64,000 nucleotides of DNA, taken from assembly GCA_002794785.1 (NCBI GenBank), contig NBBA01000003.1, forward strand, positions 2,170,001-2,234,000. The letters are read 5' to 3'. The stretch comes from Coniferiporia sulphurascens (lineage: Eukaryota > Basidiomycota > Agaricomycetes > Hymenochaetales > Hymenochaetaceae). Positions 1 to 64,000 of the stretch are shown one piece after another (positions within the stretch are counted from its first letter, which is position 1; each line of letters opens with the position of its first letter). Under the pieces are notes generated by a model that saw nothing but the letters and a program-made list of their open reading frames with translations, ran no database searches and was not told the DNA's origin. Position numbers and translations under genes: made by a program.

Positions 1-268
1 GCCGAATCTAAAATGGAGTCAGGGTTGACTGAGGGAGAGGCCCAGATCATGTCAATGGGGCACCGACAACAATTGCCATCAGGCTGCAAGTCAGAGTCAG
101 GAAGATGGGCAGGCACCAGGCCATGCCCACAAAAAAAGTCATCAAGGGGTTGTGCCCCCAAGTCATCTCGTTGTGGAACAGAGAATTCAGACCACATGTG
201 ATGGCAATGGTTGAAGTCGCCCACCACAAGTAGAGTGGTGGCTAGTGCCGAGGGGAGTGAGTAAAGGA
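1..268. repeat. Palindrome 3, left arm (continues off the window)
   Basis: This stretch is the reverse complement of 921-1188; positions pair as p and 1189-p. Frames read on either strand give identical peptides, for example the same 60-residue frame at 229-47 minus and 960-1142 plus. The inner end is at 268, where 269 no longer pairs with 920. Position 1 still pairs with 1188, so the arm must extend beyond the window start. The content is the endonuclease part of LINE ORF2. The spacer is 652 bp. Confidence 0.9.
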
Positions 269-692
269 AGGACTCACCTGGGTACTGGGGGGAGGCGTTT
301 TCACGGTCTGGGGGATGCATACCATAGTAGTTGCACACCCGGAGGGTGAGTTGGGATCTGACCTCCACCATCAGTACATCGGTGCCGTGGGAAGCAGCTC
401 TGAGAATCGACCATGAGGTTGGGGGGAGGGACCTGGATACATACATGACTACCCAAGGACGAGCCTCAGGTGGTAGGATGGGTATGTATCCCGGGATGGT
501 GGGGACATTAAAGACCAGGGTGCTGGTTGGGTCAGTGAGTGATGGTTGCAGCCCTATTTGATACCAGGGTGGTTCCTGAATGAGGATCAGGTGCGGGGGG
601 GAGGGGTCAGTTGTAAGGATGGGAATAAGGGAATGAATCGCCGCTAGTGAGTGGGCAGCGTTCCACTGTAAGATAGAGAGTGTCTCTATCAT
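1..692 (-). CDS. LINE ORF2, N-terminal endonuclease part (copy Z, partial)
   Basis: This is an open minus-strand frame from ATG 692 to the window edge, about 230 codons. It begins MIETLSILQWNAA and carries the APE-type endonuclease signatures LIQEPPWYQIGLQ (catalytic Glu region), CNYYGMHPPDR and VVGDFNHCHHMW. It ends within the DMIW...DSILDS region. In the family this domain nicks target DNA so that the RT can prime. The start overlaps the upstream ORF1 stop in an ATGA. The remaining domains would lie to the left of the window. The 3' part of this segment (1-268) is duplicated in inverted orientation at 921-1188. I saw no stop in the visible part. Confidence 0.8.
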   Translation of the reverse strand, partial: MIETLSILQWNAAHSLAAIHSLIPILTTDPSPPHLILIQEPPWYQIGLQPSLTDPTSTLVFNVPTIPGYIPILPPEARPWVVMYVSRSLPPTSWSILRAASHGTDVLMVEVRSQLTLRVCNYYGMHPPDRENASPQYPGESFLYSLPSALATTLLVVGDFNHCHHMWSEFSVPQRDDLGAQPLDDFFCGHGLVPAHLPDSDLQPDGNCCRCPIDMIWASPSVNPDSILDS

Positions 693-920
693 ATTTCCTC
701 CATCTGATCATCAGAGGGGTCGGCGTCGAGGGCCTCAATGATTTGGCGGTAGCGCCTCTTCTTTGGGCACGTCGGCAGGGTGGTGGGGTGGTCACCTTTG
801 CAGTTTATGCATTGGCGGGGGTGGGGACATGTGTCACCTTCGGGCATTGCATCTGTTGCACAGTGGGCACACAATTTGCGGTGGTTGTGGGTCAAATGGG
901 CACCCACACAATCAGTGCAG
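689..920 (-). CDS. LINE ORF1 C-terminus with Cys/His knuckles (copy Z, truncated)
   Basis: The minus frame reads from about 920 to the TGA at 691-689 and ends in DPSDDQMEEI. Visible motifs are GAHLTHNHRK, CAHCATDA, CPHPRQCINCKGDHP and CPKKRRYRQI. This is the array of zinc-knuckle-like motifs that ends ORF1 in all copies here and is expected to bind LINE RNA. The N-terminal part is missing because the palindrome junction at 920/921 replaces it. The stop overlaps the ORF2 start as ATGA. Confidence 0.8.
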
Positions 921-1188
921 TCCTTTACTCACTCCCCTCGGCACTAGCCACCACTCTACTTGTGGTGGGCGACTTCAACCATTGCCATCACATGTGGTCT
1001 GAATTCTCTGTTCCACAACGAGATGACTTGGGGGCACAACCCCTTGATGACTTTTTTTGTGGGCATGGCCTGGTGCCTGCCCATCTTCCTGACTCTGACT
1101 TGCAGCCTGATGGCAATTGTTGTCGGTGCCCCATTGACATGATCTGGGCCTCTCCCTCAGTCAACCCTGACTCCATTTTAGATTCGGC
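921..1188. repeat. Palindrome 3, right arm (visible part)
   Basis: Inverted copy of 1-268, without a difference in translation. The inner boundary lies in EN at the sequence TCCTTTACTCAC. Just before it the sequence switches from minus-strand ORF1 to plus-strand EN. At the junction the two sides share only a few bases (CCTT-type microhomology). The arm probably continues into the L0 copy beyond 1188, but the partner lies outside the window. Confidence 0.88.
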
Positions 1189-4100
1189 TACCTCCAACCC
1201 CTCCCCCCTGTCAGACCATGCAATCCTATGGTGGTCGCTGCCATTTCGGCCCCCCCCTCTGGTCCTAAAGACCCGCTGGCTACTTCCAGCTGACAAGGAG
1301 GAATGGACTGACATAGCCTTCCCCCTCCTCAAGACAGCCTTCCAACTACCGGGGCTCAACACCCATGCCCTGGACATTAAAGCTAAGGTGGTCATTGACT
1401 CCATGGTCACCACCCTCCAGCCATTCACCTGACTCTCCAAACCATCGAAAGCAGAAGTCCCGTGGTGGTCTCCCCACTGCAAGACCCTCCTATCTGCCAT
1501 CAAGACGGCCACCACCCCCCTCCAGCGATCATCAGCTCGACGCACCTTCAAAAGGGGAGTTAGGACTGCCAAATGACAGTTCTACGCTGACCAGGCAGCA
1601 GAAGCGGACGCCTCCAACATCTGGAACTGGGCCAAACGGGGCCTCGGGAACCGACCAACCCCCATCCCCTTGCTCAAAAAGCGAGACAGATCCTTCACCC
1701 AGATGGACAAAGAGAAAGGTGAGCTATTCCGTGAAACCTTCTTCATGCCCCCCCCACCCCAGGCAGCGGCCATCACCCCGCCGCCACCACCCCAACCAGT
1801 TGCCCTGCCTATACTCCTTTCAGAGCTTACAGGGGCACTGGCCGACACCTCCAACCTGTCGGCTCCAGGCCTCTCGGGAATAGGCTACCGCCCCTTAAAC
1901 GGGTGGTGGACACCTACCCCGACGAGATCCTCGCACTTTTCAATGACTGTCTATGCTTAGGGCACCACCCTGAGTGTTGGTGGGCAGCAAAAGTTGTGAT
2001 GCTCTGGAAGCCCAACAAGAAGGACCTGTTCTCGCCGCGATCATACCAGCCCATCACACTTGAGGAGACCCTAGGGAAACTACTCAAAAAGATAATTGCT
2101 AACTGGCTCCAGTTCCTCGTGAACACGAGGGACTGGCTGCCACCCAACCAGTACAGGGGGCACCAAGGCCATTCGGTCTACAATGCCGCCCAACACCTTT
2201 TACAGATTGCAGAGTGGGCACACTTGGAAGGCCTCATCTGTTCAGTCCTTGCGGTCGACATTCAGGGCTTCTTCAACTCGGTCCACCCCAGACTCCTCCA
2301 CTGACAACTGCTGGACCTCAGTTGCACACCCGACCTAGCCAACTGGTGCCTGTCCTTCATGACGGACCGGCAGGTAGCTGTCTCTTTCGATGGCACCACC
2401 CTCCCAACCACCCCCAAACCCGACCTCAGCACCCCCCAAGGGTCACCAGTGTCCCCCATCCTTTCAATGATCTTTGCAGGTGTAGTCCTCCGGCGCTTTC
2501 ACCAAGCTGGCACTACCGCCCTGGCATATGTCAATGACCACTTACTTATCTGCGTAGGACCCTCAGTGGCATCCAACTGCCGCGCTCTAGCCTGTGCCTA
2601 CCACCAACTCAACACCCTCTTTGGCACCATCAGTCTCAACATCAAAGCAGCCAAGATGGAGTGCCTCCACTTTCATCCCCCCCAACGATGCATCAGCTAT
2701 CAAGGCTGGGACACCGCCAGGGTTCAGGTCAACCCCGATATGCTAATCCTCCCCTCAATCCCACTACGATGGTTGGGAATATGGTGGGATCCGAGCCTCT
2801 CATTCAAACCCCACATTGAGTGCATGTGCTCCAAGGGGCTCTCCACACTCACCGCCCTCCACATTCTCGGCAACACCCAACGCAGCATCTCGGCCCTACT
2901 CCTTCACCACCTTTATACCTCCTGTGTTCGCTCTGTCCTCGCCTGGGGAGCACTAGTCTGGTACCATGGCCGCTGCCAAAAAACTCTGGTAAACCGCCTG
3001 CAGGCTGTGCAAAACACGGCATGTTGCTGGATTCTAGGCGTCTTTAAGGGCGCCTCCCCCCATTCCACAAATTTTCTTTGCTCTGTTCCCCCCTCTCTTT
3101 CTATTTCGAATATATAAAGATGACCCATTCTCTGTGCCTTTGGCACACTCCTCACTCTATTGGCCATAAAATAATTAAAAATGTAGCTAACAGACCCTTT
3201 TCCCTTTCTCTGCAGGTCCGAGCCCCTTGGGTTCAACAAGTCCCTGCATACATGCATCCCCCATGGACGGACCCACTGGCCTTCACAAACGGCCGAGTCC
3301 TCTTTGCCACCCCCACCACCCCAGTGGGCGCGGACACATGAAAGGCTTTCGTAATCGCCGCGCGCCAACTCGGCTCCACCCCCATGTCCAGGTATTCACA
3401 GACGGCTCCTGCATTGACAATAAGTCAGGCTTGGCCATCTGCACTATGTTGGGCCACACCCGTCTCTGGTCTCAACAACTGGAATCCCCTACCTGTGCCA
3501 CAGCCACGGATGCCGAGGAATTTTCCCTCACCACAGCCCCAGGCTGGGTGGTGCACCGCCTCCCAGCGCAACTGCGTGTCACATCAGATGTCTTCTTCCT
3601 CTCTGATTCGCTGACTGCTCTCCACCTCTTCCGCACGTGGGTGGCCGCCCCTGGCGCCCACCTCCTACACATCTGGAAAGCTGGAGTGGAGACCCTCCTG
3701 GACTCGTTCCCCCAGCTCACCATTCATTTCATATGGTGCCCCGGCCACTCGGACATCCCCGGCAATGAATGGGCTGACACAGAAGCGAAACTGGTGACCA
3801 AGCTTCCCCCATCTGACTTAAAGCCATCCATCTCAGCACTTAAAGAAGTCACCATCTGCACTCTTATGGACTGGTGGACCTTCTTGCTTGCCTGCCCCCT
3901 AGCCTCAACCGCTGACAAATATCTGGCAGTACATGGCACCCTGTCCCGCCGACCTCGAAAGCTTCTTATGCATTCAGTCGACCACCCATGAAGTGACCTC
4001 TCTGCGGTAGCTCAGGTCCTATGTCGCGCCGGTCCCTATGGGGGTTACTGGCTGAGCTTTGACTCAGCCTACCGGCGATGTCACGGCCTGATCTCACACT

Positions 4101-4492
4101 GCAGGTGGCACAACCACCCCCCCTGGCCTGCCCAGTTGACCACTCATATTCTCGGCAGCTGCAGTACTTTCCACCCTTGGATATGACGAGTCTGGCCACC
4201 ATGAGTCCCCTTCCCAGTCCACCACTCAGAGTGGGCTGATGAAAACTGCCTCCTGGTTCTGCGCCAATGGCTCAAGCTAACGGGGCACCTAAACTGCCTC
4301 TCCGACCACAGTGCGGGGGCCATTCGGCTGGCATTTGCCACTATGGACCTCGCAGGACACCCAACCAATGAGAATATGGACCTGGACCTCCTAAGGGACT
4401 ACATGCGTTGTATGCTCAGACACCGAACCCAGGACTCGGACCCGGCTCTCTTGGAGCTCTCAGATATGCTCCCTCCTTTTCCTTATGAGTAA
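921..4492 (+). pseudogene. LINE ORF2 remnant of L0: EN, RT, RNase H
   Basis: EN is open at 921-1432 (VVGDFNHCHHMW, CPIDMIW, SDHAILWW). It is followed by linker, RT and RNase H pieces in shifting frames. RT pieces at 1903-2304 and 2359-3117 show AKVVMLWKPNKKD, NQYRG, VDIQGFF and GTPQGSPVSPIL-type blocks (here STPQGSP). The catalytic box reads AYVNDH instead of AYVDDH. RNase H (3377-3991) shows FTDGSC, EEFSL, SDSLTALH and PGHSDIPGNEWAD. The C-terminal HGLISHCRWHNHPPW block follows and the last stop is TAA 4490-4492. In-frame stops lie at 1430, 1574, 2302, 3338, 3988, 4184 and near 4202. Frameshifts lie near 1900, 3105 and 3340-3380. Most stops align with arginine codons of other copies. Confidence 0.85.
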
Positions 4493-4794
4493 CGCCTGCC
4501 CTTTGGACTCCTACGGATATGTCTCGGCTGGCGCTCTTGCCATCCCTTTCTCCATTCTAAGCTTCTTACTTTGCCTGCCCTCATCCGTTTGGTTGGTTTG
4601 TAGCGATATGTATTCCTCCTTCTACCATCTCAGTCCTTTTCTAAAACCCAATAGGGGCTCTTCACACTATGGTGCCCATTTGGGAGCAGAGCCCCCACTC
4701 AGTTTCGTGTGATGTGCGATGACGGGTGCCTCTGTTGTTATGTAGTTAGGGCCCCCCCTTCGGGGGGGCAGCTTGTAATTATGTAATACTGCAG

Positions 4795-4838
<44 letters not shown>

Positions 4839-4846
4839 TAAAAAAA
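4493..4846 (+). other. L0 3' UTR, hairpin and (AAT)n tail
   Basis: About 300 nt of non-coding sequence follow the ORF2 stop. A GC hairpin at 4751-4769 has arms GCCCCCCC and GGGGGGGC with TTC(G) at the tip. Then comes AGCTTGTAATTATGTAATACTGCAGGAATAAT and a microsatellite of AAT units closing with A-rich sequence at 4795-4846. The hairpin and terminal block recur in every A-family 3' end here, so they are probably what the RT recognises at the RNA 3' end. That role is inference by analogy with other LINEs. Confidence 0.8.
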
Positions 4847-5095
4847 GCACAATCAGCGCAGCATGGTTGAGCTTGGCAGCCCTTGGTTCCGTGGCCTAGG
4901 CCCTGGCACTGCTCACATTGGGTGAGGGTGGGGTGTATGGGTGGGACTGAGAGCTGGAGGGCAGAGCTGAACATCCATACATGTGGCCTCTGCCAGCAAA
5001 GATTGTCGATAGTATGGGGGAGACCGGTGACCCTTGTGGGGTGCCTAAGTCTGGTTTTGGTGCTGTCAGTAAGGTTGTGCCATCAAACAAGACGG
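4847..5095 (-). pseudogene. LINE mosaic M: RT fragment joined to ORF1 knuckle fragment
   Basis: On the minus strand, 5095-4981 encodes an RT core piece (GTPQGSPVSPILSTIFAG). Directly downstream, 4980-4847 encodes ORF1 (CEQCQGLGHGTKGC). This is the reverse of normal LINE order, because ORF1 should precede RT. Both pieces lie in one continuous reading frame. The left end is cut by the insertion of L0, and the right end abuts plus-strand K at about 5096. The pieces are too short to assign to a subfamily. Confidence 0.7.
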
Positions 5096-5177
5096 CTCCC
5101 TTTTCCACTTCTCTGCAGGTTCGGGTCCCTCGGGTTCAGCCGGTCCCTGCATACACTCATCCCCCTTGGATGGATCC
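5096..5177 (+). mobile_element. A-like LINE copy K, first fragment
   Basis: Plus-strand sequence from the RT/RNase H linker (TTCTCTGCAGGTTCGGGTCC, then PRVQPVPAYTHPPWMDP). It ends in CCTTGGATGGATCC (5164-5177), which is repeated at 17070-17083 on the other side of L1. K resumes at 20298 as GGACGGATCCTCTGGCATTT. K is therefore the target into which L1 and L2 inserted. Confidence 0.8.
5164..5177. repeat. Target-site duplication of L1, left copy
   Basis: The 14-bp sequence CCTTGGATGGATCC abuts the T-rich (minus-strand) tail of L1 at 5178. It recurs exactly at 17070-17083, next to the L1 5' end. It derives from the K sequence encoding PPWMDP. Confidence 0.9.
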
Positions 5178-5452
5178 TTTTTTTTTTTTTTTTAAATTTT
5201 ATTATTCCTTCAGTATTACATAATTACAAGCTGCCCCCCGAAGGGGGGGCCCTAACTACATAACAATGGAGGTGCCCGTCATCGCGCAACACACGAAACT
5301 GGGCAGGGGCCCTGCTCCCCAAGGGGAGCCTATGTGGGAAGGGCCCCTGTTAGTGAAATAACAGAAGGAGGGAGGAATATGTATCACTACAGCCAAGCCA
5401 AATGGACAACATCAGGCAAAAAAGGGAGTAGCTTAGAAATGGAAAGGGGGGG
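5178..5452 (-). other. L1 distal 3' UTR and tail
   Basis: This is the end of the L1 3' UTR: hairpin II (GC arms around 5230-5252), the GTAATACTGAAGGAATAAT terminal block and a short A-rich tail. The upstream part of the same UTR lies at 10896-10944, because the copia element inserted into a run of G (minus-strand C) at 5446-5452. No coding sequence is seen. Confidence 0.8.
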
Positions 5453-5710
5453 TATTAAATAAATATAACGAACAATATAAATATAGTACGTGGTCATATG
5501 AACAACCACCTTACTAAGTGAACAATAACGCAACGATAACGCCATATGATACAGGAGCTAGATAGTTATAGTAGTACTAGCCCACAGAATGTGTATATAA
5601 GGGGAGCTGATCTCGCCCTAGAAATACATTGGTTTACGCTGATAACCCACCTTTGCCTCTACTTCACCACTGCACCTCATTGTCTACCACAACGTGCATA
5701 GATTTTAAGA
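5453..5710 (+). repeat. Copia 5' LTR
   Basis: Starts TATTAAATAAATATAACG and ends GATTTTAAGA. It differs at a modest number of positions from the 3' LTR, for example AACGTGCATAG versus AACATGCGTAT near the end, so insertion was not extremely recent. A TATA-like motif GTATATAAGG lies at about 5593-5602 and is a plausible promoter. The ends are not the usual TG...CA. Confidence 0.9.
5593..5602 (+). promoter_or_regulatory. TATA-like box in copia 5' LTR
   Basis: The sequence GTATATAAGG is followed by the block reading GGAGCTGATCTCGCCC. The same box occurs in the 3' LTR at about 10778-10787 and, as TGTATATAAGGAGAGCTGG, in the related solo LTR. Position and conservation suggest the LTR promoter. 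Function is inferred. Confidence 0.5.
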
Positions 5711-5723
5711 GGTTATGAGCCTT
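5711..5723 (+). other. Copia primer-binding site, initiator-tRNA anticodon-loop type
   Basis: Immediately after the LTR the sequence is GGTTATGAGCC. Its complement, GGCTCATAACC, matches the anticodon stem-loop (anticodon CAU) of initiator methionine tRNA rather than a tRNA 3' end. Drosophila copia and yeast Ty5 are known to prime from an internal or half initiator tRNA, so the same mechanism is likely here. Confidence 0.7.
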
Positions 5724-5779
5724 GACTCTACAACTAACGAAACAATTAACAAAAATTTACATCCTCGAATAACGAAATT

Positions 5780-8700
5780 ATGTCTGACGGACAGAAACCA
5801 AACACTTGTGAGCAAACACATTTGCAAAAATTATCAGGATTACGAATCATCGCTAACAAATTAAAAATAACGTACACACAGTCATCAACGATCGAAGAAC
5901 TCGAAGAAAAAATTCAAAAAGCTAAAGATAGCAAAAGGTTAGTCGACCTAATACTTCAATGTAACCTAAGACAAATACCTATTAATGGAACGGAACAACA
6001 AATACAAGATCGAATTAACAGGTATGATAATTCTACCAATGATGAAAAATAAAAAATAAAAACTGACTATAAAATGGAACTAACGAATCACGCTAAAGAT
6101 TTAGGAATATCAGATCAAGGAAAATCATCTGAAATCAGATATCAAATAAGTACATATTTGGGCATATCAGATCCAAATGAAAAAGAACAATTTAAAATTG
6201 AAAACCCTTATATTAAGCCAGAAGAAGAAAGTGATAAGAAAGAAGACGATGATAAAAAAGAAGATAATGAAGAAGAAAATACCGAAGAATCCAAAAATAA
6301 CCCATCACGTGAGCCATCAGAACCATCTGACCCTGACGATTCAGACACTAACAATACCGAGGAAGATGAACCAAGTATGGCAACTAAACTCGCGGAACTC
6401 CAGAAATTCTTCGACAGAATTGAGAAACTCGACGGGCACAGAAACTACAAACTCTGGAACTACAGAGTCTGCAGTGCCATTGAGAGTGCAGGTTACGGTA
6501 ACCTGCTCACTAACTCCCCAGGAACTGGAGAGAATGGTATATCAAGCACTTTATATAATGGCATTATGCGCACTATGCCCGACAAAATATTGGCTTATTA
6601 TCTTAATTTCAACAAAGATATTCCAGCGCTACTCAAAGTGCTTGACAGACGATATAACGTCCAGACAACAATTACAAAGGGCTTTAATGAGGCTGCCCTT
6701 TTTGATATCAGAGGTCATGTCAGCCATTTCAATGGAACACTCAATAACCTCAGCAATAAATACGAGGAACTCATAGCCCAAGGGGTAAAAGTTTCAGAGT
6801 CGACATATATATCGGCTATTACAAGGGCAACGCCCGAACAATATCAATACATACTCACACAGAGTGAGTTATATATTAAAACAATCAACGAAACAAATCC
6901 AGACAAAGATGAAATTGAACTAACCCCTCAATTCCTACTAACAGCATTGAGAAACACCTTCGAGGGGTGGCGTAAAAATCATCAGAGGACAGGAGCAGCG
7001 GCTAACCACCTGCCCAAGGACGAGCGGAACCACCCCTATTTTAGGGGCCGCGGACGCGGTAATAGCCGCAGAGTACAGCCACGAGGTCGCGGCTATAGGG
7101 GCCATGGCGGATATATGCGAGGACGAGGACAAGGGGGATATTCCCCTAACCAACAATCACACGTAATTAAGTGCTATAACTGTAACAAGTTAGGGCATTT
7201 TAGTCGAGACTGCTGGGCGCCGAAAACGGAATGGACGAAAGCAGCCCAGAAGAAAAAAGAGGATGCGCATGACGATAAAGGAAAAGGGAAGGAAACGGGT
7301 GCATCAGCGGCACCGACAATGACTGGGGCAAGTGCGGCCCAGGCTAAACATACCACAGCATCAGCAGCAGCAGCAACAAATGTCGCATCGAGCTCTTGAA
7401 TCGAATTAAGTGCTGTAATAGGCAAAGGCGAAACTGCCTTTATAACCGAAATCGACAACAACAACTTCGACATGGGAGAATTCCCAATTTATTCCTATAA
7501 CAACTTTCTTGACACAATAGGAAACCACGATAGCGCCATGGAAGACATGGATGACAATAATCTAGACATAAGCATTAACGCTATAACAACAGAAAAATTT
7601 GCTAATAATGTTTATTCCTCAATGGATATAATCGACACTGGTGCAACAATACATCTAACACCATATCTAAACCGATTACGAAATACTTACAAAACCGACA
7701 CAATAACAATAACGGCCGCAAATAAAACAACATTCATGGCAAACATAGTAGGGGATCTTAAGCTTTACATCCCCAATGGACACTCAGTAAGTGTCATAAC
7801 ATTATCAAACATATATTACAATCCCAAAATGAATATGACATTAGTCTCTCAAGGACTTCTATGTCAAGTTGGCTACGAATTTATTTATAAAGAAAACGAA
7901 TGCACAATAAAGTATCCTAATGGATCTTTATGCGGAAAAATTAAAAATATAAATGGATTGTATAGTATATTTAACAACAATGTACAAGCGGCTACAAAAA
8001 ATGTAACATTATTTGAACTTCACAAAAAACTCGGGCATATAAGTTATGCTTACATAAAACGATTACTAAAAGAAGATCAAATTACAAATAATAAAATTTC
8101 AAATTACGACGAAATTCAATGCACAATCTGTCTTGAAGCAAATATAAAAAGAATGCAAATTCCAAAATTACATATTTCAAAGTTAGCCAAAAAATTCAGC
8201 GATCACATACACATGGACATATGGGGTCCAGCATCCACACATGCAATAGGAGGATATAAATATCTTCTAACACTTGTAGATGACACTACAAGATGGATAA
8301 AAATGATTTTATTAAAAACAAAAGATGAGGGTTTAAATGCTTATACGACTTGGGCTATTATGCTCAATACACAATTCAACATAAAAATAAAAATATTACA
8401 AAGCGATAACGACACAGTGTTTTTAAGTAAACAATTCACTGAATATTTAGAAAAACATGGAACAATACAAAAGCTGACTGTTCATGATACACCACAACAA
8501 AATGGAGTAGCAGAACGATCACATCAAACAATTTTAAATAATACACAAGTAAATCTGCTACAAGCAAAACTACCACCCAGTTTATGGGGAGAAGCTGTAA
8601 AATACAGTACTTACATTTACAATAGAACACCAAAGAGTGCTATTGATTTTAAAACACCATATTTCAAACAATATAACGAAAATTATAATATTGACGACTT

Positions 8701-10630
8701 AAAAGAATTTGGCCAATATTGCATAATATGACAAGAAGACGTTAATAAATTACAACCAAAAGGAATATATGCACAATGGCTAGGATTTGATGAAGAAAGT
8801 AAAGGTCATAGAACCTATCATAACAGAAAAATCACAGTCGAACGAAATTTACAATTTTTAGATTCTCCACCATCTAAAATTGAAGGGGAGAATAATACAG
8901 AAAAACATAACGAACAAATTCAAGAATTAACAAAAGAAAGACCAATACGAACAATTAAATCAACAAAACGATCACTAGGTCTTAACTTTGATGAACAAAA
9001 TACAGTCGCTTATCTTACGGAATTTAATCAATTCAATACGGAATTAATAGGCGATCCAAATTCATATCAACAAGTGATCAATAGAATTGACGCAAATCAG
9101 TGGATCATGGCAATGAAAGAAGAAATAAAAATGTTAATCGAAAGATCTACGTGGAAAATCATTGATCCACCAAAAGAAGCAAACATAATCGGAACAAGAT
9201 TCGTTTACAAAACAAAAAGATTAGCAAACGGAGAAATAGAACATTACAAAGCAAGATTAGTAGTTCAAGGATTTGCCCAGAAAGAGGGTATAGACTACTA
9301 CTCAAACAATACACTCGCTCCAGTGGCACGATTAGCCACAGTAAGAACTATATTAAGTTGGAGTGCAACAAACAATTACAAAATTCACCAAATCGATATA
9401 AAATCAGCTTACTTATATGGTGAATTAGAAAAAGATGAAAACATATACATAAAACCACCACCAGGAAATTTAATCGAAGTAAAACCTGGACAAATTTTAA
9501 AATTAAATAAAGCCTTATACAGATTAAAACAAGCAGGCAGACGATGGTATAAAAAATTATCAGAAATATTAATAGGAATCGGACTAACACGAGCAGTCCA
9601 AGATAACGCAGTATTCCTAAGAAAAGTAAAAGGAAAAACAATTTTAATACTTTTCATACATGTTGATGACATAACGATATGTGGCTTAAATTTATTAATA
9701 ATAAAAGCCTTTAAAGACGAAATAGGAAAACACGTAAAATTTACTGACGGAAACAATATACATTGGTTACTCGGCATCGAAATTGAAAGAAACCGAGAAG
9801 AAAGAATTATAAAACTAAGACAAAAACATTATATTGATAATATAATAGAAAAATACAAGTTAAAAGATGCTGCAATGGTACGAACACCAATGACACCTGG
9901 TCAAGTGTTAAAATCACTTGAAAATCCAACAAATGAAGAATTAAACTTCATGAATCAAATACCTTATATGAATATGGTTGGAGCATTACGATATGCAGCA
10001 GATTGTACAAGACCTGATATATCATTCGCTACAGGTTAATTTGCTAGGCATCTAAACAAACCTAGTATAGAACATTACAATGCAGTAAAACACTGTTTTA
10101 AATATTTAAAAGGAACGAACGATTACTGGTTAATACTCGGAGGAAAAGAACCTATCGAGTTAATCAGATATACCAATGCGGACGGAATGACACAAGAAGG
10201 CCATAAAGCAATATCTGGATATATATTCCAAATAGGAAATGCAACAACATCATGGTCAAGTAAAAAACAAGAATTAGTGTCACTATCAGTATGCGAAGCT
10301 GAACTACAAGCTTTAACTCATGGAGTAAAAGAAGCAATATGGCTAAGAAGACTGGTTGAAGAGGTACTGCAGACCTTGGATACACCTATGAAAATTTTAT
10401 GTGATAATCAAGCAGCCATAACAATAGTAAACTCAACAGAACAAAAATATACGCAACAAACAAAACATATTGATATACAAAAAGATTTCTTATGAGATTA
10501 TATTGAAAATGAAACCATATCAGTTTCATATATTCCAACTGGACAGCAAAAGGCTGATATTATGACGAAAGTGCTAACAATCGAATTAATCAAACATTTT
10601 ACAAGTCTACTCCGCCTAGTAAAAGTTTGA
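5780..10630 (+). pseudogene. Copia gag-pol polyprotein, disrupted only by in-frame stops
   Basis: A single frame runs from ATG 5780 to TGA 10628-10630, about 1,616 codons, with internal stops at 6050, 7397, 8729, 10037 and 10493 and no frameshift. Order: SAP-like N-terminal segment, gag with an RG-rich stretch and CCHC knuckle (CYNCNKLGHFSRDC, about 7171-7212), protease (DTGATIHLT near 7633), integrase (HKKLGHI...CTIC zinc region near 8020-8130, then HMDIWGP, QSDND, QQNGVAERSHQ), RT (FVYKTKRL, KSAYLYGELE, IHVDD, YMNMVGALRYA) and RNase H (SSKKQELVSLS, CDNQAA). The 6050 stop may instead separate a real small ORF, since ATG 6074 follows closely. The other stops fit single transitions. Confidence 0.88.
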
Positions 10631-10637
10631 AGGGGAG
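10629..10637 (+). other. Copia polypurine tract
   Basis: The purine run GAAGGGGAG lies directly upstream of the 3' LTR start TATTAAAT at 10638. It overlaps the last bases of the pol stop. In LTR elements this tract primes plus-strand DNA synthesis. Confidence 0.75.
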
Positions 10638-10895
10638 TATTAAATAAATATAACGAACGATATAAATATAGTACATGGTCATATGAACAACCACCTTACT
10701 AAGTGAACAATAACGCAACGATAACGCCATACGATACAGGAGCTAGATAGTTATAGTAGTACTAGCCCACAGAATGTGTATATAAGGGGAGCTGGTCTCG
10801 CCCTAGAAATACATTGGTTTATGCTGATAACCCACCTTTGCCTCTACTTCACCACTGCACCTCATCGTCTACCACAACATGCGTATATTTTAAGA
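10638..10895 (+). repeat. Copia 3' LTR
   Basis: 258 bp matching the 5' LTR from TATTAAATAAATATAACG to TATTTTAAGA. It is followed by GGGGG, the target duplication, and then by the resumed L1 3' UTR (TGAGAGCGCCGGCC). Confidence 0.9.
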
Positions 10896-10944
10896 GGGGG
10901 TGAGAGCGCCGGCCAGGACATACATGGGAGAGTCCGAAAGGCAT

Positions 10945-12564
10945 TCACAGAGCAGAGGAAAAGGGAGGAAGCGCACCTGAAAGCTCCAAGAGAGCCGGGT
11001 CCAGGTCCTGGGTTCGGGTTCCAAGCATACGGCTCATGTAATCCTGGAGGAGGTCCAAGTCCATATCCTCATCGGTCAGGTGCCCCTCGAGTTCCATCGT
11101 GGCGAAGGCCAGGCAGATGGAGGCGGAGGCGCAGTCGGAAAAGCGGTTGAGGTGCCCTGTCAGCTTAAGCCAGCGGCGCAGAACCTGGAGGTGGTTTTCA
11201 TCGGCCCATTCGGCATGGTGGGTCGGGAGTGGGTCACGGGGGGGCCAGACCCTACAGATCCAGGGATGGAAAGTGCAACATCCACCCAATACATGGGCAG
11301 TCGACTGGGCTGGCCAGGGGGGGTGGTTATGCCACCAGCAGTGCGAGATCAGGCCATGCCTGTGTCGGTAGGCTGAGTCGAAGCTCAACCAGTAACCCCT
11401 GTAGGGACTGGCATGACATAGAACCTGAGCAACTGCTGAGAGCTCCCAGCAGGGGTGGTCCATGGACTGTGTCATGAGCTTTCGGGGATGGCGGGAAGGG
11501 ACACCACTGACAGCTAGGTATTTATCAGCTGTCGAGGTGAGGGGACAGGCGAGAGAAAGGGTCCATCGCTCCATGAGGGTTTGGACAGCAACCTCTTTCA
11601 GTGCAGAGGTGGAGGGTGCGAGGGGAGACAGGGGGAGATTTGTTGTGAACTTCGCCTCATGGTCTGCCCATTCATTCCCCGGGATGTCTGAGTGACCCAG
11701 ACACCAGACAAAATGAACGGAAAGATCCAGGTAAGAGTCCAAGAGAGTCTGGACCCCTGCCTTCCATTGGTGGAGGAGATGCACACCTGGGACTGGCGCC
11801 CATGTTCGGATCAGGTGGAGTGCCATCAGCGAATCCGACAGAAAGAAGATGTCAGATGTGACCAGCAGGTGCTCCCGGAGATGGTGTGCGGCCCAGCTAG
11901 GCGCAGAGGTGAGAGAGAAGATTTCTGCGTCCATAGCTGTGGCACAGGTGGGGGAGGCAAGCCGGCGAGACTTGAGGCAGGTAAGGCCTTCCATGGCACA
12001 GACCGCTGAACCGGATTTTGAGCTGATGCGGGAGCCATTGGTGAAAACCTGGAGATGGGGGAGGGTGCTCAGGGAGTGTGCAGTGCCCACAAATTCCTTG
12101 TGGGTGTCTTCACTGACCGGAGTGATAGGAGTGGCAAACGAAACTCGACCATTCATAAATGCCAGAGGATCCATCCACGGGGGATGAGTGTATGCCGGAA
12201 CCGGTTGTACCTGAGGGACTTGGACCTGCAGAGAAGTGGAAAAGGGGCGGTTAATTACTGATTTATTATATTGTTTTCTACCGATGGAATGTGGGGTACG
12301 CCAGAGGTGCAGAGAATGGAGAGTCTTAGCGTATTCAAAATAGTAAGAGAGAGGGGGAAGGGAACAAAGAAAATTTGTTGAGAAAGGGGAGGCGCCTTTG
12401 TAGACACCCAGAATCCATCTGCAGGCCGTGTTTTGCACTGCCTGCAGGCGGCTTACTAGTGTTTTTTTGGTGCCAGCCATGGTACCAGACCGGGGCGCCC
12501 CATGTGAGGATGGAGCATATGCAGGCAGTGTACAGTCAGCGGAGGAGAAGGGCCGAGATTCCAC
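10945..12564 (-). pseudogene. L1 ORF2 C-terminal half: RT thumb, RNase H, Cys/His end
   Basis: This is the longest open RNase H segment in the window (about 500 LINE codons). Order: LQAVQNTACRWILGVYKGAS (RT C-terminal), LSYYFEYAKTLHSL, PAYTHPPWMDPLAF, the RNase H domain, then HRHGLISHCWWHNHPPW and a C-terminus ending ALLELSGALPPF. RNase H active-site positions are FTNGS (first Asp changed to Asn), AEIFSL, SDSLMALH and LGHSDIPGNEWAD. The Asn fits a CpG to CpA change (ACCGAT to ACCAAT). The segment is frameshifted relative to upstream RT, with the shift near 12470. RNase H in such LINEs removes the RNA template. Confidence 0.85.
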
Positions 12565-13630
12565 GTTCGGTGTTGCTAAGGATGTGGAGGGCGGCTAGGG
12601 TGGAGGGGCCCTTGGAGCGCATGCATTCCACGTGGGCCTTAAACGTGAGGGCGGGATCCCACCATATTCCCAGCCAGCGGAGCGGGATGGAGGGTCGGAT
12701 TAGTGTGGTGGGGGCGACCCAGACCCCCACAGTGTCCCAGTCAGTGTAGGCGGCTGAGTGGCATCAGGGTGGGTGAAAGTGTTGGCACTCCGTTTTGGCG
12801 GCTTCAATGTTGAGACCAATGGCGCTGAAATGGGCATTGAGTTGGTGGTATGCGTTGGACAGTTGCTGGCAGTTGGATGCCACGCTGGGTCCGACACATA
12901 TAATGAGATGGTCGTCAACATATGCCAGTGCGGTGGTGCCGGTTTGATGAAATTTCCGGAGGACCATGCCTGCGAAGATTGTTGAGAGGATCGGGGATAC
13001 CGGCGACCCTTGAGGGGTGCCAAGGTCGGGTTTCTGGGTGGTTGGGAGGGTAGTGCCATTGAACGCGATAGCTGCCTGCCGATCCGTCATGAAGGACAGA
13101 CACCAGTTCACCATGTCTGGCAGACACTGGAGGTCCAACAATTGCCAGTGAAGGAGTTGGGGGTTTACCAAGTCGAAGAAACCTTGTATGTCAACCATGA
13201 GGACCAAGCAGACTTGGCCCTTGGCATGGGCTCATTCCGCAATCTGAAGGAGGTGCTGGGCAGCATCATAGACGGAATGTCCTTGACGCCCCCCATATTG
13301 GTTAGGTGGCAGCCAATTTCTTGTGTTAGTGAGGAATTGGAGCCGGTTAGCAATGATCTTTTTGAGGAGTTTCCCTAAGGTCTCTTCAAGGGAGATGGGT
13401 CGGTATGAGTGGGGTGAGAAAGGGTCCTTCTTGTTTGGCTTCCGAAGCATGACCACTTTTGCCGACTGCCAGCACTTAGGGTGGTGCCCCATGTGCAGGC
13501 AGTCGTTGAAAAGGGCGAGGATCTCGTTTGGGCAAGCGTCTACTACCCATTTTAAAGGGCGGTATCCGATCCCTGAGAGGCCCGGAGCCGACAAGTTGGA
13601 GGTGTCGGACAGTGCCCCCATAAGCTCCAT
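12536..13630 (-). pseudogene. L1 ORF2 reverse transcriptase core, broken by stops
   Basis: Minus-strand RT pieces: 13630-13232 (SAKVVMLRKPNKKD, SYRPISLEETLGKLLKK, NQYGGRQGHSVYDAAQHLLQ), 13207-12764 (VDIQGFF, GTPQGSPVSPILSTIFAG, ALAYVDDH with intact catalytic YVDD) and 12730-12536 (LRWLGIWWDPALTF). The stops at 13232 and 12764 sit where sister copies have arginine codons. The fold is the standard non-LTR RT that copies LINE RNA at the nicked target. Confidence 0.85.
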
Positions 13631-14973
13631 GAGGAGGATGGGCAGGGCAGCTGGTTGGGGGGGGGGCGGCGGTGTGTCGGCCGCTTGTTGTGGTGGCAGG
13701 GGCGTGAAGAAAGTAGTGCAGAAGAGCTCACCTTTCTCGGCGTCAGACTGGGTGAAGGTGCCATCCCGCTTTCTGAGCGAGGGGATAGGTGTAGGTCGGT
13801 TGCCGAGGCCATGTTTGGCCCAGCCCCAGATGTTGGAGGTGTCTGCCTGGTCTGCTTGCTCGGCATAATAGTTTCGCTTTGCTGTTCATATGCCCCGCTT
13901 GAAGGTGCGGTGGGCTGCTGACCGTTGAAGGGGGGTGGAGGCTGTTGAAGGGGGGTGGAGGCTGTTGAGATTGCCCATAGGAGCCCTTTGCATGTCGGGG
14001 TCCACCATGGGACCTCTGTTTTGGATGGCTTGGTGATTTGGGTGAATGGGACGAGGGCTGCGCTCATAGAGTCGACCACAGCCTGTGCTTTGATGTCTAG
14101 GGTGAGGGTGTCACCCGCCTGTAGTGTGAAGGCAGTTTTGAGTAATGGAAAGGCGATGTCGGTCCACTCCTCCCTGTCAGCCAGTGTTAGCCGGCGGGTT
14201 TTGGCAGTAGGAGGCGGGGGCCGAGTCGGCAATGACCAGCGTAAGATGGCATGGTCAGATAATGCAGAGATGGTTGAGGTGCCTGAATCTAGAATAGAGT
14301 TGGGGTTGATTGTGGGAGGGGACCATATCATGTCAATTGGGCACCACCGACAATTGTCAACGGGCCTTGAGTCCGAGTCTGGGAGGTGGGCTGGCACAAG
14401 GCTGTGCTCCTGGAAGAAGTCATCAAGAGGTTGCACTCTCAAGTCCTCCTGCCGGGAAGCGAGTAGTTCAGACCATGAGTGGTGACGACAGTTAAAGTCG
14501 CCTGCCACCAGGAGAGTGGATGCCAAAGCCAGTGGAATTGCGAAGAGAAACGACTCACCAGGGTAGAGGGGGGTGGCAATGGTGCGGTCCGGGGCATGCA
14601 TTCCATAGTAGTTGCAGAGGCGGATCGTCCACTGGGAGTGGATTTCGATGGTGAGGACGTCGGTGCTGGAGGATGCGGCGCCGAGAACGGACCAGGTGGT
14701 TGATGGGATGGTCCGGGATACATACGTTACAACCCTTGGCCGGGTGGCTGGGGGAAGCACAGCTGTGTAGCCTGGAAGGGACAGGACATTGAGAACCAGG
14801 ATGCCGGCTGGGTCAGTGAGTGAGGGTTGGAGGCCTATTTGGTACCAGGGTGGTTCCTGTATCAAAATAATGGTGGGTGGGGATGGGTCAGTGGTGAGGA
14901 TCGGAATAAGGGAATGGACTGCGGCTAGGGAGCGGGCAGCATTCCACTGAAGAATAGAGATGTCCCTATTCAT
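13552..14973 (-). pseudogene. L1 ORF2 N-terminal part: endonuclease and linker
   Basis: Starts at ATG 14973 (MNRDISILQWNAARSL), overlapping the ORF1 stop in ATGA. EN motifs are LIQEPPWYQIGLQ, VVTYVSRTIP, CNYYGMHAPDR, VAGDFNCRHHSW, CPIDMIW and LSDHAILRWSLP. After PSKTEVPWWTPTC the frame is lost at a 20-bp tandem duplication (13924-13943 and 13944-13963, unit TTGAAGGGGGGTGGAGGCTG). The remaining residues of this open frame are therefore out of register with RT. Confidence 0.85.
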
Positions 14974-17012
14974 TGGTCCTCCATAATGTCGTCATCGGTA
15001 CCTTCAACAGCCTCGAGGATCTGGCGGAATCACCATTTCTTGGGGCATTGAGGGAGGGTGGCAGGGTGGTCACCTTTGCAGTTTGTGCAGTAGCGAGGGT
15101 GAGGGCACTGGTCGCCCTTGATGGCTTCAGTTGTGCAGGATGCGCACGACTTATGGTGGTTGTGGGAGAGGTGACCTCCTCCACAGTCGGCGCAGCATGG
15201 CTGGGCTCGGCACCCTTTCGTCCCATGGCCTAAGCCCTGGCAGCGCTCACACTGGGTGAGGCTTGGGCGGTAGGGGGGGATGGAGAGGGAGAGGGAGGCA
15301 CCGAATAACCAAACTCGTGGGCGCTTGAGGAGCTGTGCACGAATTGATCCGTCAGGGTCGGAGAAGGAAAAAGCCATGGGGCACTTCTGAAGGGTCAGGA
15401 GGTGGTCCTTGGTGGCGGCAAAGTGGGGGTCGACAACGAAGTCGAGGGTGCAGAGTGCCGGGTTATTCCGGATTTCGGCCATCAGGGCCTTTGGGGAGAT
15501 GGTGTGGCTGTTCTGGCCAAATAGGTAGTCCACACATGGCACCATGGAGATGCAGAGGGCAGACCGGGGACGGACTCGGACTGGGGTGAGGGTGAACTGG
15601 GCGGAGATTTGGTTGGCCATTGCGGATAGGCACCTGTCGCACATGTGGACCGCAAATGCTGCTGAGTGTCGATCAATGATCGTGTCGGTGGCAGGAGAGG
15701 CAGAGGAGGGGTGCTTAGCGAATGAGGTCACGAGGTTTCCCTTCACATTGAAGGAGGATGTGAGGACCGTGACCTGGTCAGCAGTGGGAAGGGAGGAGAA
15801 GAACTCATGGGCAGTGGCAGTGAGGCACATGGCGGGAAGTTGCAGCTCCATCTTTGGGACGACAGCAGGGATTAGGACCAGAGTTGGGTCCTTGGCATAT
15901 ACCGGGGGCAGGGGCGGAACCTGGCATTGCTTCTTCTTTTTTTTGTGGGTCACTGTCATGAAGACCGTGCCTGAAGTCGGTGCAACTGGGTTGGGATTGG
16001 AGGCAGTGGGTGGGGCTGGAGCAGCCGCCACCTGGGCGTAGGAGGATGCCGGCGCCACAGTGTTGGCAAGCTGGGCGATGGTAGTGGTGGTAGCAGCCTG
16101 GGCCTTCTGGGCCTGTGGGGCCCAGGGCCCGGGCTGGTTGACCAGGGTTGAGACCTGTCAGGAGATGGAGGCGACTTCTGTGGAGAGCTGCTTAACAATG
16201 TTAGTCAGTGCGGCCACATTGGGCAAGACGTTAGTGGTGCCGGGGGTCCTGATCGGGGCAGAGGGTTGGGGGGTGGTGGCGGGGGTCCTTTGTTGGGGGT
16301 GAGCTGGGGCGAAGGGCGCTGGCAGGGAGGCTTCTGCCCCCCCCCTTGCGATGTTGTAGGCCATCTCAATGTTGCGTGAGATGATGTGCTGGGGGTCCTT
16401 CTCGTCTCTCACAATGCTGGCAATGGTCTGTTGGACATTCCATAGGAGGTTGCCCACAAATTTGGCTGCTGCTTGGTCGATCTCTGCGGGGTTGTAGCGG
16501 TGTGTCTTCCTGTCGAAGTCCTTCAGTGCTCGGGAGATGGTGTACATGAAGCCCGATGTGTGCGGCTCGAACTGGGCTCAAGGGCGGGGTCGGGGGGTGT
16601 GTGGGGACAGGTTTTCGGATGACCTCTTATTGGTGAGGGGCAGCGAGGGTGTGTGTGGGTTCTCAAGGATGTCTTCCATTTCGCCTGGCTCGTTGGAGCT
16701 GGCCGGGGGTTGGAGCCTTCGGAGGGGGGACGGCTGACGTGCTCAAATGTACGGGTGAACTCCGTGTTCGAGACTCCGATGATGGGGGATGGGGCGAGGC
16801 AGAGCGCATCTGGGGACGATGCCGGTAGGCCTGGGTCGATTTGGGTGGGAGTGAGGGTCATACTGTGCAAAGTGGCGGCTACATTGCTGGCGGCCACCCA
16901 GTTGGTGGCGGCCCTGGTGGCCCTGTCGGCATTGGTGCTGGCCGATGAGGGAGGTGGGAGGGGTGGTCAAGTCGAACATAGAGCATTCCTTTATCCACTT
17001 GGGTTCGACATG
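14970..17012 (-). pseudogene. L1 ORF1 (gag-like RNA-binding protein), broken
   Basis: The start is ATG 17012 (MSNPSG), followed within a few codons by a TAA. Readable pieces are 16547-16158 (DFDRKTHRYNPAEID, KFVGNLLWNVQQTI, IEMAYNIARGGAEASL) and 16058-15030 (SYAQVAAAPAPPT, THKKKKKQCQVP, YAKDPTLVLIP, SSFNVKGNLVTSFAKHP, CERCQGLGHGTKGC, CPHPRYCTNCKGDHP). Stops at 16158 and 15030 fit CGA to TGA (SISRQ, KKRRFRQ in other copies). The last codons MEDQ-stop overlap the ORF2 start. Cellular role by family: coats LINE RNA. Confidence 0.82.
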
Positions 17013-17069
17013 GGGGAGTTTTAGCTGCCCGCACTAGTCAATGGTGGTGGTTACTGGTCAAGAAGGATG

Positions 17070-17083
17070 CCTTGGATGGATCC
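17070..17083. repeat. Target-site duplication of L1, right copy, reused by L2
   Basis: CCTTGGATGGATCC lies between the L1 5' end (17069) and the L2 tail (17084). The last ten bases pair with GGACGGATCC at 20298-20307 as the probable L2 duplication, with one mismatch. L2 therefore inserted into the duplicated site of L1, or the reverse. Confidence 0.8.
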
Positions 17084-17122
<39 letters not shown>

Positions 17123-20100
17123 CTGCAGTATTACATAATTACAAGCTGCCCCCCCAAAGGGGGGGCCCTAACTACATAACCACGGAGGCACCCATCATTG
17201 TGCATCGCACAAAACTGGGTGGGGGCTCTGCTCCCTGAGGGGTGCCAATGTGTGAAGAGCCCCTATTTGGTGATGAGACTGAGAGAGGGAGGGATACATA
17301 TCGCTATGAACAAACCAGGCGGTTGAGGGCAGGTTAAAGTAGGAAGCTTAGAAGTGGAAAGGGAGGGTGAGAGTGCCAGCCAGGACGTATCATGGGGGAT
17401 ACTGAAAGGCAGGCTTTACTTGAGCAGAAAAGGAGGGAGTGTACCTGAGAGCTCCAAAAGGGCTGGGTCCGAGTCCTGGGTTCAGGGTCCAAGCATACAA
17501 CGCATGTAGTCCCGTAGGAGGTCCAAGTCCATATCCTTGTTGGTGGAGTGCCCATCGAGGTCCATCGCGGCAAACAATAGCTGGATGGCACCTGCGGCAT
17601 GGTCGGAAAGGCAGTTAAGGTGCCCCATCGGCTTTAGCCAGCAGCACAAAACCGGTAGGTGGTTTTCGTCAGCCCACTCTGAGTGGTGGACTGGGAGAGG
17701 GTCCCAAGGTGGCCACACACGTCGTATCCACGGATGGAAGGTGCTACAGCCGCCAAGGATGTGTGCGGTAAACTGTGTGGGCCAGGGGGGGTGGTTGTGC
17801 CATCTGCAGTGTGAGATCAGGCCATGCTTGCATTGGTAAGCTGAGTTGAAACTCAGCCAGTATCCCCCGTAGGGACCTGCATGGCAGAGGACCTGAGCTA
17901 CTGCAGATAGCTTGCTGCATGGGTGGTCGACTGAGTGCATGAGGAGCTTATGTGGTCGGCGTGAAGGTAGGCCATGGACTGCCAGGTATTTATTGGCAGT
18001 CGAGGCAAGGGGGCAGGCTAGTGAGAGCATCCATCATTCCATGAGGGTGTGAATGGCGACCTCTTTCAAGGCAAAGGTGGAAGGTTTGAGGTCAGATGGG
18101 GGGAGCTTGGTCGCCAGCTTTGCTTCCGTGTCAGCCCATTCATTTCTGGGGATGTCCAAGTGTCCAGGACACCATATGAAATGGATGGTGAGCTGGGGGA
18201 ATGAATCTAGCAGAGTCTCCACACCCACTTTCCAAATGTGGAGGAGGTGGGCGCCCAGAGCGGTGGCCCAAGTTTGGAAAAGGTGGAGGGCAGTCAGCGA
18301 ATTGGACAGAAAGAAGATGTCCGATGTGATGCGCAGTTGAGCTGGGAGACGGCGTGCTACCCAGCCCGGGGCCGTAGCGAGGGAGAACTCCTTGGTGTCC
18401 GTAGCTGTGGCACAGGTGGGGGACTCCAGTCGGTGTGACTGGAGTTGGGTGTTGCCCAGCATTGCACAGATGGCTGAGCCCGACTTATTGTCAATGCAGG
18501 AGCCGTCTGTGAATACCTGGACATGGGGGGTGGAGCTTAGTTGGCGCACGGCTGTTATGAATGATCTTCGAGTGTCAGTGCTAACCAGGGTGATGGGGGT
18601 GGTAAAGCGAACCTGGCCCTTCATGAATGCCAGGGGGTCCGTCCATGGGGGATGCGTGTATGCAGGGACCTGTTGAACCCGAGGGGCTTGGACCTGCAGA
18701 GAAAGGGAGAAGGGTCTATTAGTTACATTTTTAAAAAGTTTGCAGCCAACGGAGTGCGGGGTGCGCCAGAGACTCAGAGAATGGGTTGTCTTTATATATT
18801 CAAAATAGAAAGAGAGAGGGGGAATGGAGCAGAGAAAATTAGTGGAATGGGGGGAGGCGCCTTTGAAGACGCCCAAGATCCAGTGGCAGGCTGTGTTTTG
18901 TACCACCTGCAGGCAGTTTACCAGGGTTTTTTGGTGGCAGCCATGGTACCAGACTGGCGCTCCCCATGACAGGATGGAGCGAACACAGGAGGTGTATAGG
19001 TGGCGAAGTAGAAGGGCCGATATGCCACGTTGGGTGTTACCTAGTATGCGGAGTGCGGCGAGGGTGGAGAGCCCTTTGGAGCGCATGCACTCAACATGGG
19101 GCTTGAAGGAGAGGCCTGGGTCCCACCATATCCCCAGCCACCAGAGTGGGATTGAGGGGCGGATGAGGGTGTTGGGGTCAACCTGTACGCCGGCAGTGTC
19201 CCAGCCATTGTAGCCGGTGTGTCACTGAGGGGGGCAGAAGTGGAGACACTCTGTCTTGGCAGCTTCAATGTTGAGACCGATGGTGCCGAAGAGGGTGTCA
19301 AGTTGTTGGTAGGTGCGTGCTAGCTCGCGGCAGTTGGATGCTACAGAGGGTCCTACACAGATCAGTAAGTGGTCGTCTACATATGCCAGGGCAGTGGTGC
19401 CGGCTTGGTGAAAGTGCCAGAGGACCACCCCTGCGAATATAGTTGACAGGATGGGGGAGACTGGCGATCCCTGGGGGGTGCTGAGGTCAGGTTTAGGGGC
19501 GGTTGGGAGGGTGGTGCCATCAAAGGCAATGGCTACCTGCTGATCCATCATGAAGGACAGACACCAGTCGGCCATGTCTGGGGCGCAACCAAGGTCCAGT
19601 AGTTGTCAGTGGAGGAGCTGTGGGTGCACCGAGTCGAAGAAACCTTGTATGTCGACTGCTAGGACCGAGCACACATGGCCCTCTGAGTGGGCGCGTTCTG
19701 CAATCTGTAGAAGGTGTTGGGCAGCGTCATAGACCGAATGGCCCTGGTGCCCCCCATATTGGTTAGGTGGCAGCCAGTCCCTCATGTTTGCGAGGTACTG
19801 GAGCCAGTTAGTGATAATTTTTTTCGAGGAGTTTCCCTAGGGTCTCCTTGAGGGTGATGGGCCAGTATGAGCATGGCGAAAAGGGGTCCTTCTTGTTTGG
19901 CTTCCGGAGCATTACTACTTTTGCCGCCTGCCAGCATTCAGGGTGGTGCCCCAAGCGCAAGCAGTCATTGAAAAGTGTAAGAATCTTGTCGGGGTAGGCA
20001 TCCACCACCCATTTCAGGGGGCAGTAGCCTATTCCTGAGAGGCCTGGAGCCAACAAGTTGGATGTGTTGGACAGTGCCCCCATTAGCTCCGCAAGGAGTA

Positions 20101-20297
20101 TGGGCAGGGCAGCTGGTTGGGGTGGTGGCAGCAGGGTGTTGGCCACTGCCTGGGGTGGGGGGGGCATGAAGAAAGTTTCGCAGAAAAGCTCACCTTTCTC
20201 CTCGTCCGTTTGGGTGAAGGTACCATCGTGCTGTTTCAGCGATGGGATGGGTGTGGGTCGGTTGCCGAGGCCATGCTTGGCCCAGTTCCAGATGTTT
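17084..20297 (-). mobile_element. 5'-truncated A LINE L2
   Basis: Tail of (ATT)n on the plus strand at 17084-17120, then 3' UTR, C-terminal region, RNase H and RT. It is truncated at the linker before RT (sense start AACATCTGGAACTGGGCC). The flanking repeat GGAYGGATCC (17074-17083, 20298-20307) is the likely target duplication. From 17116 inward it forms the outer half of palindrome 1's left arm. Its twin is at 30744-33924. Confidence 0.88.
17416..20297 (-). pseudogene. L2 ORF2 remnant: RT, RNase H, C-terminus
   Basis: Pieces on the minus strand are RT N-terminal 20167-19808 (AKVVMLRKPNKKD), RT core 19575-19222 (TPQGSPVSPILSTIFAG, ALAYVDDH) and RT end plus RNase H 19086-18034 (FTDGSCIDNKSGSAIC, KEFSLAT, SNSLTALH, PGHLDIPRNEWAD). 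C-terminus 18030-17482 follows (HGLISHCRWHNHPPW). Stops near 19617, 18031 and 17479 and the T-run frameshift near 19820 inactivate it. Most stops correspond to arginine codons elsewhere. The SNS change removes one RNase H Asp (SDS in other copies). Confidence 0.83.
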
Positions 20298-20731
20298 GGA
20301 CGGATCCTCTGGCATTTACAAATGGAAGAGTTTCATTTGCCACTCCTATCACTCTGGTCAGCAAAGACACCCGCAAGGAATTTGTGGGCACCACGAGCTC
20401 CCTGAGCACCCTTCACCATCTCCAGGTTTTCACTGATGGCTCACACATCGGCTCAAAATCTGGTTCAGCTGTCTGTGTCATGAAGGGCCTCACCTGCCTC
20501 AAATCTCGCTGGCTGGCCTCCCCTACCTGTGTGACAGCAATGGACGCAGAAATTTTCTCCCTTACCTCTGCTCCAAGCTGGGCCATGCACCACCTCCAGG
20601 AGCACTTGCCTGTCGCATCCGACATCTTCTTTTTGTTGGATTCACTGATGGCACTCCACCTGATCCACACATGGGCACCAGTTCCAGGTGCACATCTCCT
20701 TCACCAATGGAAGGCAGGGGTCCAGACTCTA
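20298..20731 (+). pseudogene. LINE copy K, RNase H fragment (second piece)
   Basis: Resumes K after L2: ATTTACAAATGGAAGAG, then HHLQVFTDGSHIGSKSGSAVC, AEIFSLTSAPSW, LLDSLMALHLI and HQWKAGVQTL. The third RNase H motif reads LLDS instead of LSDS. The frame is open up to the solo LTR at 20732 and continues behind it at 20989. The mirror copy is at 30310-30743. Confidence 0.82.
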
Positions 20732-20988
20732 TCTTAAAATCTATGCACTTGGTGGTAGATAATGAGGTGCAGTGGTAAAGTAGAGGCGAAGGCGAGTTAT
20801 CAGCGTAAACCGATGTATTTCATGGTAGAGACCAGCTCTCCTTATATACATCTACCGTGAGCTACATATACTATAACTATCATAGCTCCTATTCATATGG
20901 CATCATCATTGCATTGTCGTTCACTTAGTAAGGTGGTTGTTCATATGACCATGTTTATATTTAGTATGTTCGTTATATTTATTTAATA
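20732..20988 (-). mobile_element. Solo LTR of the copia family
   Basis: 257 bp, reverse orientation, from TCTTAAAATCTATGC to TTATTTAATA. It is clearly related to the copia LTRs at 5453 and 10638 but diverged, with small indels. It has a 5-bp target duplication, CTCTA, at 20727-20731 and 20989-20993. No internal element is present, so it is the product of LTR-LTR recombination. Its mirror copy is at 30053-30309. Confidence 0.92.
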
Positions 20989-21281
20989 CTCTATTGGACT
21001 CATACCCGAATCTCTCTGTTCATTTTGTCTGGTGCCCGGGTCACTCTGACATCCCTGGGAATGAATGGGCAGACCACAAGGCGAAGTTCGCGACAAACCT
21101 ACCCCCATCTCCACTTGCACCCTCCACCTCTGCACTGAAAGAGGCCGCAGTTGCCACTCTAATGGAGTGCTGGTCCCTCTCACTTGCCTGCCCACTCACC
21201 TCAATGGCCAATAAATACTTAGCTGTCAATGGGGTCCCCTCCTGCCACCCCCAAAAGCTACTCATGCAATCGGTGGACCAC
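20989..21281 (+). pseudogene. LINE copy K, end of RNase H domain (third piece)
   Basis: Continues the RNase H frame: YPNLSVHFVWCPGHSDIPGNEWADHKAKF, here including the PGHS and EWAD active-site region, then NKYLAVNGVPSCHP and MQSVDH. It stops at the 5' end of H at 21282. Joined across the LTR, the frame is uninterrupted. No K sequence is recognised on the other side of H. Confidence 0.8.
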
Positions 21282-23249
21282 CATCCTTCTTGACCAGTAA
21301 CCACCATCATCTCACTAGTGTGGGCAGCTAAAACTCCCCCATGTCAGATTATTGTGGTGCCCTTCGTTGCACAAGACCTACTGTCCCCTCGTCCTCATTG
21401 GCTAGCCTAGCCACTGCAAGGGCCGCCAAAATGGCCGCCAACCTGGCTGCCGAAGCCCTCGTTGCCGCTCAATGCGAAACGACCCCCATACCCTACACCC
21501 AACCCACCACCCCTGCCCCAGAATCGTCCCCAGACGCCCCCCGCCTCGCCCCATCCCCCGCCCTAGGCATCTCAAACGCGGCTTTCACCAGCATGTTTGA
21601 GCAGTTCAGCAGCTGCCCCCCATCCGCCGCCTCCAATGTCACTGAACCCCATGAGTACAACAAAGGAAACAAAGAGGATTACACCCCCAACCAGGACCCC
21701 CCTTACCGGACACCCTCACCTGCCATGTCACAAAAGCGGGACACAACAGCCCTGTTGCCCCACACCCCCTGCCCCCACCCAAGCATGGCTCACAGCCCAC
21801 TGGACGGTTTTCTGGACGCCATCACTGATCTGCGCTCCGGCTACTTTGAAGCTGTGGCCAACACCACCCCCAGCGAAAGCCACAAACAAGCGGCAGCGCA
21901 ACTTCTTGGGCAGACAGCATATGTTGTGCTCAAGACACTCGACGCCCTCCACAGGGCCAGGAAGGATGACCTCCACCCGACAAGGGCGATGTTCGATGTG
22001 ATCGTCGCCTACCAGCACACAGGGGAGGGGGGTTTCGACCTCCCATACCCCTTCCAGCCAGCTCGCCCCCAGGAACGGCCCCAGGTCACCACCAGGACCC
22101 CTGCCACCAACCCCATGACCCCGGAGATGAAGGCGCTGACTGATGCAGTCAAACGCCTGACTACTGACGTGGCTTCTATTTCTCGTCAGATGTCCTCCCT
22201 CAGCTCTAGGCCCGCCCCCCATCAACAGCAACAGCAACAGCAACAGCCCACCCCTCAGGCAACAATACCAAGCACCCCCACCTCCTATGCCCAGGTAGCG
22301 GCAGCAGCAGCCCCTCCAACATCCACCAACCCCACCCCAGCAGCACCCGCAACTGGGGCAGTCATCAACCTGGTGCCACAAAAGAAGAAGAAGCACATGC
22401 AGAAGGTGCCCCCCCTGCCCACCATGTATGCCAAGGACCCAACACTGGTCCTATCACCGGTCGCCGGCCTTGCAGCACACCTCCAGAAACCTGCCATGGT
22501 CCTCACAAAAATAGCACATGATTTCTTTGCCTCTCTCCCTACTGTGGACCAAGTCACAGTTCTCTCCTCCTCATTCAATGTGAAGGGGAACCTCATGACC
22601 ACGTTTGCACAGCAACCATACTCAGCTAACCCCTCCACAGCCACGATAATTGACCGGCATGCGGAGGCTTATACACACCACATGCGCGACAGGTGCACTA
22701 CCAAGGGAGCCGAGGCCCCCAAGGTATTCAAACTGACCCCCTCCCACATTCAGCCTAGGTCCTCCTTGTGGATTTTGATGGTACCCTGCAAGGACTACCA
22801 CTTCGGCCAGAACGAGCACACCATCTCCAAGGCCGTCCTCCTGGCCAAAGTCACCAACAACCTGTCACTTCGGCTCCTGGACTTCGTAGTCACCCCCCAC
22901 TTTGCCGCAACCCCTGAACACCTGCCCTCCCTGAGCAAGTGCCCAGTGGCTTTCTCCTTCGTCAACCCCAACAGGTCCATCCAAGAGTGCCTCCTTAAGC
23001 GCCCTCGGGTTTGGCTCTTTGGCTCCTCCCTACACCTCTCCACACCACCCGTACACCCCAGCCTCACCCAATGTGAGTGCTGCCAAGGCCTCGGACATGG
23101 AATGAAGGGGTGCCATGCCCAAGCCTGCTGCGTGGACTGCGGGGGTAATCACCTTACCCACAACCACTGCAAGAACTGTGCCCACTGTGCCACCGACGCC
23201 ACGGCCGAAGCCGACCCATGCCCCCACCCTCACCACTGCACCAACTGCA
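21282..23249 (+). mobile_element. A LINE H, piece 1 of 4: 5' end and ORF1
   Basis: The 5' end is CATCCTTCTTGACCAGTAACC at 21282 and the leader runs to ATG 21341. The piece ends at CTGCACCAACTGCA (23236-23249), which recurs at 33946-33959. H then continues GAGGCGACCACC in the same ORF1 frame. The whole H totals about 6.4 kb over pieces 21282-23249, 33946-35748, 42185-43169 and 52616-54293. There is no target duplication at its own ends: the 5' flank is K and the 3' flank is B2. Confidence 0.9.
21341..23249 (+). CDS. H ORF1, gag-like protein, open up to the L3 insertion
   Basis: About 636 codons without a stop, starting MSDYCGALRC. Order: Ala/Pro-rich N-terminus, a helical segment (NTTPSESHKQAAAQLLGQTA), SISRQMSS, a Gln run (CAA/CAG repeat near 22230), SYAQVAAAAAPPT, KKKKHMQKVPPLP, YAKDPTLVL, SSFNVKGNLMTTFAQQP and then the knuckles CECCQGLGHGMKGC, CCVDCGGNHLTHNHC and CPHPHHCTNC. 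The reading frame resumes at 33960 (RGDHPTTLLSCPKKKRYRQIL) and ends MEES at the TGA 34067-34069. This is the best preserved ORF1 in the window. A mirror copy is at 29700-27792. Confidence 0.88.
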
Positions 23250-23566
23250 CATCCTTCTTGACCAGTAACCACCACCATTGACTAGTGCAGGCAGCTAAAA
23301 CTCCCCCATGTTGAACCCAGGCAATTACAGGAATACTCTCCATTGGACAACCTGAACCAACCCCCCACCTGCCCCACTGGCCAATGCTGACCCCGACAGG
23401 GTCGCCAGGATGGCCACTAACTGGGCCTCCATGGGCGCCGCCGCAGCTGCGAGGCACGGTACCCCTGCCCCCACCACCCCCCAACAGGCACCCCTGTCCG
23501 AATTTCTGCCACTGACATCCTCCCCAGACGTCCTGGCACCATCCCTGGCCATCAGTGACTCACAAC
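23250..23566 (+). pseudogene. L3 5' end and start of ORF1
   Basis: Leader, then ATG about 23310 (MLNPGNYRNTLHW) with an early stop, then ARMATNWASMGAAAAARHG and SLAISDSQ. It breaks at GACTCACAAC (23557-23566). The ORF1 sequence that should follow (LISAYDFTTQVRTES) is found on the minus strand starting at 25943. This shows that the segment between has been inverted. Confidence 0.85.
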
Positions 23567-23882
23567 TTTTTTATTTTTATTTTTATTTTTACTATTATTC
23601 CTGCAGTATTACATAATTACAAGCTGCCCCCCTGAAGGGGGGGCCCTAACTACATAACAACAGAGGCGCCCGTCATCGCACAACACACAAAACTGGGCGG
23701 GGGCCCTGCTCCCCAAGGGGGGCCAGAGTGGGAAGGGCCCCTATTAGTACAATGAAAGAAAGAGGGGGGAATACGTGTCACTACAGCCAGGCCAAACGGA
23801 CGACATCAGGCAAAAGGGGGTAGCTTAGAAATGGAAAGGGGGGGCAAGAGCGCCAGCCGGGACATACGTGGGGGAGTCCGAA
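23567..23882 (-). other. LINE-type 3' UTR and tail, inner end of palindrome 1 left arm
   Basis: Minus-strand A-type 3' UTR (hairpin II, TACTGCAGGAATAATAGT) with a tail of AAAAAT units. It is the exact mirror of the NA1 3' UTR at 27159-27474. It ends at GTCCGAA, where the left sequence continues as the L3 C-terminal region and the right sequence as the NA body. Confidence 0.85.
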
Positions 23883-25943
23883 AGACATTCACAGAGCAGA
23901 GGAAAAGGGAGGAAGCGCACCTGAAAGCTCCAAGAGAGCCAGGTCCGGGTCCTGGGTACAGGTTCCAAGCATATGACTCATGTATTCCCTGAGGAGGTCC
24001 AAGTCCATATCTTCGTTGGTCAGGTGCCCCTCTAGCTCCATCGTGGCAAAAGCCAGACGGATGGAGGCGGAGGTGTGGTCAGAAAAGCGGTTAAGGTGCC
24101 CTGTCAGCTTAAGCCAGCGGCACAGAACCTGTAGGCGGTTTTCATTGGCCCATTTGGCATGGTGGGTTGGGAGTGGGTCTCGGGGGGGCCAGACCCTATG
24201 GATCCAGGGACGGAAAGTGCAACATCCACCCATTATGTGGGCGGTCGACTGGGCTGGCCAGGGGGGGTGGTTGTGCCATCGGCAGTGCGAGATCAGGCCG
24301 TGCCTGTGTCGGTAGGCTGAGTCAAAGCTCAGCCAGTAACCCCCATAGGGACTGGCATGGCATAGAACCTGGGCGACTGCAGAGAGCTCCCGGTGAGGGT
24401 GGTCCACTGACTGCATCATGAGTTTTCAGGGATGGCGAGAGGGGACACCGTTGACAGCTAGATATTTATTGGCTGACGAGGCGAGGGGACGGGCGAGAGA
24501 AAGGGTCCATCGCTCCATGAGGGTTTTGACAGCAACCTCTTTCAGTGCAGAGGTGGAGGGTGCGAGGGGAGACAGGGGGAGATTCGTTGTGAACTTCACC
24601 TTGTGGTCTGCCCATTCATTCCCTGGGATGTCCGAGTGACCTGGGCACCAGACAAAATGAACGGAAAGATCCGGGTAAGAGTCCAAGAGGGTCTGGACTG
24701 CTGCCTTCCATTGGTGAAGGAGACGCATGCCTGGGACCGGTGCCCATGTTCGGATCAGGTGGAGTGCCATCAGCGAATCTGACAAAAAGAAGATGTCAGA
24801 TGCGACAGGCAGACGCTCCTGGAGGTGGTGTGCGGCCCAGCTAGGCACAGAGGTGAGAGAGAAGATTTCTGCATCCGTAGCTGTGGCACAGATGGGGGAG
24901 GCAAGCCGGTGAGACTTGAGGCGGGTAAGGCCTTCCATGGTGCAGACCACTGAACCGGATTTTGAGCCGATGCAGGAGCCATCGGTGAAGACCTGGAGAT
25001 GGGGGAGGGTGCTCAGGGAGCACGCTGCACCCACAAATTCTTTGCAGGTGTCCTCGCTGACCGGAGTGATAGGAGTGGCAAATGAGACTCGACCATTCAT
25101 AAATGCCAGAGGATCCGTCCACGGGGGATGAGTGTATGGGGGCCACTGGAGCTGGGTTGTTGGTTGTTGGGGGGGCTGCAGCTGTGGCTACTTGCACATA
25201 GGAGGTGGGGCGGTCTGGGTGGCGGCCTGTGGGGCGGGTTGCTGTTGTTGTTGTTGTTGTTGTTGTTGCTGTTGTTGATGGGGGGCGGGCCTAGAGCTGA
25301 TGGAAGCCATCTGATGTGAAATAGAAGCTACGTCAGTTGTCAGGCACTTGACTGCATCTGTCAGCGCCTTCATTTCTGGGGTTACGGGGGTGGTGCTAGG
25401 GGTCCCGGTGGTGACCGGGGCCCTTTGGGGGGGGGTGAGCTGGGGTGAAGGGTTCTGGGAGGGCGATTACCGCCCCCTCCCTTGTGAAGTTGTAGGCCAT
25501 CACCGCATTGCGGTAGATGATGTTCTGTGGGTATGTCCTGTCTTGCTCAATGTTGGCCAGCATTCGTTGGATGTTCCATAGGAGGTCTCCCACAAACTGC
25601 ATGGCCTTGATGTCAATCGTCTCAGTGGTGGTGTCCCTGGTTTGCTGGTCGAAGTTGTCCAGGGCACAGGTGAGGGAGTACATGATCCCTGCAGTGTGCT
25701 GTTCATGTTGTTGGGCGGGGGGTCCTCTCAGGGTGAGCATAGCAGCCAAGGAGTGTTTCCGCTCGAGGCTTGCGCCTCCCACCTGTTGCGGGGGGGTATG
25801 GGGGTCAACCGCCATTGCTGGGGCTGTCTCACCGGTTTCGATGGAGCCATGGATCGACCCTACCGAGGCGGCTGGGGAGCCGACTCGGGATGCTGCCCTG
25901 GATTCCGTGCGCACTTGGGTGGTGAAGTCGTAGGCCGAGATCA
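23883..25943 (-). pseudogene. L3 body: internally deleted ORF1 fused to ORF2 RNase H
   Basis: On the minus strand from 25943: ORF1 (LISAYDFTTQVRTESRAAS, FVGDLLWNIQRML, YNFTREGAV, SISHQMAS, a Gln run at 25238-25280, YVQVATAA) to PAPVAP near 25137. It then passes directly into RNase H (SPVDG, FTDGSCIGSKSGS, AEIFSLT, LSDSLMALHLI, PGHSDIPGNEWAD) and the C-terminus (HGLISHCRWHNHPPW ... PPFSSAL) ending at 23889. About 3.4 kb including all of EN and RT are missing. A stop at 24420 corresponds to an arginine codon elsewhere. Deletion by template jump during reverse transcription is a likely cause. Confidence 0.85.
25238..25280. repeat. Trinucleotide (CAA/CAG, minus strand) poly-Gln tract
   Basis: A run of GTTGTT/GCT units on the plus strand encodes about 13 Gln on the minus strand in ORF1 of L3. 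A shorter equivalent tract is in H ORF1 (22225-22250) and its mirror (28793-28818). Length differs between copies, as expected for a microsatellite. Confidence 0.8.
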
Positions 25944-25953
25944 GTTGTGAGTC

Positions 25954-27474
25954 GCCATCCTTCTTGTCCTCTTACCACCACCATCTCTGGTTTTCACTGG
26001 GGGTCATCTGGGGGTTCATTGCAGCAACCCATGCTCTGGTCTGGTATTCTACTGGGTCAACATGAGAGAAGGCTACCAACTGCACACCTTTTATAAAGGA
26101 GTGCTGCTTGCTGGTCACTGAGGTGCTGTAGCGGCGTTGTCTGATGGCGCGAAAGGGGCTCACACCCACCAGGGGGCATGCAACCCATCGATAACGTTGC
26201 ATTGGGGGGGGGGATGGCTCGGTGAGTACAAGATCCTCTCTCACGTCTGCTGTGCTCTCTCGGGGCATGGTGCTTGGCTGGTCCGCCTCCCGGTGGCGCA
26301 AGGGGCACATGCCTGCCAGTCGGGGGGGGACACGACATTAATGTCCCCACACCTGTGCAGGGGGGGTAACCCTCTGCCCATCAGCGGTCGGCTTCGGTCG
26401 GGAGACCTCGGGTTTGGGGAAACTCGGATCTAACCTTCAGGTTGTGCCTTTGGGCATGGGGCCACATTGTCCTTGGCATGACAAATCATAAAAACGGCCG
26501 CCCCAAATCCTGAAAGGGTCTCTGATGACAGCACTAGTTGCTATAAGGGGATAGGGGCTTCTTAACACATGGGCTTGAAGGGCAAAAACCAACCGACTCG
26601 AAAGAGACAGGTCACCATGGGCCCCTGGGGTAGATGATTCACTCTCACTCAGTGGGTGGTTAGTCAAGCAGACTCCCTGGCAGCCTCGAAAGAGATAGGC
26701 CGGGGTCCAAGCCTCTGGCAACACGGTAACTCCGGTATGCTGCGGATCCAGAAGTGGGGCCTAGGCCCTGAGTATTCACCAGGGCAACTCGGTCTCTGAA
26801 GCACATGCCGGGGAACAGGAAACTCTGGGGGTGGGTGTGGAACCCTGCCCCCACTATGGAGCGGGCTGTAGCGGTGGGGGGTAGTTCCCTCTACTGGCTC
26901 CAGAGCACTAAATCTGCTGTGGGTTCGCATAGGAGTAAGTCCTACTGCGGGCTTGAGTTGATTCCCAACAGCTAGCCACACTCCATACACACTCACAGGG
27001 ATGCCGCCGGCACTCCCTTTGCATTGAGGAGGACAGCGTATCATGCCGTTTAAAAACTCCCGCCCTCTGACATATGGGGTGGGTACCCTTTTAAGGGGGC
27101 GATGTTATGAGGAAGGTGTAGGCAAATGTGGGCCCCGCAAGGGCGCCCTTAATGTTGGTTCGGACTCCCCCACGTATGTCCCGGCTGGCGCTCTTGCCCC
27201 CCCTTTCCATTTCTAAGCTACCCCCTTTTGCCTGATGTCGTCCGTTTGGCCTGGCTGTAGTGACACGTATTCCCCCCTCTTTCTTTCATTGTACTAATAG
27301 GGGCCCTTCCCACTCTGGCCCCCCTTGGGGAGCAGGGCCCCCGCCCAGTTTTGTGTGTTGTGCGATGACGGGCGCCTCTGTTGTTATGTAGTTAGGGCCC
27401 CCCCTTCAGGGGGGCAGCTTGTAATTATGTAATACTGCAGGAATAATAGTAAAAATAAAAATAAAAATAAAAAA
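25954..27474 (+). mobile_element. Chimeric non-autonomous retroposon NA, copy 1
   Basis: A 1.52 kb element flanked by GTTGTGAGTC at 25944-25953 and 27475-27484. Its first 30 nt (CATCCTTCTTGTCCTCTTAC, then CACCACCATC) match the A LINE 5' end at about 26 of 30 positions. From about 27159 to the tail it is an A LINE 3' UTR with hairpins. The roughly 1.17 kb between is unlike any LINE part here and has no convincing ORF. A second copy (60043-61909) has the same layout, different tail repeats and its own duplication, so the unit has moved at least twice. It is presumably mobilised by A LINE proteins. Confidence 0.85.
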
Positions 27475-27791
27475 GTTGTGAGTCACTGATGGCCAGGGAT
27501 GGTGCCAGGACGTCTGGGGAGGATGTCAGTGGCAGAAATTCGGACAGGGGTGCCTGTTGGGGGGTGGTGGGGGCAGGGGTACCGTGCCTCGCAGCTGCGG
27601 CGGCGCCCATGGAGGCCCAGTTAGTGGCCATCCTGGCGACCCTGTCGGGGTCAGCATTGGCCAGTGGGGCAGGTGGGGGGTTGGTTCAGGTTGTCCAATG
27701 GAGAGTATTCCTGTAATTGCCTGGGTTCAACATGGGGGAGTTTTAGCTGCCTGCACTAGTCAATGGTGGTGGTTACTGGTCAAGAAGGATG
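27475..27791 (-). pseudogene. Mirror copy of L3 5' end and ORF1 start
   Basis: Reverse complement of 23250-23566 with identical translation in the corresponding frames. It starts with the right duplication of NA1 (GTTGTGAGTC) and ends at the L3 5' end CATCCTTCTTG (minus strand, 27791). Confidence 0.88.
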
Positions 27792-29759
27792 TGCAGTTGG
27801 TGCAGTGGTGAGGGTGGGGGCATGGGTCGGCTTCGGCCGTGGCGTCGGTGGCACAGTGGGCACAGTTCTTGCAGTGGTTGTGGGTAAGGTGATTACCCCC
27901 GCAGTCCACGCAGCAGGCTTGGGCATGGCACCCCTTCATTCCATGTCCGAGGCCTTGGCAGCACTCACATTGGGTGAGGCTGGGGTGTACGGGTGGTGTG
28001 GAGAGGTGTAGGGAGGAGCCAAAGAGCCAAACCCGAGGGCGCTTAAGGAGGCACTCTTGGATGGACCTGTTGGGGTTGACGAAGGAGAAAGCCACTGGGC
28101 ACTTGCTCAGGGAGGGCAGGTGTTCAGGGGTTGCGGCAAAGTGGGGGGTGACTACGAAGTCCAGGAGCCGAAGTGACAGGTTGTTGGTGACTTTGGCCAG
28201 GAGGACGGCCTTGGAGATGGTGTGCTCGTTCTGGCCGAAGTGGTAGTCCTTGCAGGGTACCATCAAAATCCACAAGGAGGACCTAGGCTGAATGTGGGAG
28301 GGGGTCAGTTTGAATACCTTGGGGGCCTCGGCTCCCTTGGTAGTGCACCTGTCGCGCATGTGGTGTGTATAAGCCTCCGCATGCCGGTCAATTATCGTGG
28401 CTGTGGAGGGGTTAGCTGAGTATGGTTGCTGTGCAAACGTGGTCATGAGGTTCCCCTTCACATTGAATGAGGAGGAGAGAACTGTGACTTGGTCCACAGT
28501 AGGGAGAGAGGCAAAGAAATCATGTGCTATTTTTGTGAGGACCATGGCAGGTTTCTGGAGGTGTGCTGCAAGGCCGGCGACCGGTGATAGGACCAGTGTT
28601 GGGTCCTTGGCATACATGGTGGGCAGGGGGGGCACCTTCTGCATGTGCTTCTTCTTCTTTTGTGGCACCAGGTTGATGACTGCCCCAGTTGCGGGTGCTG
28701 CTGGGGTGGGGTTGGTGGATGTTGGAGGGGCTGCTGCTGCCGCTACCTGGGCATAGGAGGTGGGGGTGCTTGGTATTGTTGCCTGAGGGGTGGGCTGTTG
28801 CTGTTGCTGTTGCTGTTGATGGGGGGCGGGCCTAGAGCTGAGGGAGGACATCTGACGAGAAATAGAAGCCACGTCAGTAGTCAGGCGTTTGACTGCATCA
28901 GTCAGCGCCTTCATCTCCGGGGTCATGGGGTTGGTGGCAGGGGTCCTGGTGGTGACCTGGGGCCGTTCCTGGGGGCGAGCTGGCTGGAAGGGGTATGGGA
29001 GGTCGAAACCCCCCTCCCCTGTGTGCTGGTAGGCGACGATCACATCGAACATCGCCCTTGTCGGGTGGAGGTCATCCTTCCTGGCCCTGTGGAGGGCGTC
29101 GAGTGTCTTGAGCACAACATATGCTGTCTGCCCAAGAAGTTGCGCTGCCGCTTGTTTGTGGCTTTCGCTGGGGGTGGTGTTGGCCACAGCTTCAAAGTAG
29201 CCGGAGCGCAGATCAGTGATGGCGTCCAGAAAACCGTCCAGTGGGCTGTGAGCCATGCTTGGGTGGGGGCAGGGGGTGTGGGGCAACAGGGCTGTTGTGT
29301 CCCGCTTTTGTGACATGGCAGGTGAGGGTGTCCGGTAAGGGGGGTCCTGGTTGGGGGTGTAATCCTCTTTGTTTCCTTTGTTGTACTCATGGGGTTCAGT
29401 GACATTGGAGGCGGCGGATGGGGGGCAGCTGCTGAACTGCTCAAACATGCTGGTGAAAGCCGCGTTTGAGATGCCTAGGGCGGGGGATGGGGCGAGGCGG
29501 GGGGCGTCTGGGGACGATTCTGGGGCAGGGGTGGTGGGTTGGGTGTAGGGTATGGGGGTCGTTTCGCATTGAGCGGCAACGAGGGCTTCGGCAGCCAGGT
29601 TGGCGGCCATTTTGGCGGCCCTTGCAGTGGCTAGGCTAGCCAATGAGGACGAGGGGACAGTAGGTCTTGTGCAACGAAGGGCACCACAATAATCTGACAT
29701 GGGGGAGTTTTAGCTGCCCACACTAGTGAGATGATGGTGGTTACTGGTCAAGAAGGATG
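27792..29759 (-). pseudogene. Mirror copy of H piece 1 with open ORF1
   Basis: Reverse complement of 21282-23249. The ORF1 frame 29700-27792 is open and identical in translation to 21341-23249. It is followed by unrelated L3 leader instead of the true ORF1 end, so it lacks the last knuckle and cannot lead into an ORF2. It is a duplicate, not an independent insertion, because both its flanks are also mirrored. Confidence 0.88.
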
Positions 29760-30743
29760 GTGGTCCACCGATTGCATGAGTAGCTTTTGGGGGTGGCAGG
29801 AGGGGACCCCATTGACAGCTAAGTATTTATTGGCCATTGAGGTGAGTGGGCAGGCAAGTGAGAGGGACCAGCACTCCATTAGAGTGGCAACTGCGGCCTC
29901 TTTCAGTGCAGAGGTGGAGGGTGCAAGTGGAGATGGGGGTAGGTTTGTCGCGAACTTCGCCTTGTGGTCTGCCCATTCATTCCCAGGGATGTCAGAGTGA
30001 CCCGGGCACCAGACAAAATGAACAGAGAGATTCGGGTATGAGTCCAATAGAGTATTAAATAAATATAACGAACATACTAAATATAAACATGGTCATATGA
30101 ACAACCACCTTACTAAGTGAACGACAATGCAATGATGATGCCATATGAATAGGAGCTATGATAGTTATAGTATATGTAGCTCACGGTAGATGTATATAAG
30201 GAGAGCTGGTCTCTACCATGAAATACATCGGTTTACGCTGATAACTCGCCTTCGCCTCTACTTTACCACTGCACCTCATTATCTACCACCAAGTGCATAG
30301 ATTTTAAGATAGAGTCTGGACCCCTGCCTTCCATTGGTGAAGGAGATGTGCACCTGGAACTGGTGCCCATGTGTGGATCAGGTGGAGTGCCATCAGTGAA
30401 TCCAACAAAAAGAAGATGTCGGATGCGACAGGCAAGTGCTCCTGGAGGTGGTGCATGGCCCAGCTTGGAGCAGAGGTAAGGGAGAAAATTTCTGCGTCCA
30501 TTGCTGTCACACAGGTAGGGGAGGCCAGCCAGCGAGATTTGAGGCAGGTGAGGCCCTTCATGACACAGACAGCTGAACCAGATTTTGAGCCGATGTGTGA
30601 GCCATCAGTGAAAACCTGGAGATGGTGAAGGGTGCTCAGGGAGCTCGTGGTGCCCACAAATTCCTTGCGGGTGTCTTTGCTGACCAGAGTGATAGGAGTG
30701 GCAAATGAAACTCTTCCATTTGTAAATGCCAGAGGATCCGTCC
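29760..30743 (-). pseudogene. Mirror copy of K RNase H with solo LTR inside
   Basis: 29760-30052 and 30310-30743 repeat K on the minus strand (FTDGSHIGSKSGS, LLDSLMALH, PGHSDIPGNEWAD). The copia solo LTR lies between them at 30053-30309. Translations equal those of the left arm. It ends at GGATCCGTCC, where the L2 copy starts. Confidence 0.87.
30053..30309 (+). mobile_element. Mirror copy of the solo copia LTR
   Basis: Starts TATTAAATAAATATAACG at 30053 and ends ATTTTAAGA at 30309, with TAGAG on both sides as the mirrored 5-bp duplication. It contains the TATA-like GTATATAAGG near 30192. It is part of the palindrome 1 duplication rather than a new insertion. Confidence 0.9.
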
Positions 30744-33624
30744 AAACATCTGGAACTGGGCCAAGCATGGCCTCGGCAACCGACCCACACCCATCCCATC
30801 GCTGAAACAGCACGATGGTACCTTCACCCAAACGGACGAGGAGAAAGGTGAGCTTTTCTGCGAAACTTTCTTCATGCCCCCCCCACCCCAGGCAGTGGCC
30901 AACACCCTGCTGCCACCACCCCAACCAGCTGCCCTGCCCATACTCCTTGCGGAGCTAATGGGGGCACTGTCCAACACATCCAACTTGTTGGCTCCAGGCC
31001 TCTCAGGAATAGGCTACTGCCCCCTGAAATGGGTGGTGGATGCCTACCCCGACAAGATTCTTACACTTTTCAATGACTGCTTGCGCTTGGGGCACCACCC
31101 TGAATGCTGGCAGGCGGCAAAAGTAGTAATGCTCCGGAAGCCAAACAAGAAGGACCCCTTTTCGCCATGCTCATACTGGCCCATCACCCTCAAGGAGACC
31201 CTAGGGAAACTCCTCGAAAAAATTATCACTAACTGGCTCCAGTACCTCGCAAACATGAGGGACTGGCTGCCACCTAACCAATATGGGGGGCACCAGGGCC
31301 ATTCGGTCTATGACGCTGCCCAACACCTTCTACAGATTGCAGAACGCGCCCACTCAGAGGGCCATGTGTGCTCGGTCCTAGCAGTCGACATACAAGGTTT
31401 CTTCGACTCGGTGCACCCACAGCTCCTCCACTGACAACTACTGGACCTTGGTTGCGCCCCAGACATGGCCGACTGGTGTCTGTCCTTCATGATGGATCAG
31501 CAGGTAGCCATTGCCTTTGATGGCACCACCCTCCCAACCGCCCCTAAACCTGACCTCAGCACCCCCCAGGGATCGCCAGTCTCCCCCATCCTGTCAACTA
31601 TATTCGCAGGGGTGGTCCTCTGGCACTTTCACCAAGCCGGCACCACTGCCCTGGCATATGTAGACGACCACTTACTGATCTGTGTAGGACCCTCTGTAGC
31701 ATCCAACTGCCGCGAGCTAGCACGCACCTACCAACAACTTGACACCCTCTTCGGCACCATCGGTCTCAACATTGAAGCTGCCAAGACAGAGTGTCTCCAC
31801 TTCTGCCCCCCTCAGTGACACACCGGCTACAATGGCTGGGACACTGCCGGCGTACAGGTTGACCCCAACACCCTCATCCGCCCCTCAATCCCACTCTGGT
31901 GGCTGGGGATATGGTGGGACCCAGGCCTCTCCTTCAAGCCCCATGTTGAGTGCATGCGCTCCAAAGGGCTCTCCACCCTCGCCGCACTCCGCATACTAGG
32001 TAACACCCAACGTGGCATATCGGCCCTTCTACTTCGCCACCTATACACCTCCTGTGTTCGCTCCATCCTGTCATGGGGAGCGCCAGTCTGGTACCATGGC
32101 TGCCACCAAAAAACCCTGGTAAACTGCCTGCAGGTGGTACAAAACACAGCCTGCCACTGGATCTTGGGCGTCTTCAAAGGCGCCTCCCCCCATTCCACTA
32201 ATTTTCTCTGCTCCATTCCCCCTCTCTCTTTCTATTTTGAATATATAAAGACAACCCATTCTCTGAGTCTCTGGCGCACCCCGCACTCCGTTGGCTGCAA
32301 ACTTTTTAAAAATGTAACTAATAGACCCTTCTCCCTTTCTCTGCAGGTCCAAGCCCCTCGGGTTCAACAGGTCCCTGCATACACGCATCCCCCATGGACG
32401 GACCCCCTGGCATTCATGAAGGGCCAGGTTCGCTTTACCACCCCCATCACCCTGGTTAGCACTGACACTCGAAGATCATTCATAACAGCCGTGCGCCAAC
32501 TAAGCTCCACCCCCCATGTCCAGGTATTCACAGACGGCTCCTGCATTGACAATAAGTCGGGCTCAGCCATCTGTGCAATGCTGGGCAACACCCAACTCCA
32601 GTCACACCGACTGGAGTCCCCCACCTGTGCCACAGCTACGGACACCAAGGAGTTCTCCCTCGCTACGGCCCCGGGCTGGGTAGCACGCCGTCTCCCAGCT
32701 CAACTGCGCATCACATCGGACATCTTCTTTCTGTCCAATTCGCTGACTGCCCTCCACCTTTTCCAAACTTGGGCCACCGCTCTGGGCGCCCACCTCCTCC
32801 ACATTTGGAAAGTGGGTGTGGAGACTCTGCTAGATTCATTCCCCCAGCTCACCATCCATTTCATATGGTGTCCTGGACACTTGGACATCCCCAGAAATGA
32901 ATGGGCTGACACGGAAGCAAAGCTGGCGACCAAGCTCCCCCCATCTGACCTCAAACCTTCCACCTTTGCCTTGAAAGAGGTCGCCATTCACACCCTCATG
33001 GAATGATGGATGCTCTCACTAGCCTGCCCCCTTGCCTCGACTGCCAATAAATACCTGGCAGTCCATGGCCTACCTTCACGCCGACCACATAAGCTCCTCA
33101 TGCACTCAGTCGACCACCCATGCAGCGAGCTATCTGCAGTAGCTCAGGTCCTCTGCCATGCAGGTCCCTACGGGGGATACTGGCTGAGTTTCAACTCAGC
33201 TTACCAATGCAAGCATGGCCTGATCTCACACTGCAGATGGCACAACCACCCCCCCTGGCCCACACAGTTTACCGCACACATCCTTGGCGGCTGTAGCACC
33301 TTCCATCCGTGGATACGACGTGTGTGGCCACCTTGGGACCCTCTCCCAGTCCACCACTCAGAGTGGGCTGACGAAAACCACCTACCGGTTTTGTGCTGCT
33401 GGCTAAAGCCGATGGGGCACCTTAACTGCCTTTCCGACCATGCCGCAGGTGCCATCCAGCTATTGTTTGCCGCGATGGACCTCGATGGGCACTCCACCAA
33501 CAAGGATATGGACTTGGACCTCCTACGGGACTACATGCGTTGTATGCTTGGACCCTGAACCCAGGACTCGGACCCAGCCCTTTTGGAGCTCTCAGGTACA
33601 CTCCCTCCTTTTCTGCTCAAGTAA
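30744..33624 (+). pseudogene. Mirror copy of L2 ORF2: RT, RNase H, C-terminus
   Basis: Plus-strand pieces: 30874-31434 RT (AKVVMLRKPNKKD, NQYGGHQGHSVYDAAQHL, VDIQGFFDSVHP; one base shorter A-run than the left arm, hence in frame here), 31465-31818 (TPQGSPVSPIL, AYVDDH), 31954-33006 (RT end, RNase H) and 33010-33558 (C-terminus). The stops at 31432, 31816, 33004 and 33556 are shared with the left arm. The A-run near 31220 shows that the left-arm frameshift arose after duplication. Confidence 0.86.
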
Positions 33625-33945
33625 AGCCTGCCTTTCAGTATCCCCCATGATACGTCCTGGCTGGCACTCTCACCCTCCCTTTCCACTTCTAAGCTTCCTA
33701 CTTTAACCTGCCCTCAACCGCCTGGTTTGTTCATAGCGATATGTATCCCTCCCTCTCTCAGTCTCATCACCAAATAGGGGCTCTTCACACATTGGCACCC
33801 CTCAGGGAGCAGAGCCCCCACCCAGTTTTGTGCGATGCACAATGATGGGTGCCTCCGTGGTTATGTAGTTAGGGCCCCCCCTTTGGGGGGGCAGCTTGTA
33901 ATTATGTAATACTGCAGGAATAATTTTAAAAAAAAAAAAAAAAAA
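33625..33945 (+). other. 3' UTR, hairpin II and tail at the L3 right end
   Basis: A-type UTR with hairpin II around 33871-33891 (C-run, TTTG, G-run), then TACTGCAGGAATAAT, TTTT and an A-run to 33945. The last bases and the following CTGCACCAACTGCA belong to L3, while the UTR upstream matches L2. The switch point between the two is hidden in their shared sequence. Confidence 0.78.
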
Positions 33946-35748
33946 CTGCACCAACTGCAGAGGCGACCACCCCACCACCCTCCTGTCCTGCCCCAAGAAG
34001 AAGCGATACCGCCAAATCCTGGAGGCCTTTGGGGATGAGCCCACCCTCGAACAGATGGAGGAATCATGATTGGAGACATCTCCATCATGCAGTGGAATGC
34101 CACCTGCTCACTCATGGCGATAAATTCCCTGATTCCGCTCCTCACTGACTCCCCTTCACCACCACACCTTATTCTTATTCAGGAACCACCCTGGTACCAA
34201 ATAGGCCTGCAACCATCCCTCACCTACCCAACTGGTACACCAGTGCTCAATGTCCCCAACATCCCAGGCTACACACTGGTCCTACCCCCCAACACACACC
34301 CTCGGGTAGTCACTTATGTGGCACACTCCCTCCCCCCAACTTCATGGTCAGTGCTCAGAACAGCCTCACATGGCACTGACATCCTCACTGTGGAAATCCG
34401 ATCCTCCCTCACAATCCGGGTGTGCAACTACTACGGCATGTCACCCCCGGACCGGACCGGGGCCACCCCCCAATACCCAGGTGAGCTCTTTCTTTTCTCA
34501 CTCCCCTTGGCAATAGCCACTACCCTCCTTGTGGCGGGCGACTTCAACCGTCGCCACCCCACATGGTCCGAACTCCCCGCCTCACGGACAGAGGAACTGA
34601 GGGCCCAACCCCTTGACGACTTTTTCCGTGGGCACGGCCTAGCACCTGCCCACTTACCGGACTCGGACTCAAGGCCTGACGGCAACCGCCTTAGGTGCCC
34701 CATAGACATGATCTGGGCCCCCCCCTCTGTTAACCCTGACACCATTTTGGATTTGGCAACCTCCAACCTCTCCCCACTGTCAGACCATGCAATCCTACGC
34801 TGGTCAATCCCCTTTCGGCCCCCACCTCCGGTCCTCAAGACCCGCAGGCTCACACCAGTGGACAAAGAGGAGTGGACCAACATCGCCTTCCCTCTACTGG
34901 ACCTCGCCTTCAACCTCCCGGTCGGTGACACCCTCACCCTGGACAACAAGGCCGAAGCCGTGGTGACAGCCATGGTGATGGCCCTCGAGCCCTTCACCCG
35001 CCTCTCGAAACCGTCGAAAACGGAGGTCCCTTGGTGGACGCCAACATGCAAAAACCTACTGACCAACATCACGATGGCTACCTCCCCCCTCCAATGAGTG
35101 TCAGCAAGACGCACTTTCAAGTGCGGAGTGCACACAGCCAAACAACAGTTTTACGCTGACCAGGCGGCCGAAGCGGATGCCTCCAACATCTGGACCTGGG
35201 CCAAAAGGGGCCTAGGCACCCACCCTACACCCATCCTGTCCCTCAGAAAGCAGGATGGCACCTTCACCCAGTCAGACGATGAGAAAGGTGAGTTATTTTG
35301 GGAAACTTTCTTCAGTCCTCCCCCCCCCATGCAAGCGGACCCAAACCCGCCACCACCACCCCAACCAGCTGCCCCACCGATACTCCTCAGCGAGCTTATG
35401 GGGGCACTGGCCGATACCTCCAACTTGTCAGCTCCGGGCCTCTCGGGAATAGGCTATTGCCCCCTGAAATGGGTGGTGGAAGCCTACCCTGATGAGATTC
35501 TAATGCTTTTCAATGACTGTCTCCGCTTGGGGCACCACCCCAAACGTTGGCGGGCAGCAAAAGTGGTTATGCTCTGGAAGCCAAACAAGAAGGACCCTTT
35601 CTCACCGCATTCATACAGGCCCATCACCCTTGAGGAGACCCTAGGGAAGCTTCTCGAAAAGATAATAGCTAACAGGCTCCAGTTCCTCACCAACAAGCGG
35701 GACTGGCTGCCACCTAACCAGTATGGGGGGTGTCAAGGACATTCAGTC
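33946..35748 (+). mobile_element. A LINE H, piece 2: end of ORF1, EN, first half of RT
   Basis: Begins with the target duplication CTGCACCAACTGCA and completes ORF1 (RGDHPTTLLSCPKKK to MEES, stop TGA 34067-34069). ORF2 starts at ATG 34066. It ends at GGACATTCAGTC (35737-35748), which is repeated at 42185-42196 behind L4. Confidence 0.88.
34066..35748 (+). pseudogene. H ORF2, EN and RT N-terminal part
   Basis: MIGDISIMQWNATCSL, LIQEPPWYQIGLQPSL, CNYYGMSPPDR, VAGDFNRRHPTWSE, CPIDMIW and SDHAILRWSIPF, then the linker (ADASNIWTWAKRGLG) and RT (AKVVMLWKPNKKD, SYRPITLEETLGKLLEK, NQYGGCQGHSV). A single stop, TGA 35095, interrupts an otherwise continuous frame. It lies in an arginine context. Continues in frame at 42185 with GHSVYDTAQHLLQ. 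Confidence 0.87.
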
Positions 35749-35813
35749 CGTTTCTCATCCTTCTTGACCAGTAACCACCACCATCGACTAGTGTGGGCAG
35801 CTAAAACTCCCCC

Positions 35814-37835
35814 ATGTCGAACCCCAGTGGATACAGGAATGCTCTATGCTCGACTCGACCACCCCTCCCACCTCCCTCATCGGCCAGCACTGATGCCAAC
35901 AGGGCCGCCAGGGCCGCCGCCAACTGGGTGGCCGCTGGCAACATAGCTGCCGCTTTGCACGGTATGACCCCCACCCCCGCCCAAATCGACCCAGGCCTAC
36001 CAGCGTCGTCCCCAGACGCGCTCCATCTCGCCCCATCCCCCGTCATTGGAGTCTTGAACACGGAGTTCACCCATATGTTTGAGCATGTCAGCCGCCCCCC
36101 CTCTGAAGGCTCCAACCCCCCGGCCAGCTCCAACGAGCAGGGCGAAATGGAAGACATCCTCGAGAACCCACACACACCCTCGCCACCACTCACCAATAAG
36201 AGGTCATCCGAAAACCTGTCCCCGCACACCCCCCGACCCCGCCCCCGAGCTCAGTTCGAACCGCACATGTCAGGTTTCATGTACGCCATTTCCCGAGCAC
36301 TAGAGGACTTCGACAGGAAGACCCATTGCTACAATCCCGAAGAGATTGACTGAGCAGCGGCTAAGTTTGTGGGCGACCTCCTTTGGAACGTCCAACGAAC
36401 CATCACCGGTGTTTTGAGGGACAAGAAGGACCCCCAACACATCATCTCATGCAACATTGAGATGGCCTACAACATTGCAAGGGGGGGGGCAGAAGCCACC
36501 CTGCCAGTGCCCTTCGCCCCGGCTCGCCCCCAACAAAGGACCCCGAACACTGTCACCCAACCCTCTGCCCTTACCAGGACCCCCGGAACCGCTAATGTGT
36601 CACCAGATGTGGCTGTGCTGACTAATATTGTCAAACAGCTGTCCACAGAGGTTGCCTCCATCTCCCGACAGGTCTCAACCCTGGTCAACCGGCCCACACC
36701 CCAGGCCCCCCAGGCCCCCACCACCACCACCACCCAGGCTTCCATCACAGTGGCACCAACATCCTATGCCCAGGTGGCGGCAGCCCCAGCCCCACCTACA
36801 GCTGCCAACCCCAACCCTGCCGCTCCGACCCCGGGTACCACCTTCACAATGGTAACTCACAAAAAGAAGAAAAAGCAATGCCAGGTCCTGCCCCCACCCC
36901 TGGTCTATGCCAAGGACCCAACCCTGGTCCTCATCCCAGTCATCATCCCCAAGACTGAGCTGCAGCTCCCAGCTATGCGCCTCACAGCCACAGCATGTGA
37001 GTTCTTCTCCTCCCTACCCACTGCTGACCGGGTCATGGTTCTCGCATCCTCCTTCAATGTGAAGGGGAACCTTGTGACCTCTTTCGCCAAGTGACCCGCC
37101 TCTGCCTCTCCTGCTACCGACACGATCATTGATTGCCACTCAGTGGTGTTTGTGGCCCATATGCGTGACAGGTGTTTATCCATGACGGCCGACCAAATCT
37201 CTGCCCAGTTCACCCTCACCCCCATCCGTGTCTGCCCCTGGTCCTCCCTCCACATCTCCATGGTGCCATGTGTGGACTATCTCTTTGGCCAGAACAGCCA
37301 CACCATATCCCCAAAGGCCCTCATGGCCGAAATCCGGAACAATCTGGCACTCCACCCCCTCGACTTCATTGTTGACCCCCACTTTGCCGCCACGGAGGAT
37401 CACCTCCCGACCCTCCAGAAGTGCCCCATGGCATTCTCCTTCTCCAACCCAGATGGCTCAATCCGTGCGCAACTCCTAAAGTGCCCACAAGTTTGGCTGT
37501 TTGGCTCTGCCCTATCCCTCTCGGTCCCACCCTATTGCCCCAGCCTCACCCAATGTGAGCGCTGTCAGGGCCTAGGCCATGGGACGAAAGGCTGCCACGC
37601 CCAGCCCTGCTGCGCGGACTGCGGAGGGGGACACTTATCCCACAACCACCGTAAGTCCTGTGCATCCTGCGCCTCTGAAGCCATCAAGGGCGACCAGTGC
37701 CCTCACCCTTGCTACTGCATGAACTGCAAAGGTGACCACCCCACCACCCTCCCTCAATGCCCCAAGAAATGGCGATTCTGCCAGATCCTAGAGGCAGTTG
37801 AGGGACCTGAAGACAAAACAATGGAGGACCAATGA
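35814..37835 (+). pseudogene. L4 ORF1, two stops
   Basis: Starts MSNPSGYRNALCSTR at 35814. Shows SYAQVAAAPAPPT, THKKKKKQCQVLPP, YAKDPTLVLIP, SSFNVKGNLVTSFAK, DYLFGQNSHTISPKALMAE, CERCQGLGHGTKGC and CPHPCYCMNCKGDHP and ends MEDQ. Stops at 36351 (after EEID) and 37092 (after SFAK) divide it into three parts in one frame. Its TGA overlaps the ORF2 ATG at 37832-37835. Confidence 0.86.
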
Positions 37836-40800
37836 ATAGAGACATCTCTATTCTTCAGTGGAATGCCACCCGCTCTCTAGCCACGGTCCATTCCCTTATT
37901 CTGATCCTTACCACTGACCCATCCCCACCCACTATCCTCTTGATCCAGGAACCGCCCTGGTACCAGATAGGCCTCCAGCCCTCACTTACCAACCCGGCTG
38001 GCATGCCAGTACTCAATGTCCCATCCCTCCCTGGCTACATAGCCATGCTTCCCCCAGCCACCCAGCCAAGGGTAGTCACATACGTATCCTGGACCATCCC
38101 ATCCACCACCTGGTCTGTCCTGGACCATCCCATCCACCACCTGGTCTGTCCTGGGCGCCACATCCTCCAGCACCGACGTTCTCACCATCGAAATCCATTC
38201 CCAACGGATGATCCACCTCTGCAACTTTTACGGTATGCATGCACCAGACTGCACCACTGCCACCCCCCTCTACCCCGGTGAGTCTTTCCTCTTTAAAATC
38301 CCACCGGCTCTGGCCTCCACTCTACTGGTGGCAGGCAACTTTAATCGTCACCACCACTTGTGGTCTGAACTCCTCGCTTCACGGCAGGAGGACTTGAGAG
38401 CACAACCTCTTGATGACTTCTTCCGGGAGCACAGCCTCACGCCAGCCCACCTACCAGACTCTGACTCTAGGCCCATCAACAATCGTCATCGGTGCCCAAT
38501 TGACATGATCTGGTCCCCCCCCGCGATAAACCCAGACCCAATTCTAGATTCAGGCACATCAACCACCTCCACCCTGTCCGACCATGCCATCCTATGCTGG
38601 TCCTTGCCGTCCCGGCCCCCACCTCCTACAGTCAAAACCCGCCGGCTCACACCAGCAGACAAGGAGGAATGGACTGACATAGCCTTCCCACTACTCAAAG
38701 CCGCCTTCCTACAACAAGCAGATGACACCTTCACCCTCAATACCAAAGCGAAGGCCATAGTCGACTCCATGACCGTGGCCCTCGCCCCCTTCACCAGAAT
38801 CAGTAAGCCGTCAAAAATGGAGGTCCCATGGTGGACCCCAACCTGCAAATCGCTCCTCCAGGCAATAGCAGTGGCCCCCACCCCCCTTCAATGGTCAGCA
38901 GCCTGTCGCGCATTCAAGCGAGGCATCTGGGTGGCAAAGCGAAATTTTTATGCCGAGCAGGCAGACCAAGCAGATGCCTCCAACATCTGGAGCTGGGCCA
39001 AACAAGGCCTTGGCAACCATCCCACCCCAGTCCCCTCACTCAAAAAATGCGACAGCTCCTTCACTCAATCGGACAATGAGAAAGGTGAGCTCTTCCACAC
39101 CACCTTCTTCATGCCCCCACCACCCCAACAAGCAGCCGACATGCCGCCCCCCCCTCCCCAACCAGCTGCCTGCCCATCCTCCTTACAGAGCTCATGGGGG
39201 CACTGTCCGACACCTCCAACTTGTCGGCCCCGGGCCTCTCAGGGATCGGATACTGCCCTCTCAAATGGGTAGTAGATGCTTACCCCAAAGAGATCCTCGC
39301 CCTTTTCAATGACTGTCTGTGCATGGGGCACCACCCCAAGTGCTGGCGGGTGGCAAAAGTGGTGATGCTCAGGAAGCCAAATAAGAAGGACCCCTTTTCG
39401 CCACACTCATACCAGCCCATTACCCTCGAGGAGACCTTAGGGAAACTCCTCGAGAAAATCATAGCTAACAGGCTCCAGTTCCTTGCTAACACAAGAGAGT
39501 GGCTGCCACCTAACCAATACAGGGGGTGTCAAGGACATTCCATCTACAATGCCGCCCAACACCTCTTACAGATTGCGGAGCGCACCCATGCTGAGGGCCG
39601 TGTATGTTCGGTCCTAGCAGTTGACATACAAGGCTTCTTCGACTCGGTCCACCTGCAACTCCTTCACCACCAACTACTGGACCTCCACTGTCCGCCTGAC
39701 ATGGCAGACTGGTGTCTGTCCTTCATGACGGACCAGCAGGTAGCCATTGCTTTTGATGGCACCACCTTCCCAACAGCCCAGAAACCCAACCTCGGCACCC
39801 CTCAAGGGTCGCTGGTGTCCCCGATCCTCTCAACCATATTCGCGGGCGTGGTCCTCTGGAAATTCCACCAAACCAGTACCACCGCCCTTGCATATGTCAA
39901 CGACCACCTCCTAGTGTGCATCGGACCCAGCATGGCATCCAACTGCCAGCAATTGTCTAATGCCTACCACCAACTCAATGCCCACTTCGGCACCATCAGT
40001 CTCAACATCAAAGCTGCCAAAATGGAGTGCCAACACTTTCACCCACCCTGACACCACTCAGCCACATACACCGACTGGGACACCGCCAGAGTCTGGGTTG
40101 CCCCCACCATGCTAATCCGACCCTCTATCCCACTTCACTGGCTGGGAATATGGTGGGACCCCACCCTCACTTTCAAGGCTCACGTAGAGCGCATGCGCTC
40201 CAAGGGCCTCTCCATGCTTGCCACCCTCCGCATTCTCAGTAACATGGAACGTGGAATTTCGGCCCTCCTCCTCCATTGACTGTACACCACCTGCGTCTGC
40301 TCCATTCTTACATGGGGCGCCCCGGTTTGGTATCATGGCCGGTGCCAAAAAACTCTAGTGAGCCACCTACAAGCTGTGCAAAACACAGCATGTAGATGGA
40401 TTCTGGGCGTCTACAAAGGTGCCTCCCCCTTCTCCACAAATTTTCTTTGTTCCCTTCCCCCTCTTTCTTACTATTTTGAATATGCTAAGACTCTCCATTC
40501 TCTTTGCCTCTGGCATACCCCGCACTCCGTTGGTAGAAAATGATACTATAAAACTGTAACTAACCATCCCTTTTCCACTTCTCTGCAGGCCTGGGTTCCT
40601 CGGGTACAACTGGTCCCTGCATACACTCATCCCCCATGGATGGATCCTCTGGCATTTACAAATGGTTGAGTCTCATTTGCCACTCCTATCACTCCGGTCA
40701 GCGAAGATACCTGCAAGGAATTTGTGGCCACCACACACTCCCTGAGCACCCTCCCCCACCTCCAGATTTTCACCGATGGCTCCTGCATCAGCTCAAAGTC

Positions 40801-41870
40801 TGGCTCAGCTGTCTGCACCATGGAAGGCCTGACCCACCTCAAGTCATGCCGACTAGCCTCCCCCACCTGTGCTACAGCTACAGATGCGGAAATCTTTTCT
40901 CTCACCTCCACACCAAGCTGGGCAGCACACCACCTATGGGAGCTCCTGCCTGTCGCATCCGACATCTTTTTTCTGTTGGATTTGCTGACGGCACTCCACC
41001 TGATCTGCACATGGGCGCCAGTTCCAGGCGCACATCTCCTACACCAATGGAAGGCAGGGGTCCAGACTCTCTTGGACTCATACCCGGCTCTCTCCATTCA
41101 CTTTGTCTGGTGTCCGGGTCACTCCGACATCCCAGGGAATGAATGGGCTGACCATGAGGCAAAGTTTGCAACAAATCTCCCCCCGTCTCCCCTCACACCC
41201 TCCATTTCTGTGTTGAAAGAGACCGCCGTCAACACCCTCATGGAGCAATGGACCCTCTCTCTCGCCCACCCCCTCACCTCAACAGCCGACAAATACTTAG
41301 CTGTCAGCGGCACCCCTTCTCACCATCCCCAAAAGCTCATGACACAGTCGGTCGACCACCCCCACCAGGAGCTCTCTGCAGTCGCCCAGGTTCTATGCCA
41401 TGCCGGTCCCTACGGGGGTTACTGGCTGAGCTTTGACTCAGCCTACTGACACAGGCACGGCCTGATCTCGCACTGCCAATGGCATAACCACCCCCCCTGG
41501 CCAGCCCAGTCGACCACCCATGTCTTGGGTGGATGTCGCACTTTCCGACCCTGGATCTGCAAGGTCTGGCCCCCCTGTGACCCACTTCCAACCCACCATG
41601 CTGAGTGGGCCAATGAAAACCACCTTCAGATTTTGTGCCGCTGGCTTAAGCTGACAGGGCACCTCAACCGCTTCTCTGACTGCACCTCAGCCGCCATCCG
41701 CCTGGCTTTCGCCATGATGGAACTTGAGGGGCACCTGACCGACAAAGATATGGACTTGGACCTCCTCTAGGAATACATGAGTTGTATGCTTGGACCCTGT
41801 ACTCAGGACCCAGACCCGGCTCTATTGGAGCTTTCAGGTGCGCTTCCTCCCTTTCCCTCTGATCTATGAC
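37832..41870 (+). pseudogene. L4 ORF2: EN, RT, RNase H, broken
   Basis: EN: MNRDISILQWNATRSL, LIQEPPWYQIGLQ, then a 31-bp tandem duplication (38090-38120, 38121-38151) that shifts the frame. EN resumes in 38208-39272 (CNFYGMHAPDC, VAGNFNRHHHLW, CPIDMIW). RT 39194-40051 (AKVVMLRKPNKKD, VDIQGFFDSVH, LGTPQGSLVSPIL, ALAYVNDHLL; YVDD is YVND, fitting GTCGAC to GTCAAC). RT end 40358-40543. RNase H 40724-41449 (FTDGSCISSKSGS, AEIFSLT, LLDLLTALH, PGHSDIPGNEWAD). The C-terminus follows to the LSGALPPFPSDL end near 41870. Stops include 40048, 40278 and 41447. Confidence 0.84.
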
Positions 41871-42183
41871 TGCCTTTCGGACTCTCCCGCATATGTCCTG
41901 GCCAGCGCGCTTGTCATCCCTTTCCAATTCTAAGCTACCCCCTTTTGCCTGATGTCGTCCGTTTGGCTTGGCCGTAGTGACACATATTCCTTCCTCTTTC
42001 CAAGTACTTACTAATAGGGGCCCTCCCCACTCTGGCTCCCCCTGGGGAGCAGGGCCCCCGCCCAGTTTCGTGCATTGTGCAATGATGGGCGCCTCTGTTG
42101 TTAGGTAGTTAGGGCCCCCCCTTCAGGGGGGGCAGCTTGTAATTATGTAATACTGCAGGAATAATTAAAATTAAAATTAAAAA
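41871..42183 (+). other. L4 3' UTR with two hairpins and tail
   Basis: Hairpin I at 42035-42050 (GCTCCCC, CT, GGGGAGC). Hairpin II around 42114-42134 (C-run, TTCA, G-run). Then AGCTTGTAATTATGTAATAC, TGCAGGAATAAT and a tail of TTAAAA repeats. The mirror copy is in L4'. Confidence 0.8.
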
Positions 42184-42184
42184 G

Positions 42185-43169
42185 GGACATTCAGTCTACG
42201 ACACCGCCCAACACCTTCTACAGATAGTGGAGAATGCCCATGCGAAGGGCCTGGTGTGCTCAGTACTAGCCATTGACATACAGGGGTTTTTCGACTCGGT
42301 TCACCCCCGCCTCTTCCACCAGCAACTGTTGGAACTCCAGTGCCCGCCAGATATGGCGGACTGGTGTCTCTCCTTCATGATGGATTGACAGGTCGCAGTC
42401 GCCTTCAATGGCACCACCCTCCCAACCACCCCAAAACCCGACCTCGGCACCCCTCAAGGATCACCTGTCTCCCCCATCTTATCAACAATTTTTGCGGGAG
42501 TGGTCCTCTGGCGCTTTCGACAAGCCGGCACCACTGCGCTCACATACGTTGATGACCACTTACTAATATGTGTCGGCCCCTCAGTAATGTCCAATTGCCG
42601 CCGACTCGCTGATGCATATCACCAACTCGATGGCCTCTTTGGTGACATCGGCCTCAACATCGAAGCCGCCAAAACAGAGGCACTCCATTTTCACCCACCT
42701 TGGCGCCGAGTCGGCTATCATGGCTGGGAAACCGCCAGGATTCAAATCGACCCCAACACCCTTATCCGACCCTCCCATCCACTTAGGTGGCTCGGGATTT
42801 GGTGGGACCCAGGCCTGACCTTCAAGCCCCACGTAGAGAGAATGCGCTCTAAGGGGCTATCCACCCTCGCTGCTCTCCGCATCCTAGGTAACACTGAACG
42901 CGGAGTATCGGCCCTCCTCCTTCGGTGACTGTACACCAGCTGCATCTGCTCCATCTTAGCATGGGGCGCCCCAGTATGGTACCATGGCCGCCGCCAAAAA
43001 ACCCTAATTAACCGCCTCCAGTCTGCGCAGAACATGGCCTGCCGGTGGATACTAGGCGTCTACAAGGGCGCCTCTCCTTTCTCTATGAATTTCTTATGCT
43101 CAGTCCCTCCCCTCTCTTTTTACTTTGAATATCTAAAAATGTCCCATTCCCTATGCCTATGGTGCACTC
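42185..43169 (+). pseudogene. H piece 3: central and C-terminal RT
   Basis: Resumes H ORF2: GHSVYDTAQHLLQIVENAH, IDIQGFFDSVHP, LGTPQGSPVSPILSTIFAG, ALTYVDDHLLIC (catalytic YVDD intact), LRWLGIWWDPGLTF, RILGNTERG and YKGASPFSMNF. Stops at 42387 (MMD-stop-QV) and 42926 (LLLR-stop-LYT) are in arginine positions. The piece ends at TATGGTGCACTC (43158-43169), repeated as TATGGCGCACTC at 52616-52627 behind B1. Confidence 0.87.
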
Positions 43170-43499
43170 TTTTTTTTTTTTTTTTTTAAATTTATTATTC
43201 CTACTGAGCTACACAATACACCTGTGGCCCCAGAGGGGCCGCCTGTAAACTACTTAACTACTGAGGCGCCCGTCATCGCTCATCAAGTGAAACTGGGCAG
43301 GGCGCATGCCTCCAAGGAGGCCTAGTGAACTTACATGCCCTATTAAGGGGAAAAGGGAGATGAAAGAGGGGGGCATACATATTGCAACTACAGAGAGCCA
43401 GAACAAGTCGAAACGAGGTCAGGAAAAAGAGTCCCTTAGAAGCGGAAAGGAGTGGCTGCGATTGCCATAGAAGAAACTGGTGGGGAATCCGAAGGGCAG
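43170..43499 (-). other. B-family 3' UTR and tail (B1)
   Basis: 3' UTR without an ORF. Minus-strand order: a CTCC/GGAGG hairpin (near 43305-43320), CCCAGTTTCACTTGATGAGC, a GGCCCC/GGGGCC hairpin (near 43223-43243), GCTCAGTAGGAATAATAAAT and an A-run. It differs from the A end in sequence but keeps two GC hairpins and the GGAATAAT terminus. Confidence 0.78.
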
Positions 43500-45143
43500 T
43501 CACAAGTCAAAGGGAAATGGGGGGAGCATACCTGAGAGCTCCAAAAGGGCCGGGTCTGTGTCCTGAGTCCTGGATCCTAGCAACCTGCACATGTAACCCC
43601 TGAGGGTGTCCAAGTCTAGGTTGTTGTCAGTGGGGAGACCGTCCAATTCCATGGCTGCAAAAGCTAGGCGAATCGCCCCTGCCGTGTGGTTGGATATCTG
43701 GTTAAGGTGCCCTGTAAGGCATAGCCAGCGCCTTAGGACCAGGAGGTGGTTTTTGTCTGCCCATTCCATGTGGTGGACAGGGGGGGGGTCGCTTTTTGGC
43801 CAGACATGTTGTATCCAGGGTTGGAATGTTTCACATCTGCCGAGGATATGGGAGGTTGATTGTGCCGGCCAGGGAGGGTGGTTGTGCCACCGGCAGTGGG
43901 AAATCAGGCCATGTCTGTGTCAGTAGGTTGAGTCGAAGCTCAGCCAGTAACCCCCATAGGGACCAGCGCGACAGAGGACCTGCACCACTGCAGTGAGTTC
44001 TGAGCAGGGGTGGTCGACTGAGATTGTGACTAGCTTTCTTGGTCATCGTGTAGGGGGCCCGTTTACTGCCAAGTACTTGTCAGCGGTGGAGGCCAGGGGG
44101 CGGGCAAGCTGAAGGGCCCAGCGGTCGCTAAGTGTGTGGGTCGCAACTTCCTTCAGGGCAGAGATAGAGGGGACCAGGGAAGACAGGGGAAGCTCAGTTG
44201 CTAGCTTTGCCTTGGAGTCCGCCCATTCATTCCTGGGGATGTTCTCATGACCTGGGCACCATCGGAAATGAACGGTGAGATTCGGGAACGAGTCGAGAAG
44301 GGTCTCGACCCCTGCCTTCCAAAGGGGGAGGAGCTGGGCCCCCGAAGCGGAGGGCCAGGTGCGGAACAGGCCAATTGCTGTCAGTGAGTCGGAGAGGAAG
44401 TAAATCTCTTGGACATCTGGTAGTACTTGCTGGAGTCGGCCCGTGGCCCAGCCAGGAGCAGTTGCCAGTGAGAAGATTTCGGCGTCTGTTGCTGTGGCGC
44501 ATGTGGGGGAGGCGAGCCAGAGGGAGGCGATTTGGAGTTCTCCCTTCATGCCACAGATGGCTGAACCTGAGGTGTTGCCGATGCATGATCTGTCTGTGAA
44601 CACCTGTAGGGAAGAATTGGTGCAGAGGGCCTGGGCCTGGGCGACATAGGAGTCGCGCATTTCCAAGGACACTGGCTGCCTGGGGGCTTTGAAGACGATT
44701 CATCCTTGACCAAAGGCAAGGGGGTCCGTCCAGGGGGGGTGCGTGTACACTGGGATCCGTTGGACTCTGGGGATGCGGACCTGCAGCGAAAGGGAGAAAG
44801 GAGTGTTAGCATTAGGATTGAACTTTTTCTGTCCTACATGGTGGGGGGTGCGCCATAGGCACAGGGCATGAGTGGTCTTTAAATATTCGAGATAAGCGAA
44901 GAAAGGGGGGGTGGAGCAAAGGAAATTTGTAGAGTGAGGAGACGCGCCCTTATAGATGCCTAATATCCAATGGCAAGCCATGTTCTGCACGGCCTGTAGT
45001 CAGTTGACCAGGGTTTTTTGCTGGCGTCCATGATACCATACTGGTGCACCCCACGTTAGGACAGTGCGCACGCAGGCAGTGTAAAGACGGCGGAGGTGGA
45101 TGGCTGAAAGTCCCCGCTCAGTGTTGCCGAGTATGTGGAGGGC
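43500..45143 (-). pseudogene. B1 ORF2 C-terminal half: RT end, RNase H, C-terminus
   Basis: Minus strand from 45143: ALHILGNTERGLSAIHLRRL, AVQNMACHWILGIYKGAS (44990-44700) and the linker (FFAYLEYLKTTHALCLW, KFNPNANTPFSLSLQV). RNase H 44672-44043 (FTDRSCIGNTSGSAIC with an Arg inserted at the usual Gly, AEIFSLATAPGW, LSDSLTAIGLF, PGHENIPRNEWAD). C-terminus to 43500 (LSGMLPPFPFDL). The sequence is distinct from A copies, matching B2 best. Confidence 0.82.
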
Positions 45144-45453
45144 TTTTTTTTAATTTTAATTATTCCTGCAGTATTACATAATTACAAGCTGCCCCCCCCG
45201 AAGGGGGGGCCCTAACTACCTAACAACAGAGGCGCCCATCATTGCACAATGCACGAAACTGGGCGGGGGCCCTGCTCCCCAGGGGGAGCCAGAGTGGGGA
45301 GGGCCCCTATTAGTAAGTACTTGGAAAGAGGAAGGAATATGTGTCACTACGGCCAAGCCAAACGGACGACATCAGGCAAAAGGGGGTAGCTTAGAATTGG
45401 AAAGGGATGACAAGCGCGCTGGCCAGGACATATGCGGGAGAGTCCGAAAGGCA

Positions 45454-48400
45454 GTCATAGATCAGAGGGAAAGGGAGGAAGCGCACCTGAAAGCTCCAAT
45501 AGAGCCGGGTCTGGGTCCTGAGTACAGGGTCCAAGCATACAACTCATGTATTCCTAGAGGAGGTCCAAGTCCATATCTTTGTCGGTCAGGTGCCCCTCAA
45601 GTTCCATCATGGCGAAAGCCAGGCGGATGGCGGCTGAGGTGCAGTCAGAGAAGCGGTTGAGGTGCCCTGTCAGCTTAAGCCAGCGGCACAAAATCTGAAG
45701 GTGGTTTTCATTGGCCCACTCAGCATGGTGGGTTGGAAGTGGGTCACAGGGGGGCCAGACCTTGCAGATCCAGGGTCGGAAAGTGCGACATCCACCCAAG
45801 ACATGGGTGGTCGACTGGGCTGGCCAGGGGGGGTGGTTATGCCATTGGCAGTGCGAGATCAGGCCGTGCCTGTGTCAGTAGGCTGAGTCAAAGCTCAGCC
45901 AGTAACCCCCGTAGGGACCGGCATGGCATAGAACCTGGGCGACTGCAGAGAGCTCCTGGTGGGGGTGGTCGACCGACTGTGTCATGAGCTTTTGGGGATG
46001 GTGAGAAGGGGTGCCGCTGACAGCTAAGTATTTGTCGGCTGTTGAGGTGAGGGGGTGGGCGAGAGAGAGGGTCCATTGCTCCATGAGGGTGTTGACGGCG
46101 GTCTCTTTCAACACAGAAATGGAGGGTGTGAGGGGAGACGGGGGGAGATTTGTTGCAAACTTTGCCTCATGGTCAGCCCATTCATTCCCTGGGATGTCGG
46201 AGTGACCCGGACACCAGACAAAGTGAATGGAGAGAGCCGGGTATGAGTCCAAGAGAGTCTGGACCCCTGCCTTCCATTGGTGTAGGAGATGTGCGCCTGG
46301 AACTGGCGCCCATGTGCAGATCAGGTGGAGTGCCGTCAGCAAATCCAACAGAAAAAAGATGTCGGATGCGACAGGCAGGAGCTCCCATAGGTGGTGTGCT
46401 GCCCAGCTTGGTGTGGAGGTGAGAGAAAAGATTTCCGCATCTGTAGCTGTAGCACAGGTGGGGGAGGCTAGTCGGCATGACTTGAGGTGGGTCAGGCCTT
46501 CCATGGTGCAGACAGCTGAGCCAGACTTTGAGCTGATGCAGGAGCCATCGGTGAAAATCTGGAGGTGGGGGAGGGTGCTCAGGGAGTGTGTGGTGGCCAC
46601 AAATTCCTTGCAGGTATCTTCGCTGACCGGAGTGATAGGAGTGGCAAATGAGACTCAACCATTTGTAAATGCCAGAGGATCCATCCATGGGGGATGAGTG
46701 TATGCAGGGACCAGTTGTACCCGAGGAACCCAGGCCTGCAGAGAAGTGGAAAAGGGATGGTTAGTTACAGTTTTATAGTATCATTTTCTACCAACGGAGT
46801 GCGGGGTATGCCAGAGGCAAAGAGAATGGAGAGTCTTAGCATATTCAAAATAGTAAGAAAGAGGGGGAAGGGAACAAAGAAAATTTGTGGAGAAGGGGGA
46901 GGCACCTTTGTAGACGCCCAGAATCCATCTACATGCTGTGTTTTGCACAGCTTGTAGGTGGCTCACTAGAGTTTTTTGGCACCGGCCATGATACCAAACC
47001 GGGGCGCCCCATGTAAGAATGGAGCAGACGCAGGTGGTGTACAGTCAATGGAGGAGGAGGGCCGAAATTCCACGTTCCATGTTACTGAGAATGCGGAGGG
47101 TGGCAAGCATGGAGAGGCCCTTGGAGCGCATGCGCTCTACGTGAGCCTTGAAAGTGAGGGTGGGGTCCCACCATATTCCCAGCCAGTGAAGTGGGATAGA
47201 GGGTCGGATTAGCATGGTGGGGGCAACCCAGACTCTGGCGGTGTCCCAGTCGGTGTATGTGGCTGAGTGGTGTCAGGGTGGGTGAAAGTGTTGGCACTCC
47301 ATTTTGGCAGCTTTGATGTTGAGACTGATGGTGCCGAAGTGGGCATTGAGTTGGTGGTAGGCATTAGACAATTGCTGGCAGTTGGATGCCATGCTGGGTC
47401 CGATGCACACTAGGAGGTGGTCGTTGACATATGCAAGGGCGGTGGTACTGGTTTGGTGGAATTTCCAGAGGACCACGCCCGCGAATATGGTTGAGAGGAT
47501 CGGGGACACCAGCGACCCTTGAGGGGTGCCGAGGTTGGGTTTCTGGGCTGTTGGGAAGGTGGTGCCATCAAAAGCAATGGCTACCTGCTGGTCCGTCATG
47601 AAGGACAGACACCAGTCTGCCATGTCAGGCGGACAGTGGAGGTCCAGTAGTTGGTGGTGAAGGAGTTGCAGGTGGACCGAGTCGAAGAAGCCTTGTATGT
47701 CAACTGCTAGGACCGAACATACACGGCCCTCAGCATGGGTGCGCTCCGCAATCTGTAAGAGGTGTTGGGCGGCATTGTAGATGGAATGTCCTTGACACCC
47801 CCTGTATTGGTTAGGTGGCAGCCACTCTCTTGTGTTAGCAAGGAACTGGAGCCTGTTAGCTATGATTTTCTCGAGGAGTTTCCCTAAGGTCTCCTCGAGG
47901 GTAATGGGCTGGTATGAGTGTGGCGAAAAGGGGTCCTTCTTATTTGGCTTCCTGAGCATCACCACTTTTGCCACCCGCCAGCACTTGGGGTGGTGCCCCA
48001 TGCACAGACAGTCATTGAAAAGGGCGAGGATCTCTTTGGGGTAAGCATCTACTACCCATTTGAGAGGGCAGTATCCGATCCCTGAGAGGCCCGGGGCCGA
48101 CAAGTTGGAGGTGTCGGACAGTGCCCCCATGAGCTCTGTAAGGAGGATGGGCAGGCAGCTGGTTGGGGAGGGGGGGGCGGCATGTCGGCTGCTTGTTGGG
48201 GTGGTGGGGGCATGAAGAAGGTGGTGTGGAAGAGCTCACCTTTCTCATTGTCCGATTGAGTGAAGGAGCTGTCGCATTTTTTGAGTGAGGGGACTGGGGT
48301 GGGATGGTTGCCAAGGCCTTGTTTGGCCCAGCTCCAGATGTTGGAGGCATCTGCTTGGTCTGCCTGCTCGGCATAAAAATTTCGCTTTGCCACCCAGATG

Positions 48401-49492
48401 CCTCGCTTGAATGCGCGACAGGCTGCTGACCATTGAAGGGGGGTGGGGGCCACTGCTATTGCCTGGAGGAGCGATTTGCAGGTTGGGGTCCACCATGGGA
48501 CCTCCATTTTTGACGGCTTACTGATTCTGGTGAAGGGGGCGAGGGCCACGGTCATGGAGTCGACTATGGCCTTCGCTTTGGTATTGAGGGTGAAGGTGTC
48601 ATCTGCTTGTTGTAGGAAGGCGGCTTTGAGTAGTGGGAAGGCTATGTCAGTCCATTCCTCCTTGTCTGCTGGTGTGAGCCGGCGGGTTTTGACTGTAGGA
48701 GGTGGGGGCCGGGACGGCAAGGACCAGCATAGGATGGCATGGTCGGACAGGGTGGAGGTGGTTGATGTGCCTGAATCTAGAATTGGGTCTGGGTTTATCG
48801 CGGGGGGGGACCAGATCATGTCAATTGGGCACCGATGACGATTGTTGATGGGCCTAGAGTCAGAGTCTGGTAGGTGGGCTGGCGTGAGGCTGTGCTCCCG
48901 GAAGAAGTCATCAAGAGGTTGTGCTCTCAAGTCCTCCTGCCGTGAAGCGAGGAGTTCAGACCACAAGTGGTGGTGACGATTAAAGTTGCCTGCCACCAGT
49001 AGAGTGGAGGCCAGAGCCGGTGGGATTTTAAAGAGGAAAGACTCACCGGGGTAGAGGGGGGTGGCAGTGGTGCAGTCTGGTGCATGCATACCGTAAAAGT
49101 TGCAGAGGTGGATCATCCGTTGGGAATGGATTTCGATGGTGAGAACGTCGGTGCTGGAGGATGTGGCGCCCAGGACAGACCAGGTGGTGGATGGGATGGT
49201 CCAGGACAGACCAGGTGGTGGATGGGATGGTCCAGGATACGTATGTGACTACCCTTGGCTGGGTGGCTGGGGGAAGCATGGCTATGTAGCCAGGGAGGGA
49301 TGGGACATTGAGTACTGGCATGCCAGCCGGGTTGGTAAGTGAGGGCTGGAGGCCTATCTGGTACCAGGGCGGTTCCTGGATCAAGAGGATAGTGGGTGGG
49401 GATGGGTCAGTGGTAAGGATCAGAATAAGGGAATGGACCGTGGCTAGAGAGCGGGTGGCATTCCACTGAAGAATAGAGATGTCTCTATTCAT
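45454..49492 (-). pseudogene. L4' ORF2, same defects as L4
   Basis: ATG at 49492 overlapping the ORF1 stop. EN pieces 49492-49043 and 49116-48052, RT 48130-47273 with YVND, RT end 46966-46781, RNase H 46600-45875 and the C-terminus from 45799. All frames correspond residue for residue to L4. It shares the 31-bp duplication at 49173-49234. Confidence 0.85.
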
Positions 49493-51510
49493 TGGTCCTC
49501 CATTGTTTTGTCTTCAGGTCCCTCAACTGCCTCTAGGATCTGGCAGAATCGCCATTTCTTGGGGCATTGAGGGAGGGTGGTGGGGTGGTCACCTTTGCAG
49601 TTCATGCAGTAGCAAGGGTGAGGGCACTGGTCGCCCTTGATGGCTTCAGAGGCGCAGGATGCACAGGACTTACGGTGGTTGTGGGATAAGTGTCCCCCTC
49701 CGCAGTCCGCGCAGCAGGGCTGGGCGTGGCAGCCTTTCGTCCCATGGCCTAGGCCCTGACAGCGCTCACATTGGGTGAGGCTGGGGCAATAGGGTGGGAC
49801 CGAGAGGGATAGGGCAGAGCCAAACAGCCAAACTTGTGGGCACTTTAGGAGTTGCGCACGGATTGAGCCATCTGGGTTGGAGAAGGAGAATGCCATGGGG
49901 CACTTCTGGAGGGTCGGGAGGTGATCCTCCGTGGCGGCAAAGTGGGGGTCAACAATGAAGTCGAGGGGGTGGAGTGCCAGATTGTTCCGGATTTCGGCCA
50001 TGAGGGCCTTTGGGGATATGGTGTGGCTGTTCTGGCCAAAGAGATAGTCCACACATGGCACCATGGAGATGTGGAGGGAGGACCAGGGGCAGACACGGAT
50101 GGGGGTGAGGGTGAACTGGGCAGAGATTTGGTCGGCCGTCATGGATAAACACCTGTCACGCATATGGGCCACAAACACCACTGAGTGGCAATCAATGATC
50201 GTGTCGGTAGCAGGAGAGGCAGAGGCGGGTCACTTGGCGAAAGAGGTCACAAGGTTCCCCTTCACATTGAAGGAGGATGCGAGAACCATGACCCGGTCAG
50301 CAGTGGGTAGGGAGGAGAAGAACTCACATGCTGTGGCTGTGAGGCGCATAGCTGGGAGCTGCAGCTCAGTCTTGGGGATGATGACTGGGATGAGGACCAG
50401 GGTTGGGTCCTTGGCATAGACCAGGGGTGGGGGCAGGACCTGGCATTGCTTTTTCTTCTTTTTGTGAGTTACCATTGTGAAGGTGGTACCCGGGGTCGGA
50501 GCGGCAGGGTTGGGGTTGGCAGCTGTAGGTGGGGCTGGGGCTGCCGCCACCTGGGCATAGGATGTTGGTGCCACTGTGATGGAAGCCTGGGTGGTGGTGG
50601 TGGTGGGGGCCTGGGGGGCCTGGGGTGTGGGCCGGTTGACCAGGGTTGAGACCTGTCGGGAGATGGAGGCAACCTCTGTGGACAGCTGTTTGACAATATT
50701 AGTCAGCACAGCCACATCTGGTGACACATTAGCGGTTCCGGGGGTCCTGGTAAGGGCAGAGGGTTGGGTGACAGTGTTCGGGGTCCTTTGTTGGGGGCGA
50801 GCCGGGGCGAAGGGCACTGGCAGGGTGGCTTCTGCCCCCCCCCTTGCAATGTTGTAGGCCATCTCAATGTTGCATGAGATGATGTGTTGGGGGTCCTTCT
50901 TGTCCCTCAAAACACCGGTGATGGTTCGTTGGACGTTCCAAAGGAGGTCGCCCACAAACTTAGCCGCTGCTCAGTCAATCTCTTCGGGATTGTAGCAATG
51001 GGTCTTCCTGTCGAAGTCCTCTAGTGCTCGGGAAATGGCGTACATGAAACCTGACATGTGCGGTTCGAACTGAGCTCGGGGGCGGGGTCGGGGGGTGTGC
51101 GGGGACAGGTTTTCGGATGACCTCTTATTGGTGAGTGGTGGCGAGGGTGTGTGTGGGTTCTCGAGGATGTCTTCCATTTCGCCCTGCTCGTTGGAGCTGG
51201 CCGGGGGGTTGGAGCCTTCAGAGGGGGGGCGGCTGACATGCTCAAACATATGGGTGAACTCCGTGTTCAAGACTCCAATGACGGGGGATGGGGCGAGATG
51301 GAGCGCGTCTGGGGACGACGCTGGTAGGCCTGGGTCGATTTGGGCGGGGGTGGGGGTCATACCGTGCAAAGCGGCAGCTATGTTGCCAGCGGCCACCCAG
51401 TTGGCGGCGGCCCTGGCGGCCCTGTTGGCATCAGTGCTGGCCGATGAGGGAGGTGGGAGGGGTGGTCGAGTCGAGCATAGAGCATTCCTGTATCCACTGG
51501 GGTTCGACAT
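49489..51510 (-). pseudogene. L4' ORF1, same two stops as L4
   Basis: Minus-strand frame from ATG 51510 to TGA 49491-49489. Stops mirror those of L4 (near 50973 and 50232). Knuckles CERCQGLGHGTKGC and CCADCGGGHLSHNHRKSC are preserved. The ATGA overlap with ORF2 is at 49489-49492. Confidence 0.86.
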
Positions 51511-51568
51511 GGGGGAGTTTTAGCTGCCCACACTAGTCGATGGTGGTGGTTACTGGTCAAGAAGGATG

Positions 51569-52615
51569 GTTGAGAGGATCGGTGAGACTGGTGACCCCTG
51601 GGGGGTGCCGAGGTCGGGTTTGGGTGCTGTTGGTAAGGTTGTGCCATCGAAGGAGACGGCCACTTCCCTGTTCATCATGAAGGAGAGACACCACACTGCC
51701 ATGTCCGGCGGGCATCCCATCTCCACCAGCTGATGGTGGAGTCGTTTCGGGTGTATTGAGTCGAAAAAGCCCTGTATGTCCACCGCTAGGATGGAACAGA
51801 CGAGGCCTTTCGCATGTGCGCCTTCAATGATCTGTAATAGGTGCTGGGCGGCGTCGTAGACCGAATGGCCCTGACATCCCCCATACTGGTTAGGTGGCAG
51901 CCAGTTCCTTGCGTTAGCAAGGTACTGGAGCCTGTTAGCAATCATTTTCTCGAGTAACTTGCCCATGGTTTCCTCGAGGGTGATGGGGCGATAGGAGCGG
52001 GGGGAGAAGGGGTCTTTCTTGTTTGGCTTCCATAGCATTACGACTTTTGCCATCCGCCAGCAGGCCGGGTGGTGGCCCAGTCGCAGGCAGTTGTTGAAAA
52101 GCGCAAGTACCTCGTCCAGATAGGCCTCCACCACCCATTTAAGGGGGCGGTACCCGATCCCTGAAGGGCCTGGAGCTGACAAGTTAGATGTATCGGCCAG
52201 TGCTCCTGTAAGCTCTGAGAAGAGTAGCGGCAGAGCAGCTGGAGTAGGGGGAGGCAGGTGTCCAAGGCCCGCTGCCAGGAGGGGGGGGTGGGAAGAAGGT
52301 AGAGCGAAACAGTTCACCTTTTTCCTCATCCATCTGGGTGAAGGTGCCATCCGCCCGTTTGAGTGAGGGGACTTGGGTGGGGCGGACGCCTAGGCCATGT
52401 TTGGCCCATGCCCAGATGTTAGAGGGGTCGGCCTCTGATGCCTGTTCCGAGTAGTAGTTCCGCTTCGCAGCTCTGATGCCTCTCTTGAAGGCACGCCTTG
52501 CTGCTGATTTTGTGGTTGGTGTTGGGGTGTGGTGAATCGCATTCAACAGGTCCCGGCAGTTGGACGACCACCATGGGACTGCTGTCTTCGATGGAGACCT
52601 GATTGTGGTGAAGGG
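51569..52615 (-). pseudogene. B1 ORF2 N-terminal RT part
   Basis: From 52615: TAVPWWSSNCRDLLNAIHH, RRAFKRGIRAAKRNYYSEQ, WAWAKHGLGVRPTQVP, then a frame change and RT in 52350-51550 (AKVVMLWKPNKKD, SYRPITLEETMGKLLEK, NQYGGCQGHSVYDAAQHLLQ, VDIQGFFDSIHP, FDGTTLPTAPKP, GTPQGSPVSPILST). It stops at the L4' 5' end before the YVDD box. Divergent from A copies (EEQASEADPSN, MMNREVAVS). Confidence 0.78.
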
Positions 52616-54293
52616 TATGGCGCACTCCCCACTCTATTGGCCGCAAACGGTTCCATAATGTAACTAATAGACCTTTTTCCCTTTCTCTGCAGGTCCGAGT
52701 ACCCCGGGTACAACCGGTCCCTGCATACACACACCCCCCATGGACGGATCCCCAGGCCTTTACAGATGGACGGGTCACCTTCACCCTCCCCTCCCTCCTG
52801 GTCACAAGCGGCATGCACAAAGAATTTGTGCAGGCCGCCCTAGACCTCAGCACCACCTCCCACCTCCAGGTCTTTATGGATGGCTCCCGCATCGGTACAG
52901 CCTCAGGATCCACTATCTGCGCCATGCTCGGCCGAACCAGACTCTGGTCTCGCCGACTCACCTCCCCCACCTGCGCCACAGCCACAGACACGGAAATTTT
53001 TTCTCTCGCCACTGCCCTGGGCTGGGCCGTGCACCACCTCCACCCTCACCTGCCTGTCGCATCAGACCTGTTTTTCCTGTCTGATTCGCTGATGGCATTA
53101 AACCTTTTCCGCAGCTGGGCCACCGTGCCGGGTGCCCATCTCCTCCACCTTTGGAAGGTGGGGGTCGAGACTCTTCTGGACTTGCATCCAGGCCTTACCA
53201 TTCATTTTGTGTGGTGTCCAGGGCACTTGGACATCCCGGGAAACGAATGGGCAGATGACGAAGCGAAACTCGCCATGGAGCTCCCCCCTCGCAACTTGTG
53301 CCCTCCATATCCGCCCTAAAGGAAGTGGCCACCAAGACTCTGGTTGAACGGTGGACGCTGTCCCTAGCCTGCCCTCTAGCCTCCACAGCTGACAAATACT
53401 TGGCAGTACATGGCATCCCATCACGTCACCTGTGGAAGCTGCTCACCCACTCCATGGATCACCCCTGCCACCACCTATCTGCAGTAGCACAGGTCCTCTG
53501 TCACGCCAGTCCCTACGGGGGCTACTGGCTGAGCTTCGACTCAGCCTACCGACACAGGCATGGCCTGATCTCCCACTGCAGGTGGCACAACCACCCACCA
53601 TGGCCAGCGCAAACGACCGCCCACATCTTGGGCGGGTGTTCCACCTTCCAACCCTGGATTCGGTGCATCTGGCCAACCAAAACCCCCCTCCCTGCCCACC
53701 ACTCAGAATGGGCAGAGGAAAACCGTATACCGGTTCTGCACCGTTGGCTTAGGCTGACGGGGCACCTGAACCGCCTTTCAGACAGAACCACAGGTGCCAT
53801 CCGCTTGGCATTCGCCGCAATGGAGCTAGACGGCTACCCCACCAACGAGGACATGGACTTGGACCTCCTTAGGGAATACATGCGTTGTATGCTCGGACCA
53901 CATACCCAGGACTCGGACCCAGCTCTCTTGGAGCTTTCAGGTATGCTCCCACCCTTTCTCTCTGACTTGTGACCGCCTTTCGGACTCCTCATTGTATGTC
54001 CTGGCCGGTGCTCTCACCCCCCCATTCTCCATTCTAAACTACTTCCTTTGCCTGCACTCATCTGCTTGGTTTCGTCATAGCGATATGTATTCCTCCCTCT
54101 TTCCAATGTTGATCTACTAATAGGGGCCCTTCCCACTCTGGCACCCTTCGGGGAGCAGGGCCCCCGCCCAGTTTTGTGCATTGTGCGATGACGGGCACCT
54201 CTGTTGTTACGTAGTTAGGGCCCCCCCTTCGGGGGGGCAGCTTGTAATTATGTAATACTGCAGGAATAATAATTTTAAAAATAAAATAAAAAA
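52616..54293 (+). mobile_element. A LINE H, piece 4: RNase H, C-terminus, 3' UTR, tail
   Basis: Starts with the duplication TATGGCGCACTC and continues H as PHSIGRKRFHNVTNRPFSLS. Hairpin II lies at 54220-54238 with TTC at the tip. The terminal block TACTGCAGGAATAATAAT is followed by a tail to 54293. The next base begins B2 (GCCCTTCAAATCC). Confidence 0.88.
52628..53972 (+). pseudogene. H ORF2 RNase H and C-terminal region
   Basis: RNase H: LQVFMDGSRIGTASGSTIC, TEIFSLATALGW, LSDSLMALNLF and PGHLDIPGNEWADDEAKL. All four acidic motifs are present. One frameshift near 53300 moves to the frame 53298-53972: SISALKEVATKTLVERW, HGLISHCRWHNHPPW, ILGGCSTFQPWI, LSGMLPPFLSDL, stop 53970-53972. With pieces 1-3, H carries three stops and this frameshift. 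It is one of the least decayed copies here. Confidence 0.86.
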
Positions 54294-55936
54294 GCCCTTC
54301 AAATCCTTGGCAACACCGAGAGGGGACTATCAGCCATCCACCTTCGCCGACTCTACACCGCCTGTGTGCGCACCATCTTAGCATGGGGCGCACCAGTGTG
54401 GTATCATGGACGTCGACAAAAAACCTTAGTAAACCAACTACAGGCCATGCAAAACACAGCCTGCTGCTGGATATTAGGCATCTACAAGGGCGCGTCTCCT
54501 CATTCTACAAACTTCCTTTGCTCCACTCCCCCTTTCTTCGCTTATTTCGAATATTTAAAGACCACGCATGCCTTGTGCCTATGGCGCACCCCCCACCATG
54601 TAGGGCAGAAAAAGTTTAATCCCAATGCTAACACCCCCTTTTCACTTTCGTTGCAGGTCCGCGTCCCATGAGTCCAACGGATCCCAGCGTACATGCACCC
54701 CCCCTGGACGGACCCCCTTGCCTTTGGTCAAGGCCGAATCGCCTTTGCAGTCCCCAGACAGCCAGTCTCAGCAAACACGTGTGACAACTACATCGCCCAA
54801 GCCAGGATCTGCTGTACCGATTCCTCCCTGCAAGTATTCACCGATGGTTCTTGCATCGGTAACACCTCAGGATCAGCCATCTGCGGCATGAAGGGAGAAC
54901 TCCACATCAGCTCCCTCAGGCTCGCCTCACCCACTTGCGCCACAGCAACAGACACCGAAATCTTTTCATTGGCATCTGCCCCAAGCTGGGCTGCGAGACA
55001 CCTCCTCCACCTGCTGCCAGACATCCAGGAGATCTTCTTCCTCTCAGACTCCCTGACAGCACTCGGCCTTTTCCGCACCTGGCCCTCCACCTTGGGGGCC
55101 CAGCTCCTCCCCCTCTGGAAGGCAGGGGTCGAGACCCTTCTCGACTCATTTCCGAATCTAACCATTCATTTCCGATGGTGCCCGGGCCCGAGGACATCCC
55201 TGGGAATGAATGGGCTGACTCCGAGGCGAAGTTAGCAACTGAGCTCCCCCCAGCCACCCTCACCCCCTCTATCTCTGCTCTGAAGGAAGTAGCCACCCGC
55301 ATGCTCAGCGAACACTGGTCCCTTCAACTGGCCTGCCCCCTAGCCTCCACCACTGACAAATACCTAGCAGTAACAGGGCCTCCCACTCGACAACCGAGAA
55401 AACTTCTCACCATCTCAGTCGACCACCCCTGCTCGGAACTCACTGCAGTGGTGCAGGTCCTCTGTCGAGCCGGTCCCTATGGGGGCTACTGGTTGAGCTT
55501 CGACTCAGCCTACCGGCGAAGACACGGCCTGATCTCCCACTGCAGGTGGCACAACCACCCACCATGGCCGGCTCAGTCAACCCCCCACATCCTAGGCGGA
55601 TGCGAAACATTCCAGCCCTGGATAAGACAAGTATGGCCAAGAAGCGACCCCCCCCCTGTCCACCATTCTGAATGGGCAGACGAAAACCACCTTCTGGTAC
55701 TAAGGCGTTGGCTATGCCTCACAGGCCACCTCAACCAAATGTCCAACCACACAGCTGGAGCAATTCGCCTCGCCTTTGCGGTCATGGAACTAGACGGACT
55801 CCCCACCAACAACGACATCGACTTGGACACCCTCCGGGGCTATGTGCGAAGGTTGCTCGGATCCAGGACTCAGGACGCGGACCCAGCCCTCTTGGAGCTC
55901 TCAGGTACGCTCCCACCATTTCCCTCTGACTCTTGA
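54294..55936 (+). pseudogene. B2 ORF2: RT end, RNase H, C-terminus
   Basis: RT end 54294-54671 (LGNTERGLSAIHLRRLYTAC, VWYHGRRQKTLVNQL, WILGIYKGAS). RNase H 54693-55235 (FTDGSCIGNTSGSAICG, TEIFSLASAPSW, LSDSLTALGLF). A one-base loss near 55187 removes the PGH motif and shifts to frame 54935-55936 (EDIPGNEWADSEAKL, HGLISHCRWHNHPPW, LSGTLPPFPSDS, stop 55934-55936). A stop also lies near 54668. Confidence 0.83.
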
Positions 55937-56274
55937 TTGCCCTTCAGATCCCCAATCGGTTTCTTCTATGGCACCTGCAGCCACTCCTTTCCTCTTCTAA
56001 GGGACTGTCTTTTCCTGATCTCGTCTTCACTTGGTTCAGTTAAAATTAGTCGTGATATGTATGCCTCCCTCTCCCTTCCTCCTCTCTCCCCTAATAGGGC
56101 ACGTAAGTCCACTAGGCCTCCTTCGGGAGGCATGCACCCCACCCAGTTTCACTTGATGAGTGATGACAGGCACCTCAGTAGTTAGGTAGTTTACAGGCGG
56201 CCCCTACGGGGCCACAGGTGTATAGCATAGCTCAGTAGGAATAATAAATTAAAAATTAAAAATTAAAAATTAAA
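55937..56274 (+). other. B2 3' UTR with two hairpins and tail
   Basis: Hairpin I at 56116-56131: GCCTCC, TTCG, GGAGGC, a six-pair stem with a UUCG tetraloop in RNA. Hairpin II at 56199-56213: GGCCCC, TAC, GGGGCC. It ends CTCAGTAGGAATAATAAATT with a tail of AAATT repeats. Same architecture as the A 3' UTR with different bases. Confidence 0.82.
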
Positions 56275-57081
56275 GTCCCAGTCCTTTCCTCTTCATTTAA
56301 CATGAATGGGAATATTGTAACTACATTTGCGACACGCCCATCCTCGGCTAACCCGACCACGGAAACGATCATTGATCGTCACTCCGCAGCCTATGCCTCC
56401 CACATGCACACAGAGTGCATAGCTACTGGGATTAACATCCCAACGGCATTCTCGCTAACCCCCTCCAGAGTCCGCCCCTGGTCCGCCCTCCACATCTCAA
56501 TGGTGCCATGCAAAGACTTCTTATTCGGCCAGAATGGACACACCATCACCAAGAAGGCCCTCATGGCCGAAATCCGACACAACCCGGCACTCCACAACCT
56601 CGACTTTGTAGTCACCCCGCACTTCGCCGCCACTGAGGACCACCTGCCAACACTAGACAGGTGCCCTGTGGTATTCTCCTTTGTCGACCCTGACAGCGCC
56701 ATCCGCAAACGCCTCCTCAAGAGACCCCGCATATGGATGTTCGGATCTGCCCTCCGACTCTCGGTCCCACCAGTCTGCCCCACCCTCACCCAATGTGAGC
56801 AGTGCCAGGGCCTTGGCCATGGAACCAAGGGCTGCAGAGCCCAACCATGTTGCGCAGAATGCGCAGGTGCCCACCTGACCCGCAATCACCGCAAATCATG
56901 CACCCACTGCGCTACAGACGCAGTACCCGAGGGTGACACATGCCCACACCCCCGCCTCTGCAGCAACTGCAAGGGCGACCATCCCACCACCCTGCCGGCC
57001 TGCCCTAAGAAGAGGCGTTACTGCCAAATCGAAGAGGCCCTCACCACCGACCCCACCGATGATCAGATGGAGGAAATATGA
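56275..57081 (+). pseudogene. LINE copy N, ORF1 C-terminal part
   Basis: An open frame from the B2 junction: VPVLSSSFNMNGNIVTTFA, DYLFGQ-like KDFLFGQNGHTITKKAL, RPRIWMFGSALRLSVPP, CEQCQGLGHGTKGC, CCAECAGAHLTRNHRKSC, CPHPRLCSNCKGDHP, CPKKRRYCQIEEALTTD and MEEI, stop 57079-57081. The N-terminal half is missing because no N sequence is found upstream of B2. The C-terminal sequence resembles copy Z. Confidence 0.83.
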
Positions 57082-57332
57082 TAGAGAAACTCTCTGTCTT
57101 ACAGTGGAACGCTGCCTGCTCACTAGTGGCGATACATTCCCTAATTCCTGTCCTCACAACTGACCCATCCCCCCCACACCTAATTCTTATCCAGGAACCC
57201 CCCTGGTATCAAATAGGCCTGCAACCATCGCTTACCAACCCGACTGGCACCCCAGTCCTCAATGTCCCAACCATCCCAGGCTATGTGCCGGTCCTACCAC
57301 CAGAGGTTTGTCCTTGGGTAGTCACATACATC
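57078..57332 (+). CDS. LINE copy N, start of ORF2 endonuclease (truncated)
   Basis: ATG 57078 lies within ATGA, overlapping the ORF1 stop. Reads MIEKLSVLQWNAACSL, LIQEPPWYQIGLQ and WVVTYI, then is cut by the P tail at 57333. 84 codons, no stop. The rest of N is not seen to the right of P. Confidence 0.8.
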
Positions 57333-58786
57333 TTTTTTTTTTTTTTTTTTAAATTATTCCTGCAGTATTACATAATTACAAGCTGCCCCCCCGAAGGGGG
57401 GCCCTAACTACATAACAACAGAGGCACCTGTCATTGTGCATCGCACAAAACTGGGTGGGGGCTCTGCTCCCTGGAGGGGGCCGAAGTGTGAAGAGCCCCT
57501 ATTGCATTCAGAAGAGGAAGAGGAGAAGGAGGGATACATATTGCTACAAACTAACCACACGGCTAAAGGCAGGTAAAGGTAGGAAGCTTAGAAATGGAAA
57601 GGGAGGGCAAGAGCACCGGCCGAGACATATCCAGAGGAATCCGAAAGGTAGGCATTATTCTAGCGGGAAAGGAGGGAGCGTACCTGATAGCTCCATAAGG
57701 GCTTGGTCCGAGTCCCGAGTTCGAGGTCCTAGCATACGACACATGTAATCCCATAGGAGGTCCAGGTCCATATCCTCATCGGTGGGGTGGCCGTCTAGGT
57801 CCATCACAGCGAAGGAGAGCCGGATGGCGCCTGCGGTGTGGTCTGAGAGGCGGTTCAGGTACCCTGTTAGCCTGAGCCAATGGCAAAGAACTGGGAGGTG
57901 GTTTTCATCAGCCCATTCTGAATGGTGGACTGGGAGAGGGTCCCTAGGTGGCCACACACGTTGTATCCATGGGTGGAAGGTGCTACAGCCGCCGAGGATG
58001 TGGGTGGTTGACTGCGCGGGCCAGGGGGGGTGGTTGTGCCATCTACAGTGTGAGATCAGGCCATGCCTGCAGTGGTAGGCTGAGTCAAAGCTCAGCCAGT
58101 ATCCCCCATAGGGACCGGCGCAGCAGAGGACCTGAGCGACTGTGGATAGCTCGTTGCGTGGGTGGTCGACCGAATCCATGAGGAGCTTTCAAGGTCGGCA
58201 TGATGGTAGGTCATGGACTGCCAGGTATTTATTGGTGGTCGAGGCGAGGGGGCGGGCTAGTGAGAGTGTCCATCATTCCATGAGGGTGCGGACAGCGACT
58301 TCTTTTAGGGCGGAGGTGGAAGGTTTGAGTTCGGATGGGGGGAGCTCAGTCGCCAGCTTTGCTTCTGTGTCAGCCCATTCATTTCTGGGGATGTCCGAGT
58401 GTCCGGGGCACCATACGAAATGGATGGTGAGCTGGGGGTACAAATCCAGCAGAGTCTCCACACCTGCTTTCCAAATGTGGAGGAGGTGGGTGCCAGGGGC
58501 AGCAGCCCAGGTTCGGAAAAGGTGGAGGGCGGTCAGCGAATCAGACAAAAAGAAGATATCTGATGTGACATGCAGTTGTGCTGGGAGACGGCGTGCTACC
58601 CAGCCCGGGGCCGTGGCGAGGGAGAACTCCTCAGCGTCCGTGGCTGTGGTGCAGGTGGGGGACTCTAGTCGGTGTGACCGGAGTCAGGTGTTGCCCAACA
58701 TTGCGCAGATGGCCGAGCCTGACTTATTGTCAATGTGGGAGCCATCGGTGAATACCTGGACATGGGGGGTGGAGCCTAGTTGGCGC
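57333..58786 (-). mobile_element. 5'-truncated A LINE P
   Basis: Tail (A-run, minus strand) at 57333, 3' UTR with hairpin II near 57383-57404, C-terminus 58179-57655, RNase H C-terminal part 58548-58273 and RNase H start up to 58786 (FTDGSHIDNKSGS-type). No target duplication: left flank is N EN (GTAGTCACATACATC), right flank is Q ORF1. The right edge is therefore a rearrangement breakpoint rather than a clean insertion end. Confidence 0.82.
57655..58786 (-). pseudogene. P ORF2 remnant: RNase H and C-terminus
   Basis: Minus frames: VQVFTDGSHIDNKSGSAIC region near 58755-58700, LSDSLTALHLF, PGHSDIPRNEWADTEAKL and ELKPSTSALKEVAVRTLME with a stop at 58273. Then HPRNELSTVAQVLCCAGPY, HGLISHCRWHNHPPW, HPTDEDMDLDLL and LSGTLPPFPLE. 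Stops at 58683, 58273 and near 58188 lie in arginine contexts. Confidence 0.8.
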
Positions 58787-60041
58787 TGTTGGGGACCTCT
58801 ACTGGAACCTGCAGCAGACCATCGCCGGCGTTTTGAGGGACGAGAAGGACCCCCAATACATCATCTCCCGCAACATGGAGATGGCCTACAACATCGCCAG
58901 GAGGGGAACGGAAGTATCCCTGCCAGCGCCCTTCGCCCCAGCTCCCCCCTGTCAACGGACCCCGGACACCGCCCCCCAACCCTCTGCCCCGATCAGGACT
59001 CCTGGCACTGCTAACGTCTCGCCCAATGTGGCCGCGCTGACTAACATTGTTAAGCAGCTCTCCACAGAGGTCGCCTCCATCTCCCAACAAGTCTCGACCC
59101 TTGTCAACCGGCCCGCCCCCCGTGCCCCACAGGCCCAGAAGGCCCAGGCCCCCAACACCCCCCCTCAGGCTGCTATCACCGCGGCACCAACTTCCTACAC
59201 CCAGGTGGCGGCCACCCCAGCACCACCCACGGCCTCCAACCCCAACCCCGTTGCACCCACTGCGGGCACTGTCTTCACAACAGTGACCCACAAGAAGAAG
59301 AAAAAGCAATGCCAAGTCCCGCCCCCACCCCCGATGTATGCCAAGGACCCAACCCTGGTCCTCATCCCGGCCATCTCGCTCAAAGCCGAGATTCAACTCC
59401 CGGCTATGCGCCTCACTGCCACCACCCATGAGTTCTTTTCTTCCCTTCCCACTGCTGACCAGGTCACGGTCTTGGCCTCCTCCTTCAATGTAAAGGGGAA
59501 CCTCGTGACCTCCTTCGCCAAGCACCCCGCCTCCGCCTCTCCGGCTACTGACACGATCATCGATCAACACTCCACGGCCTTTGCGGCCCACATGTGCGAG
59601 CAGTGCCTCTCTGTCGAGATCAACAAGATCCCCAAGCAGTACATGCTCAACCCCATCCGTGTCCGCCCCTGGTCCGCCCTCCGCATCTCCATGGTGCCCT
59701 GCGTGGACTACCTCTTCGGCCAAAACGGTCACACCATTTCCCCGAAGGCCCTCATGGCCGAAATCCGGAACAACCCGTCTCTCTGCCCCCTCGACTTTGT
59801 AGTCGACCCTCACTTCGCCACCACCGAGGAGCACCTCCCGACTCTCCAGAAGTGCCCTGTGGCGTTCTCCTTCTCCGACCCCGACAGATCCATCCGGGCT
59901 CAGCTACTCAAGCACCCGTGAGTATGGCTCTTCGGCTCGGCTCTCTCCCTCTCCATCCCGCCCTACCGCCCTGGCCTCATGCAATGTGAGCGCTGCCAGG
60001 GCCTCGGCCACAGAACGAAAGGGTGCCGCACCCAGCCCTGC

Positions 60042-60042
<1 letters not shown>
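58787..60042 (+). pseudogene. LINE copy Q, ORF1 central part
   Basis: From the P junction: VGDLYWNLQQTIAGVLRDEK, MEMAYNIARRGTEVSL, SISQQVSTLVNRPAP, SYTQVAATPAPPT, THKKKKKQCQVPPP, YAKDPTLVLIP, SSFNVKGNLVTSFAKHP and DYLFGQNGHTISPKAL to LKHP, then a stop at 59919 where other copies have arginine. It continues VWLFGSALSLSIPP and CERCQGLGHRTKGC up to CCCAGCCCTGCT (60031-60042), the NA2 target duplication. Confidence 0.84.
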
Positions 60043-60080
<38 letters not shown>

Positions 60081-61909
60081 CTGCAGTATTACATAATTAC
60101 AAGCTGCCCCCCCAAAGGGGGGCCCTAACTACATAACAACAGAGGTGCCCATCATCGCATGATGCACGAAACTGGGCAGGAACCCTGCTCCCTGAAGGGT
60201 GCCAAGGTGGGAAGGGTCCCTATTAGTAAATGAAGAGAAAGGGAGAGGAATACATATCGCTATGACGAAACCAAGCAGGTGAGGGCAGGTAAACGGGGTA
60301 GCTTAGAATTGGAAAGGGTGGGCAAGAGCGCCAGCCGGGACATACTGGAAGCCAACCAGGAGTTGGCAACACTAAAGTTCAGCCTAGGACAGAAAGGACA
60401 AAGGTGTCTTTGTTGCTGTCAGATAGACTCCATACATTCCATGCTATAACTACTCACATTTGTTGCTGTCAGATAGACTGAGGCAACAAAGGCGTGGAAA
60501 GCGAATGGGAATAGCGAGGGAATTATGTAATCATAGATCTGTATAGTCCGGAGGAAATACAATCATGTGACCATCAGTCCGGCGTGTCAGGTGACAGCCC
60601 GGCGCATCATGTGACTGACAACCCGGCGTGTCAGGTGACATCTGGACCCAGTGGTCTCCAATGCGTAGGCATCGGAGTAGTAAGCCCTGGGCTTACACAT
60701 ACATGGGAGAGTCCGAACCAACATTAAGGGCGCCCTTGCGGGGCCCACATTTGCCTACACCTTCCTCGTAACATCGCCCCCTTAAAAAGGGTAACACCCT
60801 GTATGTCAGAGGGTGAAGTTTTTAAACGGTGCGATACGCTGTCCTCCTCAATGCAAAGGGAGTGCCAGTGGCATCCCTGTGAGTGTGTATTGGAGTGTGG
60901 CTAGCTGTTAGGAATCAACTAGGACTTACTCCTATGCAAACCCACAGCAGATTTAGTGCTCTGGAGCCAGTAGAGGGAACTGCCCCCCACCACTACAGCC
61001 CACTCCATAGTGGGGGCAGGGTTCCATGCCCACCCCTGGAGTTTCCTGTTCCCTGGCATGCACTTCAGAGACCAAGTTGCCCCAGTGAATACTCAGGGCC
61101 TAGGCCCTGCTTCTGGATCTGCAGCATACCGGAGTTACCATGTTGCCAGAGGCTTGGACCCCGGCCTATCTCTTTCGAGGCTGCCAGGGAGTCTGCTTGA
61201 CTAACCACCTGCTGAGTGAGAGTGAGTCATCTACCCCAGGGGCCCATGGTGTCCTGTCTCTTTCGAGTTGGATGGTTTTTGCCCTTCAAGCCCATGTGTT
61301 AAGAAGCCCCTATCCCCTTATAGCAACTAGTGCTGTCATCAGAGACCCTTTTGGGATTTGGGGCAGCCATTTTTATGATTTGTCATGCCAAGGACAATGT
61401 GGCCCCATGCCCAAAGGCACAACCCAAAGGTTAGATCCGAGTTTCCCCAAACCTGAAGTCTCCCAACCAAAGCCTACCGCTGATGGGCAGAGGGTTACCC
61501 CCCCCCCCGCGCAGGTGTGGGGACGTTAACATCGTGTCCCCCCCGACTGGCAGGCATGCGCCCCTTGTGCCACCAAGAGGCGGACCAGCCAAGCACCATG
61601 CCTCGAGAGAGCATGGCAGACATGAGAGAGGATCTTGTACTCACTGAGCCATCCCCCCCCAATGCAACGTTATCGACAGGTTGCGTGCCCCCTGGCAGGT
61701 GTGAGCCCCTTTCGCGCCATCAGATGACGCCGCTACAGCGCCTTGGCAACCAGCAAGCAGCACTCCTTTACAAAAGGTGTGCAGTTGGTAGCCTTCTCTC
61801 ATGTTGACCCAGTAGAATACCAGACCTGAGCATGGGTTGCTGCGACGAACCCCCAGATGACCCCCAGTGAAAACCAGAGATGGTGGTGGTAAGAGGACAA
61901 GAAGGATGG
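60043..61909 (-). mobile_element. Chimeric non-autonomous retroposon NA, copy 2
   Basis: Flanked by CCCAGCCCTGCT at 60031-60042 and 61910-61921. Minus strand: 5' end CATCCTTCTTGTCCTCTTAC at about 61908, body, A-type 3' UTR (60080-60340) and (AAT)n tail at 60043-60080. Without the solo LTR (60346-60697) and its 5-bp duplication it is about 1.51 kb, matching NA1. The body is strongly similar to NA1 over its whole length, with differences that are largely transitions. Removing NA2 restores the Q ORF1 frame (TQPC / AQPCCADC). Confidence 0.87.
60346..60697. mobile_element. Solo LTR of a second LTR-retrotransposon family, inside NA2
   Basis: 352 bp, TGGAAGCC...GGGCTTACA, with canonical TG...CA ends and an imperfect terminal inverted repeat. 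Target duplication CATAC at 60341-60345 and 60698-60702. It has no coding sequence. Internal direct repeats are TTGTTGCTGTCAGATAGACT (twice, near 60411 and 60460) and CCGGCGTGTCAGGTGACA-type units (near 60580 and 60620). Unrelated to the copia LTRs. NA1 lacks it, which defines the insertion. Family unknown; the strand cannot be set. Confidence 0.82.
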
Positions 61910-61921
61910 CCCAGCCCTGCT

Positions 61922-62145
61922 GCGCCGACTGTGGGGGAGGACACCTCACCTGCAACCACCATAAGTCATGTGCATCCTGCACCTCTGAAGCCATCAAGGG
62001 CGACCACTGCCCTCATCCTCACTACTGCACCAACTGCAAAGGCGACCACCCTGCTACCCTCCCTCAGTGCCCCAAGAAACGGCGTTTTCGCCAAATCGAG
62101 GCGGCATTTGATGGGCCCGACGATGACCATATGGAGGACCAATGA
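61922..62145 (+). pseudogene. LINE copy Q, ORF1 end
   Basis: Behind NA2 the knuckle region resumes: CCADCGGGHLTCNHHKSC, CASCTSEAIKGDHCPHPHYC, CKGDHPATLPQCPKKRRF and DDDHMEDQ, TGA 62143-62145. It overlaps ORF2 at ATGA 62142-62145. One knuckle shows CNH instead of HNH. Confidence 0.84.
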
Positions 62146-63106
62146 ATAGAGACATCTCTATTCTTCAGTGGAATGCCGCCCACTCCTTAGCCGCAGTCCA
62201 TTCCCTCATTCCAATCCTCACTACTGACCCATCCCCACCCACTGTCATTTTGCTACAGGAACCACCCTGGTACCAAATCAGTCTCCAACCATCCCTCACC
62301 AACCCAACCAGCATGCCAGTCCTCAATGTACCCTCCCTCCTGGGGTACATAGCGGTCCTACCCCCAGCCACCCGGCCTCGGGTAGTCACTTATGTATCTC
62401 GCGCCATCCCCTTAACCTCATGGTCGGTCCTTGGCACCGCCTTGTCTGGCACCAATGTTCTCACTATCGAAATCCGCTCCCAACTAACCATCTGCCTCTG
62501 CAACTACTATGGTATGCATGCACCAGACCGTACTACCATCACCCCACAATACCCCGGTGAGTCATTTCTTTTTACGATCCCACCAGCCTTGGCCTCCACT
62601 CTGCTTGTGGCAGGCGACTTCAACCATCGCCACTGCTCGTGGTCCGATCTCCTTGCCACCCAGCAGGAGGACTTGAGGGCGCAACCCCTCAATGACTTCT
62701 TCCGGGAGCATGGTCTTGCGCCAGCCCACCTCCTGGATTCTGACTCATGGCCCATGGACAATTGTCGACAGTGTCCCATTGACATGATCTGGGCCCCACC
62801 CACAATCAACCCCGACACCATTATAGACTCGGGTTCATCAACCACCTCTCCACTGTCCAACCATGCGATGCTATGCTGGTCCCTGCCATCCCAGCCCCCC
62901 CTCCAGTCATAAAGATGTGCCGGCTTCTCCCAGCCGACAGAGAGGAATGGTCCGACATCGCCTTTCCATTACTTGAATCCACCTTCCTCCTACCAGCAGA
63001 CAACCCCACCACCCTCGACATCAAAGTGCAGGCTGTGGTCGACTCCATGATCACCGCCCTCGCCCCATTCACCAGAATCGCCAAGCCGTCAAAAACCGAG
63101 GTCCCA
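62142..63106 (+). pseudogene. LINE copy Q, ORF2 endonuclease, frameshifted and cut
   Basis: MNRDISILQWNAAHSL, LLQEPPWYQISLQ, VVTYVSRAIP, CNYYGMHAPDR, VAGDFNHRHCSW, CPIDMIW and LSNHAMLCWSLP. A one-base loss near 62900 shifts to the frame with KMCRLLPADREEWSDIAFP and RIAKPSKTEVP. At about 63107 the sequence jumps back to an earlier EN position (R). There is no EN active-site loss visible before the frameshift. Confidence 0.82.
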
Positions 63107-64000
63107 CATGGCGGGCGACTTCAACCATCGCCACCACATGTGGTCTGACTTCTCCATCCCATGATGGGATGACTTGGGGCGCAACCCCTCGATGATTTCT
63201 TCCGTGGGCATGGCCTGGCGCCTGCTCACCTTCCTGACTCTGACTCACAGCCTGATGGTAACCGCTGTCGGTGCCCCATTGACATGATCTGGGCCCCACC
63301 CACAGTCAACCCCGATTCTATTCTAGACATGGGCACCTCCAACCCCTCACCACTGTCCGACCACACTATCCTACGCTGGTCAGTGCCATTTCGGCCCCCC
63401 CCTCCTGTCTTAAAGACACGTAGGCTACTCCCAGCCGACAAAGAGGAATGGACTGACATAGCCTTCCCTCTCCTTGAAATAGCCCTCGGCCTCCCGGGGC
63501 ACAACACCCATGACCTGGACATCAAAGCTAAAGTGGTTATCGACTCCATGGTCGCCGCCCTCCAGCCGTTCACCCACCTCTCAAAGCTGTCAAAAACGGA
63601 AGTCCCATGGTGGTCACCCCACTGCAAGACCCTCCTATCCGCCATCACAATGGCAACCACCCCCCTACAGCATACATCAGCAAGAAGAGCCTTTAAAAGG
63701 GGCATACAGACGGCCAAACAGCAGTTCTACGCCGACCAGGCATCGGAAGCAGACGCCTCCAACATCTGGAACTGGGCCAAGCGTGGCCTCGGCAACCGAC
63801 CCACACCCATCCCATCACTGAAACAGCACGACGGTACCTTCACCCAAATGGACAAGGAGAAAGGTGAGCTTTTCCATGAAACTTTCTTCATGCCCCCCCC
63901 ACCCCAGGCAGCAGCCAACACCCTGCCGCCACCACCCCAACCAGCTGCCCTGCCCATACTCCTTGCGGAGCTAACAGGGGCACTGTCTGACACATCCAAC
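63107..64000 (+). pseudogene. LINE copy R: EN C-terminal part, linker, RT start (runs off the window)
   Basis: Starts inside EN (GGCGACTTCAACCATCGCC, GDFNHRHHMWSD) with an early TGA in SIP-stop-WDD and a frame change. Continues CPIDMIWAPPTVNPDSILD, LLPADKEEWTDIAFPLL, PSKTEVPWWSPHCKTLL (with LS variants), ADASNIWNWAKRGLGN, FTQMDKEKGELFHETFF and ELTGALSDTSN at the window edge. The junction with Q repeats about 0.5 kb of EN in direct order, from a different copy because the sequence is nearer to L0. Confidence 0.78.

What the first reader, a model, noticed from the sequence alone, without database searches (positions are those of the whole stretch)
17116..33924. Near-identical 6.77 kb palindrome explained by fold-back repair between LINE 3' UTRs
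Arms 17116-23882 and 27159-33924 differ, as far as I can see, by one homopolymer base and one residue. The inner boundary falls exactly where NA1's LINE-type 3' UTR begins. The outer boundary falls in LINE tails. The L3 target duplication still brackets the whole. This suggests a break in the L3 3' UTR, invasion of the oppositely oriented NA1 3' UTR, copying of about 6.7 kb back through H, K, LTR and L2, and closure by annealing of the L2 3' UTR to the L3 3' UTR. Inverted LINE 3' ends then act as seeds of palindromic gene-desert growth.
Basis: partly seen in the sequence, partly recalled or inferred. Interest (0 to 1): 0.85.

Follow-up and report, generated by a model that had tools for sequence, protein, structure and literature searches.

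The report
Near-identical palindromes in fungal LINE clusters
A 17-kb mirror-image repeat in a fungal gene desert is present in the assembly, its birth can be largely read from nested jumping genes, and it is one of at least eight such pairs found in this genome, where old LINE copies were seen to be near-identical only to a nearby copy in the opposite direction.

Summary
In detail: 17116-23882 and 27159-33924 are inverted arms, 99.97% identical. It is not alone: the window holds a second palindrome (35756-42176/45148-51568) and one arm of a third (921-4809), and I found eight near-identical pairs on four contigs. All eight are inverted neighbours. In 244 kb of C3, 4 of 937 inverted and 0 of 892 direct repeat pairs of 300 bp or more reach 97%; elsewhere 4 of 4 inverted and 0 of 5 direct equal-score candidates do. 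They also imply that the spacer has since flipped. The wider claim, that inverted LINE 3' ends seed palindromes, is partly borne out: palindromes 2 and 3 are inverted LINE pairs alike over exactly their shared length, and the C28 one starts inside a LINE. The host looks like a relative of Coniferiporia. No reads were available, so an assembly error is not excluded.

The parts
17116..23882 (+). left arm of palindrome 1 (6767 bp), read as the arm that keeps the older nested context
27159..33924 (-). right arm of palindrome 1 (6766 bp), read as the inverted copy
23883..27158 (.). spacer of palindrome 1 (3276 bp): rest of L3 (-) and body of NA1 (+); inferred to be flipped relative to L3's original orientation
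17084..20295 (-). L2, 5'-truncated LINE (ref positions 3218-6416), 3' end at 17116; target duplications TTGGATGGATCC 17072 / TTGGACGGATCC 20296
20296..21282 (+). fragments of an older host LINE (ref 4882-5605), split by a solo copia LTR at about 20732-20989
21282..23249 (+). K part 1: host LINE 5' part (ref 1-360, 1001-1973), open frame of 646 aa 21341-23281
23236..23249 (+). L3 target duplication, left copy CTGCACCAACTGCA
23250..23566 (+). H: 5' part of L3, ends in NA1 target sequence GACTCACAAC (23557-23566)
25139..25954 (-). continuation of the L3-type element; contiguous with H in other genome copies (NA1 empty site)
25955..27474 (+). NA1, LINE-like element nested in L3; target duplication GTTGTGAGTC at 25944 and 27475; LINE-type 3' UTR from 27159
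33925..33959 (+). A-rich tail read as L3's own, followed by the L3 target duplication, right copy (33946-33959)
33960..35744 (+). K part 2 (to ref position 3785)
35756..42176 (+). left arm of palindrome 2 = full-length LINE inserted in K, target duplication GGACATTCAGTC 35737/42185; frames broken (about 5 frame changes and 9 stops)
45148..51568 (-). right arm of palindrome 2 = full-length LINE in element P, no target duplication seen, about 390 bp of target missing if P is one element
921..4809 (+). right arm of palindrome 3 = 5'-truncated LINE inserted in opposite orientation into the LINE whose 3' part is the left arm (C3:2166378-2170268); target duplications begin CACAATCAG at 907 and 4848

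Best explanation
The feature is an inverted duplication born inside a nest of LINE insertions by homology-seeded copying, whose arms or seeds have since recombined. Read from sequence: LINE K was hit by L3 (+), and an L3-type element was hit by NA1 in the opposite sense, which put two LINE-type 3' UTRs in inverted orientation about 3.3 kb apart. Inferred: a break in L3's 3' UTR was repaired by invading NA1's 3' UTR and copying about 6.7 kb outwards (NA1 tail, L3 5' part, K, an older LINE with a solo LTR, L2) until the new strand ended at L2's 3' end and joined L3's remaining 3' end through the terminal block of about 40 bp that the LINE ends share. Inferred from collinearity: an odd number of crossovers then flipped the spacer. 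Arm recombination would also keep the arms alike. The same inverted-only pattern at seven other places suggests a general process in these clusters: nearby inverted LINE copies homogenise by conversion or arise by fold-back repair, and direct copies do not.
For: Arms 99.97% identical over 6767 columns and spanning at least four nested elements, so two independent insertions do not explain them. K collinear across L3; L3 target duplication on both sides; NA1 target duplication and empty site. Arm boundaries at LINE 3' ends and different tails at the two outer ends, (TTA)n and A-rich, as expected if the right tail is L3's own. L3's spacer part is minus while its 5' end, tail and K are plus. Eight of eight pairs found at >=97% over >=300 bp are inverted; C3: 4 of 937 inverted, 0 of 892 direct; other contigs: 4 of 4 inverted candidates, 0 of 5 direct. 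Local inverted pairs (gap to 25 kb, 800 bp or more) in C3: 4 at >=99%, 0 at 97-99%, 2 at 91-97%.
Against: No reads or second strain. L3's original 3' UTR is gone, so the seed is inferred from other LINE and NA1 copies. That the LINE 3' part in the spacer (23883-25138) belongs to L3 rests on position; the C2 relative (L005) does not continue into it in the same orientation. The flip needs one extra event, whose time and route are not shown. C28 shows that palindromes also start away from LINE 3' ends. Below the 300-bp cut one direct pair is 98.1% alike (258 bp, C3:2110069/2115250, perhaps an LTR pair). Within 5 kb alone, 4 of 45 inverted against 0 of 32 direct is too few to prove a bias.
Confidence: 0.55

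Rival explanations
1. Old inverted duplication kept alike by gene conversion: the palindrome may be old, its near-identity is recent homogenisation, and the original event need not have been the one the reader proposes.
For: The inferred spacer flip means that arms (or seeds) recombined. Palindromes 2 and 3 consist of separately inserted LINEs, at least one partner with its own target duplication, alike over exactly their shared length, and the palindrome 2 arms share their broken frames (about 5 frame changes and 9 stops). Few pairs of intermediate identity.
Against: For palindrome 1 the composite arm still needs an inverted segmental duplication, so this rival concerns age and upkeep rather than origin. 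Fast loss of palindromes would also give the gap in identities.
Confidence: 0.3
2. Assembly artefact: palindromes were made by the assembler or by chimeric fold-back reads in a repeat cluster.
For: No reads were seen. Arm differences outside the palindrome 4 tail are only CpG transitions (10 of 10 SNPs) and gap columns, several in homopolymers, which (recalled) is also an error spectrum of nanopore consensus in methylated DNA.
Against: Spacers of 0.6-5.3 kb in the six that were fully measured, not near zero; boundaries coincide with LINE ends, homology limits and target duplications in palindromes 1-3; eight places on four contigs; palindrome 4 has 5 CpG differences with 19 CpG sites in the arm.
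Confidence: 0.1
3. Sibling insertions or a mobile element with long terminal inverted repeats: the two arms were inserted from one recent source.
For: Palindrome 2 arms are each exactly one full-length LINE.
Against: No other copy seen is as close: best other hits of arm pieces 86-91% over most of the query and 93.8% over 2.1 kb for part of L2; palindrome 2 arms share many frame breaks; palindrome 1 arms are composite; palindrome 2's right copy has no target duplication seen; near-identical pairs were not direct or distant in the data seen.
Confidence: 0.03

Closest known systems
Gene-conversion palindromes of the human Y chromosome (P6; PMC3723533, abstract and section list read)
   Same: Inverted arms above 99.9% identity, conversion tracts of kilobases, rare inversions between arms.
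   Different: Here the arms are decayed LINE copies without host genes, 0.9-6.8 kb, several per genome, on contigs not known to be sex chromosomes; conversion is inferred, not observed.
Inverted-repeat-mediated replicative rearrangement (DUP-TRP/INV-DUP at PLP1; PMC4352052, abstract and section list read)
   Same: Oppositely oriented repeats mediate a replicative template switch that yields an inverted copy; switches in microhomology.
   Different: Scale of 7 kb; seed is a LINE 3' UTR; closure at another LINE 3' end; no flanking direct duplication noticed.
Fold-back inverted duplication at breaks (PMC10622511 and PMC3907307, abstracts and section lists read)
   Same: Inverted copy next to a single-copy spacer that corresponds to a fold-back loop; fits C28, whose spacer is LINE sequence collinear with the right arm.
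   Different: Those studies describe dicentric intermediates; here the products are small and internal.
Inverted-repeat regional centromeres of Candida tropicalis (PMC4741521, abstract and section list read)
   Same: 2-5 kb core flanked by 2-5 kb homogenised inverted repeats; similar size and layout.
   Different: There one unit per centromere, with kinetochore binding shown; here four units in one cluster (C3), made of LINEs, and centromere function untested.

Membership tests
Gene-conversion-maintained palindrome | inverted arms near-identical while other copies of the same repeats are diverged | tested here: met
   99.0-100% in eight pairs; other copies of arm pieces mostly 80-94%, short stretches of about 330-350 bp to 96%
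Gene-conversion-maintained palindrome | arm-arm exchange after formation | tested here: inconclusive
   spacer of palindrome 1 inferred flipped from K/L3/NA1 target duplications, by arms or by seeds; palindromes 2 and 3 look native in orientation
Gene-conversion-maintained palindrome | conversion events seen among individuals | not testable with these tools
   no other strain held
Inverted-repeat-seeded replicative repair | inner boundary in inverted homologous repeats | tested here: met
   palindrome 1: LINE and NA1 3' UTRs; not met for C28
Inverted-repeat-seeded replicative repair | outer junction with homology or microhomology | tested here: met
   eight LINE-type 3' ends compared share exact runs of 38-65 bp with L2 or an NA1 copy; L3's own lost end could not be compared
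Inverted-repeat-seeded replicative repair | unduplicated ancestor or sibling strain | not testable with these tools
   no related genome held for G000
LINE of EN-RT-RNase H type | endonuclease, reverse transcriptase, RNase H domains, target duplications, 3' tails | tested here: met
   PF14529, PF03372, PF00075 in window frames; PF00078 precomputed for three of six related Coniferiporia weirii proteins, not scanned in the window; duplications and tails; clade not tested
Inverted-repeat centromere | kinetochore or CENP-A binding | not testable with these tools
   only position: top hits of ten repeat queries lie on 23 of 31 contigs, within 20-576 kb per contig

The most novel reading that the evidence does not exclude
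The LINE clusters of this fungus, perhaps its centromeres, are shaped by an orientation-selective process that keeps renewing palindromes: LINEs and their non-autonomous relatives share a terminal 3' block of about 40 bp, insert into each other in both orientations, and close inverted pairs can be converted or extended by fold-back repair, so that centromere-like inverted repeats arise and are refreshed from dead retrotransposons.
Probability: 0.2. Interest if true: 0.75.

Novelty: new variant of a known kind. Interest (0 to 1): 0.5.

Why it matters
It gives several cases in one genome of near-identical palindromes made of otherwise old, decayed repeats, with enough nested target duplications to order the steps for the main one. 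The inverted-only rule is a simple, testable signature that separates intrachromatid repair from transposition. If the clusters are centromeres, it would offer a route from retrotransposon graveyards to the inverted repeats known at some fungal centromeres.

Tried and rejected
Sibling LINE insertions were my first reading of palindrome 2, since its arms are exactly one LINE each; rejected because the arms share broken frames and no other copy seen is near. Snap-back of LINE cDNA was considered for palindrome 3 and dropped when target duplications showed the right arm to be an ordinary nested insertion. Direct near-identical pairs were sought as a counter-test: five equal-score direct candidates gave 85.9, 87.4, 94.4, 82.8 and 88.6%. 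tRNA and Rfam scans of the window found nothing. The coincidence of the insertion sites at 45142 and 54292 was not resolved.

C28 and C7a were picked by eye from equal scores before that screen. Two direct pairs (C27, C23) were compared over about 1.0-1.1 kb of 1.4-1.6 kb. The arms on C28, C7 and C18 were not read to all their ends. Frame-break counts come from alignment to unmended natural fragments and are rough: a frame change near the ORF1/ORF2 boundary may be no break; the same count gave 2 and 4, 3 and 7, 1 and 5 (frame changes and stops) for three other LINE stretches. In one search I left out the first 24 bases of the palindrome 4 left arm and the matching right end (the A-rich tail, where one search shows an A/T mismatch and gaps).

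Full report
What is there. The window is G000:C3:2170001-2234000 of a 39.35-Mb genome in 31 contigs. It lies in a LINE-rich cluster (GC about 0.56; CpG observed/expected 0.48 in the window against 1.05 in the gene-rich flank L026-L028). A LINE endonuclease region matches six proteins, all of Coniferiporia weirii, the best two at 58% (only the 7991 candidates sharing most words were scored), and a BTB gene from the flank is 90% identical to a C. weirii protein, so the host is most likely a close relative among the Hymenochaetales. Top hits of ten repeat queries lie on 23 of 31 contigs and, per contig, within spans of 20-576 kb (capped lists, span = first to last hit). That is centromere-like but untested.

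The palindrome. 17116-23882 and 27159-33924 are inverted and 99.97% identical over 6767 columns; one CpG transition and one homopolymer base differ. The spacer is 3276 bp. Mapped on a full-length LINE of the same window (35756-42176, positions 1-6421), each arm holds a truncated LINE L2 (3218-6416), fragments of an older LINE (4882-5605) with a solo copia LTR (86% and 85% to the two LTRs of the copia element at 5447-10897), the 5' part of LINE K, the 5' part of L3 (H), and about 300 bp of LINE-type 3' UTR.

Ordering the events. K is one LINE: 21282-23249 joined to 33960-35744 aligns as a single HSP from position 1001 to 3785 of the reference across the joint, at 71%. L3 interrupts K, with CTGCACCAACTGCA at 23236 and 33946. 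H and 25954-25139 are contiguous at C2 (locus L005, 91%) and in four other places of the C3 stretch (79-84%), which is the empty site of NA1; NA1 carries GTTGTGAGTC on both sides. So NA1 sits in an L3-type element in the opposite sense, and its 3' UTR and L3's 3' UTR were inverted repeats. K, the left target duplication, L3's 5' end, the A-rich tail and the right duplication all say that L3 was plus. Yet the L3 part in the spacer is minus. The simplest reading is that the spacer was flipped by a crossover between the arms or their seeds.

Mechanism. A break in L3's 3' UTR, invasion of NA1's 3' UTR, copying outwards through H, K, the older LINE and L2, and closure at the common LINE 3' end fits the boundaries. 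The longest exact runs that the eight 3' ends compared share with L2 or an NA1 copy are 38-65 bp, and the last bases before the tails look alike in all of them. The different tails at the outer ends, (TTA)n left and A-rich right, fit closure onto L3's own end. The break, invasion and closure are inferred. The nested history is read from sequence, and the flip is inferred from it.

Not alone. In C3:2110001-2354000 four pairs of at least 300 bp reach 97%: the two palindromes of the window, one across its left edge (2166378-2170268/2170921-2174809) and a 0.9-kb one at 2275584-2276502/2278148-2279064. All are inverted with gaps of 0.65-3.3 kb. Of 1829 BLAST pairs, 4 of 937 inverted and 0 of 892 direct reach 97%. 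Within 5 kb the numbers are 4 of 45 inverted and 0 of 32 direct, too few to prove a bias by themselves. Below the length cut a direct pair of 258 bp is 98.1% alike (C3:2110069/2115250, perhaps LTRs), and more distant pairs of either orientation reach 93-96%, among them 2.1 kb of L2 at 93.8%.

A prediction and its control. If neighbours are near-identical they must score alike against any query. Among typed rows of ten searches, same-contig pairs within 30 kb with matching scores and extents formed twelve distinct loci: seven inverted (three of them the window's own) and five direct. I read letters for all nine that lie elsewhere, two of the direct ones in part. The four inverted ones are 100% (C28, 4727 bp), 99.98% (C7, 4767), 99.96% (C7, 2810) and 99.85% (C18, 1974); the five direct ones are 82.8-94.4%. 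By my arithmetic 4 of 4 against 0 of 5 has a one-sided Fisher probability of 1/126. The background of overlapping hit pairs within 30 kb was 90 inverted and 66 direct, palindromes included.

Different births, one outcome. Palindrome 2 is two full-length LINEs, the left with target duplication GGACATTCAGTC, the right without one seen and with about 390 bp of target missing; both carry the same decay, about 5 frame changes and 9 stops, since they differ at one base in the 3' UTR. Palindrome 3 is a LINE nested in opposite sense in another LINE, alike over the whole nested copy. The C28 palindrome looks like a plain fold-back: its 628-bp spacer is LINE sequence collinear with the right arm, and the arms run past the LINE 3' end into a neighbour. 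So inverted LINE 3' ends are one seed among others.

Age and upkeep. In the parts of the eight pairs compared, arms differ in 10 SNPs and 11 gap columns over 32,251 bp, and 10 of 10 SNPs are CpG transitions although 6.5% of bases lie in CpG (the tail of palindrome 4, which holds an A/T mismatch, was left out). Two full-length LINE copies of the window differ at about 15% of aligned sites (936 of 6124) and the copia LTRs at 3.8% (10 of 266). Local inverted pairs of 800 bp or more in C3 are 4 at 99% or more, 0 at 97-99%, 2 at 91-97%; direct ones 0, 0 and 1. Steady birth with slow decay should leave more intermediates, so either the arms convert or palindromes are lost fast. The flip favours conversion. 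CpG and homopolymer differences could in part be consensus errors of methylated DNA.

Known kinds. Y-chromosome palindromes with conversion and rare inversions (PMC3723533), inverted-repeat-mediated triplication (PMC4352052), fold-back duplications (PMC10622511, PMC3907307) and inverted-repeat centromeres (PMC4741521) are the nearest; I read their abstracts and section lists only. Searches of the held library listed (15 of 67, 15 of 394, 15 of 84, 10 of 22,718, 10 of 27, 2 of 2 and 12 of 40 papers) none that by its title or the start of its abstract describes such palindromes in fungal LINE clusters; this is no proof of absence.

Verdict. Observation confirmed. Mechanism for this locus supported in outline, with a missing flip. 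Generalisation partly supported, and joined by an inverted-only near-identity rule. Main open risk: no reads.

Noticed in passing
5166, 17072, 20296: Two LINEs (5178-17069, split by a copia element, and L2 17084-20295) sit at the same target TTGGAYGGATCC, which suggests site preference or repeated use of one nick site.
   Followed up: partly
45142 and 54292: The right LINE of palindrome 2 in element P and LINE K in element Q join at homologous positions (GCCCTYCA...GGCAACAC), from shared ancestry or target preference.
   Followed up: partly
5447-10897: Copia element in pieces (zinc knuckle, integrase and RVT_2 domains in separate frames), LTRs 96.2% alike over 266 bp; AT-rich (GC down to 0.30) against the GC-rich LINEs.
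   Followed up: partly
whole window: CpG observed/expected 0.48 (0.46 in a palindrome 2 arm) against 1.05 in nearby gene-rich sequence, TpG/CpA enriched; points to methylation-driven or RIP-like decay.
   Followed up: partly
21341-23281: Open frame of 646 aa in K without a Pfam match, perhaps LINE ORF1; related copies at 78-90% on many contigs.
   Followed up: no
C7:974765-979835 / 987232-992301; C18:130243-132216 / 154771-156744: Two further palindromes whose arm ends were not read; for C7 the inner 2 kb of each arm rest on equal scores only.
   Followed up: partly
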